In this document: positions 1 to 64,000 of the stretch, piece by piece
Numbering within the stretch: position 1 is the first letter of the stretch
How the letters are laid out: each line of letters begins with the position of its first letter
Source of the DNA: Torymus aiolomorphi
Taxonomy: Eukaryota > Arthropoda > Insecta > Hymenoptera > Torymidae
Direction: 5' to 3'
Assembly: GCA_036365515.1 (NCBI GenBank)
Contig: CM070877.1
Location: forward strand, 7,077,001 to 7,141,000
Length of the DNA stretch: 64,000 nucleotides
Made by a program: the position numbers and the translations under genes
The notes under the pieces: generated by a model
Told to the model about the DNA's origin: nothing
Seen by the model: the letters and a program-made list of their open reading frames with translations, nothing else
Database searches by the model: none

Positions 1-106
1 AACTTATAAGAATATTTAAAATAATATCGTTTAAAATTCAGTAGTGGAGCAAAAAAAAATTCTACTTTTTATTAGAACGTATGTAAAACGGTATTATAAT
101 TCATAG

Positions 107-344
107 GCTGGGATAGGCGATACAGTGGTCTATCAGACTCGGATTTGCCATCGATGGGACACGAACCACATTCACTTTCACATAGTCACGTTCACAGAAT
201 GCACAGATCACGGAGAGGTCGCATTAGTCCAGAGAAGGACGTACTGGCAGATCTTGGCGATTCTGATATGGAGAGTCTTGCCTCAGTGACGAGCAGTGCC
301 TTTAGCACACAATCTGAACGACCACGTGGCTCTAGGGGATTGAT
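107..344 (+). CDS. rim: rim (RIM active-zone protein) exon 1 of those in window, partial gene
   Basis: Internal exon of the RIM presynaptic scaffold, which docks vesicles and calcium channels at active zones. The acceptor is the TAG at 104-106, where the reading frame has a stop, so the exon cannot begin earlier. The donor is GTGAGT at 345. It encodes about 79 residues with a Ser/Asp-rich segment (RRYSGLSDSDLPS), a His-rich stretch and SLASVTSSAFSTQSERPR, which I recognise as the RIM linker downstream of the PDZ/C2A part. Two bases (AT) are left over, and exon 2 supplies the third, so the phase fits. The Zn-finger, PDZ and C2A exons must lie upstream of base 1. Identity rests mainly on the C2B exons further down and on splice-phase continuity. 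Confidence 0.85.
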
Positions 345-1525
345 GTGAGTATTATCTTTACTTACGCACACTCTTTTTATATATATATTATATATATAAA
401 ATATAAATCATCCATCGATTGCTCATCGTACAAAATTCACAAAAATATAAATATATTTTTGAAATAAACAAAAGTAAACAGCTCTCAGACTAGTTGATTT
501 TTTACCATTAGTTTATTTTTAGCACTTAAAAGGTCGAATACTGACCTATCATAGATAATTTTTCCATTTATTGCACTGCCGTTGCTTCCGTCACTTAATG
601 ACTTTTTCGACAGAATAAAATGCGATGTTGATAAGTATGTATGTGTACGCGCGTCACACTGAGACAAGTCTGATAGCTCGAGTTTGCTTCGGAAAAAAAT
701 CCCTCAGTTAAATGGACATTGTGGATTGATCTCTCTCCGTAGACTTAGTTATAGTATGACGTTAGAATTGAGCTCGCGCCACCCTGCCTGCTTAATCTGC
801 TTTCCCCTGCCCTTTTCAGTGTTAGTGACTTCTTGCGACTGACGTCCCCGAACTAGGTTAGACACTTAGAAATTAGATTATGTACATGCACCTCCTAATG
901 CACTACGCCAATGTCCATTTAACGGTGATTTGAAAATATAAACAAAAAAAAACATTTCAAAGAGCGTCCCATTCTGAAAAATCAGATATAAAATCGGTGA
1001 GCAGTGTCGGTTGAACGGCAATAATCGGATTCGCGTTGATGTTTTTCTTTTAATCGCGTCATGTACCTCACTGCAACTGCACAGCTTTCGCAATTCACAT
1101 TAATTTGACTTGTTACTCTCAATAGTCATTCGGACACGGTGATCGTAAAACCCAAATGAGCGTGATAGCCATTAAAGGTTAGTTCGTTCGATCGACCATA
1201 AGCGTCTAGAGCATACCTCATTAACTGACTTATGCTTGGAGCAAAAAGCTGAGAAAAAGAATGGGGCCCCCTCGAAAAGTCAAAAAACCCTCAAAACACA
1301 TGTTTCTCATCACAAAAACCAAAGACAAAGCAACAAAGACAATGATAAGAGAAATGAACAGCAGTAACATGCAACAGTAACAAGAACAACATAAACAACA
1401 GCAACAATATAACAACAAGAACAAGCAATGTTTAACAATAAAAACAAAATAAAAAACGCTGTAATATAATGTACGTATAATAAATAAGGAATGGTGCAAC
1501 TCTATATGAAAAAAATTGTTTGCAG
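345..1525. other. rim intron between exons 1 and 2
   Basis: Non-coding. It holds a TATATA run near 380-400, a polypyrimidine tract followed by CAG at about 801-819, and a CAA/AAC-rich low-complexity stretch at about 1320-1460. I see no element with inverted termini here. The acceptor of exon 2 (TTTGCAG) lies at 1519-1525. Confidence 0.6.
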
Positions 1526-4500
1526 ACCGACAGTTAAAAACGTTTTTATACCCGGTGTCGTATCCCCGATGCCCCTACCCCCTAGGCGCTCTAGGCGCAA
1601 GCACCGACTTAGGGTACCCTGCAGTGAATGCCATTGCCCAAGTAACAATCCCTGTAAGCCTAGGAGCAACTATCATCCCAACAGCAAGCACAACTACCAT
1701 CCTCCCCCGCACCACAATCCCCTCGTACGGAGCAAGTCCGCAGTCATGCGCTCGCTTTGCAAGAGGATGCGCGCTCCCTTCACACGCTCTCAAACCGTCG
1801 ACGAGAGCGTGCTGCGCTACTACAGCCCCGAGACCAGCGAGTATACCGTCAGCGAGGGCTTCCTCCTCAAGCCGGAGCTGCTTACCCAGACTCGGGGCCG
1901 CAAGGGCCGGATACCCGAGATCTACGTCGAGGACTGCCTGAGCGTCAACTTCAACAAGCGGCTCATCGACAAGTTCCGGGCGAAGAATCGCCGCTACGGT
2001 GACATCAAGCTCGCCTCCTCGAGCTCCTCACCGCCCTACGAGCCCTTTCTTCCACGATTCGTGACCTCCCACAGACGGTCACGAAGCTGGCAGGACCGCA
2101 GCACGCGCACCGGCGCCAGTGCGAGGCCCGTGACCTTCACCAGTGCCAACCTCGCGTGTAAGAGGAAGAATCTCTTCTCCAGTTGGACTTCTCCTCGCCT
2201 CGACTATCCGACCATCCACCAATCGAGCATGCGTAGATCCCTCCTTTCCTCCAAGGCACGAAGCTTCGATTACGATATCGCTTGCAACAATGACTATGCA
2301 ACGACGACGGGACGAGCCCACGGACAGTTTGGCCATGGACTCATGTCGCGCAGGAGCCGGAGTTTTGAGTACGAGAGCATCTCGGCAAACATATTCAGCG
2401 ACGACAGTTTGCAAACCGCCCGGGAGAAAATAAAAAAGAATATGTCGCTCAGTGACGAAGGCTACGGGGACAAAATACCGGCTCTCGGCGACCAGAGCAA
2501 ATCGTACTACGACTCTAATGGCGACGGCAAACTCATCCGCGATCTCAAAAAGAGAAAAGCCAGGCGAAAAGATCTGGGCACGGCTTCACTCGTGATCGAC
2601 GATGACTACGACGACAGTAACGAACGGAACGACTGTGACGTTCACCACGAAAATCTTCTTGCGCGCCAACACGAGTCCCAAAGATTTATGTACGGTTATG
2701 ACTCTGAGCTCAGCTGTGGAGAGACTGAGATATATCTACCCCACGAATACGCGTCCCGGCGCGAGGACAGCAGTAAGCGAAAGTACCCCGAGTTTCTGAG
2801 TCAAGAAAGCTGGCTCAAGTCACCGGAGAAGAGAACAAAGGCTGCCGGCATCGATAATGTGGGCTACAACCCTCGCGCCGATGCGAACGACCACATTTAT
2901 TGCAGTATCGATGAAATTGGTATGTCGTCCCAATGTCTTCCGAATTACAAAAGTGAAATCGAACGACTGTCCCGGTGGCGTAAGTCACCCCTGGAATCGA
3001 GTAGCCAGCACGAACCAGGCGTGAGTTACGATGATAGGAGTAGTCTGCCACCACGAAGGCGTACCAAAAGCAACGATTCCTACCTCGACACAGATTATGC
3101 GGTCTATGACAATTGGAATGTTGTTGACGAAGGTTACGACAATACCGCGGATTTTTATTACGATAACGAGCAACGAAAAAGCAATTACGCCGATTACCAA
3201 CGACAATCTGTTAGATGCACTGATTGCACAGACACTTCGTGGAGACAACGAGATGAAGGTAGTCGCGAGGCGATGATCGCGACAGAACCCTTTTACGAAA
3301 ATGTGCCTTACTCATGGGACAGCACGCTGGCTGTGCCTAGTTTAAACGAGAACAAAAGAATGACACTTGGTCGCGCCGAATCAACGCCAATTTTACATTC
3401 CGATGAGGATTACGGCTTTACGAAACTGGATGATAATTTGCGGCGTATTAATCGACGCAAGCGGAACACAAGCTGCCCAGAAAGTAGAGAAGTAGATAAG
3501 TATATAGAAGATACGTCGGTTCGTAGATACTACGACGACGAGCGGACTAATTATATTTTACAGTCGGATGAAGAATTCGGTTCTGTAGAAACCGTGATAG
3601 ACCGAACATATACAAGCCGAAGAGGTGAACCGGCGTATAACGTCGATTCAAGATACAGAACTTATCGAACGCACAATCGCGAAGACTCGGAAGAATTTCT
3701 ATATACTAGACCGCGAAGTAGAAGAAAAAACAGTTGTCCCGAATGCCGAGAAGAAATGTTAGAAATGGAACGTGCAAGACAACGAAGAAACGAGAGGCGA
3801 GAATCCAGCGACTCTAGGAACAGACATAGGAGACGAAACAGCAGTTGTCCAGAAGCTCGCGAGTTCGATATACTCGATAGTAGCGAGGAGCACCGAATGC
3901 ATCAGCAGCAACAAGAAGAGTATCGCCACCATCAGTACCAGCAGGAGCAACAGCAGTACCCGCAGCAACAACAACAGCGGCAACAGCAGCCGAGCATCAA
4001 GAGAAATGTGGCCATCAGTGACACCCTTGAGTACTACGAGTATTCGATGGAGAGCGAGAGTCAGTGCAGCGAGAACTGCGGATTTGGCCCGTGCGATCCA
4101 CGTAGGCCCCATGACCGAGCACCCCGCCCTGGTAACGCTAATTCAAATCTCTTTGATTCCCAAACCGCTACCTCCGACACTGCTAAAAACCCGCGGACTA
4201 CCACCACAACCACTTACGACGACCATCATCATAACCACCACTACCACCACCACGATAATCCATCACCACCACCACCGTCTCTGGCCCACGTGACGAAAAT
4301 GCAACTGCGCCCCGCTGCAAAAACTAACGGCGATTACGAAAACGTCGTCGATTGCGACCCCACGCGGCGCCGCTTGTCGCGGATACAAATGGACGACGAT
4401 GATCCACATCGTCCACCGCGACACGACGACGACCGAACCAATAATCGACGCTCATCCTCTATGCCCGAATGCAGTGACTACGCGAGCCAGAGCAGCTCAT

Positions 4501-4617
4501 ATGAGAAGCCCAGCAGGTATCCGAACGACGAATCTGATAGGCGTAACGGCAGCATCAAAAGAGGCCAATTTACCAGGAGTTTCAGCAATGCTGATGCGCC
4601 CACCGACGATAAAGTTG
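1526..4617 (+). CDS. rim: rim giant low-complexity exon 2 (about 1,030 residues)
   Basis: A single 3,092-base open exon. The acceptor TTTGCAG ends at 1525; the first base completes the split codon from exon 1 (ATA, Ile), and the donor GTAAGT at 4618 leaves one base that exon 3 completes. The protein is predicted disordered: early Cys/His/Pro-rich segment, many RRSRS-type basic-serine stretches, tyrosine-rich acidic runs, a Gln/His-rich tract at about 3897-3990 and a His-rich tract at about 4219-4260. The motif R-x-x-S-x-P occurs five times (3372-3389, 3461-3478, 3723-3740, 3834-3851, 4449-4466), three of them inside a repeated RNxSCPExRE-like unit. Basophilic-kinase or 14-3-3 contact is an inference. 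Without this exon the phase from exon 1 to exon 3 breaks, so it appears obligatory in this transcript unless another exon was missed. No globular domain seen. Confidence 0.8.
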
Positions 4618-5523
4618 GTAAGTTACATTCTAGCAGCATGAACAAGAAGATTGGCTCTTGTATTTTATCTTCAATACTTTTTGTGATGCATCTTGCGTTA
4701 GCGTACCGCAGATATTTTTATTTATAAAACATCTTTTCTCATTTAAATCTCTTTAAGGCGATGTGAAGTCCAAAATCAACTCAATTTCATTATTTAATAA
4801 ATTAATATTTGAACATTTATTTAGAAAAACAATTTTGTCAGGCGCTCCATATATGTAAATACTATGCTCAGAATTTTTTTGAGTTACTTTATTAGCATTT
4901 CCATCAGATATGCTCGTTTAAAAACTAGATCAAAATTATACAAATGCAGATTCCTACTTACCGGCATTGTGGTTTTTATTTAATTAATTAATTTCTAAGT
5001 ATCATTTTGGAAAAACAGGATTGCCAGGCACTCCGTATATGTAAATACTATACTCTAACATTTTTTTGAGTAATTCTATTAGTATTTGTATAAGATGTAC
5101 ACGTTCAAAAATTATGTCGGTATTTCACATCACCCTGTTTCTTATATCTTTTCGGCATTCATTACTGAAGGCCAATAGATTTAGAGTGGGTTCCGAATCA
5201 CTTATACTGCATCGCAAACATTCTCATATTTTCTTATTCTTTCTTGTTTGTTTACTCTATTCTCCATTATGCTTTTACGTTTGTGTTAAAACTATGACTA
5301 TCGTTTCTTTCTTGTACTCCATTTTAAATTTCTACACTGAGAAAAATCGTATCATAAAAATTACTATAATACATAGTACATGGCTTTAATAACGTTTTGA
5401 CAACTTCTATGATAGATAATGTAATTATTAGGTATAATTATACGCGTATTCTAGTCAATCTAATGTTTGGTCATTTTAAATTATTCTACTCTATTTTCAA
5501 TCTGTGATATCACTATTTTTAGT
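4618..5523. repeat. rim intron 2, 5' part: diverged direct repeat of about 110 bp
   Basis: Two related segments, about 4820-4928 and 5009-5117, share GAAAAACA, a CCAGGC/GCTCC-like box, TATATGTAAATACTAT and TTTTTTTGAGT in the same order and direction. The start of the intron also contains TTAAGGCGATGTGA at 4753, which matches the left terminus of the TTAA element at 21365, but I could not find its partner end, so it may be a solo remnant. No coding signal. Confidence 0.5.
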
Positions 5524-6112
5524 AAAACTGTTTAAAACTGTTCAAAAGTACGTATTTTTGGCTATTTAAAATAGTTTTGAACAGTTTTAAACTGTTTTGA
5601 ACAGTTTTGAACATTTGTGTGAAAACAGTATTAATCAATAAGAATTTGTTTGGAACAGTTTAAAACAGTTTTGAACAGTTATGAAAGGTGTTAAACAGTT
5701 TTAAACGGTATTGAACAATTTTGAATAGTTTTAAACAGTTTTGAACTTTTGTTTTAAAATAGTATTAATAGTATTAATAATTAAGAATTTAAATTGTTCA
5801 AAACTGTTTAAAACTGTTCATAAATGTTCAAAACCGTTTAAAACTGTTTAAAACCGTTCAAAACTGTTTAAAATCGTTCATAACTGTTCAAAACTGTTTT
5901 AAACTGCTCTAAAAAAATCTTGTTGATTAATACTATGTTCATACAAACGTTAAAAACTGTTTAAAACTGTTCAAAACAGTTTAAAACTGTTCAAAACTGT
6001 TTAAAACTGTTCAAAACTGTTTAAATCTGTTCAAAACTGTTTTAAAGTCCAAAAATAAGTACTTTTGAACAATTTTAAACAGTTTTGAACAGTTTTAACA
6101 AGTTTTGAACAA
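5524..6112. repeat. foldback built of exact 10-bp units with phased A-tracts
   Basis: Variants of the decamer AAACTGTTTA/AAACTGTTCA run in perfect 10-base register through 5791-5910 (twelve units) and 5951-6040 (nine units), and their reverse complements fill 5570-5755. The two halves form one long inverted repeat: the arm segments at 5539-5565 and 6045-6070 are complementary, as are 5612-5650 and 5908-5950, with the centre near 5780. Each unit carries a run of three to five A, so A-tracts recur once per helical turn, the classic geometry for intrinsic curvature. It lies in a rim intron. Probably a foldback transposon with amplified internal repeats. Confidence 0.8.
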
Positions 6113-6337
6113 ATGATATTTCCACTAGGGTACTGAGTATTATATAGCCTTAAGTTTAAACTGTGATATTCATTGACTTTCATTGAATTTTAAATAAAAC
6201 CGCTTTATATTAAGGTGTTGTAACGATGTATTCCAAAATACTATAGGCTTGTTAAATTATAAATGTTTTATATCTGCTGTTTAAGTTTGTAAAACTACTT
6301 TTTACAATAAATGAAATACTAATACTCATACATAGTA

Positions 6338-6482
6338 ACGTCGAGACATACTTGCAATATCAAAATAATTACTATGTTTGATAGTAAAAATTTTGCTTTG
6401 AACATAGTAAAAATTACTAAACACAGGAATTTTTACTATAAAAGGTAGTAATTATTTTGATATTGCAAGTATGCCTCAACGT
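6338..6482. mobile_element. small foldback (MITE-like) element
   Basis: Arms 6338-6375 and 6445-6482 are near-perfect inverted complements (about 34 of 38 positions) separated by a 69-base loop rich in TAGTAAAAATT. No coding capacity. The superfamily is not evident, because target duplications are not clear. Confidence 0.65.
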
Positions 6483-7641
6483 ATATTATTATAATACATA
6501 TAGTAATATGTATTATAATAATTTTTATATTGTATGATTTTTCTCAGTGTATTATTACACTGTTTTAATGCAATTTTTTCCACTTACTACTCTTTCTACT
6601 TCACTTTGACTAGTTTATCTTCAGCACAGTCCTCTAGATTTACAATATTATTTTTTATAGGTGCATGCTGAATTGTTTTTAAAACTAAACGTTGCTTTAA
6701 ATTTTCGAAAGGTGCCATCACCAGTGATGAATTGGGAAATCGATCTTATTTCATTAATATGTATCCAATAGGCTTTAACATTGTCTTTGATATTTGTTTG
6801 TCTTGCCTTGTTTGAGGTATCCTACTACTGTCGTTATAGTCTTAATTTATCTTAATATGCGAATCTTATGCAGTCTTAGCTTAGATTAAAGTGCTATGTC
6901 TGTGTACGTGCGTGCGTGCGGAAATTTTATGTGAAATTATAAGAGTACAATTAATTTTCTGCCCTCCTTACTTTTTCCATCTAACGTTACTTTATTTTAT
7001 TACATTTTCTTTACTATTGAACAGCTTTACTGCACCGATCCTAAATCTGTATCCCAACAGGACTTGATTCACCTGAAATTTGTTTTTTCGCTTTTACTTC
7101 GATCTACAGTTTCATTAATTTTCACAGCATTTATTTCTAGAAGCGTAATCCAGACACAAACTAAGCATTTTATCCGAATTATAGCATTGTAAATAAATGA
7201 TATTTATTTTTAAAGATATTTTGCGTTTACTTTTCAACATTACAACGTTTTGATTAATCATTGATAAATTTTTAATTTTTAAGTTTATATTACATTTAGA
7301 TCTTATGGCTGATTCTAATGTTTAACAGGTAATATTAATGCTAATGCTAAAAGTTAAAAAATTCATATATACATAATAGTGCTTATTTCAAAACAGACTT
7401 CTAATGTTGCATTTGAATTTGATGTTTAGGTATACTAGAAAAATGTGAATTCTCATGCAATTAAAGGAAATATTAAAATACAGCAACGTATTGAGTGATT
7501 GGATGCAGATTTTTTTTTTTCAATTTTTATTAGTCGGGCCGTAAATAAGATAAAATAATAGAAATATGTTTACAAGTGTTGAATAAATGATGAAAGATAC
7601 CTGTACGTAAGTATAGTTACTATTGCTTGCATTTCACATAG

Positions 7642-7815
7642 ACGGCAGCTTGAGCGACACAGCCGTGGGTCTACACGTCGAGGAAAGCCAAAGACGTGGT
7701 CGAAAAAGTTCGCCAAGCAGTAAAAGCGGTAGCGGTAGTAGTAGCGGTAGCGCCGTCCAATACCAACCAGGCATGGGCAAAAAGAGCAACAGCACAAGTC
7801 AACTTTCCGCAACAG
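7642..7815 (+). CDS. rim: rim exon 3
   Basis: The acceptor CACATAG ends at 7641 and the donor GTAATG starts at 7816. Two bases complete the split codon from exon 2 (GAC, Asp) and one base is passed on. It encodes about 58 residues including DGSLSDTAVG, RRGRKSSPSSKSGSGSSSG and GMGKKSNSTSQLSATG, a run typical of the conserved RIM linker upstream of C2B. Small residues and serines dominate. Because it leaves one base, it can splice in frame to exon 4 or to exon 5 but not directly to exon 6. Confidence 0.9.
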
Positions 7816-9660
7816 GTAATGCTCACGAAACAGATATCTTCTTCAGAACACGTATATATATATATTTAGAAACACTTTTCTATAAATCGATTCTTTATCG
7901 AATGTAGTTTTAAAATTCTTTTATAATATTTTTTAATTACGAGACATGTGAAACGGATCTGAAAATGTCTACATTAACAGTGCTTATCATATCTTACTCC
8001 TGTAATACTATGGAGATTCAAATGATTAGAAAAAATGAACGAAGCCCTCCGAAACGAAATCGAAATATTAAAATAAAATTATTGTTCAATATTTTGGAGG
8101 CAGTAGATTGATATTTTATTTGCCGTGTATTACGTATGTATCGTGGTCAATAAATCTTGCTACTGTGTTGCACAATCTTTTAAGATTTTGTAAAATGAGT
8201 GAACAGCAAAATTTATCAAAGTTTGTTTGTGAAAATACTCGCTATAAAACTCAAAAATTTCATCTTCTAAAATTTATTGCGAACCTTCCACATTCCCGTA
8301 ATGATTAATAGCTTAAAATTTAAAAAATGTAGCAAGATTTTTTTCTTCACTTTGACTCTTGAGAGTAAAAATATATTAATTTGTGTATATCTATTAATCT
8401 CATTTTTCTAAAATAAATCACTGTTCTCGTTTTTAGTAATTCTTCTATATATTATCTATATATTATATACTATACATTCAGAAACTTAGAAACCTACGTA
8501 GTGACTAATAGGAACAGTAGATATCTATTTTCATTAATTCATTGCGTAATAGTAAAAAAATGATTTGCATACTTTTTCGATACTTATTTTTTCATTACTA
8601 TGATTGTACCATACTGAAAACCCTTTCTATTTTGTTAATTGGAATACAGTTGAATAGAGTCGCACTGTCTAATATACAATACAACAAAATTTGATCCAAA
8701 AATGTATTGTTGAATTTGTTAAATCCACGTACTCTACTGGTTACGCGTCTTCGGACATTTTAATAAAGAAGGTATACGGAAAAAATTTCGATTCTGCCAA
8801 ATCTTATAAAAATTTCAAGTTTGAATGTCAGTCAGGTTAGTCGAATAAAAAACTAATGGAAAAATACTTCTTATGTAAAATATTAATCTTCGGCTTTATT
8901 AAAACTTTTACTATATTTTAAAATTTACTTTAAAAAGAAAAATCTGTTTTAAGTTTAAAGATGCAACTATTTCTTATAATACCATCGCATTTGAAACTAT
9001 GGCAAAGTTAATGCAAGTTTTCTAATTCTTAAATTACTTTTTCGCAACAAGAAAAAAACAATTTTCTAGTACAAAATGAGTATTTTTAATAGTTCCAAGT
9101 AAAATCTGTCAAAAGTTTTGAAATCTATTTAAAAAAAAAATTTTCCGTGTATCTTTTTTCACGCGTGTGTCCAGAAACGCGTGGCCAGTACTTAGTGCAA
9201 GTATTTTAAATTCAATGAAAATTTCCAATTCATAGTTCTTTAAAATGTGAATTAAATAATATTTATATTGTTACTTTCTGAATAGGCTACTAGTTTAAAA
9301 TTAAAATTACTTTTGTTTGAAATTTTTTTTTTAAATAACAAAGAGACATCGATTAGTTTGGAGAAAAGAAGTTTACTTCTTTTATTTCTAAATCTCTATT
9401 TAGATAGGATATAAATAAGTGCCGATTTATGTGTAAAAAGTAACTGAAAAACGGACGGGGTCCTTGAGCTTTCAAAAGGTTCTGCATAGGAGAAAAAGTA
9501 CAAAGTTTTTGTATCAATAGCCGTAATGCACTTATGAATATAGATATAAAGCGATGAAAGAAAAAGAAAAAGGTAGAAAGGCGAAAGTTTGATGGTAAAT
9601 CTTGTTATATGCGTTAACCTCGCAACGTGTTTCTTGGTCGTACATGCGTGGGCGAGGAAG
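7816..9660. other. rim intron 3
   Basis: AT-rich, non-coding. The only structure I see is a weak inverted pair at 8774-9152 (see next entry). Small open frames at 8108-8308 and nearby are AT-rich chance frames. Confidence 0.5.
8774..9152. mobile_element. possible CACGGA-family element, degraded
   Basis: The left edge reads TATACGGAAAAAATTT and the right edge is its approximate complement, AAATTTTCCGTGTATC. These ends resemble the CACGGAAAAAAATTT termini of the two well-preserved 714-bp elements at 20564 and 47238. Internal sequence is unrelated. Low confidence because only the termini match. Confidence 0.35.
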
Positions 9661-9835
9661 GGCGCAAGCGACGGCTCGGTTTCGGAAAGAAGGGGAAGTC
9701 GTCCTTTACAGTTCACAGGAGCGAAGAAGTGCTGCCGGAGCAGCAACCGACCGACGCGTCTAGTGGCCGGAGTGGCAGGCAGCCGAGTTCGGCGAGCAGC
9801 GACGGCGAAGCCGAGGGCAGCGGCGATGGGGACAG
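9661..9835 (+). CDS. rim: rim exon 4 (alternative to exon 5 by phase)
   Basis: The acceptor is the AG at 9659-9660 after a weak pyrimidine tract; the donor is GTCCGG at 9836, a weak non-consensus GT. It encodes RKRRLGFGKKGKSSFTVHR and SEEVLP, which I recognise as the highly conserved basic block of RIM, followed by a Ser/Gly/Asp-rich tail ending GDGD. It takes one base from exon 3 and leaves two bases (AG) for exon 6, giving the junction GDGD-S-WSPSLR. Joining it to exon 5 instead produces a stop at 12204-12206, so the two behave as mutually exclusive exons. Confidence 0.85.
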
Positions 9836-12136
9836 GTCCGGCATATCACACGCACGCCCACACACACACACAAACACGTATAAACACAACATCCGCGAGC
9901 GCTTTTTCATTTTTTCCTCGCATATCGTAGTGCAGCGCATTTTCCTTTTTTTTTGCCGCAACAGGTGGAAAGGAGGCTTCTCATGCGAGCTACCTCTATG
10001 GCTATATCTTAATTACACATTATTTTTTCTCATTTTTCATCAGAGCCCATACATATACTCTGGCGCTCGATATTCTCTCAAATTCTGACATCGTGCACAG
10101 CCTTTACACGGTAGTTGGAAGACTTTCTTCTAATTTTCTACCTCATCAACATGGCAATCAATTTATATTTTCAAGCCATGTTGAAAGTATATATGGTTTT
10201 TCATGATTTTGTCATTCTTTCAACTTCATTTGTAACATTCAAAAGTTTCATTCACATTCATACTACAAAACGTCTTATTTTTAATGAAAGACTAGCCCTT
10301 TTCACATGTTCTACACCATTTATAAGACCTAATATTCGAGTTGGCCACTCAATATTCAAAAACACTCTAGGATTTCTTTGACTTTCTTATAGCAAGGAAT
10401 TTTCTTGATAAATTTTTTGAACATACTTCTTAAAATAAACATTACAACAATAACTGACTTGAGATTCTAATTTTTAGTACTCGAATGTTTCAGAGAAATT
10501 TCATGTAATAAATATTATTTTATAGACATCCTATAGTAATAATTAAATATAATTAATAATAATAATATTATTATAAATAGGAGAATGAAAACAGCAGCAA
10601 GATTGTGCGACTTTTAATGTATTTACAATTCAAACAGTAAATAGCCTTCGACGATGTATCGTAAGTACACCACCGATGTAATGATAAGAAGAGCTGACAA
10701 ATCACTATAACAAGAACAATTACACTAAATAATATTTTACAATCTCATTTTTTAATTGTGATATATTATTGAAAGTGAATATAAGTGAGAAGGCTGATAA
10801 ATGCAAGTAAAAATTATTAATTTTTTTAAAATAATAATAGATACCAACATGATATGTAAATTAATTTAACTTGGTAAAAAATGAGATAACAAAATATTAT
10901 TATAAGATTATGAATACGTTTGCGAAACAGGTGAGAGAGTAAACATTGTTTTGGCTCTTGTTTACTCGACGGCTTATATATCAGTAGATGCCAATTGCAA
11001 ATATTTTTTTCTAGTAATTTTTAATTAGGTACAATATAAAAAGGCTGTTGAAATACGCATTGTCATTTTAACTTATATTACATTTACGATTTTCTATTTA
11101 GATAATACTATGTGAATTTCACACTCTTTTAATGACATGATTTAGCACGATAATAATTTAGTACATATATCTATTTTAGCATTTAGATCTTAGTGTAGTT
11201 TAGTACAAAATAGTGAAAACCATACTATTTCTAATTAGAATAGTACAGAAAATGGAGTTTTAGAAAGCCTGATATTTTAATTTAAATTTTATTACTTTAT
11301 TTTTGTTGGTAAAACAACTACTATTACACGAAAATTAATAAATTCCACTGAAAATATCTCTTCTATCATGCTTAAAACTTGATGCTCAATCATAATATCA
11401 AATGATATTTATCATTTACCAAATAAAAAATGTAAGAGTTCATGTGGACTCTTGTATATGAATTTTTGTTAATAATATGTATCACCGTTTCATATAACAG
11501 TTTCAAGAAAAAGGGTCAGATCAATTCTTCACGTTACAAAATATTTACAGTTTTCTCTTCAGCACTTTTAAACAAAATGAGTCTGACGTGAAAGTGAGAA
11601 AAATTGGTGAAACCTCGCGAGATTTGTGATTTAGCCTTTAGAGGATGAAGTTTATACGATATTATATGATATGTGTAGTCGAGTTTTCGTTCCTTGAAAA
11701 TAATTTGCTTAAATTATTGGTTAGCGTTGATTTGAAAAAACAGTTGACGACTCGACTGCGCCTATCACAAGTTTGTCTTGTAATAATATGTTTATAAATG
11801 ATAACAGTCCTTTCATTCGTCTCATCCCTAAATCTAACTATCTGGCCCCGTCCGTTGATTGGCGCCGTGTTCTGCTCGGTGCGACAACTACTTAATCCCT
11901 GGCAGAGAAAAAGTCGAGGGTTGAAATAATGCGGAAGAGGAATCGAAGAAAGATGGGCAACGGGGAGGGGGCAAGAGAGAGAGAGAGGGGGTGAGGGTGG
12001 GTAGAGGGAGAGAAAGAAAAAGAAAAAAAAACATGATTGAGACACATAGTCAGCCGGTGTTTTCTTCTTTTTGTTTGTTCTTTGTGCATACTTGACAACT
12101 CGGCGCCATGCGCACGCGTCTTACCGACCGACACAG
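9836..12136. other. rim intron 4
   Basis: Non-coding. It contains a CA-rich stretch at about 9850-9885, AT-rich sequence with no clear inverted repeats, and a GA-rich purine tract at about 11928-12030 on the plus strand just before exon 5. No gene or mobile element that I can support. Confidence 0.5.
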
Positions 12137-12422
12137 ACGGAGCAATTGGCTCGGGTATGACCGGGCTGATGAGCGCCGGGAGCGGCAGCTCGAGCACCGG
12201 TCGTAAGCGCAACAGCACGCCGAGTAGCATCGTGCGCTCGGTCGAGGTGATGCCATACAACCAGACGACGATATCATCGAGCTCGCGCCTCGTGGCACCG
12301 AGTCCCGGGACCGGCAGCGCTGGCGGCGTAGCTGGGGGCCGATACGGCCAGTACACGGGAGGATCTTGCGCTAGCGACACCGCAGGCAGCCTCAACTCCA
12401 TCTCGAGCTCCGAGGGAAGCTC
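12137..12422 (+). CDS. rim: rim exon 5 (alternative to exon 4 by phase)
   Basis: The acceptor GACACAG ends at 12136 and the strong donor GTAAGT starts at 12423. About 95 Ser/Gly-rich residues, beginning DGAIGSGMTGLMSAG, then RKRNSTPSSIVRSVEVMPYN and a tail ending SISSSEGSS. It takes one base from exon 3 (GAC) and leaves two for exon 6, exactly the same entry and exit phases as exon 4. GC content and serine codon use are higher than in the surrounding intron. No known domain. It probably lengthens the linker between the basic block region and C2B in some isoforms; that role is inferred. Confidence 0.75.
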
Positions 12423-13591
12423 GTAAGTAGCCACACACCCACACCCACACCCACACACGGCGATGCACGAGTCACAGTTTAAAAAAACACCAGTCTGAAG
12501 AAGCATATGTACCTTATTCTCTCTCGGTGTCGTCTCTACCTGCCTCTACTTGCCACTCTTTGACTGCGAACGCGAACACCTGTCTGACCTCTCTTTTGAC
12601 AAACAATAAATAAATACATAAATAAATTGAAAATAAAATCGCCTCGCCGTAATAACGAGAGGTGGCTCTCCTTCGCCCTATGGCGACGATCAACGTGACC
12701 AATGTTTCCAAGGCCGCTCTCTCTCTCTGCTAGCTGCGGACCAAGTTTGCTTTCTACGTTTTCTTTATTTCATTTCTTTTCGCTATACTGGCACGTGTAT
12801 GGCTCTCACGACTTTGTCCCACCTCGCTTACTTACTTATCGCGTTGAAAACCGTTAATTTTATATTTTTAAATAAATCAATCACATATTCCAATATTATA
12901 TTGTCATTGTTAACCAATTTGCCATGCACGTGTCATTCTACATTACCGACAAATCTGTCTTTTGTATTATTATTGTATCTCTTTATGAGAGAGTTGCCTA
13001 GTAATACTCTACATATCATACGACTTTATTTTCAAGACAAACAATACTCTATTAAAAAACTGGTTTCATCCTTGCATAAGCCTGTACCTATAAAGGGACA
13101 CAAAAGTTGTCTCAGATTATAATGAAAAAATTCATAATTAAGAAAAAGAAATACTTTATAGTTTTCAAATGTTACCCATTGCTGTGAAATGGTGCATTTT
13201 TCTGACCTGTCTGAGGTGCAACGGCACCTAATGAACAATAATATGTGTAAAAACATATTATGATTTTAAAAAATATTATCTATAGTTACTTATAGTAATT
13301 GCAATGTAATTTTGATTAATTTCGCTTACTATTAGTTTAACATCGATGAAAGAAGAGATCAAAATTTATATTTAATTATTATATATTCAACATGTGCTTC
13401 GGAACTTAGACCCACATATTACTGATAGTACTGGGTACGAAGTGAATAATAGAAATGTATATATGTATCGACAGAATTTGTCAACCTTGCGAGGATTAAT
13501 CGACGAAAAGAAGCTTATGGAAAATATAAAATATTTTTCGTAAATAAACAGTTCTGTTGTTTATTTATCTAATCCTACTATAATTCTAGTT
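12423..13591. other. rim intron 5, 5' part
   Basis: Starts with a CACACCC-type simple repeat (about 12430-12460). The rest is AT-rich with no element that I recognise. Confidence 0.5.
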
Positions 13592-13906
13592 TTAAGGTAG
13601 TTTAATACCCCTGTAATCTGTTTTACCGGCAGAACACGGTAAATTCTATATTATCAAAATAAATATATCAAATTTCGTCTTATAAGGAGATAGTTGCCCT
13701 GTGCAATGTAATAATCTATTATCCTACGCAGTTTTGGGTGCCGTCGATTTTTGAGCTCAAAACTGCGTAGGATAGTAGATTATTACATTGCACAAGGCAA
13801 CTCTCCTTATAAGACGAAATTTGATATATTTATTTTGATAATATAGAATTTATCGTATTCTGTCGGTAAAACAGATTACAGGGGAGTACAGAGTACACCC
13901 CCTTAA
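13592..13906. mobile_element. TTAA-bounded palindromic element A
   Basis: Arms of about 135 bases (13605-13735 and 13758-13892) are nearly perfect inverted complements around a short loop. The element is bounded by TTAA at 13592-13595 and 13903-13906, followed inward by GG-rich termini, as in the larger palindrome at 40171. Exact TTAA boundaries are characteristic of piggyBac-type insertion (known for the family); no transposase is present. Confidence 0.7.
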
Positions 13907-14266
13907 GGCAATGTGAAATACCGACACGATACCTACTTTATCGTCATCGAAATTTTTTTCTTTTTTTTTATATAATATTTCAACAAAAATTTTAGAAGAA
14001 AGCGTTCTTTCACGCTAGCCGAAATGTCATTAAGTATACCTTATTAAATTTTCAAATGATTACATCCAATAGACCTTTCCAGAAACGTTTTTCAAATTTT
14101 CAAGGCCTTATTCTGATTAATTACTAATTTAAAAAGCGTTTTTGAAAAAATGTAATAAATGGAGTCATTTGGAAATTCAATAGGGCATACTGGAGGTGAA
14201 AGAACGCTTTTTCAAAATAAAATTTGGATGCCGGTGGTAGGAATCCGTGTCGGTACTTGGCCTTAA
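13903..14266. mobile_element. TTAA-bounded palindromic element B, sharing its TTAA with element A
   Basis: Begins TTAAGGCAATGTGAAATACC at the same TTAA that ends the previous element, and ends with the complement of its terminus (GTGTCGGTACTTGGCCTTAA) at 14266. Inner arm segments around 13998-14030 and 14190-14215 (AAAGAACGC-type box) are also complementary. The shared tetranucleotide shows that one element landed in the duplicated target of the other. Non-coding. Confidence 0.7.
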
Positions 14267-14390
14267 TACAACTTCCAAAGCGCAGGTCCCGACAGGAATA
14301 AATATGCTTGGTGACCAGTAGGTGACCGGTACTGAGTATTTGGCACTATTAGGCAACTCTCCCTAATTCTTATGTAAATTTTTTCTGTAT

Positions 14391-14392
<2 letters not shown>

Positions 14393-14481
<89 letters not shown>
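14393..14481. repeat. (CT)n microsatellite
   Basis: About 44 uninterrupted CT dinucleotides. The long Arg-Glu open frame on the minus strand across it is an artefact of the repeat. Confidence 0.98.
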
Positions 14482-14487
<6 letters not shown>

Positions 14488-15637
14488 AAAATTTAGAACT
14501 GGAAATTTTCTTATTATTATTATATATATATATAAAGACAAATACAAATTTATCATAGCACATATTTATTCATGAATTACTGATATTTCTCATATTTTAA
14601 CAAAAGAAATGATGAATTTTTATTTGTTTTTATCTTTGCTTTTTGACGAAACTTCGTGAGCTATATGTGTTTATATATTTACGTACTGTATGCGAGTGTG
14701 TGTGTGTTTACGCGTATGTCTAAAATATGTGTCTTTTTTGCCTTAAGAAAAGTAGAACTTCTACTTTACTTTTTTAACTAAAACTATTATTTTTAAGTTA
14801 TCAAGGAAACTAAATGATTATTGACTTTTATTTCGTTCCAGACTTTAAAACATGTCGTATTTAGCTAAAAGTCATTGTAAATTGATTTTCTATATTAAAA
14901 ATGCCAATTCACAAAAGTAAAATAATAAAGTATAATAACTCTAAAATATAATAACTAAGAGAAATTAGTATCTCAATCACATTTCTAATACATACATTTT
15001 TTTAATATTTATTTTGCTGGAATTCTTGAAAAACAATTTTTTTTTCGCATTATAAAAATTTTAATGTGATTTAAATTTCTATAGAATTTAATGTGCTAGT
15101 CTTTAATATAGAAATTTTCATTACTAAATTTATATATACCAAACACACGCGCATGCACATCGATACAAACATGCACACACATACACAGAAAGTTTATTGT
15201 CAATTTAAAATTAGATATTTCACATTCATAAATGAATTGACTCTAAGTTATTCTTAGTATAAATTTCGTACAATATTGAAATACTTTTCAAGTAAATAAA
15301 TTCTGTATTATTGGTTCTAAGACCTTTTTCATTTTACTAATAAGTTATTTCTTATTTAAATGATATAAGATTCCTATTGATTACAATTTTTTTTAACGGC
15401 ATGCGCGGAACTCAGTTTTCGTGCTATTGTTTTGCGCGCGCGAAGCTCTTTTTCCTCGCACTCATCTGAGAGTGTGCGCGAAAAACAGAGCACGCGCAAA
15501 TAATTTTATTTTGCACACATTACGATTATTTTTGCTCAACTCGTGTGACTTTTAACAAACATTCCCCTCGTTGAGCGTGAAAGAGCTACTTTCTTTTACT
15601 GCATTGAAAAAAAGTTCGATACAGTACTTTCGAAATC

Positions 15638-15903
15638 TAAAATAGTGAAAAATCACTACCTCAATAGTTAAAAGTCGTGCACTTCTGAAATAGTGAATTT
15701 GCACTCCTGAATAGTGGGCATCTACTATTTTAGTAGTGAGTATTAACTTTTATAAAATAGTTAAATTTCGTTTTTTATAATAGTTAATATACACTACTTA
15801 AATAGTAAATGTAAATATTTCGGAGTGCATATATTCACTATTTCGGAAGTGCACGACTTTTAACTATTGAGGCAGTGATTTTTCACTATTTTACATTTAG
15901 AGA
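15638..15903. mobile_element. TAGTG-periodic foldback element, copy 1
   Basis: Arms about 15638-15712 and 15825-15903 are inverted complements (shared boxes AAAATAGTGAAAAATCACT and AGTTAAAAGTCGTGCACTTC). The loop repeats AATAGT/ACTATT every 20-30 bases. The right edge ends TTTAGAGAG, as in copies 2 and 3 (16092 and 16603). Confidence 0.75.
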
Positions 15904-16091
15904 GTAAGCAAAGAAAGTGATCTTGCACGGGCGCTTTGGTCGTACTTGCATTGCTCGGGTGATAATCAACATCCGTCTGTGAATTATCGTTTCGTGTACC
16001 GAAATCTACCGTTTTCACACTCCGTTCACAAAGTGTGATTTTATGCACGTTGTTGTGGGAAAATATTGTATATACGCATCGCGGACGCTCT

Positions 16092-16277
16092 CTCTTTAAA
16101 GTTGAGTTAGTGAAAAAACCACTAATTATTAGTTAAAATTACTTCACCGAATAATTAGTGAATATTCACTAATTCTTAGTGGAAATATACTTTTTCATGA
16201 GCGAGTATTCACTAATTCTACGGTGGAGGATTTTAACTAATAATTAGTGGTCTTTTCATTAATTCAACTTTAGAGAG
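16092..16277. mobile_element. TAGTG-periodic foldback element, copy 2 (variant)
   Basis: Arms 16092-16149 and 16222-16277 are near-perfect complements, beginning CTCTCTTTAAAGTTGA and ending TTCAACTTTAGAGAG. Internal units are variants of CACTAATTATTAGTG. Same architecture and same TTTAGAGAG edge as copies 1 and 3, but the internal unit has changed. Confidence 0.75.
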
Positions 16278-16500
16278 CAAGTTATCTCGACTCGAGTGAT
16301 TGTCACCCTTGTCGAGATAATCTCGTTCGCGCACTTTTTTATTTTAGGGTCAAATTACAAATATATTATAGTTTTAATTTTTATACTTTCAAGTCTTGTA
16401 CTTTCCTAATTTCGTCATGCATCTATATACAACTGTTAAGTAAAACAAATTTATTAATTTCTGAATCCAGATGTCAATGTCAAGTAATAATATGGTCTTA

Positions 16501-17382
16501 CGGGGTTAGATACACCTGTAAGGCCAAAAAAGCGTTTTTTGCGATTTTTTTAAAAGACAGGTTCATATATTTTGTTACCAATGTTTTAACATTCAATAAA
16601 TAAATTAAATTGAGTGAAAAATTACTATTTTACAGTGTAAAGTCGGGCACTGTCGAAATAGTGCGTATGCACTCCGAAATAGTGTATATGCACTTAATTA
16701 TCAGTGATACACAGTGGTACACTGATACATCTGTGTGTATACACTATTTGGGACTGCATATGTACTATTTCGACAATGTTCGACTTTACACTCTAAAATA
16801 GTGATTTTTTCACTGAATTTAATTTAGAGAGATACATATTTGAATATATTGAATTCATTTTTATATGGAAAAATAGCGATAACAGTCGACTTACAGCCGA
16901 TCTGTCAGAAATCCAAAAAAAAGTTGTGTTGCGGTGAGACAAGTTACTGATGACTGGATCATCACAGAAATAAAAAATCCTGTGAGACTAGTTAGATAAC
17001 TACTTTCGCTTGTATTTGAACGAAGAATTTAACCAATATTTTAATTTTCAACAAAATGGTGCATGTCTGAAAATTAAAATATTGGTTAAATTCTTCGTTC
17101 AAGTACAAGCGAAAGTAGTTATCTAATCTCACCGGATTTTTTATTTCAGATGATCCAGTCATGAGTAGTTTGTGTCAACACAACACGACTTTTTTTTGGA
17201 TCTCTGGCAGATGGGCTGTAACTCGACTGTTTATCGCTATTTTTCCATACAAAAATTAATTCAATGTCTTCAAATATGTATTTATTGAATGTTGAAACAT
17301 TGGTAACAAAATATATGAACCTGTCTTTACAAAAAAAAACGCAAAAAACGCTTTTTTGCCTTATAAGTGTATCTAACACCTG
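16501..17382. mobile_element. long palindrome whose left arm is interrupted by another element
   Basis: After removing 16603-16831, the left half (16501-17060) and right half (17065-17382) are inverted complements over roughly 320 bases, including the boxes GGTTAGATACACCTGTAAGG / complement at 17362-17380, ACAGGTTCATATATTTTGTT, and an innermost hairpin around 17060 with CGAAGAATTTAACCAATATT. A non-coding foldback element. Confidence 0.8.
16603..16831. mobile_element. TAGTG-periodic foldback element, copy 3, inserted in a palindrome arm
   Basis: Inverted arms about 16603-16675 and 16758-16831, with the same internal TAGTG boxes and TTTAGAGAG edge as copy 1. The opposite arm of the surrounding palindrome (17263-17300, reverse strand) runs straight from CATTCAATAAATA into CATATTTGAA, showing the empty site. 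The flanks 16600-16602 and 16832-16834 are both ATA, so a 2-3 base duplication (TA or ATA) is likely. Confidence 0.8.
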
Positions 17383-19873
17383 AATAAAGCATAATTCTTT
17401 TATATTTTTATTAAACTTTTGATGATAAAAAATAGTCACTCCTTGATGGATTTTGTGGCTTATCATTTAAAGTGAATTTTCTACAATTTTTTTTTTTTTT
17501 TTTGTAATGTTGTAGTAAAAATCTAGATGAGCAATAACATATTCTGTAAGTGAGGAATTATACAGAAGACTCAACAACCTTATATGATTATTATAGATTA
17601 GAACTTCTAAAAATATAAATTATACAATCCAAGAAAGTAAAGGGCAAGTAAAAAATGTTCTTATATTGAATAAAATAAAATTTATTTAATTACGTTTTGT
17701 ATTTGTACCAGTTTTCGTTAAGGTCGCATGAGTATCCTTTATCACAACGATCGTATGTATTCCCAATTAAATAATAAAATCAGTTACTTGGGTTTGAAAG
17801 AAATTAAAAGAAAAGAGTAGTTTTGTAGAATAGAAAACCGAAGTGTTATTTATAAATATTAATATTTAATTTGATTAATTTATACTTACAAGGGGAGTGC
17901 ACATCCATTGAGAAACGGAGTTTGACAGGACTTCGAAAGTCAATTTCGATAACCTAGAAATGAAGCTTACTATCCATAACTTTAGTTTTCATGTCTTCTT
18001 TTCTCAAGATATGAGAGCAACCTAATGTCAAGTATACATTATTTCATAAAAAATAACGTCCCTTTTGTTGCTTATAACTTTGGAAAAATGTATGTTGCAA
18101 CATTGAGCAGAAAAGATTATAAAAGAATGGAGTAAAAGCTTGGATTTAAACTTAAGCGCGTTCAAAAATAACTAATAGAAAATAACGCAGAAAAATTTTT
18201 TAAAAAGAACATTTTTTTATCTTTTATTTACATTACGTTTAATTGAGTATAATTCCCTAGGATATCAATACTTTTTAATGAACTAGAGCTGAAATTAAAG
18301 CTTTTGTTTCTTACTTTTATAATCTCTTTCAATCAATTGTGTAACTTATATATTGCAAAGTTATGACAAACAGAAGAGATGAAATTTATTGATGCTAAGT
18401 ATTTTGTTTTTAAGTATTAGAAATCGACTCTCACAGTGCCTCGCAGAAATTCGTTTTTCAAAGACGGTGCAGTCTGCTTGTTATAGTATAAAAACTTCGT
18501 ATGTAATTTAATACGTAAAGTTTACTTATTTATTTGTTTATGATTCTATAACAAAGTTTATGTTTGACAAACATTTTTCACGATAAAGGTAATTTAATTT
18601 TTAGTTAAACAAAAAGAAAAATTCATATTATAAAAATATAAAAAGTAAAAGCCTTTTAAATCATAAATGTTAAGTAGAATGGAATGTAATTATTGTTGTA
18701 TTGCATGAAATTTCGAGGAAGTATCTGAGTATGCTGCATATTACCAATTGCTTTTTTATAACTATTATTTATAATTAAGCAGCCGTATGTTATGTGATTA
18801 GTTCCTATAATGTACTTTACTGCATTCGAAAAAATATCTTTTTGTAACTTACAAAAAACATCTGTTATTTATTTACTATTTAAAATCTTGAATCTTGAAT
18901 ATATAAATTGTAATTCCATGACATCTTTATTCGTAAATTTTTATTTATTTACGAATAAGTAACGAAGTTCCAGTGGTGTACAGGACAACTGAATGCTATA
19001 TTTTTGCGAATGCATTATAATTTCTTATTCTTGTACCAACTAGTTCTCTACCAACTTATACTATGCTCACTACACACAATATAAAAAATCACATGATGAT
19101 CAGTTCTTCTTGCCCTAAAATTAACCTTTAACTAAGAAGCTTCTGTCTTTGACGTTACCTTTCTTCATATTAATAAAGTTAACTATTATGTATTTCTTCG
19201 TCGAAGGCTTGAAATCTCCTGAAGTGTTTGATATTTGTTCATTGTACATCCTTACACGAGACTGCCCTGGTGATTGCCTCGAGTACTTACCTGACACATT
19301 ATTTTTCATCAAAACAATTTTTTGTACCACCACTTCTTGCCTCTCCACGTATTCATATAAAAATCACTGATTTCCCAAGCCTGTTTCACGGTCACTTTTT
19401 CAAGAGAATATCGATGCTTTTTTTTTAGTTCTGTTAATGTCATCTTTATTTTGAATAAAAAAATGTCGTCACTATTGTTTTTTATATTCTACAATAATTT
19501 TCACTTGAATTCTGCCTTATTAATTTTATTGAATAATACATACGAAAAGCTTACATTTTATATATAAGTTAATAAATAATGAAGCAATCAATTAAATTAT
19601 AACTAGTTTATAAAGAAACTATTTTGCTATTGTATTTAATTTTTTTGCAAGCATAAATTCTAAAAGCTATAGTTTAAAAGTTTTAAAAAAATGTCATGAT
19701 GATAATGCAACATAATTATTGCATTAATTAACATTCTCTATATTACAAATCTTTTAATAAAGATTTTTTATCTTGTATTAATTTATAGTCCCATAAACTA
19801 AAGTTTTGGTTTGAGTGCTATTCCTAATAGATTATTAATTTTTACTTTTATATTTTTGCGCGATCGTAAACAG
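17383..19873. other. rim intron, AT-rich stretch before exon 6
   Basis: AT-rich, with a poly-T run at 17488-17502. An open frame of 75 codons on the minus strand at 19121-19348 has a splice-like GGTAAG inside it, but I cannot match it to a family and do not call it. Nothing else found. Confidence 0.45.
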
Positions 19874-20088
19874 TTGGTCACCGAGTCTACGTGTGGGAGG
19901 CGAAAGCGGCCAACTAAACGAATTCATCGAGGGTCTTGGACCTGGACAACTAGTTGGCAGACAGGTACTAGGCGCTCCGTCACTTGGCGACATACAATTG
20001 TCGTTGACTAATACTAAAGGCTACCTAGAGGTCGAAGTAGTCAGAGCTCGCGATCTTCAGCCCCGACCAAATAGTAAAGTTTTGCCAG
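19874..20088 (+). CDS. rim: rim exon 6: start of C2B domain
   Basis: The acceptor AAACAG ends at 19873; the donor is GTATGA at 20089. The first base closes the codon left by exon 4 or 5, then WSPSLRVGGESGQLNEFIEG, LGPGQLVGRQVLGAPSLGD and the first C2B strands (IQLSLTNTKGYLEVEVVRAR, DLQPRPNSKVLP). This is the signature N-terminal part of the RIM C2B domain, which in the family binds liprin and phosphoinositides and lacks the full set of calcium-binding aspartates. One base is passed to exon 7 (Pro|Ala junction). Confidence 0.95.
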
Positions 20089-20242
20089 GTATGAATACTT
20101 AATCTAACTTGATAATAAAATATTAAAATCTAATTGCGCATATTAAGGAAAAAATCATTTCTATTATTCTTCTAAACTCTCTATCTTGTTAACTGGAAAC
20201 GCGTAACTTGGAGTTATAAGATTTCCTGTTTATATTAAGTAA

Positions 20243-21345
20243 GGTAGATGTGGCTATTACTGCGGACGTGGGTAATGTTGCGTTTGTATTACTGCTGTAG
20301 AATCTTATGGAAAAACCACAGTAATACCAGCAGCGCGTTTTTTGGGTTCTGCGCACGCGCCAGCGGTCTTGCCTATACTTTAACATGGCGCCGTAATACG
20401 AACACAGTAATATCAGCAGCTCCGCAGACACCAGCAGAGAGATGTTGTTTGCTAAGTCATTTTATAAATTTATCTACAAATATTTGTTGTAAAATCAGAC
20501 ACTAATCGATAGATATGATGCCAAAGTCCCATTATTAAAAATAATCAGCATACTTTGTTTACACACGGAAAAAAATTTAGGATCTCCAGACCTCCGGTAT
20601 ATATGGGCTCCGTGCAATACCATCGATCGTCTTAATTTATGACGAATTTGGAATTAAGGCGCATCCAAAGTTGAACCTGTAAGAATCCAATATCTTCGGA
20701 GTCTTCACGATTCAAAAACGTCTGTTCTGAACTCCAATTCGGTCATCCCCAGACTCCGAGATTTTCAGTATTGTAGCGATTCCACTTTGGACGTCTGAGG
20801 CCCCCATCTCTGGTATTGTGACGCGACAGCGTTGAGAGAAGGGGAACAGTCCGCATTTGCGCGCGTTTTTCTCATATACATATGCGTTTCATCATTATAT
20901 ATCAAAGTATTATTATAGTATAATATAGCATACACGTTTTGAACCGTTTATATATATTATATTAGTATATTTATGAAGCGGCGCGCGTGAAATACGTCCG
21001 AATGTATAGCCGATCCGCCGAGATACCAAGAATGGGGGTCTGAGGACTCCATCGGGCGTATCCCGACAGTACCGAAAGTCTCGGAGTCCCCGCCATTCCA
21101 ACATGGCATACACATAATCCCATTTTGAGATCCGTACACAACCGAAATTGTTGGAGTCCACGCAATTCAATTTGGAAGTGACTACATTCAATTTTGGACG
21201 CGTACAGATACGGTATTTTTTGGATTTCTGTTAATTCCATACCTCCGACATCCCAGGCTTCCAAATTTTTTTCCGTGCAAGGAGACGAAATCTATTTGTT
21301 TGAAACTAACCTAGAAAAAATACCGCAGTAATACCCACATCTACC
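20243..21345. mobile_element. inverted-terminus element hosting a 714-bp insertion (rim intron)
   Basis: The left terminus GGTAGATGTGGCTATTACTG at 20243 and the complement CCGCAGTAATACCCACATCTACC-type end at 21323-21345 match over 23 bases with about two mismatches. The segment 20243-20563 contains several further GTATTACTG/CAGTAATA boxes. The 714-bp element at 20564-21277 interrupts it near its right end. It lies 155 bases downstream of exon 6 in a rim intron. Confidence 0.6.
20564..21277. mobile_element. 714-bp CACGGA-family element, copy 1
   Basis: Starts CACGGAAAAAAATTT and ends with the exact complement AAATTTTTTTCCGTG. A second copy of exactly the same length lies at 47238-47951 and differs at only a handful of positions, so both are recent. 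Inside, a motif like GGAGTCxxCxCxATTC recurs (about 20698, 21084, 21145). Minus-strand frames of 60-97 codons occur in both copies but have no recognisable domain. Flanks here are CA/CA. Confidence 0.85.
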
Positions 21346-21364
21346 CTATAACCTATTTATAAAT

Positions 21365-21572
21365 TTAAGGCGATGTGAGTGCCACCCGTTACAGACGATT
21401 GCAGGGACCCGTTTTACTCATTCAATTTTGAATTTTAAGAAAATATTGCTCTGGTATAGTTAACTATCAAATCTATAACGTGTCAGAGAGATTTTTTGTC
21501 AAAATTCAAAATTGAATGAGAAAAACGGGTCCCTGCATTCGTCGGTAATTGTGAGGCCTCGCATCGCTTTAA
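21365..21572. mobile_element. TTAA-bounded palindromic element C
   Basis: Bounded by TTAA at 21365 and 21569. Terminus TTAAGGCGATGTGAGTGCC and its near complement at the other end; arms of about 70 bases include GCAGGGACCCGTTTTACTCA and ATTCAATTTTGAATTTT and their complements at 21497-21540. Located in the rim intron before exon 7. Confidence 0.75.
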
Positions 21573-22201
21573 CTACAATACTTTTGAAAACTATTCGAAT
21601 GGAATCTAGTAAAACTTTCTTCTAATACCTATAGGTATTAAATAATCACATAGAAAAAAGTTTAGTAAAAATTATAAATAATTGCAAAAATTACTACACT
21701 ATCTCGGAACGCTGTCAGATGCTGCAAAAATCCGAAGAACTCCATATATTATAGGAAATTTTATAATACAGTATTATAAATTTTTCTATATTTCTACCAA
21801 AATTCCGTATAAAGTACTTAAGCCTAAAATAAATTTACGAGACAGTGTGATAGTTCTTTTAAGACTATTTGTATTTTTTTCTCAACATTTCTTTGAGAAT
21901 AAATAAAATTTTTTGTGAAAAAAAAAAATTTGTTAGTTTATAGCTGATACGAATTTCAATATAAACTAGAAATGTTTTCAAAGTAAATTCGGTAGAGTCA
22001 TATATTAGTACATTATGACACTGTGGAAGGTGATTATTTACCGCATGAGACGTTTTTCGCACGAGCGAAGTGAGCGTAAAAATCACCTTATACACATTTC
22101 ATACAGTATTTTATACCCCGAGAGCTTAAAAATCATGTCAAAGTTGCGATTTTTAGATTAGAGTGGTATAAAAATTATTAATGTTTTTATGTTTACACTA
22201 G

Positions 22202-22341
22202 CCCCGTATGTCAAACTCTACCTTGTGAATGGCAAAAAGTGCATTGCAAAAGCGAAAACTACAACGGCAAGAAAAACACTGGAACCGTTTTATCAGCAAC
22301 CTTTGGCCTTTACAGAAAATTGGAAAGGATGTATATTACAG
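22202..22341 (+). CDS. rim: rim exon 7: middle of C2B domain
   Basis: A short exon not evident as a long frame. The acceptor ACACTAG ends at 22201; two bases complete Ala and the exon reads APYVKLYLVNGKKCIAKAKT, then TARKTLEPFYQQ and GCILQ, with donor GTATAA at 22342 in phase 0. This is the polybasic strand pair of C2B (KKCIAKAKT) and the conserved TARKTL-P-YQQ motif of the RIM/Piccolo-type C2 fold. It precisely fills the gap between exons 6 and 8, giving a continuous C2B domain. Confidence 0.95.
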
Positions 22342-23504
22342 GTATAATTATTTTGTTACTAGTAGTTGAGGAAGTGCTTTTTTTAAGACAGTGTGAAAAA
22401 AAATTAATTCACACGAAATAATGATTTTATGCACAGCTCGTCGTTAGTACGAGAATGGGGTTACGTATGTTCGGGATATCGAATTTCCAACACTGTATTT
22501 AAAAAAGTATTTATTAATACTTTAATAATGATTATTAAAATATAAATATAGCTTTTTAATTCAGATAGTTTTTAAAAAGTAAATGGTATATAATAAAAAA
22601 ATATCTTACGAAAAGTTACTCGAAAAGTTACGTTATAATTTCAAGTCGATTGACTGCTTACAAGACGAGGAGTCAATAAATGTTTCCTAAAAAAATATCA
22701 TTTATGGTTAGATTATCATTCACTACTATACATCTGATCATACCGTTAGACTGCGCTAGTCAAATGAGCGTTTCGCTCGACTTACGCTTAAATCACTACG
22801 TACCAGATGAACCTCCTTAAGTAGGTATATCAACCTGTAGGAAGATATGGGTTAGGAAATGCCCTTCCCAGTTTTCGCTCATATTTGTCATGTTAAGCGA
22901 TGGGTGGCGCCGCTACGTAAAAATCGTATTAGTCTGATGAAATAGTCATTTTAAAAACGTAAATAAAAATAAAAAATTACTCAAAAGTTTTAATAATGGA
23001 GAATAATAAAAGTAAATAAATTCGTAAATGGAGTATTATTTCGTAAATCAATAAAAATCTTATGCGTTATACCTACTTTATAAGGTGTACTAAAGCAGCA
23101 GTGCTTATACCGACCGGACTAACCTGATTTACAAGAACAATTACAAAAGATAGTTTTTTGTAATTGAAAATTGCTCTGCACATTTGCACTGAATTTAATG
23201 GGCAAAGAAATCTGATGTTTGCAAACATAAAAACCTAACCTCAACAAGGTTATAATCTTCTTTTGTAATGCCGCAATAAATTGTATGATTCGCTGCATAG
23301 GCGTTTTCATCTTCGACATATTTTGGAACCTCATCCCCTATACGTATTCAAATAACTCAGATATTGTAATAAGAGACATTGTCGTAAGCCGATGTAGTAA
23401 ACAAACCCGCTCGGGGCGCAGAAAATCGCAGGAAAGATGGCAGAAAATGAGCTTGGAAACGGGTATATTATCCTGCAACTGTGTAATACAGAAAATAACT
23501 TCAA
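22342..23504. other. rim last intron, 5' part
   Basis: AT-rich. A moderately GC block at about 22735-22920 shows no clear terminal repeat. No gene seen. Confidence 0.4.
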
Positions 23505-23590
23505 TGCACGCACACACACGCACGCACACGCACAATGCACACGCACACACATACACACATACACACACACACGCACACATGCACACAGAC
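23505..23590. repeat. imperfect (CA)n microsatellite
   Basis: CA dinucleotides interrupted by CG, TA and AT steps. The Cys/Val or Thr/His-rich frames over it are artefacts. Confidence 0.9.
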
Positions 23591-23991
23591 AAAGTAATTT
23601 GCTGCAATATTGTCATTGTAATAAAATTATTTTTTCAAAATATCCGTATAATAACGTAGTTGTAAGAATGGCAAATTAAAAACATTATTTGGAACATGAT
23701 TTTAAAGAGATTGTAAAAAATATATGTATAATTTTACAAAAAATTTTCCCTAACTTGGTTCCAAGATCGACGGAAAAACAGTTAAGCCCACCTCTGCAAT
23801 AAATTTTTTCTTGTTCTATATATGTCATGCAATAGACCAGAAAAAATTTGAACCGAGGCAAACTATCTTGTGATACAGTTTTAACTGTACATCAATTTTT
23901 CTTATGGAAATTTAACATGGGAAAGTTAAATAAGACAAAGTTAAATAATAAAGTTTTCGTAAGAAAAAAATTAAAGTAGAAGAAAAGAGCT

Positions 23992-24564
23992 TTAAGGATG
24001 TTATGGCTTTATCGTCCCTGATAAAAGTTAGTTTTTAGCGATAGAACTGCTATAAATAATTATATGGAATAGTTAACGATTTGTCCGTCCAGTACGACTG
24101 TGATAAAATAATGTAACTTCATGAATTTTGCTTCGATTTCTGATTTTTAAAGCTTACAATATTTGGATTACATTTTCGCATTTCCAATCATATTGGACGG
24201 GCAAATCGTTAACTATTCCATATTAGTAGTTTTCGTTACAAGAGCGTAAAGTTGAACTTTATGGCGGAAAGCTTTACACTCGTGTTGCGAACATTATTTT
24301 TCGTTATATTAGGCGTAAAGTAAAACGCGAATATGTGTATGGGTTGCGGACGAAAAGTTGAATTTTACGCTTAGTGTGCGTAAAGTAAAGAAATATTTTT
24401 ATATTTTTCACTTTACGCCCACTATGCATAAAGTTCAACTTTACGCCCGCAACTCATAAACATATTCGCGTACTTTACGCCTAGTATGACGAAAAATTAT
24501 TTATCGCAGTTCTAACGCTAAAAACTAACTTTTGACAGGGGCGATATAGCCATAACATCCTTAA
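23992..24564. mobile_element. TTAA-bounded composite of nested palindromes
   Basis: Ends TTAAGGATGTTATGGC and its complement, with TTAA at 23992-23995 and 24561-24564; outer arms of about 75 bases (to about 24058 and from 24493). Inside are two further inverted pairs: 24064-24094 with 24190-24223 (AGTTAACGAT box) and 24310-24395 with 24405-24487 (repeated GCGTAAAGT boxes). The termini match those of the element at 30539, so they form a family. Confidence 0.75.
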
Positions 24565-24859
24565 AGCTCTTTTTGTCTACTCTTTTCTTCTACGCAAAGT
24601 TACATTTGAAAATAGTAAAAAATGACAAAAAATTAGCGAATTTTTGCTAATTGACGTACCTAATTCTTAAGATTGTGATCATTTTTTGTATTTTTTCTCG
24701 ATTTTCAAGTGCGTGTAACTTTGCTCGGAATCTTCCAATTTTAACGATTCTAAGCTTAAATTAAAGCTCTTTTCTTCTTATGGAAAATTTGTTCCCGCCC
24801 TTAGAAGGACTTAATTTTGGTTAATCACCAGAGACCGTTTTTTATCATGTCAAATCTCT

Positions 24860-25431
24860 TTAAGGACGCTTGCTCATTGCAATCGTAACCAAAAGTACGC
24901 AGAGTCGAACGCCGTACGCCTAGCGCTCTCTCGGGTCTCCCCACTCTCAAAATTTCACGCGAGACTGTACACGTACACATGGCGCCGCTTCATCGCTGTG
25001 ACATTTACATCGAAGCGCTCCGTCTGTGTAGAACACGCGTAGCGCGCGGGCACGCCATTGGTTTGTTTACACGCACACAAGGACACGCGCGGCCGAAGTT
25101 ACCTACTTTAAACAACTGTATCTCGAAAACGGTGCTGCTAGGCTTTCTGGATTTTGGAGAGCTTATTTAAAATATCATCATTAGTAAAATATCTCTTTTT
25201 CGTTCACTTTCTATAGAAAACTTTTGGCGTTATTAATGAAAACGTTAATTTTTTCACGACTTTTTCATAAGACACCGTATTAAATTGTCTAACTTTGATG
25301 GCTTATATCTCATGAACGGCGTTGCTAGGCTTTCTGAAGTTTGCAGATGTTGCACATAATAACAATAAGAATCTAACCTGCAAGTTTCATAAGATTCTAT
25401 AGAAACTCAATTTGTGAGCAAGCGTCCTTAA
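24860..25431. mobile_element. TTAA-bounded 572-bp element with 17-bp perfect termini
   Basis: TTAAGGACGCTTGCTCA at 24860 and its exact complement ending at 25431. The interior is GC-richer on the left and contains two direct copies of a box (TATCTC-AACGG-GCTAGGCTTTCTG) at about 25121 and 25304. No transposase. It lies in the last rim intron, 364 bases before exon 8. Confidence 0.8.
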
Positions 25432-25795
25432 GAAAAATTGATGTATGGTTAAAACAGTACCACAATGAGTGAAAAGGATAGAAGGTCGCTAACTGGTCAC
25501 CCTGATCACAGGCCGTTTCCCGTTCAATATTTTTTTTGTTTATTGTATGACATGTTCCTATAGAGCAAAAAAAATCTACTGCAAATGGTGTGTCTCAACT
25601 TTTTTTTCGTCGTTTTTGGGACCGAGTTAGGGGTAAAGGAAGGAATATAATTATTGTTTATGAAATTTTATTAGATGTATGAAGCTAATGATTCTATATA
25701 GCCACTAAAATATTTTGACAATCCTTTTATTTCGAGATTCTTTTTACAAACAAACTTGGGAAGCAAACTAATTTTTGTGTAATTTTGTCTTTCAG

Positions 25796-26005
25796 GTAAC
25801 AGTGTGGGGCGACTATGGGCGTTTGGAGGGAAGAAAAGTATTTATGGGCGTGGCCCAGATCATGCTGGACAATCTGAATCTGAATGAGATGGTTTTCGGC
25901 TGGTACAAACTTTTCGGCACCACGTCCCTGGTCAGTGCGCCACCTTCTGTTGCGACTCTTTCTCGTCGATCGTCCGCGGCCTCCCTCGACTCTCTGAAAT
26001 ACTGA
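25796..26005 (+). CDS. rim: rim exon 8: end of C2B domain and stop
   Basis: The acceptor TTTCAG ends at 25795, phase 0. It encodes VTVWGDYGRLEGRKVFMGVA, QIMLDNLNLNEMVFGWYKLF, GTTSLV and a short Ser-rich tail ending in TGA at 26003-26005. The FMGVAQI and GWYKLF motifs are diagnostic of the RIM C2B carboxy half. The short tail with RRSSAASLDSLKY resembles the usual RIM C-terminus. Confidence 0.95.
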   Translation, partial: VTVWGDYGRLEGRKVFMGVAQIMLDNLNLNEMVFGWYKLFGTTSLVSAPPSVATLSRRSSAASLDSLKY

Positions 26006-26601
26006 AACGGGTTTTTGAGCGATTATATGATCTGGACGAGTCTGGCAAGCCTGTTTTAAAGCACGAAAACAAAAATCTAAATCTATCGAAATTGTAAAAA
26101 AGAAAACAGTATATTTATACTAAAATACAGATTCTCGGAACGTTTTGGTGAGAATTTCGAGGGGAGGTGCGCGACTTATCGTATAAGAAACTTTGTTTAA
26201 TTAAAGTATTAAAAAATATACAAATTCAGCAAGCACGAGAGAAATGTTTTTATAGAAAAAATACTAAAGTAAATATTAAAAAAACACCACTAGCACATCA
26301 CATGTATCATGTACGCCATAAAGAAATGACAGCTACTAGTCTGTGTCTTGACTATAGCGGTAGACGTAGAGCGGCGATCATGTTCCTGCAGAGCGCCAGA
26401 TAGTTTTATTAGGTATGCACCGAATTACAAGGCATCGTTCGTAGATAGATTGTACCCCTGTGACATTGGAAGCACCTTTTTTTAAATTCCATTTTGAAAA
26501 CGATATATTCCCTGATTTTAAAAGGGGGCACACACTAGTATTAAAATTAGATTGTGACATAAATCAATAATTTTATATTATACTACAATAGTCATAATAA
26601 A
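26006..26601 (+). other. rim: rim 3' UTR with candidate poly(A) signals
   Basis: Non-coding sequence after the rim stop. ATTAAA at 26200-26205 and AATAAA at 26596-26601 are candidate polyadenylation hexamers; which is used cannot be told from sequence. No frame of interest. Confidence 0.5.
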
Positions 26602-26865
26602 ATATAATGAGAATTGTTGTGCTTTTAATGATTTTCAAAATTTCTTGGTCTATTTCTTTTTAAAATACAAGTTTCTTATAGCATTCTTAAAAAAAAAAGA
26701 AATACAATTTGTGTCGCAAACTAACTGAGGGACCCTCTACTTTCATCCTATTTTTTCTCCCGTAGAACCAAAATTTCATTCTATATCTATTTTATTCATA
26801 AATAAATATGTATTTATTTCTAACAATTGTCTATAGGAGTATTACAGGTTCGAAAGAAGTCAATA

Positions 26866-27590
26866 TTACATATCGTCGGATTAGAGGAAAAAGAGGTTAT
26901 CTCGTCGAAGCGTTGAAAAAGATGCTATCTCGTCGATGCGCTGGAAAAGATGCTATCTCGTAGATGCGTTGAAAAACATACTATCTCGCTGAGATCTGCT
27001 GGAAAACATGCTATCTCAGTAATTATTTTTTTTCGTGAAAATTTAAGTTGTATGTTGTAGTATGCTTATATTATGCTTAATAGCCGTTCTTTTATGAGAA
27101 AAATCGATAAATTTCATAAATGCTATAGTTTGAGAGAGAATATTTTATTCTATCCACTAACCGATCTAACTTATAATGTTTGTATATGTGACGCATGTTA
27201 TACCTATCAGCATATGTATGTCGATTTTTAGCGATTGCATCCAAACCCCAAATAGTCGGGATAAGCGACTCCCACGAAGAAGAGTACATACATGTAAACG
27301 CGGATAGACAATAAAAAGTTTAATAAAATGAAAATCCCAAACAATGAGTGGGAAAGGCGAGTTCCATGTAGAAGAATATCTTCCCAAACGGAGGCAGGAT
27401 GAGAATACTGCGATAAATAAAAAAACCTAAGCTCCAAATTGGCGGGGGAGGCAAGTTCCACGTAAAAAGGATAGCATGTTTTCCAGATCTCAGCGAAATA
27501 GCATGTTTTTCAACGCATCTACGAGATAGCATCTTTTTCAACACTTCGACGAGATAGCTTCTTTTTCCCCCAACCCGACTATATAACATA
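26866..27590. mobile_element. foldback with about 30-bp minisatellite in both arms
   Basis: The left arm (26885-27020) contains four units of about 30 bases, consensus GATGCTATCTCGTCGATGCG followed by TTGAAAAA; the right arm (27470-27570) contains the complementary units in reverse order. The arms therefore pair unit by unit. The loop holds a separate, more diverged repeat of about 93 bases (27239, 27331, 27424). Not a CRISPR: units are adjacent, with no spacers. Confidence 0.75.
27235..27470. repeat. three diverged direct repeats of about 93 bp
   Basis: Starts at about 27239, 27331 and 27424 share AAxCCCAAAxxxxxGxGGG, then GGCGAxTTCCA and a GTAxAA box. On the minus strand the units would read as W/M-x-L-x-P-x-x-x-x-LGF, and 93 is a multiple of three, but stops interrupt the frame, so I treat it as non-coding. 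Confidence 0.5.
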
Positions 27591-27599
27591 TTAATATTT

Positions 27600-28100
27600 T
27601 TATAACATTTACTAAACTTTTGCATTAGATAAAGTATTTAAATTATCATTTTTTTTTTCGAATAAATTTAAATTTTTTTTAAATTTTTAAATATTTTGAG
27701 ATTCACATATTTAAGCTTTTTATTATTTTAGATTGATAGGAACAAAATCAAATATTTTTAAATTTTTTTCTGAGGAAGAGGATAATATCGGATATACATA
27801 AAATTTTCCCTGAAAGTTTATGCTTGAAAATTGACACCATTATTTAGAGTACCTACAAAAAAGGCAAGAATATTAAAAACGATTTTATAAGAATTTTATG
27901 TAACTAACGAATTTCGGGCGTGTCTGGATTTCTTTTCTTACTTAAAGTTTAAAACAAACATTAGCTTTATTCTTTGACAATTTTAGATCAATCAGAGTCG
28001 AATAAAAACCAATACTGCTTTAGCCTTTCATGCGAGTTTTGTCGCTATTTTTATTTTTTATAAATGGAAAAGGGAATTGGACGTTACGGTACAAGTGCGC
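27600..28100. other. AT-rich intergenic sequence
   Basis: Long T/A runs around 27640-27770; nothing recognised. Confidence 0.5.
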
Positions 28101-28104
28101 TAAT

Positions 28105-28390
28105 TAGGTGATTCCCGCACGAGCATTGTTCGTGCTCGACAAAAGAGCGAGTGCGGGTTCACCAACGTAGCGCACGAGTATCGCGCGTATACTATTTTTA
28201 CTATCAAGTTGCGCGAAATTCAATTTTGCATACGTATTTGCGTCGTAAACTGTCACTGTCCTGCACGCTGAGAAGAACGTATAGCAAGAAAGTAGCTGAG
28301 CGCGTGGGAATGTGGCAGTTTGCGAACGCAAATACGTGTGCAAAATTGAACTTTGCGCACGATGGTAGTAAAAGAGTGTAATTGCATATG
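28105..28390. mobile_element. TACTATTTT-family GC-rich foldback, copy at 28 kb
   Basis: Inverted arms 28203-28250 and 28314-28365 (TTGCGCGAAATTCAATTTTG, ACGTATTTGCGTCG and complements) flank a hairpin-rich centre (CTGCACGCTGAG). A close homologue lies at 63820-64000. The 5' part carries CGTGCTCG/CGAGCACG hairpins and GTATACTATTTTTACT. Non-coding. Confidence 0.7.
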
Positions 28391-28399
28391 TTAAGAAAG

Positions 28400-29989
28400 T
28401 ACGTTCCAAATTTGGCAAGATAGTATAATATGCCGATATATAATATTTATATTAAGTTGCCAACTTTTGAGTCGAATATTTCGGCTATCTTTCAACTTAA
28501 AGAAATGAATTCTTTTTAGTTCTGGTCTTTAGAGCTCTACAAGGTGGTGTAAATTTTTAAGTTTAAATTATTATAACATGAATAATTTTATCTAAAATTT
28601 TATGTTTAAATATTGATAATAAAAAATTTTTAAATTAATAATATATCAGAACTGTAAGTCACTTTTAACCCTTATAAGTAAAGTGTTTACATATGCCATA
28701 TTCTTATTTTTAAATTGTCGTACAAATATGTTTTCATTAAAGAGTGATATAAGTTTGGTTTCAAGTTTTCAAAGTTAGGTGAACCCTAACGAGCCTTTAA
28801 AAATTGTTCAAAGCCAAAATTCATTGTTGTTGGTAATCTAAGTCGAGAAAAACATAATTTAAATTTCAAAATTATAAGATTTTTATACTATTGAAGACAC
28901 AGTTTTCTTTTATCTTTCAAATGGTTGTTCACTTTGTTAATATTCACAATATCCCAACAGTCACTCAATACTTATTTCAAAATTTTAATGGCATAGGTAC
29001 TGTTTTCATATTGTTATTAATGATCTCATTATTATATACTTAATTGCGCTATTTTGAAAAAATAGTCTCTTACTTCAAGTATTGTTTTTTACTTATTCAT
29101 ACTAAAAATTCTTAGAAACAGCTTTAATCGGCAACAGGAAATATGGATTAGTTTTTGCGCATTTTTTCCCATATCTGGCATTATTGGATTTTTCATTTGT
29201 TTTGCTATAGTACTGATCGTAAATAAAAATGGAGTTTCATTCTCCGAGTGTTGATCGCTACACCCGAGGACTGGGTCTGTAATACAAAAATTATTTTGTA
29301 ATATTAAGATATTTTAAATAAAAACATTACAAATGTAAACATTTTTTTTATAGGGTTAAAAGTGTTACATCTTGTCAGGACATTTAAAATCAACAATCCA
29401 CAGTCAATTAATATTTTCGTCCAAATTATATCTAATATAATTCCAATACTTTATTTTCAAATTGTCTACATCCAATTTGTTATAAAGTTACACTCTACGA
29501 AAACGATGTGTTTTTTTTTTGTAAAATACAAATATATCTCTTATTTTATGAATGCATTAGTAGAATACAAAATATCTTTTCTTTTGTGCACTTTTTTCAT
29601 GAAATAATTACACATTTGCACTACAAATTTTCAGCTTTAATATTGTTATTTATTCATTGTTATGAACATTAATTTCATTCTATCTAATGGGCAAAAACTT
29701 GTCTTTTAACTACGACGAGACATTTATATATAACCTTTATATTTTTCAACTGTTTTTAACTGCAATATTATTTAAAAGGTTTACTGTAAGTTTAAAAATT
29801 TGGATTCTAAGAATTTGAATACAAAATTCTTGGTCTAAAATTAAATTAATTATTAATCTGTTTAAGACATGACATTTTAAAGTTTAATGTATTGAGTGAT
29901 TTGTCTACGATTAAGCAAAATTAAACAAATTCATATTAAGCGATTAATAAAACATAAATTTAACAAGCTTTATTATTGTCTGAAATGCT
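28400..29989. other. AT-rich intergenic sequence
   Basis: No gene recognised. A segment at 29235-29275 (CTCCGAGTG-TGATC-C) resembles one at 39755-39785, both perhaps fragments of the same hairpin-repeat family. Confidence 0.45.
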
Positions 29990-31700
29990 TTCGGTTCAAC
30001 TCGCTCACAATTCTACGCTGAGTTTATCGGAAAAAACGAAGGACTTATATCGATAGATTGTTTCCTGCTGTTTCCAATGATGCTATTGCTTTTTCTCCGA
30101 AATGCTTTCTTCCAGGCGAAAACTTCAGTTGAAAGTTCAGAACGATTTTCCTAAAAGCATACCATTTTTTTTTTCAAAATTATTTTTTTCATTCAAAAAC
30201 ACCAAAATTATAAATTGGAGAAATGAATGATTTAAAAGTATAATAAAATTGAAAATACTGCAGCGAGCGGCTGAGCGCGCTCTTCGGGCTGCGCTGGAGT
30301 GCGCTGTTACAGATGTTTTGTACTATTTCGTTGCCTGTAATACTATCATTTCACTGTATTAAACTGTTAGCACGCGTTAAAAGGCTAGAAATAAAACGAT
30401 TTTCAACATCAGAAACCTTCGAATAATATTCACTTATCAAGAAAGTGAAGAAATCTAAATTCGAGAAAAACCCTATATTCAATTAAGTTCAGATACAAGA
30501 AATTCGAAAATAAATAAACAATTAATGTGATTTGTAATTTAAGGTTGTATTGGCCGTAAGGTCGCTGCCAAAAGTTTGTGAATTCGATAAACTGCAATAA
30601 ATAATTGTATGCGATAATTGATCAAATTTAAATTCTTGTGGGTGATTCAGGAGTATAATATACGGATATAATAAGCTTTGAAAATTGAAAATCGAATAAA
30701 AATTGATAAAGTTCTGCTATTTTTTATAATTACAAAAACTGAGTCATTAAGTAAATTTTTAATACTGAAATCGACAAAGTGCCAAACTTTTAATTTTAAT
30801 TCGATTTTTAATTTCTAATCGGTTAGGAGCATTGAAAATTATCTATTTACCCTACATTATTTTGTTATTGTTGTTTTAATATTAGTCACTTAACTTTTGG
30901 CAGGGACTGTACGGGAAATAAACTGCAATAATAAATAATGCCGGATAAATAGTCGATTTTCAATGCTCCTGATCGATTACAAATCTTGACAGGAATATTA
31001 TGAGCTTTAGAAATTAAACATCGAATCAAAATTAAAAGTTTGGCACTTTACTTACTAAATTTACTCAATGACTCGATTTTTGTAACTATAAAAAATAACA
31101 GACTTTGTTAATTTTTATTCGATTTGCAATTTTTAAAGCTTAATATATTCGTATTATACTTCTGAATCATCCACAAGAACTTAAATTTGGTCAACCATCG
31201 CATACAATTAATTATTGCAGTTTATCGAATTCACAGATATTTGGCAGGGACCTTATAGCCAGTACATCCTTAAATATGAGGACTTTTACAAAAAATAATG
31301 TTTAGAAAATTGGTTATGTGATATATTTTAAGTATGAAACAACAAAATAGTGCAAACCATTTGTAACAGCGCACTTCAGCGCAGCGCGGAGAGCACGCCC
31401 GGCCGCTCACCGAAATCTTTTCAATGTTATTACTTTTAAATCCTTCATTTCTTCAACTTCAAATTTTGGTGTTTTATAGTTTAGGACTTTTACTTTTGAA
31501 TGAAAAGATTTATTTTGAAAAAAAAAATGGTATTCTTTTAGGAAAGTCGTTCTGAACTTTCAACTCAAGTCTTCATCTGGAAGAAAGCATTTCGGAAAAA
31601 AGCGTAATACCATCAAATCTATTGATATATATACTTTGTTTTTGTTTTTTTTTTCGAAAGACTCGGCACATGATTGTGAGCGAGTTAAACCGAGCGTATT
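29990..31700. mobile_element. 1.7 kb foldback element with a second palindrome in its loop
   Basis: The left arm 29990-30335 and right arm 31340-31700 are inverted complements with about 75-85 percent agreement by eye, including AACTCGCTCACAAT, GAAATGCTTTCTTCCA, GTTCAGAACGA and a GC-rich end with GCGCTGTTACA. The loop contains the TTAA element at 30539-31273. No coding region seen. Confidence 0.75.
30539..31273. mobile_element. TTAA-bounded palindromic element nested in the 30 kb foldback
   Basis: TTAA at both ends, terminus TTAAGGTTGTATTGGC with complement GCCAGTACATCCTTAA, then arms of about 200 bases (boxes GAATTCGATAAACTGCAATAA and GTGATTCAGGAGTATAATA and complements). Inner hairpins at 30690-30830 pair with 31020-31140. 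The terminus is a variant of that at 23992, so both belong to one family. Confidence 0.75.
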
Positions 31701-32020
31701 TTACGCGAAAAATGCGCCGCTGGCTGGTTTCCGGCGAACGCTCCCATTTTAAGTGGTATCTGTAGAAAAAGAACATGTTGAAATTCCAGCAGAAAATTCT
31801 ACTAGATTTTTCACATAACTTTGTTTAACCCACAAAAAAACTACAGAAATTTTTCTAAGAAATAACGCATATTTTTACATTGAAGTGGAATTCGTTGAGA
31901 ATTGTGTAGCGCGACAAATGCGCTCAGCTAATCTTACACTAATCATTGCTAACTAATGATGTGGAAATTACGGCGACGAATTAATGTATGCCGGCAACCT
32001 CGTTTAAGTAAACCTGCATG

Positions 32021-32095
32021 CTAAAAAATATCACGTGGTGTTTTCGAACATTTTCTCACGCGAAAATCACGTGATTTCGCACGTGATTTTTTTCA
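32021..32095. mobile_element. short CACGTG-containing inverted repeat
   Basis: Left edge CTAAAAAATATCACGTGG and right edge GCACGTGATTTTTTTCAG are near complements. Three CACGTG hexamers (32032, 32068, 32080). Related in layout to the 111-bp element at 51729, which has five. Confidence 0.55.
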
Positions 32096-34933
32096 GTCGG
32101 CCGACGTCCAAGTTCGTTACACGTAGTAGCTAAACGAACTACAGTGATTCACGAAAAGAAGAAAGCGTGAGTCTACTTCTAATATTTGCGCAACGTTTAT
32201 TAAATAATAAAAAGTTACGTATACGAATGCGCCAATCTAGGGAAGGGACGAATTCTCGCGGACGACCAAATGTATTTATAATCTCGTGACGCTCATTTGA
32301 CAGCCGTTACAACTCGATGCATGAACCTGATAAAGGGGCGCCAAAATCTGTCGATTTCACGTGCGCGAAACGCTCTGCCCCCTTACCTTGCTATAACGAT
32401 GCGTAGAACTGTCAATTTTTCACGTAGTCTTACCGAACTTTTTGGTACGACACTCGTTACAATAACAATGATTAGTTATATATTTTTTCAACCATTAGAA
32501 AGTAGTCAGGAGATGAACAAAATTTTAACTTTAAATGTTGTCATCCTCATGGTAGCACCCATGCTGAGTTATTTAGTCACTTGATTTTATCTTTTAATGG
32601 TTAAAAAATATAATTGATGTTTTTACAAAAATATGCGTTATTTCTCACAGGAACTTTTGAAGATTTTTTTGTGCATTTAAACTTTTTTGTAACTTTTTTT
32701 AACAATTTTCTGTAGAAATTTTTATTCCTATATTTTTCCGACGGGAGAAAAATTATTATTTTTACAAGTATTTTTTGAAATATTAATAATATATAGATAA
32801 CTTAAAGAATATTCATGTATTGAAAAATTACTTAAATATTTGTTTATTTAGATGTAGTAATTAAAAAAAGAATTTATTAATGAAGAAACGTAATTTTGAA
32901 CGTTTTTAAATGTCTCGGGATCTTGAAGAGTTTAATGCCTTTTGTCTGCTATTATCATATAATATATATTTAATGTTTTGCAACTTAACTGTAAAAAAAA
33001 TTTAGATTTTGCCCATAGATAGTATTTATTTAGAATTGTAAAACCTAATTTATTATTATTTGAACCTTTTGATAGGAGGTAAGTTATTATAGATGTATAG
33101 TTCGGTGTCGTTACCTACACTTATACGTATTTTTGCAAGCTTTCGCAACAACATTGATCTATATACTTTATAATGTTATTATACAATAAAAATATGTTAT
33201 GCATAGAAAACGAAATAATTCACGTCTGTTTTACAATGTACTGTTACAGTGAAACGAAAGCAAATGCCGAAAGGATATGTGACAACACTATCAGTACCTT
33301 GTCTACCTAACTTTTTCTGTGACGTGTTAGACACAGAAATAAAACGAAACAAAATTGAGGCTGATCATTTTTTCGTGATGCGTTTATAAAGTTTCTAACA
33401 AAGGATCTACAAAAACGAAGATGATGGTGAAGAATAAATTCAAGAATTTTCAAACGAACTATACGAAGTTAGATAAATTGCATCGACGATTACGTTAGTG
33501 ATGTTATAGAAAATAAAAACATAAAATAAAACTAAGCGAAAACTACGTATCAAACGAAAAGTTGCTACAAAATATTGTATAGATGTATACACGCAGACAA
33601 ATCGAGACGCTACAATATTTGTACATAAGAATGGGTATAAGAAATAAAAAAAAAGATTAATAAAGAAATTTAATCGACGCAATGCAGGAACTTTCAATCT
33701 TTTGAAAAGAAAGAAAATGTAAAAACGGAAAACATGTTTAATTGAATGATTACGTAAAATAGGAACGAGAGAAGAAAAATTTACTACGAAAGAATTAGAT
33801 CATCTGAGTTGCAGCTGTGCTGCATATAAGTCAACTATTATTTGTTTTTGGTATACATATGGTCACACATGATAAATAATGAGAATAATATAACTTGTAA
33901 ATACAGTTTGGAAGTTTAATGAACGTGTGATTGATTGCTTATGCTGCCAGATGTCGATTTAATTACAATTTCGGAAAAAAATGTTTTTTATTTCAAAATT
34001 AAATTGTAAAAATCCTTTTTGCAGGTATTTTTGCTACTGTAACTAAGCTTGTGATTGTTTTATTAATTTTTTTATCATCAATTGATTGAAAATTTGCATA
34101 AATTGAAAAAGTAATTGTTAGTTACGTTATTCTCTAATAAGCAATAAATTATTTTTTATTCATAGTATAATAACATTTTTTTTTATAATACGGAAAATTT
34201 TACGGAAACACTCAGTATTTACTTGAACAATATTCATTCAGTAATATCATGATAATAAAATAAATAAATTTATTATAAATTTATTATAATTGTTTTCGTT
34301 TATGCAAATTATCAAACTAATTTTTTTATTGGAATATTTATTTACTAAAGATATATTTTCTTTACCATTTGTTTTACAAATAGATTATCCAGTAATTATT
34401 ATCGAAAAAAAATTAAAAACATTACTTAGAAAATAACCAGCATGAAAAGAGTATTATTACCTTGAGATTCAAGGATAAAACAATATATGCCTTCCGCTAA
34501 TGTAGTTTTGTGTACATTTAAAGAATGAATGTGACGGGAGATACCAAAATAACTAGATTTAAAAAAAAAAAAGAAGTTATGTGTATGTTAAAGTGAAAAC
34601 ATTGATGAATTGTTATATACATACCATACATTGTAACTATTTCATTTTATACTACGCGATATTAAAACATCTAATATAGTATTTTTTTGCGTTGCTCACG
34701 GAAGAGAGAAGATGTTTTGTTTCGATAAAACACGAATTATGTTCAATTGTGCAAGTAAGTTGATGAGGAAAACTTTGTTGTTTTATTAAGATATCATACA
34801 TAACTTTAAATTGAGATTCAATGAAGCTCATTTTTCGAGGACAAAAACAACTTAATTATGAGAATTTAAAGCTTGCTGAACAATTCATTTGTGAATGTGC
34901 TATAGGAAAATATTTATTGAGAAAACAACAAAG
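32096..34933. other. AT-rich intergenic sequence
   Basis: No gene that I can support. The first 330 bases are less AT-rich and may be a fragment of an unidentified element. The 95-codon frame at 32297-32584 is not recognised. Confidence 0.4.
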
Positions 34934-34969
34934 TACACACACGCAGGCACACACACAGGCACACACACA

Positions 34970-35057
<88 letters not shown>

Positions 35058-35068
35058 TGCACACACAT
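34934..35068. repeat. (CA)n microsatellite
   Basis: About 60 CA units with occasional GC or TA interruptions at the ends. Overlapping Thr-His and Cys-Val frames are artefacts. Confidence 0.98.
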
Positions 35069-36382
35069 ATATGTTCTCTCACATATATTCTTTCACAATT
35101 TAATTTTGTATTGTTGTTTTTCATTACAATTATTATTTATTATTATTATTATGATTTTTTTTATTCTCATCGATATCACTGTGCTATTACTGCTGTTTAT
35201 TAAAGGAATGATGGTTGTACTCAATAATTCTATAATATTTTAAATGATTTGCTGCCAATCGTTCGATTATTTTGTGTTAATCATTAATGATAAGAATTAT
35301 ATTGTGAGTAAAATTGTCGTTTATAATTGATTTCGCTGTTCTTTTTTTTTTTTTTAAGTTTTACCTCCTTTATCATTATTGCACTGCGTGTAACACATAT
35401 CCAAATCCAAACAAATGCAGAAGTTCTAAATGTAAAAAGATTGTCTATGTACCAAATCGAGATATAGTATCAAATGGAGACATAATGGCTAAAAAATCTT
35501 TACTATATATTAAGTAATTATATGTAAATGTATACAAAATATCAAAGGCTGAGAAACGAAGAATAACACATTTTAACACAAATGCGTATGATCGAAATTC
35601 AATTTTTTCAAAAATAAATAGTATTATCGGTATTAAAGGAAAAACAAATGATATCTAAAATTTAAAAAGGAAACTAAATAAGTTGTTTCTCAAGTACGAG
35701 ATAATATACACGTAATTACATATAAATACTTGATTATTGTACATAATATTTTTCCTAAAGTTTTGCTAATAAGAGACATGATTTTTGAACATTTTAAAAT
35801 ATCAATATTATTTTACGCCATAAGAAATTACCATTTATTCAAATAACAATTACATGGAAACGAATTTTCACCAAACTTCGTTGAGTAATACGGAAAGCTG
35901 AGTTTTTGCATTTTAATGTCCTACCAATCAACGAAGTTATAGTTGGATCATCTTTGAATTAGGTTGTTATTGTTATATTAATTAATTCAAAGAAATAAGA
36001 AAAAAGATGTTCACTTATCAACCAATGATCAAATTTTAGTTATTTGAACATAAAAAAATATCAAAGTTTTACTAATATGGTGCATCAATTACATACAATT
36101 ATATACCCTTTCAAATAAACAGTTTTTGCAAGATATACAATTTGATTTAAAGAAGCAAAATATATTTGCGGGTAGTTGATAAGATTCAATATCTATGAAT
36201 ATTTATATAAACAATTCACAATTAATCTATCGGCCATTGCCTCATTCTTTGAAAATTTACATCTTCATCAACAGGGATTTTATCGTATAAAATCAAAACT
36301 ACTTGTGATTATCTTGCACTTTCCCTATTTTTTTTATTGTTTTATATTAATATTAATTTTAAAGATTCGTTATCACTAAGGA
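35069..36382. other. AT-rich intergenic sequence
   Basis: A small inverted pair AACTTCGTTGA / TCAACGAAGTT at 35875-35885 and 35927-35937. Otherwise nothing recognised. Confidence 0.45.
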
Positions 36383-37167
36383 TTAATTCTGTGGCTTCCG
36401 GGAATAACAACTTAACTGACTTTTTGTCAAAATTGAGTTAGCACCGGTATTTATACCTTCTAACTACCCTTTTTCATGTAGACTTGTCCGGAAATCTGAA
36501 ACGCGTTCAAAAAGCAAATATCAGCTAAGTGCATAACCACTTAACTGCACCTGTGCTCGGAAAAACCACTTAACTGAATATTTATATTTAATTAAAAGCA
36601 CCATTTTGAAGTTAATACTATACCATAAACAGATTATGACATACCTATTTTTATAGCAACAAAGATCAAAGGCAATGGGCAATAGAAGGTAACACAATAG
36701 CTTTTGATTACCAGGCGATGGGGCAAGTGTGCATAAACAGTAACCAAGTAACGTTCGGTATTCGGTTTACCGAATTCCGTTGACTTCACGCATTCCGTTG
36801 GGAGGCGCTTGCGCAGGAATGAATATTTAAAAAAGAATTCGTATTCTATGGTTTAAGTGTAGAAATAACTATGTTATTTATCTTATTTGAACAATTTCCC
36901 TAAACCACTTAACTACGCAATTACCGGAATAACGACTTAACTGCATTGTTTTGTTTGTTTATGCAAAGAACAACAATTTATAGCAGCTGATAGTGGGGTT
37001 CGAAAGATATTCGATACCTTTGTAAATGTCTAAATTGTTATGACTCATCTCCCGCATTTCGATCTTACATATGAAGTATCATGACAGGAATTTTAAAACG
37101 TCGATTTCTCGAAAACACGTAAAAGTCAGTTAAATCTTTATTCCTGGAAGCCACAGAATTAATCCAA
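36383..37167. mobile_element. 785-bp inverted-terminus element with repeated CTTAACTG boxes
   Basis: Termini GGATTAATTCTGTGGCTTCC and complement at 37148-37167. ACTTAACTG or a one-base variant occurs at least five times inside on the plus strand (about 36408, 36539, 36570, 36907, 36934), usually as ACCACTTAACTGCA-like, and once inverted in the right terminus. No coding region. Confidence 0.7.
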
Positions 37168-37657
37168 AAGTATATAGATATAGGCACAGCCAAGGTTCAT
37201 ACTATTTTTCTGAACGTGTCTCTCAAATGATAACTTATTCAGAGGCATAAGGAAGAAACTTTTAAAAATTTATCAAAAAGTTATCTTTAAATAGAATTTT
37301 ACTTCTTATTCCTGTAAAAACAATCAGTTTTTAGGGCACATTCGCGAAAAAACAGTTTCGATTTCGAGTGTACTTATACATCATTCTGACTGTTAAACGC
37401 CAACAATCTAAACTAATATACGCAGGCCCACAAAATACAAAAAGTGGTTTGCGCCATGGACTAGATTATGATATTACCATATAGTTTGACTCGCTGACGC
37501 AGAATATGACCTCAGTTTCGGTACTAGTCAGCAGAATTGTAAGATATCGCTCACTTTAAAACTTTTGAGATATGTTTACAGCAACGTCAAAATAGTACAT
37601 TACGACAAAAGTGCGCGTAGTAGTGAATCGCCCACGCGCACGCGTATCGTATACTAT

Positions 37658-37938
37658 TTTTTTTCATTTGATCAGCAGTATTATAGAGTACTACTTAGTC
37701 ATCTGCTATAGAATCCATTTTGATTAACCTGAATACGATTTTTCTTCTCCGAGAAACAACAAATTTCAAATTTGAATCACATGAATGTGATTTTTCCTTC
37801 TTTGAGATATGGTGATTGGAAATTTTGATTTGCTATTTCTCGAAAAAAAAACTCGTATTTAGATGATTGAAAATGGATTCTGTAGCAGATTATGACTAGT
37901 ACTCTATAATACCACTGATCAAATGATTAAAAAAATTT
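37658..37938. mobile_element. inner palindrome of 281 bp
   Basis: Starts TTGATCAGCAGTATTATAGA and ends with the approximate complement TCTATAATACCACTGATCAA; arms of about 130 bases, centre near 37795. Non-coding. Confidence 0.75.
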
Positions 37939-38085
37939 GTTGACACTCCGTGCGTGAAGTACTAATTTTGCGAACGCGTAGGCTTGCAAGAGTGCACTAA
38001 AATAGCACTTTACGCACGTTATGTCAAAATAGTATATGATGCAACAAGGGTTTAAGAATGTACGTCTGAGTTACATACGATATTT

Positions 38086-38172
38086 TTTGCAACACTGTGC
38101 GTTAAATTCGATTTTTACGCACTAAAAGTAGGGTGTAAAAACGCATTTTACGCACAGTGTTGCAAACAATCT
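38086..38172. repeat. small perfect-ended hairpin
   Basis: TTTGCAACACTGTGCGT at the left and its complement at the right, enclosing TTTTTACGCACTAAAAG. It abuts the retrotransposon fragment. Confidence 0.6.
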
Positions 38173-38815
38173 CTCGTATGTCGTCAAGGATCTTGTCGGG
38201 AGCCGCTCCAAGAGAGAAGTCTGACGCGTCCGTGGACAAAATCAGTAGCGCGGTGGGCGAGAGATGGCTAAGCATCGCGATGGCTGCGAGGCTGGCTTTG
38301 CATTTAGTGAAAGCTTCCTCGCATTCCGGTTTCCACTAAATTTTTCATTTGTCGTTCTTTTCAGAGTTTCGTGGACAACCGTACAGAGGAGCCTGGATCT
38401 CCGCGGCCTTCGGCACACAACGACGATAAAAGTTTATCATAGCGAGGAAGCGTCTCAGGTCCTTGAATGTGTCTGGTTTTGGGTAAGCCTGAACACATTG
38501 GACTCGTCCAGGTGGAGATCTGCAGCCTTCTCCAGATATAAGATAGCCCACGAACGTGGCTTCAGCTTGTCCGAGTGCGCATTTGCTGGGGTTGATGCGC
38601 AATCCGTGCTGTCTGAGCCTGTGTAGGACTATGCGAAGGTGACGTAGGTGTTCCTCGGGTGACTCGGACATGATGATTATGTCATCTTCATAGCAGAAAA
38701 CGAAATCTAAGTTACGGAACAAAGCGTCAATGTATCGTTGGAAAGTTTGTGTCGCCTTACATAAGCCAAAAGGCATTACATGAATTTTTGGTTCTATGTT
38801 CTCACACTCACACAA
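38171..38815 (-). pseudogene. Ty3/gypsy-type reverse transcriptase fragment, broken
   Basis: Read on the minus strand from 38815. The part in frame covers RT palm to connection: MPFGLCKATQTFQRYID, then the catalytic box as FCYEDD where the family normally has Y-(V/I/L)-DD, so one residue is changed, then HLRIVLHRL, GLRINPSKC, FVGYLIS, LRRFLAMINFYRR and APLY. A frameshift follows near 38345; the next segment (about 38160-38340) reads as the start of the RNase H region (EEAFTKCKASLA, LSTDASDFSLGAA). No gag, protease, integrase or LTR nearby. In the family this domain copies genomic RNA into cDNA; here it is a dead fragment trapped inside a foldback. Confidence 0.9.
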
Positions 38816-39250
38816 GAATCATTTTTATCGCACTAGTATCGAAAAGTACTATCTTGACGTTGCTGTGAACACATCTCAAAAGTTTTAGAGTGAGCGATAT
38901 CTTAAAATCCTACTGACCAGTATCTAAACTGGAATCATATTCTGCTTCACCGCGTCAAAATACATGGGAATATCATAATCTAGTCCATCGCGCAAACCAG
39001 CTTTTTATTTTGTGGGCTTGTGTAATCTGAACCAACAATATAATAAGATAATCCCGACTAATGTACGACAAAAATATCATTTCTTTTCAATGTATAAAAT
39101 GGAATCGAAAATATATAAAGGGGATATCGAAGCTAATCACAGATTCCTACATCGAATTTTGCATTATTTAAATTCAGTTATAAGTTTTTTGAAATTATCG
39201 CAGTCATCCAATGTTTATATTGAGTTAACGAACGCCGGATGACAAATATA

Positions 39251-39404
39251 GGCATGGTGTGGTTTGTGCACATAAGAATTATGCAGATATTTATTGTGCA
39301 CACTTTAGCATTGGTGTATATCTATATCTATGTGTATACTCCAATGCTAAAGTGTGCACAATAAATATGTGCATAATTCTTATGTGCACAAACCACACCA
39401 TGCC
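39251..39404. mobile_element. 154-bp perfect palindrome with 8-bp target duplication (hAT type), copy 1
   Basis: Starts GGCATGGTGTGGTTTGTGCA and ends with its complement; arms of about 75 bases. The flanks 39243-39250 and 39405-39412 are both CAAATATA, an exact 8-bp duplication, the hallmark of hAT transposons (family knowledge). A homologous copy is at 58260. Confidence 0.85.
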
Positions 39405-40170
39405 CAAATATAATTAATGAAAATCAAAAATTGAATAAAAACAATAGAAAATACGAGAATGTCGATAAGTATGTAATTCCAGATACGCTCCGATACCCCC
39501 TTAAATATTTTATAAGTATTTTAAATTATTTTTATAATTGACAATTTGATTACAAAAGGATGGAATAATTCACCATGATGCGAGACATTCACGACGACAA
39601 TACCGGGCTCGCAACTTAATGACATACGTTTCCAATTAGCTACATCATCTATATCTTAGGAAGTTTCCAAAAAGTCTTAAATATGTAGATTTTATACTAT
39701 GAAATGTGTGTAATAGTAGTTTTTTATATCTAGGGCGTAAAAAGGAATTTTATTCTCCGAGTGGTAATCACCGCGTACGAGGTCGGAAACCATTACGTCT
39801 GAGATGCAAATAATAATGATCGTAACTCGAGCGTAGAATTTGCACCCTCGTAAAACTCGAAGTGTAAAATTACATTTTACGCTCTTGTTACGAAACATAC
39901 TATTTTTAACGCTATAAGTATACGAGAAACTCGACTATTCGTGCCTGTTTTCAGTGGCGCGCACACGTTCTGACAAGTGCTAAAAAGCACTGCTTTACTT
40001 TCATTAAACTAGCATTAAAACTATTAAAATTAAAACTCGAAAAGCTTTTTGTAACTCGTTAAAAAAAGTATAGTATGTTCAATACATTCTGCATAATGTT
40101 TGCTTTTTTACTTTTGTAAATCTTTTTCTGGTTGAGGCACTTAAGTATGCACAATCATTACTAATTGAAT

Positions 40171-40832
40171 TTAAGGGGGTACTACAGTTGAAAATTTTTT
40201 TTTTTTGGATTCACCTAAAAAATATAAATTTTGATCAGTAATAATTTTTTTTTAAATATATTAAACTAATATAGTTTATTTTTGATGAAATAGGCCCTAC
40301 CAAAGGTCTGTAAACACCCATTGATCCAAAGATATTGAGATTTTGAAATTTGTATCCTGCGTAACCTACAGGCCGAACCATTTGATATTTTTTAATGGGA
40401 TACGGGCCAAAATCTTTGATTTTTATATCTCCTTTGACTGAAGCTATTCGCATCCCTTAATTTTTTCAATTAATATTTTTGGCTTTAAAAATATTAATTG
40501 GAAAAATTAAGGGATAGCTTCAGTCAAAAGAGATATAAAAATCAAAGATTTTGGCCCATATCCCCATATATTTTTGATATTATTTTTTATCTATATATCT
40601 ATCTATCTATCTATTAAAAAAATCAAATGGCCTGTAGGTTACACAAGATACAAATTTCAAAATCTCAATATCTTTGAATCAATGGGTTTTTACAGACCTC
40701 TGGTAGGGTCTATTTCATCAAAAATAAAGTATATTAGTACAATATATATAAAAAAAATTATTACTGATAAAAATTTATATTTTTTAGGTGAATCCAAAAA
40801 AAAAAAATTTTTTAACTGTAGTACCCCCTTAA
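40171..40832. mobile_element. 662-bp TTAA-bounded near-perfect palindrome
   Basis: TTAAGGGGGTACTACAG at 40171 and the complement ending TTAA at 40832. Arms of about 310 bases pair almost throughout (GGTGAATCC, AAGGTCTGTAAACACCCATT and TGTAGGTTAC boxes); the centre near 40480 pairs AATTAATATTTTT with its complement. A TATC tetranucleotide run at 40590-40614 interrupts one arm. Open frames over the arms mirror each other and are not genes. Confidence 0.85.
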
Positions 40833-43244
40833 TGAGATACTTTTAAAATTAGTCATTTGGAGTAGGGGATTTATTTCTTTTCGCTTTGTATTAAATTGTA
40901 ATCAAACGTAAAAACGCTGTGACATATTCAATGAATATACATACATACTCCTAAGGTCTCAGTGATTTTTCCAAAGCTGCCGGGATGATTGATTCTTTAG
41001 TAGGAATAAGATATAAAAACAGATCTATAGGCAAATTTTTGTTAAGATTTTTATAATTTCTGTCCTTATGCCTGTAAATATGTTGTTTGGTAAATCCACT
41101 CCAAAAAAATAGTATAAGGTTCGGATGTGTATACTACTTACTATATACATAAAGAATTGCTATGTATCTGATAAAATAATAAGTTTTTTTGTAGAATTAT
41201 TTTTAAAAGGATGTCTCGTTTTTCTAATAAAGATATTATCATTGTTTCAATTTTTACTCAATTATCATTGCTCAAAAAGCAAATGCTGCGGTAATTAAAC
41301 AATACAACAAACGTTAAAATATTTAAAAAAATTATTTTGTGTAATTTCGAACTATTTTCATGTTTATATAACGTAACTTTTGAAATCCAGCTGTTTTATT
41401 TAATGTTATGTTTATATTTGTACAATTTGAAGAGAACTTGTATTTCTTTAGTGTCTTAAATGTTTTTTCAACTAAGAAAAGTAATTTGTTTAAATTACTT
41501 TTCTTTCATAAAAGGAAAATGATTAATAGTATTATGTAAGTTTTTTAATGACGAAATTATAAACAAATAAAGATGCAACTTTTTATCTTTCTTAAAAAAA
41601 AAACAACAGCCAAAATTTGTAGATTTAACAATCAATTTAATGCAATTGTTATTTCAATTAATTTTAAAAAGAGTATATAATTAAAGTAAAAATGGTGCGT
41701 TTTGTCTCAAATGCAATTTTTCTTTATAGTTGATCATTATCTCTCAACCCACTATCTAGAAATTGTATGTAAGAACAGCTTTTTTTTAAAAAGACGATGA
41801 TGCAGATATAATTCCAATGACAAAATGGTAGCCGAAAATTATGAAAAATAATGTAAATCATATAGTAAAAATTACTGTAAGTTTAAATATGCATTTGTCG
41901 CTAATTTAAAGTTTATGGTATTCTTGATGTACCAAATCTATTGACTCAGCAGAAAATGGCACAATGTTTGCGATTGCAAAAATATGTACAGAATTACATT
42001 TAAAATGGCTCGATTGAAAGAAATTATAAAGGATTGTTTATAATTTATACCACATACGATCATATTAATAAGCTTATAATCATGTGTTCATAATAAAAAC
42101 ACATTTGATAAAATTAACACCTTAATACTTTGAAAAGATTTCGAAGTTATGCCAAAGTCTCTACAAAAATTCAACTTTTCTATTTTGCTTATTATTATTG
42201 CCGATAGCGACAATTTTTTATACCTTTGTGTTGTCAATTGTCAGTTCTCATTTGTAACAGTGCTAAATTTAAATATATGGTGGTGTAATTAATTATTTTA
42301 ATTTAAACACTTTTAAAAGTATACTTCCTAAAAAGTGGTATTAAATCTTAAATAATTTTAGGAATTTTGAGCTATTTATCAGAAAATTATATGAAAAATG
42401 AATCAACGCACATAAATACTTTTAGAACTGCACCTTGTCCGGTCACCAAAGTTGTGTGGAACGTGACATAAATATCTACAATATTTTCGGTAACTCGGGT
42501 GATGATGGAGCAAATGCAGCAAACCCTCAGTTTGTCTGTACAAGACAGAGATCTGCCTACAGGGTCCGCTCTGAAGTTTCACATCATCAGAGAAAGATAT
42601 GGATATCGAAAGCGAGTATGGAAAAAGATATAGAGGTCACTTAAACGCTGTGCCAAATAGGCTGCACAGGTTAGTAAATCAAAAAGAACACTCATTTAAA
42701 AGGAATTCCTTTCATTTTATTTGGATACGTTATTAAATTAACAGTTTAACATTTTAAATTATGCATTGACTTTGGCATCTGCAGCGAAAATTCAACGTTT
42801 CTAGCAAAAGGAATTATATACGTAAGATGGTCAATAGTGGTGTCAAGAATACAGGTTTATAATACTGAATATTTTGAATTAATTTTGAAAAGTATTCTTT
42901 TTATCATATGAAAATCGCATTTTTTCCAGTGGATTTTATTGGTAAAAGCTTGGAAAAAGATAATACTAACTGGGCGTCCGCTTCGAGAAAATACTAATAT
43001 TCGCAATATGATTCGAAAAGGTATCAACTCAGAATCTGTCTGAAATAGATATCGATTTACAATTACATGTTTTTAATTAAACTTGAAAGTGTAAAAATAC
43101 AAACCTCAAATTATAATGATTTAAATATCCAACGACGCACAAAACTTTTTCTTATTTGTATTGACTGCTATTTAAACTTGATTAAAAATCTCTAGTTGTG
43201 AGTTGCTATCTTTTCAAAGCGGACTCCGAATTGGTATACCCCCT
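40833..43244. other. AT-rich intergenic sequence
   Basis: No gene supported. A less AT-rich patch at 42425-42670 has frames in all three plus phases, of which one reaches 69 codons; I cannot assign it. Confidence 0.4.
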
Positions 43245-43634
43245 GCAAAAACTATCTTATTAAAATAGATTCGATCCAATTAAAAAATTCAACATGAATT
43301 AATCGGAAATCTTAATACGAAAATACCAAATTTAAAACTATTAAAATTGATTCATTTAAATCAGTTTTCATCAGAATTAATTGATATTTTTCTCACTTTA
43401 TTATCCGATTATTATTATCCGATTTAATTTATATTTAAGTTTTTAATTCAAACTTTAATATGAATCAAATGGGATTTAATAAGGAAAAATATCAATTAAT
43501 TCTGATAAAAACTGATTTAAATGAATCAATTTTAATAGTTTTAAATCTGGTATTTTCGTATTAAGATTTCCGATTAATTCATGTTGGATTTTTGAATCGG
43601 ATCGAATCTATTTTAATAAGATAGTTTTTGCAAG
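43245..43634. mobile_element. 390-bp palindrome
   Basis: TGCAAAAACTATCTTATTAA at the left and its exact complement at the right; arms of about 165 bases including AATTAATCGGAAATCTTAAT. Centre near 43425 has a duplicated TTATTATCCGATT. No clear target duplication. Confidence 0.8.
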
Positions 43635-44510
43635 TCCGCTTTTCATGTACCGAGCTGATAACTTATGTTATGACTCAAAAATTTAATTTGTTCTCTCACA
43701 TAATACGAGTAACTGTGGACTTGATGTATATTCTGAATTACATTACTAACATTATCCTTACTCATAAACAATTCTCTTATAATAATAGTAAAAAAAAAAT
43801 TATAATTCAATGATTCGCGCAAGCATGTGAAGTGTATGAAAAGTGACAAGGTAATGATTGTATTAAGTATAAAACTATTAATAATGCCTACAATAAATCA
43901 GTAGTCCAGTACGCATCAAACACTACATTATATAAACAAAAAAGAAATATGAAATGAGAGCATGCCCAATTTCGTTACTTTGTAAATCAATCTATAATAC
44001 CCATGGCAGGAAAAAATTAACGTAACCTATAGAAGAGCGTCAATAAAATGATCGAAAGTAAAGTAGGTAGATAAACCAGAAGTGATCAAAGGCTGTTATG
44101 CGAAAATTTTGGTTTCGCAGCCTATTCTGGTGTTACAATTTATTGATTCACGGCAAATATTCAGAAATATTAACAGCTTAATTAGAGTGAAATGATTTTT
44201 GTTAAAAAGGCAAAATGGAAGCAAAACACGAAAATAAAGACTCGGATAATTAAAGACTTTAAGTACTATGAAAAACGTTTTATTAAAGCAAAATTTAAAA
44301 AGCTTATAAGAGCGGAAGTGAGAGAGAATGAAAAGTAAGAATTTCTTATTTTATGTAACAGACGTAGATCTTTTGATAAATTACTGCAATAAGAGCAGTG
44401 TCAACAGCATCGATTCCAAGTGCAATGATAGAAGTCAATGGTTTAAAGCAAAAGAAAATAATGTCTTGAAATTTCAAATTAAAATTAGATAAAATTTTTT
44501 TTTATTTATA

Positions 44511-44624
44511 CCCTACTGAAAAAGTCCACATAGGAAACATGTGGGAAACGTATGGGAACCATGTGGGTCCTACATGATTCCCACGAGGCCCCACAAGGAT
44601 CCCATATGGGCTCTTTCAGTAGGG
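44511..44624. mobile_element. 114-bp TA-flanked element with ATGTGGG units
   Basis: Terminus CCCTACTGAAA and complement TTTCAGTAGGG; flanked by TA at 44509-44510 and 44625-44626, the duplication expected for mariner-type elements. The interior is a run of 11-13 base units around GGGAAACATGT / CCACATGG, with direct and inverted copies. Confidence 0.8.
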
Positions 44625-44626
44625 TA

Positions 44627-46062
44627 CGTCCTGTTGAAGATCCATTCAAACATTTCATGAGAATAATAATATCATTATATTTTATGCAAGCTTCAAATTT
44701 ATTTTATTCAGTAAGCTTTTAAAATAACATTACATTATGTTGATATGTTTCGTCTGTCCTATAGAAATGTATATACCAAATAAATAAAGAAAAAAAAGTA
44801 CTGATCAAAAAGATTGAGGTACTTTTTAAGTATTTGTGTAATACAAACACAAAAAGTTTATAACGAAAACGAAGTTTACGCGATGATAAGCCACATAGAG
44901 TAAAGTAAAAACAGTGAGACAATGATAAAATACACTTCGACACACTTTAAGACCTAAAGATTGGTTACGAATATGCGATACATAGTGCAATGTATGTGTA
45001 CATCTGTTACCGATATTCGAGAAAAAAAAATCGTAATTCAATTGGGGGAACAAATTTGTAGCCCTTAATGGTGCCGGTAATACTCTTATTGTGTAAATAA
45101 GCATGCTTCGATATAAGGTAATTATTAAAGAAACTGAAACAAATGAAAAAATTGTGTTAAATAAAAGCTAATTAATAAGACGGAAACAAATACATTCTGC
45201 ATGTATAAAACAACATGCGTCTATAAGGATCACCCTAAATAATATATATAAATACATGTTAATAACGAAAGAAAATTAATATCTGACTTTGTACCTATAC
45301 ACTAATTAACTTTTAACTAAATAAAAAGAATTAGATCGAGAATGAGATTGCACCAATGTTGAAAGAGCTAAGTAAAAAACTTAGTAAACGAAAAGAAATC
45401 GAAATTTATTTCCTATGTACGTTTAGTACTTAACAAAGTATTTTGTAAAAATTAATTAAATCAATTCAAAAAATATAATTGTTATAAGATTGATTTATTC
45501 ATAACCATTATCTTTCGTGGTGACTGATTCCTTTTTTTAACTGATTTCGCAAACAAATTTAATGGTATAAAAATGAAAACGTGTTATTATACAGACAATC
45601 ATTTAAATTCTTTTCGTTTACTACAGGAAAAAATATTGAAAAGCGTCTATTGTGAAGTGAAAAAATTGTCCAGTGCTGAAGAGGATGAAGCAAATTTTGA
45701 AAGGCACGTGAAAATTATTAGGAAATTTGTGAAACAGTCAGCGTGAGAGGGGTATTACTTTTGTGAAAATACTGCATCCATTATATTATCTGATAAGAGA
45801 TGCTCCCTCCTCCCAAAGCCAGATATGGCACGTGACAATAAAGTGATTCAGATACCACATATGTTGTTCTTTTTTCCATTTTTATAGATATATTTAAGAA
45901 ACAATTACTTCAGAAAAATAAATCTTACATGTTTTCGTTTATCAAATTAGCGCCCTTAATAATGGTGGCCTATTATTACAGTATCAATTTAATTTGAAGA
46001 CTTTATTATACTTTTTTTTAGTTGATTTTGGTAGAGATGCCTGACAGTGAAGTTTTTTTTTT
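44627..46062. other. AT-rich intergenic sequence
   Basis: No gene, RNA or repeat element that I can support. Confidence 0.4.
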
Positions 46063-46152
46063 AAATATCGTATGTTGGGATGACTGGTCGCACTGTCCAT
46101 TAATTATGAAGAAGGAGGCAAAAATAAAAACACTCAAGTGTGTGATTTTTTT

Positions 46153-46194
46153 GCCGGCATTTCGATCACTTCACTGTGATCCTCATCAGAGCTA
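46153..46194 (-). ncRNA. hammerhead core with altered cleavage triplet
   Basis: Mirror copy in the left arm, read on the minus strand: CTGATGA, the same stem II, then GAAATGCC instead of GAAACGTC. Two transitions remove the GTC triplet and the ACGT palindrome, so cleavage is not expected. Confidence 0.7.
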
Positions 46195-46931
46195 AAGTTT
46201 TATGAATTAAAATTAAGTAAAATGTTTAAAAATACATACAAGAAAGTTCTTTACAAAATAAACACGATGAAATGGTCAACAAAAAACCGTTTACACGAAT
46301 TAAAATGCATTCGTATAGACCGCATAACTTGCTGCCAGTCAAGTGATCGGAGATGTTAGTAATAATAACATGTAATAAATTTTGACAATGTAAAAATTCT
46401 AAACAATGAAAGTAATTTAAGTAAAAGATTATTATTTGAAATGCTACATATCCCAGCACAAAAAAATAGTATGAACGTTCAGACTGACACAATTAACTTA
46501 AAAAGTGAATACAGATCCTTTATATATAATGAAAAATTTCTTAGATTACAATAATACACGTTCAAATAAAACACAAAGATGAGCGAAGGAGCTCATAATA
46601 ACAGCATTCGGCGCGTTCGCCCTAGCAACGCACTTAACTACCAGTTCTCCCTTCCACAAAACTATACTCTGTAAATACATAGATGATACCAACACATGTT
46701 CCGTTTATATTAACTCTCACTAACACGATTCCAATTTTCGCCATATAACACACGGCAGTTTACATCTCCGATCACTTGACTGGCAGCAAGTCATGCGGCT
46801 TATGCGAATGTATTTTAATTCATGTAAATGGTTTTTTTTTATATCATTTCATCGTGTAAGTGTTTATCCTGTAAAGAACTTTCTTGTATGTATTTTTAAA
46901 CATTTTACTTAATTTTAATTCATAAAACTTT

Positions 46932-46973
46932 AGCTCTGATGAGGATCACAGTGAAGTGATCGAAACGTCGGCA
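46932..46973 (+). ncRNA. hammerhead ribozyme core, intact-looking
   Basis: CTGATGA (46936-46942), stem II GATCAC paired with GTGATC across the loop AGTGAA, then GAAAC followed directly by GTC (46962-46969). All invariant core bases are present. The ACGT at 46965-46968 is self-complementary, as in minimal hammerheads that fold as dimers. Stem I can form between TTTAGCT before the core and GGCAAAA after GTC with one mismatch. Confidence 0.75.
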
Positions 46974-47237
46974 AAAAAATCACACACTTGAGTGTTTTTA
47001 TTTTTGTCTCCTTCCTCATAATTAATGGACAGTGCGACCAGTCATCCCAACATACGATATACTTTTTTTCCATACAATTACTTCAAGAACTGAAAGTTTC
47101 AACAGATTACAACATTTATTTCAATCTTTACGTATATGTACATATATTTTTACACCTAGACTTTTAAGGTCGTCTCGCTTTAACTTCCAACCATTCATAT
47201 AGCATTTATTTATTGTCTATATAAACAGAATCCGTTA

Positions 47238-47951
47238 CACGGAAAAAAATTTAGGATCTCCAGACCTCCGGTATATATGGGCTCCGTGCAATACCATCGA
47301 TCGTCTTAATTTATGACGAATTTGGAATTAAGGCGCATCCAAAGTTGAACCTGTAAGAATCCAATATCTTCGGAGTCTTCACGATTCAAAAACGTATGTT
47401 CTGAACTCCAATTCGGTCATCCCCAGACTCCGAGATTTTCGGTATTGTAGCGATTCCACTTTGGACGTCTGAGGCCCCCATCTCTGGTATCGTGACGCGA
47501 CAGCGTTGAGAGAAGGGGAACGGTCCGCATTTGCGCGCGTTTTTCTCATATACATATGCGTTTCATCATTATATATCAAAGTATTATTATAGTATAATAT
47601 AGCACACACGTTTTGAACCGTTTATATATATTATATTATTATATTTATGAAGCGGCGCGCGTGAAATACGTCCGAATGTATAGTCGACCCGCCGAGGTAC
47701 CAAGAATGGGGGCCTAAGGACTCCATCGGGCGGATCCCGACGGTACCGAAAGTCTCGGAGTCCCCGCCATTCCAACATGGCATACACATAATCCCATTTT
47801 GAGATCCGTACACAACCGAAATTGTTGGAGTCCACGCAATTCAATTTGGAAGTGACTACATTCAATTTTGGACGCGTACAGATACGGTATTTTTTGGATT
47901 TCTGTTAATTCCATACCTCCGACATCCCAGGCTTCCAAATTTTTTTCCGTG
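47238..47951. mobile_element. 714-bp CACGGA-family element, copy 2
   Basis: Same length, orientation and sequence as 20564-21277 apart from a handful of substitutions. The flanks are TA on both sides (47236-47237 and 47952-47953), which fits mariner-like integration. Termini CACGGAAAAAAATTT / complement. Confidence 0.88.
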
Positions 47952-48360
47952 TACAGAATAAATATGAGAATTTCTGAATTTATAGATATTTAACTTTAAA
48001 GTTTAAACTGAAACGAACTTTAAAAATTTGGGCGTACAGATCGACGATGGGGCATAAGTATTTAATATTAGAAACGTGCACAAGTTTCATTGGCTGAAAC
48101 TTATGAATGTTAAAAAATAACGAGAAATTTTAATTTCTGCAATGTTGCGCATACATTGAATGTTTTTCGAAAATTGCACACAATCCACATTTTATATACA
48201 CACGCGCACGTGCACGCGACATACTATCTTGGAAATGTCATTGAACAATTATTGCAATGTATAGCTATAGCAATTTAGATGCTTCATTAATTATATACCT
48301 GCATATAGGAAAACAATTGAAATATTGAAGTCATTAACGTCATAATTATAATAGACTATA

Positions 48361-48970
48361 CGGTTGTATAGTCTAGGCGTAAAGTACCTTTTTGTGGCCT
48401 CGCCTTCGGCTCGGGTGGCAATTTACACGAGCTGTGGACTGTCCAAGTTTTTTCCTCTCATGGTGCGTAATATACTATTTTCCTGACCACTTTTCGGACT
48501 TCTGAGTTGAACTTACTGCCATTTACTCGATGAATTACACTCCCGCTCAATAACTTTTTCCACCCTAAGATCAAAATCAAGTATAAGTATATTACGCAAC
48601 TAGGGAGGTAAAGAATTGGTCAGTTGTAAATTGCCACTCGAGCCGAAGGCGATTTTTTTGCCTGGCGAGGCCGAAAATACAACCTTTGCGATGGAGCGCC
48701 GGGAGCAAAAGTGGTACTTTCGGCCCGCTAGGCAAACAAATCGTATACGCAACACGGGGATAAAGAGGGCCATCCACAGCACGTTTACACGTGCTTTGGA
48801 CTGGCCAACTCTTTACCTCCCTAGTTGCGTAATATACTATTTTCACGGGAGAAAAATTGGCCAGTCCTTCACCTTCGGGTAGCAATTTACATGAGCTGTG
48901 GACTGTCCAAGTTTTTTCCTCCCTAGATGCGTAATATACTATTTCTCTCAAGGGAGAAAATTTTTCCAGC
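48361..48970. mobile_element. cluster of TACTATTTT-family modular hairpin repeats
   Basis: Contains repeated modules: GCCTTCGGCTCG / CGAGCCGAAGGC hairpins, GTTGCGTAATATACTATTTT edges (48470, 48825, 48930), CTAGGGAGGTAAAG and its complement (48600 and 48810), and a CGAAAATAC / GTACTTTCGG inverted pair. The segment 48592-48840 is itself an inverted repeat. The modules recur near 61.8, 62.9 and 63.4 kb. Open frames in it are mirror artefacts. Confidence 0.7.
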
Positions 48971-49169
48971 TAGCACTCGTAGCGGGAGGAAATGGTTTTC
49001 GGACTTTTCGTACGCGAAAAGTAGGCAGTCTTACCGTACTTCGCGTACCGTTTCGCGTGTACGCGATTCTGGGGGCCTATACCCAAACTCTGTTTTATAT
49101 TTCTAATTTTAATTATAAAGATGTAAGCAATGAATTATTATTTACAAGAGTGTAGAGCAGTTTATCGAT

Positions 49170-49175
49170 TTTATT
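49170..49175 (-). promoter_or_regulatory. TTC1 candidate poly(A) signal
   Basis: AATAAA on the minus strand, about 245 bases after the TTC1 stop. The only clear hexamer in a convincing position, but unproven. Confidence 0.45.
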
Positions 49176-49420
49176 TACATTGAATATGAACGTTTTTATA
49201 CATTATCATAGAATTATCTTAAATAAAATATTTTCATATAAAAACACTTAGCATAGCTTCACATTTAAAATTCGTTTTTGTAAAGAATTGATACACATTA
49301 TCATAATAAATATTAAATAATCTACATCATTAACATTACACAAAGCATTTAAATCAATTACCAAATACACCCTTTAATTTCCTATTCATTATAATTAAAG
49401 TTAATCATTAAAATATGGCT

Positions 49421-50741
49421 TTATGTTGGGTTCTGATTAAATTTTAAAGAGTAACTACCACTTGCTTCATCTTTCTCCATTTGAAAATTATCGGTGGAGT
49501 ATCCAAATGGTTTCAATATTATATTCCCAAGTTCTTTCAGTTTGCCCAGCATTTCTTTTTTTAATTTTTCATTTCTTTCGTTGATCAAAGGTTCCAATCT
49601 CTACAAGAAAATTATCAGTTAAATATTAGATTGTGTATAAGTCTTATGTTTATATTTTTGTACATGATATCTCATAAGTATTTAACCTTTAGACTACTGC
49701 AATGTGACTATTTGAGCCTCTACAAATGTCTAGATTCATCATGACATATAGGATAAAGAGGTAATTAAATTTTTACCGAATAAAAACCATTATTTTTTGA
49801 CAAAAATGTCAGCAGTCTAAAGGTTAGTTATGTTTGTTAGCATTATAATTTAAGTCTATTTATATATAAATAAATTCTTACATGGATAGCAGAAATTGAT
49901 TCTGAATGTATAGGATCAAAGGTTAATACTTTTTTGTAATCGGCTAAGGCTTCATCGAGTTTATCAATATTTTCATAAAAATGTGCTCTTCGCAAATACG
50001 CCTTTACATAATTTGTGTCTAATTCTATTGCTTTTGTACAGTCAATAATAGCTGAAGTTTTATCTGACTAAAATGCAAGTTATTCAAATATTCTTTTATG
50101 ATCGTAATAATAATTTAAAAATCAATAAATAAATATATTACCATAAATTTAACTTTTGATGCCGCTCGGTTTGCATATAAAATAGCTCTCTCTTTTTCAT
50201 ATATCAAAGGACATGTCTTTAATGCTTCTGTGTAAGTAGACGCAGCAGCAGTATAGTTTCCATTTCGAAATAAACTGTTACCTTTAGTTTTAAGGTTTTC
50301 TGATTCATTTTTTAATTCCTAGAAAACAATCATAAATATTATCTTATAGAAACACAAAAATACCATTAAATATTCTAAGGTACATATCTAAAAAATATTG
50401 GAATAGTTTTAAATAGTAATTGGGTAAATTAAGAATTCAAGGTAAGTAAAATATTAATTTTCAGAAAATAGTTGCTTACTAACCTGTTTTTGTTTCTCCG
50501 TAAGATTAAGATCTCTGTCTTTTAAAGCAATATCATCAATAAAGTATTCATCTTCCTCCAAATTACTTTGAATTTCTTCGGCTTCTAAGTCCTTCTCAGA
50601 TTCCAAACTAATGTTATTATTTATTTTCTTGTTATCGTTATCTGTAACATCCTCAGCTTCTATACATGACTTTTCTAGATTTTTAGTTAGCTCTTCAATA
50701 ACTTCTTCGTTTGACGGCACATGGGATAGTTCATTATCCAT
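49421..50741 (-). CDS. TTC1: TTC1, tetratricopeptide repeat protein 1 (complete, four exons)
   Basis: Minus strand: exons 50741-50484, 50318-50142, 50067-49882 and 49600-49421, all joined in phase 0 with GT-AG introns of 165, 74 and 281 bases, giving 266 residues (human TTC1 is a little longer). The start is the ATG at 50741; an in-frame TTG further up is not a plausible eukaryotic start. The N-terminal 86 residues are acidic and predicted disordered (EEDEYFIDD). Three TPR helices pairs follow: SENLKTKGNSLFRNGNYTAA with A-YANRAA; IIDCTKAIELDTNYVKAYLR; and KLDEALADYKKVLTFDP. The end, LKELGNIILKPFGYSTDNFQ, matches the conserved TTC1 tail. TPRs of this group bind Hsp70/90 EEVD tails and G proteins; that function is from family knowledge. 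Cytosolic, no signal peptide. Confidence 0.95.
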
Positions 50742-51081
50742 TTTATGAGTTATACTATTCAAAATAAAATGTCAGATTGTCAAACAAACTCGTGTGATAA
50801 TAGCTGATAATATTTTTCAGAATAACTAAGGTATGCAGATGTTCACCATATATCGTACTTTAAACATTCGTCGTAATATAAACAAGATGACACTTCGTAC
50901 TATTTAATGATTCCTGCTTGACGGTTAGGTTAATATTTTGAATATCGTGAATTCGGGATATTTCAATGTTTGACGAGTCAGCTCATCAGCTTTTACTTAG
51001 GCAGCTTCTACACTAAAGGGTACCAACGAATATATAGACTCTTTAGTGTAGTGCAGGTCCGAATTCATAGTCGTAAGCATA
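50742..51081. other. TTC1 upstream region
   Basis: Presumed promoter region of the minus-strand gene; no TATA box in a convincing place. A small hairpin (TACACTAAAG / CTTTAGTGTA) lies at 51009-51056. Confidence 0.35.
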
Positions 51082-51348
51082 CACTGTAAAAAACCCCTTG
51101 TAGATTTACAATGGATTAGTAAAATTTTTCCTCTAGACAACGGTAAATTCACTACTTTGGAAGTTGTAAAATTACAAATTTCACAACACAACTACATTGT
51201 AAAAATACTTCATTGGAAGTAGGTAAATTACAACCACATTGTAAAAATACTACATTGAAAGTAGGTAATTAAAGTGACCATCATTGAAAGTAGTAAAATT
51301 CATTTACTACTTTCAATGTAGTATTTTTACAAAGGCTTTTTTACAGTG
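51082..51348. mobile_element. TA-flanked MITE with CACTGTAAAAAA termini (mariner type)
   Basis: CACTGTAAAAAACCCCTT at the left and GGCTTTTTTACAGTG at the right, flanked by TA on both sides. The interior has about three direct units of ACTACATTGTAAAAATACTA/GAAAGTAGGTA. The reverse-complement arm of the surrounding palindrome (TAAGTCTATGC at 53991-54001) shows the uninterrupted sequence with a single TA, proving the insertion point. Confidence 0.85.
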
Positions 51349-51525
51349 TAGACTTATACTCATAGACTGCGCGCTCCCGTATAAAGCGCTGAAGCCGGGC
51401 AAGAGAGAGAGGGCAATTCGCCTTGTTAAGACCAGCGTCAGCGTCCCTCGCGGCCAAAATTCGATCTGCTTATTGAAGGATAAACACAGCTGATTAGCAT
51501 GAGCGGTATACGAACCAAAGATTAT

Positions 51526-52393
51526 TTAAGGTAGTTCTCCTCGGACTCCCTAGTCAAAGCAGTGCTAAATGTAGAAGTTACCTAAAATTTAAAAAAACCA
51601 TAGTTGTAATGTGATTTATTTATTTAAAATGATAGAGATAGTCCATGTATTATAAATAAAGCGTATTTAACATGACTAAAATAACTTTTTTCACAAAATG
51701 ACGATTTTCTAGAAACTAGATATCGTCACCCTATTAAAAAAAATCACGTGAGAACGCGCGTGAGTTCTCACGTGAGGTTTTCAACGATATTCTCACGTGA
51801 GTACTCACGTGACTACTCACGTGATTTTTTTTAATAGGGCACTACAAACAATTGTTGATAAATCACTGGAATCTATTTTGTTTCTCAACCGATTTTAGTT
51901 TTCAAGGTCTCAATTTGCTCCTTAAGAAATTTCATGGGGACTTGCCGAAGGAAAAATTAAAAATTATTCAAAACTCAGAAAGTTATAGATAATTGTTCAT
52001 AAATTCATGTACGTCGTTAAAACAAAATATTCTTTTAATTGGTCATAACTTTCTGAGTTTTCAATAATTTTTAATTTTTCCTTCGGCAAGTCCCCATGAA
52101 ATTTCTTAAGGAGCAAAATGAGATCTTGAAAACTAAAATTGGTTGAGAGACAAAAAAGATCCCAATGATTTATCAACAATTATTTGTAGTGACAATATCT
52201 AGTTTCTAAAATATCGCCATTCTGTGAAAAAAGTTATTTTAGTCATGTTATAAATACACTTTATTTATCATACATTGACTATCTCTATCGTTTTAAATAA
52301 ATAAATCACATTACACTATGGTTTTTTTAAATTTTAGGTAATTTCTACATTTAGCACTGCTTTGACTAGGGAGTCCAAGGAGAACCACCTTAA
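51526..52393. mobile_element. 868-bp TTAA palindrome with proven empty site
   Basis: Ends TTAAGGTAGTTCTCCTCGGA / complement with TTAA at 51526-51529 and 52390-52393. Arms of about 330 bases pair through ACTCCCTAGTCAAAGCAGTG and TGCTCCTTAAGAAATTTCAT to a centre near 52010. The opposite arm of the host palindrome (53300-53325) reads straight through with a single TTAA, so the TTAA duplication is exact. This is piggyBac-type behaviour; no transposase is present. Confidence 0.88.
51729..51839. mobile_element. 111-bp MITE with five CACGTG boxes
   Basis: CCCTATTAAAAAAAATCACG at the left and its complement at the right. CACGTG at 51745, 51769, 51794, 51806 and 51818, the last three spaced 12 bases apart. 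The pairing arm at 52180-52200 lacks it, giving the empty site GTCACTAC and a CA (or CAC) duplication. Termini resemble CCCTACTGAAA of the 44511 element. Confidence 0.85.
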
Positions 52394-52426
52394 TTAAAAA
52401 ATAAAATAAGTAGTGATCCGATGAAC

Positions 52427-52487
52427 TGCATTGTGGCACGCCGGAGTCGGTAACGTACCCGCAGCCATTAAAAGAAGAAGAAGAAGA
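52427..52487 (+). mobile_element. 61-bp retroposon fragment with GAA-repeat tail and 15-bp target duplication
   Basis: AGTGATCCGATGAAC occurs at 52412-52426 and again at 52488-52502, flanking a segment that starts TGCATTGTGGCACGCCGGAG and ends ATTAAAAGAAGAAGAAG. The opposite palindrome arm (53262-53276) has a single copy with no insert. A long duplication plus a simple 3' tail indicates target-primed reverse transcription, so it is the 3' end of a SINE or LINE. Confidence 0.85.
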
Positions 52488-52496
52488 AGTGATCCG

Positions 52497-53088
52497 ATGA
52501 ACGTCTTAAAATCATGTATTGATTTGTCTGATATTATCAGATATATTGGCAATGGAACAAGGCCTTATGTGGAAGGCGAAAGAGTTTATAAGGCTAATCA
52601 TATAATATTTTGTGGGTTAGCCAAAGAAAGTAATGATTGCTCAGCAGAGATAATAGCACTGTGCCTAAAAACGTCAGGTTTACAAGAATCTCCTCATGAA
52701 ATAAGAGTAAAGATCTCTTCAAATGTATGTGCTGATGAAAATATCATTCATTAATTGTGTGTGCTTTTGTAAAGCTGGTTTTTTGGAAAAATGCAAACAC
52801 TCTGTTGCAGTTTTAATTCACCTTCACAAGTCAGTTCAAAATTATTGTTTTGTTTATATTCTTAATGATGAGTAAATATTTAAAGCATTTATTTATAAAA
52901 TGTATTAATTCTTTTAAGAACTCCATCATGTATTATTCAAGATGCATCTTGCACGGATTTAAAACAACAGTGGGGTAAGCTAAAACAGACAGCTTCAAAA
53001 ATGTATGAAGTTGTAGAATTGAAGCATTTTTGCAACTTGAAGAAAACAGATTCCAAATTCCTCAAAGTGAAATGTTCTTGTAAATAAC
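52497..53088 (+). pseudogene. SWIM zinc-finger protein gene fragment, degraded
   Basis: Reads MNVLKSCIDLSDIIRYIGNG, PYVEGERVYKANHIIFCGLA, AEIIALCLKTSGLQE and PHEIRVKIS, then a +1 frameshift near 52745. In the new frame it shows a clear SWIM finger, C-F-C-KAGFLEK-C-K-H (Cys 52762, 52768, 52792; His 52798), followed by SVAVLIHLHKS. After stop-filled sequence it resumes at about 52945 (CTDLKQQWGKLKQTASKMYE and VVELKHFCNLKKTDSKFLKV). I recognise the SWIM motif; the full protein is an unnamed arthropod type. It has frameshifts and stops, so it is not functional. Confidence 0.75.
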
Positions 53089-53269
53089 CCGACGTTTTTA
53101 GGCACAGTGCTATTATCTCTGCTAAGCAATCACTACTTTCTTTGGCTAACCCACAAAATATTATATGATTAGCCTTATAAACTCTTTCGCCTTCCACATA
53201 AGGCCTTGTTACATTGCCAATATATCTGATAATATCAGACAAATCAATAAATGATTTTAAGACGTTCAT
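53078..53269 (-). pseudogene. inverted copy of the SWIM-gene N-terminal fragment
   Basis: Minus strand from ATG 53269: MNVLKSFIDLSDIIRYIGNV through AEIIALCLKTSG, differing from the plus copy by a few residues (Ser/Asn, Leu/Ser, Val/Gly). It ends where the palindrome arm ends (about 53078); the frame then runs into loop sequence. It is the pairing arm of the composite foldback. Confidence 0.75.
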
Positions 53270-53581
53270 CGGATCACTACTTATTTTATTTTTTAATTAA
53301 ATAATCTTTGGTTCGTATACCGCTCATGCTAATCAGATGTGTTTATCCTTCAATAAGCAGTTCGAATTTTGGCCGCGAGGGGCGCTGCCGCTGGTCTTAA
53401 CAAGGCGAATAGCTGGGGTCATGCTCTCTCGTTCTAATGGGCGCTTAGGGGGGGAGAGTGTTTCCCTCAACGCCCTCTCCTCCTCTGCCGTCACCATTTC
53501 CCCTCTACCCCCACCACTGTAGGTGTACGAGAGAGATAGCATGACCCCGCGCCACCATCTTGAGCTTCACACCGCCCGTAA

Positions 53582-53771
53582 GGGAGGATCCAGACTGGCG
53601 CTGCGCGTACGATCCGCGGATGCGCGCTGCGCGTCCAACCAATGGCAGCTTGGCTCGAGCGGAATCGAGTAGAAAGAAAGATGATCTAGTCCGCTAGAGC
53701 CAAGCTGCTATTGGTTGGATGCGCAGCGCGCATCCGCGGATCGTACGCGCAGCGCCAGTCTGGACTCTCCC
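53582..53771. mobile_element. Harbinger-type palindromic MITE (TAA flanks) 1
   Basis: GGGAGGATCCAGACTGGCGC at the left, GCGCCAGTCTGGACTCTCCC at the right, flanked by TAA at 53579-53581 and 53772-53774. Arms of about 85 GC-rich bases. Confidence 0.82.
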
Positions 53772-53797
53772 TAAGAGCGCGCAGTCTATGAGTATAA

Positions 53798-53990
53798 GGG
53801 CCTTCACACAGCTCTGAGGAACAGATATAAAGAACAAGAATAACATGGGTTAGTATATCTATATATACGAGGAACAGCGAGATACACAAAGAATAAGAGT
53901 CTTATTCCTTGCTGTTCTTCGTATATATAGATATATAACCCCTGTTATTCTTGTTCTTTTTATCTGTTCCTCAGAGCTGTATGAAGGCCC
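53798..53990. mobile_element. Harbinger-type palindromic MITE (TAA flanks) 2, empty site visible
   Basis: GGGCCTTCACACAGCTCTGA and its near complement at the right; TAA at 53795-53797 and 53991-53993. The other arm of the host palindrome reads GACTTATACTC (51351-51361), the complement of the joined flanks with one TAA. This shows a 3-bp TAA duplication, the PIF/Harbinger signature. Confidence 0.88.
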
Positions 53991-54000
53991 TAAGTCTATG

Positions 54001-54165
54001 CACCGCCACCGTTGTAGTTCGCGCGTTTCACTACGTTCCAATTTTCTTAAGAGTTCTACCTTACCGATCCAGCATCCATATCATGCTGGATCGGTAAGGT
54101 AGAACCCTTAAGAAAATTGGAATATAGTGAAACGCGCGAACTACAACGGTGGTGGTGGAGCGTGG
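54001..54165. mobile_element. palindromic MITE with a smaller palindrome at its exact centre
   Basis: CACCGCCACCGTTGTAGTTC and its complement at 54138-54160; arms of about 48 bases. At the centre the sequence AATTTTC-TTA-AGAAAATT is split by a 58-bp palindrome (54050-54107, AGAGTTCTACC.../complement) flanked by TTA on both sides. Confidence 0.75.
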
Positions 54166-54191
54166 CGTGGAAGCTTGTGGAACGCCCCTTA

Positions 54192-54537
54192 GGGAGATTT
54201 AATTGTACATAAGCGCCGTTCTGCTCTACTCTGCTCTGCTCTGTTCTGTTCTAACCCGGTCCAATTTCAGTTCAGTTCCGTTTGTAAGCGATTTTCCCTT
54301 TACTTGTTTCAGAATTCTGAACGGAATTGAGCGGAACGGAGCAGAGCAGAGCAGAGCAGAGCAGAGCAGGGCCCTTTCTACATATGTGTGTTCTGTCTGT
54401 TCTAGACAACTTCTCTCTACATCTGCCTCTGTCTTACATAAACGGAACAGATCTATTTGTATTTGTCGGGAACACACAGAACACACAGAACACACATATG
54501 TAGAAAGGCCCCAGAGCAGAGCAGAGCGGGACGGCGC
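54192..54537. mobile_element. GCAGA/TCTGC-rich Harbinger-type palindrome, copy 1
   Basis: TTA flanks at 54189-54191 and 54538-54540. Runs of TCTGCTCTGC on the left pair with GCAGAGCAGA on the right. It includes TAAGCGCCGT near the left end and ACGGCGCTTA at the right. An inverted-orientation relative is at 57771. The nested palindrome 54370-54513 interrupts its right arm. Confidence 0.78.
54370..54513. mobile_element. GGGCCCTTTCTACATATG palindrome, copy 1
   Basis: GGGCCCTTTCTACATATGTG at the left and its complement at the right; the interior has ACACAGA/TCTGTGT-like repeats. Inserted in the GCAGA-rich element. A diverged copy is at 62693-62820. Confidence 0.75.
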
Positions 54538-54540
54538 TTA

Positions 54541-55023
54541 GGGACTCGCCACAAATGGGACCGTGCCGTCGCCGCCCGGGTGCCGATGCCATAGCGTGTC
54601 GAGCGCTTTTCGAATCGGAGTGCGCCGTCTAAGAGTATTGCTTCCGTGCTCCAAGCCCTTTTGGACAAGTGAGTTTGCCATCTGCAATCTTTGTTTATGA
54701 CGAAAAAAATCAAGCATAGCCTGGATTGCTCCGAAATATTCTGCAGGTAAAATCATTGTTAAATTATTGTATATTTTGTTAATGTCAACATTATGTTAGT
54801 TTTACGATGTTATAACACCTTTTTTTTTGTTTAATACTGTTTAATAATATGCTTAATTTTTTTCGTCATAAATAGATTGCAGATGGCAAACTCACATGTC
54901 CAAAAGGGCTTGGAGCACGGAAGCAATACTCTTAGACGCAGCACTCCGATTCGAAAAGCGCTCGGCACGCTATGGCACCGACACCCGGGCGGCGACGGCA
55001 CGGTCCTATTTGTGGCGAGCCCC
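54541..55023. mobile_element. 483-bp Harbinger-type palindrome (TTA flanks)
   Basis: GGGACTCGCCACAAATGGGA and its complement; TTA at 54538-54540 (shared with the previous element) and 55024-55026 (shared with the next). Arms of about 180 bases include GCCATCTGCAATCT and CCAAGCCCTTTTGGAC and complements. The minus-strand frames over it mirror each other. Confidence 0.85.
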
Positions 55024-55026
55024 TTA

Positions 55027-55280
55027 GGAGCCTTCTACAACCTCACGTAAAAACTGTGCGTGCACGCAAATTTCCCTAGACTTCACTAGAATAAGAAGTG
55101 CAACCAACCTTGATTAAAAATAAAAACTGTTTTCTAATCACAAACAAACAATTCTTGGATGGTTTTCTGGAGACAAAGTGTGGCAATTTTTAGTCAAGGT
55201 TGGTTGCACAACTAGCTCTAGCAAAATCTAGTGAGATTTGCGTGCACGCACAGGTTTTGCGGGAGGTTGTAGATGGGGCA
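55027..55280. mobile_element. 254-bp Harbinger-type palindrome (TTA flanks)
   Basis: GGAGCCTTCTACAACCTCAC at the left and a complement ending GGTTGTAGATGGGGCA; TTA at 55024-55026 and 55281-55283. CTACAACC at the termini is shared with 55334 and with the transposase-bearing 56884 element. Confidence 0.83.
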
Positions 55281-55283
55281 TTA

Positions 55284-55330
55284 GGGTGAATGTACATAAG
55301 CGCCGCGCTGCGCTGCGCCGTCTTATGCCC
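55284..55330. mobile_element. 47-bp remnant related to the GCAGA-rich element
   Basis: Starts GGGTGAATGTACATAAGCGC, matching the left end of the 54192 element, and ends GGCATAAG-type complement. Probably a minimal or internally deleted copy in the chain. Confidence 0.55.
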
Positions 55331-55333
55331 TAA

Positions 55334-55467
55334 GGGAGTCTCTACAACCTTGCGCGTGCGTGTGCGCTCGCGTGTATAAGGTATACCTATATATAGCGCT
55401 CTCCTATATATAGGTATACCTTATACACGGCGAGCGCACACTCACGCGCAAGGTTGTAGAGACTCCC
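55334..55467. mobile_element. 134-bp Harbinger-type palindrome
   Basis: GGGAGTCTCTACAACCTTGC and its complement; arms of about 63 bases nearly perfect, centre TATATAGCGCTCTCCTATATA. TAA on the left, TGA on the right (one change from a duplication). Confidence 0.8.
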
Positions 55468-55470
55468 TGA

Positions 55471-56606
55471 TCACATAACCGCGTACGATCGCGTACGTCT
55501 GCGTACAACCGCGTCCGACGTTAAGGAAGAATCTAGTAATTTTCGCTGTTGCCAACAGCGGCAATGTCAGTGCAACAACTAGTACTTTCGAGGAACAGAC
55601 CTACACGGAGAGAAAATTTTCAGTAAAAATTACAAAAAGTTCGATAATTTTTACCGAACTTCACGGTACTATGGTAACAGACTGACATTTTTGTAAATTT
55701 TACAGAACAGTTCGGTAATTTTTCTAAGCACTTACTTTTTACTGAACCGTTCCGTAATTTTTACTCTTTTTTGAGTTATAAATTTTATAGAATATGGCGA
55801 ATATGGTAATTAAAAAAAATTTATCTATTTATGGGAATAATTTATATTAATCGCACTTATCGCCATTTTAATAGTTGGGAATCCAGTGTTGCTTTCCTTG
55901 TGGTGTAAGATAAGATGTAAATATGCACGCCGCTTTTACATAGGAAATTTTTATATCTAAAGTCCTAAACATATCTAACTACTATACTACACATAACCTA
56001 AGTAATGCCTTATATTTCGCAATACGCAAACGCTTACATATGAACTTTAGAAACTCAGCGGACTTATATACTAACTGAGGAAAGTCGTGGTCACTTGCGA
56101 GTTTCAATATTCGCCATCTACCGGTTGTGCACGATAATTCTCGCTGAAATTCAATAACGCGCATGCGCACAACAGTCAACAGCGCCACCGCGCGTTACGC
56201 CAACGAAAACTTCCAAACCTTTTCTTAAAAGTTACTGAACAGTTCGGTAATTTTTACTGAAAATTCTATAAAAAGTATAGAAAGTCAAGTAAATCCGCTC
56301 ATTTTGGCAGTCTGTTACCACAGTACCGAAAAGTTCAGTAAAAATTGCGGAACTTTTTGTAATTTTTACTGAAATTTTTCTCTCCGTATACGTATACGAA
56401 AGTCGGCTACTACACCAACGACAGCAGACATAAACAAGCAAGCGTTACTCCGATCTACTACACTTCGTGTGAGTAGGTCTGTTCCTCGAAAGTACTAGTT
56501 GTTGCACTGACATTGCCGCTGTTGGCAACAGCGAAAATCACTAGATTCTTCCTTAACGTCGGACGCGGTTGTACGTAGACGTACGCGATCGTACGCGGTT
56601 ATGTGA
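55471..56606. mobile_element. foldback hosting a 785-bp insertion
   Basis: TCACATAACCGCGTACGATC at the left and its complement at the right; arms of about 130 bases (CGTTAAGGAAGAATCTAGT and GCTGTTGCCAACAGCGGCAA boxes). The element at 55604-56388 lies between the left arm and the loop. Confidence 0.8.
55604..56388. mobile_element. CACGGAGAGAAAATTT element, TA flanks
   Basis: CACGGAGAGAAAATTTTCAG and complement CTGAAATTTTTCTCTCCGTA; TA on both sides. Terminal arms repeat TTCGGTAATTTTTACTGAA-like units (left 55615-55760, right 56230-56380). Termini are a variant of the CACGGAAAAAAATTT family at 20564 and 47238. No transposase; the interior is unrelated to those copies. Confidence 0.8.
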
Positions 56607-56617
56607 TTAGGGCATTA

Positions 56618-56880
56618 GGGAAGGGCCACATATGTGAATACGCTTGCGTACGAATCCGCATAGCGCAGTGGAGTCACTAGGAAAACTTTGTAATGCCAAC
56701 TTTGTAATGCCAGGAAAGTCACTATGGTTTCGTGAGGGACGTCTATTGTTGAGAGGGTTCACGAAGTCATACTGACTTTCCTGTACAGTTGGCACTAGCG
56801 AATTTCGCTTAGGCCGTCTAGTGATTCCGCTGCGCCGTACGCATTCATGCGCAAGCGTATTCACATATGTGGCCAAAGCC
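56618..56880. mobile_element. 263-bp Harbinger-type palindrome (TTA flanks)
   Basis: GGGAAGGGCCACATATGTGA and its near complement; TTA at 56615-56617 and 56881-56883. An inner inverted pair (CCAGGAAAGTCA and complement) forms a second stem. Its right TTA is the left flank of the transposase-bearing element. Confidence 0.82.
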
Positions 56881-56883
56881 TTA

Positions 56884-57770
56884 CGGGCTGCCTACAACCA
56901 CCGATTTTTTTTTGGCGCATGCGTAAAAATCACCAGAGGGGGTTAGGGATGTATGAAGAGCCAACTGTAAAAAATTAACCCTAAATATTGTTTTCGCTGA
57001 ACACACCTAAAAAGATCAAAACATGACTACATGAGTTTCTGCTTTCTAACATTAACAAAGAGTCAAGTGTTGGAAGAAGATTAGTGATTTAGAGATTTTA
57101 TTATAAGAAGATTTTTCAATTAATGTAAAATGGATGATCATAATCTGGTTGTTGAAGTACTGGAAATAAGCATTAATTACCTTCGATTAATACAATTACT
57201 AAGAAATCGAAAAAAAAATTCAGAAGATGGTGGTGCAAACCATTAATTAGAAATAATTACTTAACAGGATATGGTGCTTATGAGAGAGTTTTTACGTATT
57301 TTAAGATGAATGACGAAGAAGAGTTCATGAATTTTACTAGAATGAATGTACAAGCATTTATGTATTTATGTAATTTAGTTAAAGATAGAATAACAAAATA
57401 TAGTCGGAGAGTACCAATACCTCTCCAGAGTTAAGACTGTGTATAACGCTAAAGTAAGTAAATATAATAAATGCAAGTTTAGATTGAATGTTAATTTACA
57501 TATATTTTTACAGCTATTTAGCACATGGCGATTGTGTACAAAAAAATGCATTGTTTTATGCAATTGATGTTTCAACTATTCACCAAATCATTCCAGACTA
57601 GGTTTCAGTTTAGAAAGCAGAAACTCGTATTCTTTGATTTTTAGGTGTGTTCAACGCAAACTCAATATTTAGGGTTAATTTTTTTACGATTGGCTCTTCT
57701 TACATCACTAACCCTCTCTGGTGATTTTTGCGCATGCGCAAAAAAAAAATCGGTGGTTGTAGACAGGGCA
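56884..57770. mobile_element. PIF/Harbinger element with transposase relic
   Basis: CGGGCTGCCTACAACCACCG at the left, complement ending GGTTGTAGACAGGGCA; TTA on the left and TAA on the right. Arms of about 170 bases include GCGCATGCG, AATCACCAGAG and AACCCTAAATATTG boxes. The interior carries the N-terminal part of a Harbinger transposase (57222-57600). CTACAACC termini link it to the smaller palindromes at 55027 and 55334. Confidence 0.88.
57222..57600 (+). pseudogene. PIF/Harbinger transposase N-terminal fragment
   Basis: RRWWCKPLIRNNYLTGYGAY, then FKMNDEEEFMNFTRMNVQAF and YLCNLVKDRITK are typical of the helix-rich region before the DDE domain (ALP1-like proteins). A one-base frameshift near 57430 precedes ELRLCITL; a 60-base intron with GTAAGT and TTTTACAG (57454-57513) then joins to YLAHGDCVQKNALFYAIDVS, TIHQIIPD and a stop. 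The catalytic DDE part is missing, so it cannot be active. A possible start is the ATG at 57130. The enzyme excises and inserts elements at TWA trinucleotides (family knowledge), which matches the flanks of the elements around it. Confidence 0.85.
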
Positions 57771-57981
57771 TAAGCGCCGTTCCGCTCTGCTCCGTTCTGC
57801 TCTGCGCTGCTCTGCTCTGCTCCGTTCCGCTCTAGTCCGAACCAGAATTGTGAAACAAGAAAAGGGAAAATCGCTTACAAACGGAACTGAACTGAAATTG
57901 GACCGGGTTTGAGCAGAACAGAACAAAACAGATCAGAGCAGAGCATAGCAGAGCAGAGCAGAACAGCGCTTATATACATTG
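57771..57981. mobile_element. GCAGA-rich palindrome, copy 2 (opposite orientation)
   Basis: TAAGCGCCGTTCCGCTCTGC at the left and GCAGAACAGCGCTTA at the right. The central segment (GGGAAAATCGCTTACAAACG, ACTGAACTGAAATTGGACCG) is the reverse complement of the centre of the 54192 copy. Confidence 0.78.
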
Positions 57982-58259
57982 ACTCTTACACGGGAGCGAG
58001 CAGTCTATCTCTTGTTACGACCCGAGTCGGGATCTTTTAGTCGAAAGGTATTTCTACAATGGTCGCTAAGTTGACCAGAATAAGAATGTGGAATTCGTTC
58101 GTTCAATTAAGTGCTGAAGCGCATGGAGTCGCGGGAAGTTTGAAATAAAACTCGAACACGAGAAGATTAAAGTTAAGTTGGAATTTATTGAATTAAAGTA
58201 ACTTGTATTAATGACTTTAACAATTATTCGGTTAACGTGTTCGTGACTCTATATAACTC

Positions 58260-58401
58260 GTTTATGCACATACTGATTGTGCACATATTAATTGTGCACA
58301 CTTTAATATTGGTATATATCTATATATATAGATCTGTACCAATGCTATCTGTGCACAATAAATATGTGCACAATCCTTATGTGCACAAACAAGAACATGC
58401 C
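58260..58401. mobile_element. hAT-type palindrome, copy 2, inside the solo LTR
   Basis: Shares the TTGTGCACA, CACACTTTA, ATTGGTATATATCTATAT and CATGCC boxes with 39251-39404. TATAACTC at 58252-58259 and 58402-58409 is an exact 8-bp duplication. The left terminus is eroded compared with copy 1. Confidence 0.83.
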
Positions 58402-59451
58402 TATAACTCAAACTGACAGTAAAATAGAGCCGGATTACGCGCACTGATGCAATATTGTTACTAAGCGTAGTGCTTGATAACTTCCGACTAAAAGCTCAAC
58501 GGCGCAACGTACACGGTAGCAAGGACCACACTAGTTGGCAACCGACTGTTACAGCTTCTGGGCGCAACGTACACGGTAACAAAAACCAGGTTAGTTGGCT
58601 TGGATCGCAATGTACACGGTGACAAGGACCAGATTAGTTAGCGATGACCCAGATCTCAGCTACAAAGCGTCTCATGTGCTCGGCAGCGACTGACGCTGAC
58701 GACCCGGGGCTCTTCTTTTATATCCCTGACGCGGACCCAGAACCGTTGACGAGAGGGTATGGGAGGAGCCAGTTCCTCTGGTGGCGAAAAGCTGAATCCT
58801 CTTGAAGTCGGTTTCGAGGCCTATAGGTGCCTAGAAGGGCCGAGAGCTTCCCTCTCTTCTCTCAATCACGGGCGAGCTTCGTGGGGGAACACTCGTAGAT
58901 GCTCAGATCCTAGTTGAAAATCCCTTCTCGACTTGCGGCGCTTGTGCCTGCCTCCTGATTGGTTCTCCTCTGTAGACTGTTGCGCTCTGTGACGTAGTAG
59001 CCCCAGGTTGGTAGTGGGGGCAGTGTGGTGTAGAGGTAAAGGCTGCAGGACGCCAAGTTGCCTCGGAGGCCTCCCCCACTCTGAAGGAGCTAAGAGAGCG
59101 GCGGTAGAGGGGCCTCAGACCTGAAAATAGGGTCGAGAGCGCCGAGCCAAGAATGACGGTTGATGGCGGAGGGGGTACTGATCTCTGATTGGCTTTTCCT
59201 CTGCCAGCCGTTACGCTCCGTGACGTAGTAGTTCCCGGACTTGTTTTGACTTCTTGCTGTAAACAATTTCCGGACTTGTTTTCGCCCTTGCATTCCTTCT
59301 CGTCGGGTAAGCACTTCTCAGGATTGTTTGTGCTCTGCCGGCCGTTGGCTAATGAATTTTGGGAACTGGTTGACCGTTGATTGTCGTTGCGCTGGCTAAT
59401 GGATTTCGGAAACTGATTGACCGTTGATTGTCATTGTGCTGGCTGTCCTCC

Positions 59452-59459
59452 TATAAATA
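59452..59459 (+). promoter_or_regulatory. TATA box of the solo LTR
   Basis: TATAAATA preceded by tandem units and followed by GAGCTTTCCC. Placed about 490 bases before the LTR end, a plausible U3-R boundary. Whether it drives neighbouring EARS2 (897 bases downstream) is unknown. Confidence 0.5.
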
Positions 59460-59950
59460 GAGCTTTCCCTACCTAGCTGAGCGAGCTTTTCCCTAGCTAT
59501 TATTATTATTACGGTTCGTCTCGAGCATTGATTACGTAATTATTATTTATTGTTGAAATAGTTATGACTTTAGTCGCAGTATACTACAGTTTATTTAGTT
59601 CTTAAGTTGTTCGTTATCGCGTTGACCTTGTTATTGATAGTTTAATTATACGGGCGCAATTACTATTTGTTAAAGGTAATTAGTTAATAAATTCATTATT
59701 GCTTATTTATCATCAATTCCTATTCGAGTTATTGTTAATTACTTGTTTATAACTTAGTTAATTAACTAATTAATATATAGATTCTACTTTTGGAATTTTA
59801 GATCGAGATTGTTATGAGAACGCATTCAATTATTATTATTTAATATATTATTTTATTTAATTTATCAGAAGTCAATATTCAAGGTTCCATTGTAGAATTG
59901 CCTTTATATGTTGCACTACTCGTCTACGCAAACGCAGTTCATAACACTCT

Positions 59951-60355
59951 ATAAGTCTATGAGTTTCTTCTTCAAAAAAGTAGAAAGACAACTTCCTAAT
60001 TAACTTGTGATTCCGGTAGCATATCTAAATATAAATAAATGCAAGCGCAGTTACGCGGTGTAGCACATAATCTTGTAAGTAAGAAAAATGTATGATCATA
60101 TTGCATTTTTAGAGGGCAAAATTTCCAGTTTGTCAGTTTCAATTGCACCCTCGGAATAAAATGTTATTTAAACGGTACGAGAAGCAATTGTCCCTGAAGG
60201 TAATCTTGTCATCGATTCAGCTATCAAACCTGGAAAATTAATAGGTTGCGCTTGCGAACACGTGTTCATTTCGTAGTACCCGTAATTTCCTTGCTCTCGG
60301 TGCCATAACGGCATAAGCATTCAGTGTTTGAGATTGTGAAAAGTTAAGCTGTAAA
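59951..60355. other. EARS2 upstream region
   Basis: Between the solo LTR and the EARS2 start. No TATA box; moderately AT-rich; no repeat recognised. It presumably contains the promoter. Confidence 0.35.
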
Positions 60356-62455
60356 ATGCGTCAAAATTTTTTGCGAACCACTTGGAGTTTTCAAATAATA
60401 CCAAGAAGGTATTATAAAAACAACCAAGTACGCGTGAGATTTGCCCCAAGTCCAACAGGTACATATTTAACATTTTTTTACTTTAATCTTTCTCAGTTTT
60501 TTTATTACTACATTTCTATTTTACAGTCTTGTATATTTTTACATCATTCATATTATTTTTATGTCTATGACTCTGTAATAAAATTGATTATTGTCTATAT
60601 TTTAAAAATTATAAGTTTAAATTTATGCCAATAAGTAAATTTATTTAATAATAGTCTGGTAAATTGGTTAAAAGATGCTTTGTTTTAGATACATAGCATT
60701 ATTTTTATTATTATATTGTCATTTCATACTTATCCATTTATCCAATATATTTGTTACATAATAATAGCAATGTATTGAAATTCATGTACATTTTTACTTG
60801 AGCATCAGCAATTCTTATTTTTTTTTTTTATTGGAGGTGTTAAACATCCAACTGATTTCTCTGCTCATGTTCTTATGTGATATTTTGGCAATCTGGATGT
60901 TAATATTTTACTGTTACGATTATTTTTTTTAATATTTGTTACTTTTTGAACTTTCTACAATGGGAACTAATTTTATTCTATCTGTTGGACGTTTACAACA
61001 TCCTTTTTAATTTTTTCAAAATTAACACTTCTTTATCTTTATATTTTTTAGGTTATTTACATCTAGGTGGTTTAAGAACAGCACTTTATAACTATTTGTT
61101 TGCTCGAAAGCATAATGGTTGTTTTATTATAAGAATTGAGGATACAGATCAAAAGAGGATTATTCCAGATGCAATAGAAAAACTTCATGATGATTTAATA
61201 TGGAGTGGAATTATCCCAGACGAAGATCCCATTCGAGGTGGGCCAGCTGGTCCTTATATTCAATCCAAACGACTTGATCTTTATAGAGAACATATCAAAA
61301 TTCTTGTTAATAATGGTTCAGCTTATAAATGTTTTTGTTCTGAGCATAGACTAGGTGTATTGAGAAAAGAAGCATTAAAGGAGAGGCAGGTTCCAAAATA
61401 TGATAATCGATGTCGACATTTAAGTAATGAAGAAATAAAAGAGAAACTTAGAAGAGGAGACACATATTGTATTAGATTTAAGGTAAAGATTTTTAATGTA
61501 ATAGAGGTATTAAATTATATTTAAGAGGATGACATAGTTAGTTTATTATAAAATGGAAGGTGGCTGTATCCACTATGTTTTTATTATATTGATTAAAAAA
61601 TTCTTAACTTTTGGGATTTTTGAGACTTGTGCGTATTTTGTAATGTTTAATTATTTCTGGAAATTTAAATTCAATCAATTAATTGCTGAAAAAACCTTGA
61701 AAACATTACACAATGAACTATAAAATAACAAAATGAAAAAATAATTTCCACCATACCCTTGTCAAAAATACCACTATTGCTTCCGGATAAAAAACGTGAA
61801 TGTGGTATTTTCAGCCTGGGTATGGTGAAAAATAGTATAAGCACCACGGGGGGGAAATTAGCCAGGCCACAGCTCGTATAAATTGACACCAGAGCCCTTT
61901 GGCGAAGCAATTTTTTTCCTCCCTAGATGCATAATATTCTAGTTTTTTTTTTTTAATTTCAAGACTTGTCTGTGCCTAATACATGAATTATAATTTTTTT
62001 TCTAAAATTTGAGTCAAATCGATTAATTATTCGCAAAGTTTAAAAAACTAACTGAAGCGATTTTGGCATGGACATTCACTTTATTATTTTTAAGTATGAT
62101 GATAATATAAAACTTTCAAATAAATACGTATTGTTATAGATTTTCTGGAAATACCATTTTAAAAAACTTTTAAATAATATTACCAATAATCTATAATTAA
62201 ATAAAAATAATAGGTTACTTCACTTCAATTTGTATTTTTGTAGCTTTTACCAACATTAGAACCAATCAGTGATCTGATTTATGGCAATATTGTTTATGAT
62301 GCTCAAAATGAAGGGGATCCAATTATTTTTAAAAGTGATGGTTTTCCAACTTATCATTTAGCTAATGTTGTTGATGATCATCTTATGAGTATTTCACATG
62401 TCTTCAGAGGAATAGAATGGCAAATTTCTACCCCTAAACATTTACTTTTATACAA
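60356..62455 (+). CDS. EARS2: mitochondrial glutamyl-tRNA synthetase, first three exons (gene continues past window)
   Basis: Exons 60356-60458, 61052-61482 and 62244-62455, joined with phases 1, 0 and 2 by GT-AG introns. The enzyme charges tRNA with glutamate (Glu, and often Gln tRNA first) in mitochondria. The first 25 residues, [20 protein letters not shown]..., are basic with no acidic residue, as in a mitochondrial presequence. Then the class I core: VRFAPSPTG split by intron 1, then [17 protein letters not shown] (HIGH-type motif as HLGG), [11 protein letters not shown], and [19 protein letters not shown]. Exon 3 has [19 protein letters not shown] and [20 protein letters not shown], the next conserved blocks. 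The KMSKS loop and anticodon-binding part must lie beyond 64000. The last exon leaves two bases. I saw no continuation in 62456-64000. Confidence 0.94.
61775..61945. mobile_element. TACTATTTT-family modular hairpin repeat in EARS2 intron 2
   Basis: Shares GTGGTATTTTCAGCCTGGGTATGGTGAAAA-type sequence (in pieces) and TTTTTTTCCTCCCTAGATGC with the copies at 48.4-49.0 and 63.4-63.6 kb. Diverged; boundaries uncertain. Confidence 0.55.
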
Positions 62456-62544
62456 GTAATTTTCATATTTATTTGTTTAAAACCTTTACGTAAGTTGTAT
62501 GTGGCAATTTTAAAAAAAAAGATAAACTTGATAATTCGCTTTTT

Positions 62545-62665
62545 TGTCGCCCGAGCGAAGCGAGGGCGACAAACTCCGCTCGTGCGGGAATCACCTACTT
62601 TGCGCACTCGTATCGTAATGTACTATTTTCACACCGATTTGCGTGCGTAAAATATCACTTTTAAT
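62545..62665. mobile_element. TACTATTTT-family hairpin fragment
   Basis: Contains the hairpin GTCGCCC / GGGCGAC around CGAGCGAAGCGAG, then CACTCGTATCGTAATGTACT and ATTTTCAC. The same 3' module occurs at 63816. Confidence 0.55.
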
Positions 62666-62692
62666 CTAAACATGGAAAATAATTACTTTCCA

Positions 62693-62820
62693 GGGGTCTT
62701 TCTACATATGACCTGTTCTGTGTGGTCTGTGTTCCGTTTATATAAGAATAAGACAGAGACAGACGAAGTGAGAACAGACATATGTAGAAAGACAGAACAG
62801 CCATATGTAGAAAGGGCCCT
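62693..62820. mobile_element. GGGCCCTTTCTACATATG palindrome, copy 2
   Basis: GGGGTCTTTCTACATATG at the left and CATATGTAGAAAGGGCCC at the right, with ACAGA-rich interior; diverged homologue of 54370-54513. Confidence 0.7.
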
Positions 62821-62903
62821 GCACTCATGTGAGAAAGTGGTAGTTCACATACATAAATCGTTGCGCAAACATGGGTTTGAAGTTTGCATTGTTGGAGTGC
62901 AAT

Positions 62904-63125
62904 AATAGTATATTACGCACCAGGGGAGGAAAAAACTTGGACAGTCCACAGCTCGTGTAAATTGCCACCCGAGCCGAAGGGGAGGGTGGTAAACACGAGC
63001 TGGGGACTGGCCAATTTTACTCCCTTGGTGCGTATACTATTTTTCCTCACATCGAGGCCGAAAATGCCATATTTCCGTTTCGGAACTGGGCGGGAATGAG
63101 GTACTTTCGGCACGGTGTGAGGAAA
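62904..63125. mobile_element. TACTATTTT-family modular repeat
   Basis: Begins AATAGTATATTACGCACCAG, then GGGAGGAAAAAACTTGGACA, the CCCGAGCCGAAGG hairpin, ACTCCCTTGGTGCGTATACT, and the CCGAAAATGCC / GGTACTTTCGG inverted pair. Same module order as 63414-63640. Confidence 0.65.
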
Positions 63126-63413
63126 AATAATTTTTAATAATTATTTAAAGTTATTAAGCAATGGAAATTTTATCTAAATCTTTGTTATACAGTTATTTGG
63201 TACTATGAAACAATAAATCTAGACGCAAAATTAATATTAATTATTATAAACTTGAACTAAAATCAAATATTTTTTTTATTTCGTTGCACTACAACGTTGC
63301 AAACTTCAAACTCATACGCAAACTCGAACTTTACACCTGCCGTTAGGAAATAGTACATGATGATACAAGTGCGGGTACGCCTACGCAGTGCACGAATAGG
63401 TACCGTATTAGTA

Positions 63414-63640
63414 TATTACGCAACTAGGGAGGTAAAGAGTTGGCCAGTCCAGAGCACGTGTAAATTGCCACCCGAGCCGAAGGCGAGGGTGGCAAACATG
63501 TGCTCTGGGGTGGCCCTCTTTATCCCCGTGTTGCGTATACGATTTTTCACCATACCCGGGCCGAAAATACCACATTCGCGTTTTTGAGCAGGGAGCGAAA
63601 GTGGTACTTTCGGCCAGGGTATGGTGAAAACTATTTTTTT
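63414..63640. mobile_element. TACTATTTT-family modular repeat
   Basis: TATTACGCAACTAGGGAGGT, GAGTTGGCCAGTCC, GCCACCCGAGCCGAAGGCGA hairpin, GTTGCGTATACGATTTTTCA, then the pair ACCATACCCGGGCCGAAAA / TTTCGGCCAGGGTATGGT. Closely matches 48592-48840 in its first half. Confidence 0.65.
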
Positions 63641-63689
63641 GACACTCCGTCCGGGAAGTTGATTTCCCGCACGCTCGGCAAAAACCGTG

Positions 63690-64000
63690 TGCTCAAAACC
63701 TAACTTTTTACAGTCGTATCAAAAAGTTCTGTACGATACATGTTCGGGAAAGAGATTCTCGTCTCGTGTGCCTTTCGTGTAAACGTCACACGAGACGGAA
63801 ATCTACTTTCCCGCACTAGTATCGTAATGTACTATTCCTATGAAGTTGCGCAAAATTTAATTTTGCGTCGTAAACTGCCACTGTCTCGCATGCTGAGAAA
63901 AGCATGTGGCGAAAAAGTAGCTGAGCGTGCGGGAATGTGGCAGTTTGCGAACGCAAATACGTGTGCAAAATTGAACTTTGCGCTCAATGATAGGAAAAAT
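63690..64000. mobile_element. TACTATTTT-family foldback, truncated by window end
   Basis: From about 63820, TCGTAATGTACTATTCCTAT, GTTGCGCAAAATTTAATTTT and the complementary GCAAAATTGAACTTTGCGC near the end make an inverted pair that matches the 28105-28390 element closely (shared AAATACGTGTGCAAAATTGA). Confidence 0.65.

Follow-up and report, generated by a model that had tools for sequence, protein, structure and literature searches.

Abutting PIF/Harbinger-type elements on common target triplets: a chain in the genome of the wasp Torymus aiolomorphi

About ten small mobile elements of one broad kind stand end to end over 3.8 kb within the 64,000-nucleotide stretch of the Torymus aiolomorphi genome analysed here (assembly GCA_036365515.1, contig CM070877.1, positions 7,077,001 to 7,141,000; hereafter the window). 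In our parse, every base from 54189 to 57988 is assignable to the abutting elements E4 and E6 to E13, with E5 nested in E4 (Table 1), and these palindromic units are joined by a triplet only, TTA or TAA and once TGA. At six shared junctions (five TWA, one TGA) neighbours lie exactly one target triplet apart, and the conclusion that several elements sit inside short target copies made by others is supported. We consider it reasonably probable (about 0.68) that the stack is built of non-autonomous PIF/Harbinger-type elements, namely Tourist-like MITEs and deletion derivatives, with TWA-specific insertion and a context preference that is recreated by the element ends. As a long and clean case, the chain illustrates a habit already known for such elements and is no new system. 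A sequence-only reading of this DNA had described about ten head-to-tail palindromes on TTA or TAA, each new element lying inside another's duplication. The first part stands for 54189–57988, one junction reading TGA, but fails for E1 and E2, which are separate insertions upstream of the chain with no common triplet and 20 bp between them; the second holds at the six junctions, random insertion being disfavoured by simulation in one window selected for its odd look. The right end of the chain, previously set at 57981, is the TTA at 57986–57988. Palindromes of other families are plentiful elsewhere in the window, and some of these too are nested or abutting (16502–17380, 51413–53413).

Table 1. 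Elements, shared junctions and transposase relic of the chain and its upstream neighbours (positions in the window; triplets are written next to the element ends)
Feature	Position	Strand	Description
E1	53579..53774	.	near-complete palindrome, TAA-GGGAGGATCCAGAC...TAA; exact TAA duplication, 2/20 terminal mismatches
E2	53795..53993	.	palindrome, TAA-GGGCCTTCA...TAA; exact TAA duplication, 1/20 mismatches
E3	54001..54157	.	palindrome CACCRCCACCGTTGTAG
E4	54189..54540	+	TTA-GGGAGATTTAATTGTACA-TAA-GCGCC ... GGCGC-TTA; GAGCA-rich arms
E5	54367..54514	.	palindrome lying within the E4 GAGCA array, CAG-GGSCCTTTCTACATATG...CAG
E6	54538..55026	.	TTA-GGGRCTCGCCACAAAT...TTA, at right subterminal TTA of E4; exact TTA duplication, 2/20 mismatches
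Junction E6/E7	55024		TTA
E7	55024..55283	.	CTACAACC motif, TTA...TTA
Junction E7/E8	55281		TTA
E8	55281..55333	+	47-bp E4-like remnant or mini-element, TTA-GGGTGAATGTACATAAGCGCC...TGCCC-TAA; matches E4 and E13 ends
Junction E8/E9	55331		TAA
E9	55331..55470	.	palindrome with CTACAACC motif, TAA-GGGAGTCT...TGA
Junction E9/E10	55468		TGA
E10	55468..56609	.	TCACATAACC-ended, 1.1 kb, TGA...TTA
Junction E10/E13-left	56607		TTA
TTA GGGCA TTA	56607..56617	+	read as E13 left end, severed by E11 and E12; matches GGGCA-TAA-GCGCC end type
E11	56615..56883	.	TTA-GGGAAGGGCCACATATG...TTA; exact TTA duplication, 4/20 mismatches
Junction E11/E12	56881		TTA
E12	56881..57773	+	CTACAACC motif, ~170-bp inverted arms, transposase relic inside; TTA...TAA
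Transposase relic	57130..57601	+	Harbinger transposase N-terminal part; exon-like pieces in different frames, without catalytic domain
E13	57771..57988	-	second E4-family copy (body plus outer end), in inverse orientation to E4; TTA of outer end 57986-57988

The assignment to the PIF/Harbinger type, already proposed from the letters alone, is supported by the TWA duplications, by GG-ended inverted repeats and by a transposase relic 57% identical to a protein above the DDE_Tnp_4 cut-off. Exact TWA duplications flank five elements (TAA for E1 and E2, TTA for E6, E7 and E11); at least six exact 3-bp duplications had been claimed, but the one at 54192 (E4) is exact only with an E4 end at 54537, a subterminal site. 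The outer right end of E4 may be TTATGCCCTAA at 55323–55333, and with an end at 55333 its triplets are mismatched (TTA/TAA), as are those of E9 (TAA/TGA), E10 (TGA/TTA), E12 (TTA/TAA) and, if it is a complete element, E8. Such mismatched duplications require point changes or another explanation. Comparison of the ends of E3 (54001–54157) gave neither clear termini nor a clear target duplication, and the CAG duplication of E5 (54367) is exact in a surrounding GAGCA array that itself repeats CAG. GG starts both ends of E1, E2, E6, E9 and E11; the outer 8 bp are variable in E7 and E12, E10 starts with TCA, and the outer 7 bp of E11 match poorly between its two ends. A scan of the 64-kb window for identical TWA triplets with 20-bp inverted ends (at most four mismatches) returned 32 rows, 21 of them in one simple repeat (5.5–6.1 kb), seven elsewhere without a GG start, and four within the cluster with a GG start (E1, E2, E6, E11). 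With all 64 triplets the scan gave 126 rows, and GG at both ends was found in five, all in the cluster (the same four TWA elements, and E5 with CAG). For each triplet pair, control scans with other triplets yielded between 4 and 28 rows; 20 fifty-base block shuffles yielded 1–7 TWA rows each, with GG at both ends in none.

The Harbinger transposase fragment that had been noticed inside E12 is real. Its 57% identity extends over 107 residues of P0041 from the chalcid wasp Phymastichus coffea, which scores above the Pfam DDE_Tnp_4 cut-off (27 against 24.8 bits), and the first piece of the relic (starting at 57130) was matched to P0003 only by visual comparison. Searched against Pfam, the relic gave nothing above cut-off and only a sub-threshold match to HTH_Tnp_4; against solved structures it gave eight weak rows, the best with E 0.26. 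In viral contigs, a transposase alignment scan produced at least 120 stretches fitting the pattern with no relative confirmed, a 14-base pattern produced at least 120 stretches at no fewer than 80 loci, which we take as chance matches, and the E6 end found no match. By eye, all six ends of E7, E9 and E12 have CTACAACC at a distance of exactly 8 bp from a TNA triplet. That these elements end at CTACAACC and make longer duplications was considered and rejected, given the triplet 8 bp outside at every end. The three had been read as a parent and its derivatives; the motif is indeed common to all six ends, but BLAST detected no further similarity among them at E <= 0.01, and E12 is not an autonomous parent because its transposase-reading part stops before the catalytic domain. 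An autonomous element of the CTACAACC type elsewhere presumably mobilises the members.

Over 147 bp, E4 and E13 match at 90% in opposite orientations (BLAST comparison), and in each of them the homologous inner subterminal TAA is the point of interruption. E8, at 47 bp, carries both kinds of E4-family end. TTA GGGCA TTA probably belongs to E13; alternatively, it is an excision footprint. A TA duplication for the TAAGCGCC elements (E4, E8, E13) was rejected, as TWA followed by GGG or GAG lies outside the TAAGCG core at the five ends compared (E4L, E8L, E8R, E13L and E13R). E13L was pieced together on either side of E11 and E12, and E4R contributed its inner part only.

In the reading that we prefer, related transposases would cut at T-W-A and favour C before TTA. 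Each insertion would leave two TWA copies, one of them beside the element's own CCC or GGG, and the site would stay usable or even improve, because most elements end in GGG or CCC, so that later elements could enter the same triplets. The E4/E13 family would bring a further TAA, inside the element and close to its end (GGGCA-TAA-GCGCC), and this one was used in both copies. We infer both the order of these insertion events and the role of target preference as the cause of the stacking. C precedes TTA in five of five reconstructed target sites, compared with a background of 12.2% for TTA beyond the cluster; the five sites were read by eye, and since one family site is represented twice among them, four are independent, a number too small for a consensus. 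C is absent before TTA at some junctions (GCA TTA at E7/E8 and on the left side of E11, TGA TTA at E10/E13). The plant PIF target consensus is CWCTTAGWG; its exact form is absent from the window, and a search of the available literature for the maize PIF consensus returned no match. Published accounts, as far as their excerpts go, describe a preference of PIF/Harbinger elements for 9–15 bp targets (PMC2836001), a short TAA preference only for Harbinger in barley (PMC5738225), and, in a yeast study, avoidance of GC-rich DNA by mPing, which is without hot spots in plants (PMC10288884).

A bolder form of this explanation is conceivable, and we hold it only tentatively. GGG/CCC ends together with TTA would constitute the target that a whole set of Harbinger families in insects prefers, every insertion would make new preferred sites, and chains would lengthen through preferential attachment between families, so that the elements would be confined within their own stacks. 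Such a self-renewing target would predict that CCCTTAGGG sites are favoured over TTA and CTTA. Should the pattern prove genome-wide, Harbinger elements of several families in an insect would be seen to use each other's ends as targets, which would help to explain dense MITE clusters and could seed satellite-like arrays; taken singly, the locus illustrates the pattern cleanly and offers a sound starting point for counting.

We regard as unlikely the view that this is ordinary nesting in a 'safe haven' that tolerates insertion. It would need no end preference: elements would pile up harmlessly, and GC-rich palindromes nearly without internal TWA would force TWA-specific transposases onto their ends. 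The abundance of other-family palindromes in the window, some nested or abutting, fits this explanation, and a carrot MITE study, in its available portion, likewise reports nested, clustered insertions and cites the safe-haven idea (PMC3695323). Internal TWA number 0 to 8 in six members, several of them GC-rich (E6 has 22, E10 67 and E12 69), and hits are therefore pushed towards the ends of the GC-rich members. Our simulations, which allowed for internal TWA and cover this one window, picked for its odd look, nevertheless speak against random insertion as the origin of the chain. Random insertion across the window gave a mean of 0.03 end hits per 11 insertions and a maximum of 2 in 20,000 runs. 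When insertion was confined to the cluster, with five host sites, at least six end hits had a probability of 0.001 in random order and 0.008 with the AT-rich E10 and E12 last (at most 0.1% and 0.8%); counting the five TWA junctions only, the values were a weak 0.007 and 0.043, the latter being the most lenient local null and a point in favour of nesting. Moreover, none of the 180 TWA within E1, E2 and E6–E12 holds another TWA element in our parse (the inner repeat of E10 aside), yet the homologous inner TAA of E4 and E13 was used in both copies.

Rearrangement appears improbable. It would derive the chain from excision footprints (TTA GGGCA TTA, TTA TGCCC TAA), from template switching in gap repair, or from movement of a composite unit with E4 and E13 at its borders, and it could accommodate the mismatched triplets, the 5-bp remnant in TTA GGGCA TTA, the short E8 with its two kinds of E4-family end, and the inverted E4 and E13 copies flanking both sides. 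Against it stand the exact TWA duplications of five elements, four of them with inverted ends mismatched at no more than 4 of 20 positions, and the usually precise excision of Harbinger elements where studied (PMC2836001, as excerpted). An assembly artefact fusing separate palindromic loci is very improbable: palindromes are difficult to assemble and the parse rests on one assembly, but base-exact triplet junctions, and nested elements that split others at duplications, are unexpected from mis-joins.

Set beside known systems, the chain resembles PIF/Harbinger (PHIS) and Tourist-like MITEs in its TWA duplications, its short GG-starting inverted repeats, its mostly small non-coding members and its relic related to a DDE_Tnp_4 protein. 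Unlike them, several members are long-armed and palindromic over nearly their whole length, the outer 7–8 bp of E7, E11 and E12 are poorly matched while the core further in is well matched, and the E9/E10 triplet is TGA. Excerpts of PMC12628747 and PMC12368964 cite McGurk and Barbash 2018 for a DNA transposon that inserts, doubly or multiply, into the duplication of its own target and so gives a tandem; here too a new element lies inside target sequence that an earlier one duplicated, but at least four different families share common triplets, whereas the cited case concerns a tandem of one element. Nested and clustered MITEs are likewise on record in maize, rice and carrot, including MITE insertion into MITEs at or near the same site (Jiang and Wessler 2001, as cited in the available part of PMC3695323). 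Those plant cases, so far as described there, are single nested or neighbouring insertions, whereas nine elements abut here (E8 counted, E4 and E13 being one family), and in an insect. The suggestion that the chain is worth describing as a system is therefore not supported as regards novelty: duplication-in-duplication insertion, nested MITEs and a Harbinger preference for extended targets have all been published, judging from the same excerpts (PMC12628747, PMC12368964, PMC3695323, PMC2836001). Among the matches listed for nested MITEs in chalcid or parasitoid wasps, in the text they display, Harbinger is not mentioned. The NuwaI and NuwaII groups of PHIS make CWG and C-TNA-G duplications (PMC4482050, as excerpted), and the CAG duplication of E5 with its GG ends and the C-TNA context at E9/E10 resemble these, a likeness limited to the triplets, with CAG recurring in the array around E5. 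An E5-related copy lies at 62693–62819, and E10 contains an inner inverted repeat at 55599–56393 whose 140-bp arms are 98% complementary.

Reading of 53200-58400, together with inverted-repeat mapping of this region and of the whole window, resolved thirteen units, E1 to E13, which are listed in the table. A 20-bp stretch of other sequence lies between E1 and E2, whereas all bases from TTA 54189 through TTA 57988 can be assigned to one element or another. Within this chain a single triplet is common to two elements at six joints (E6/E7, E7/E8, E8/E9, E9/E10, E10/E13 and E11/E12), five being TWA (TTA or TAA) and one TGA. The abutting palindromic chain proposed by the sequence-only reading is mostly right. 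Its count of at least six exact 3-bp duplications was too high, as exact TWA duplications flank five elements (E1, E2, E6, E7 and E11). Flanking triplets are unequal in E9 (TAA/TGA), E10 (TGA/TTA) and E12 (TTA/TAA); those of E4 are TTA/TAA in the preferred parse, as are those of E8 taken as a complete element. Point changes could account for E4, E9 and E10 together, were the E4/E9 and E9/E10 joints formerly TTA. In E7 (55024-55283), E11 (56615-56883) and E12 (56881-57773) the outer 7-8 bp are poorly matched between ends and the cores further in are well matched.

Units of the palindromic cluster in window coordinates, with bounding triplets for chain members
Unit	From	To	Description
E1	53579	53774	near-complete palindrome, GGG ends, exact TAA duplication
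E2	53795	53993	near-complete palindrome, GGG ends, exact TAA duplication
E3	54001	54157	palindrome without clear duplication
E4	after TTA 54189		cut at right subterminal TTA 54538
E5			nested within GAGCA array of E4
E6	TTA 54538	TTA 55024	
E7	TTA 55024	TTA 55281	
E8	TTA 55281	TAA 55331	47 bp
E9	TAA 55331	TGA 55468	
E10	TGA 55468	TTA 56607	
GGGCA + TTA 56615			directly after TTA 56607, between E10 and E11
E11	TTA 56615	TTA 56881	
E12	TTA 56881	TAA 57771	
E13 body	TAA 57771	TTA 57986-57988	

Shared joints were compared with simulations in which 11 insertions fell at random TWA sites and those entering existing element ends were counted. Over the whole window such insertion gave a mean of 0.03 end hits and a maximum of 2 in 20,000 runs. 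Clustering of insertions at the level of the region is a poor but not impossible explanation on its own: with insertions confined to the cluster and five host TWA sites, at least six end hits arose in 0.1% of runs with random order, rising to 0.8% when the AT-rich E10 and E12 were forced last, and these frequencies drop further with 10, 20 or 40 host sites. Clustering fares better when the count is limited to the five TWA joints (0.7% and 4.3%, respectively, with five host sites), and the few internal TWA of several cluster members push hits to element ends, in a window selected for its odd look. In this one selected window the simulations speak against random insertion and for elements landing in the duplications of others when six joints are counted, and do so weakly when five are.

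A scan for identical TWA triplets flanking 20-bp inverted ends with at most 4 mismatches returned 32 rows in the window: 21 in a simple repeat at 5.5-6.1 kb, four in the cluster, all starting GG, and seven elsewhere, none starting GG (39116-39504 starts AGGGG). Extended to all 64 triplets it returned 126 rows, with GG at both ends in five, the above four TWA rows plus E5 (CAG), all inside the cluster; 20 shuffles of fifty-base blocks yielded 1-7 TWA rows each and none with GG at both ends. The E5 duplication is less certain because CAG recurs in the surrounding array. An E5 relative lies 8 kb away at 62693-62819 (76-95% over pieces, including a 23-bp near-tandem repeat). The TAA-flanked pair at 39116-39504 (ends AGGGGATATCG and AGGGGGTATCG, 4/20 mismatches) may be a TWA element separate from the chain; it encloses a 154-bp palindrome, 39251-39404, with an apparent 8-bp flanking duplication CAAATATA and ends resembling, by eye, the GTGCACA-rich palindrome 58257-58393.

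E4 and E13 belong to one family in opposite orientation, with 90% identity over 147 bp. Inward, family ends read TWA, GGG or GAG plus a stretch of variable length, CA (TA in the right end of E13), then TAAGCGCC or TAAGCGCT. Insertions E6 to E8 lie at the inner TAA of the right end of E4, and E11 and E12 at the inner TAA of the left end of E13; because the copies are inverted, both were struck at the same family end. This parse depends on reading TTA GGGCA TTA (56607-56617) as the cut-off left end of E13; alternatively, that string is the excision footprint of another element. E8, whose right end has one extra base within TAAGCG-CGGC, is either a mini-element with both end types or a left-end remnant plus the outer right end of E4. 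Directly upstream of E1 a further palindrome was seen by eye at 53416-53556 (GGGGTCATGCT...AGCATGACCCC), and it contains GGCGCTTAGGG, identical to the E4/E6 joint.

Reconstructed pre-insertion sites, in TTA orientation, are CTC-TTA-CGG (E1), GAC-TTA-TAC (E2), CCC-TTA-CAC (the E4-to-E13 block, whose left flank could in turn be the terminus of E3) and CGC-TTA-TGC (the inner site, in E4 as in E13). Read by eye, C precedes TTA in 5/5 sites, four of them independent since the inner sites of E4 and E13 count as a single family site, compared with 12.2% of TTA outside the cluster. A CCC-ended element would place a C in front of its right-hand TTA, so that every insertion would preserve or make new C-TTA sites. 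We favor this renewal of C-TTA sites by element ends, inferred from few sites. The suggested self-targeting is plausible and consistent with known behavior. PIF/Harbinger target preference around the triplet is put at a length from 9 bp in plants to 15 bp in vertebrates in an excerpt of PMC2836001. Counting against an extended preference, the available portion of a barley survey describes a short TAA preference only (PMC5738225), and that of a yeast study has mPing shunning GC-rich DNA, without hot spots in plants (PMC10288884).

An extract of a review describes how target duplication keeps a site alive for further insertions (PMC12628747), and passages of a cod study cite this for class II transposons (PMC12368964). 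Nested and same-site MITE insertions appear in an excerpt on carrot that also refers to maize and rice (PMC3695323), and one from PMC4482050 describes PIF/Harbinger groups whose duplications are CWG and C|TNA|G. Titles and abstract openings among the matches listed describe no comparable chain in a wasp. The chain is a clear further case of known behavior.

The assignment to PIF/Harbinger is likely right. In E7, E9 and E12 all six ends carry CTACAACC, in each case set in from a TNA triplet by exactly 8 bp. The proposal that these form a parent-derivative set did not hold up, as BLAST at E ≤ 0.01 lists no similarity common to them. The transposase fragment was borne out: E12 carries exon-like pieces, in different frames, of the N-terminal part, with the catalytic domain absent. 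With X written at the breaks, two of the pieces show a 61% match to a Nasonia vitripennis protein. Through that protein a Phymastichus coffea protein was reached, which has 57% identity to the relic over 107 residues and whose region next to the aligned part exceeds the Pfam DDE_Tnp_4 cut-off. By itself, the relic reaches none of the Pfam cut-offs. Both species are Chalcidoidea. Elsewhere, at 1488-4727, lies a large reading frame with 34 relatives; the nine of these that carry an organism name come from bees, ants or parasitoid wasps. The host of the chain is thus probably a chalcidoid wasp.

Just upstream of the chain lies a second nested palindrome complex (51413-53413), whose arms at 51413/53413 surround 51522-52397, interrupted by 51729-51839, and 52390-53300/52467-53297. 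AGTCTAT(G), placed approximately and by eye at 53783-53790, 53992-54000 and 58001-58008, flanks E2 and recurs just right of the chain; it may be an older host repeat. Three palindromes within 1.2 kb (15625-15906, 16092-16277 and 16601-16826) have similar ends (~CTCTYTAAA, by eye), the last sitting within a larger palindrome, 16502-17380. Palindromes 21365-21572, 30537-31275 and 40171-40832 have TTAA or TTAA-like ends and possibly represent another transposon class with TTAA targets. By eye, an open frame at 38345-38818 (-) resembles a piece of a reverse transcriptase of Gypsy type, and another at 60904-61524 part of a putative mitochondrial glutamyl-tRNA synthetase gene.
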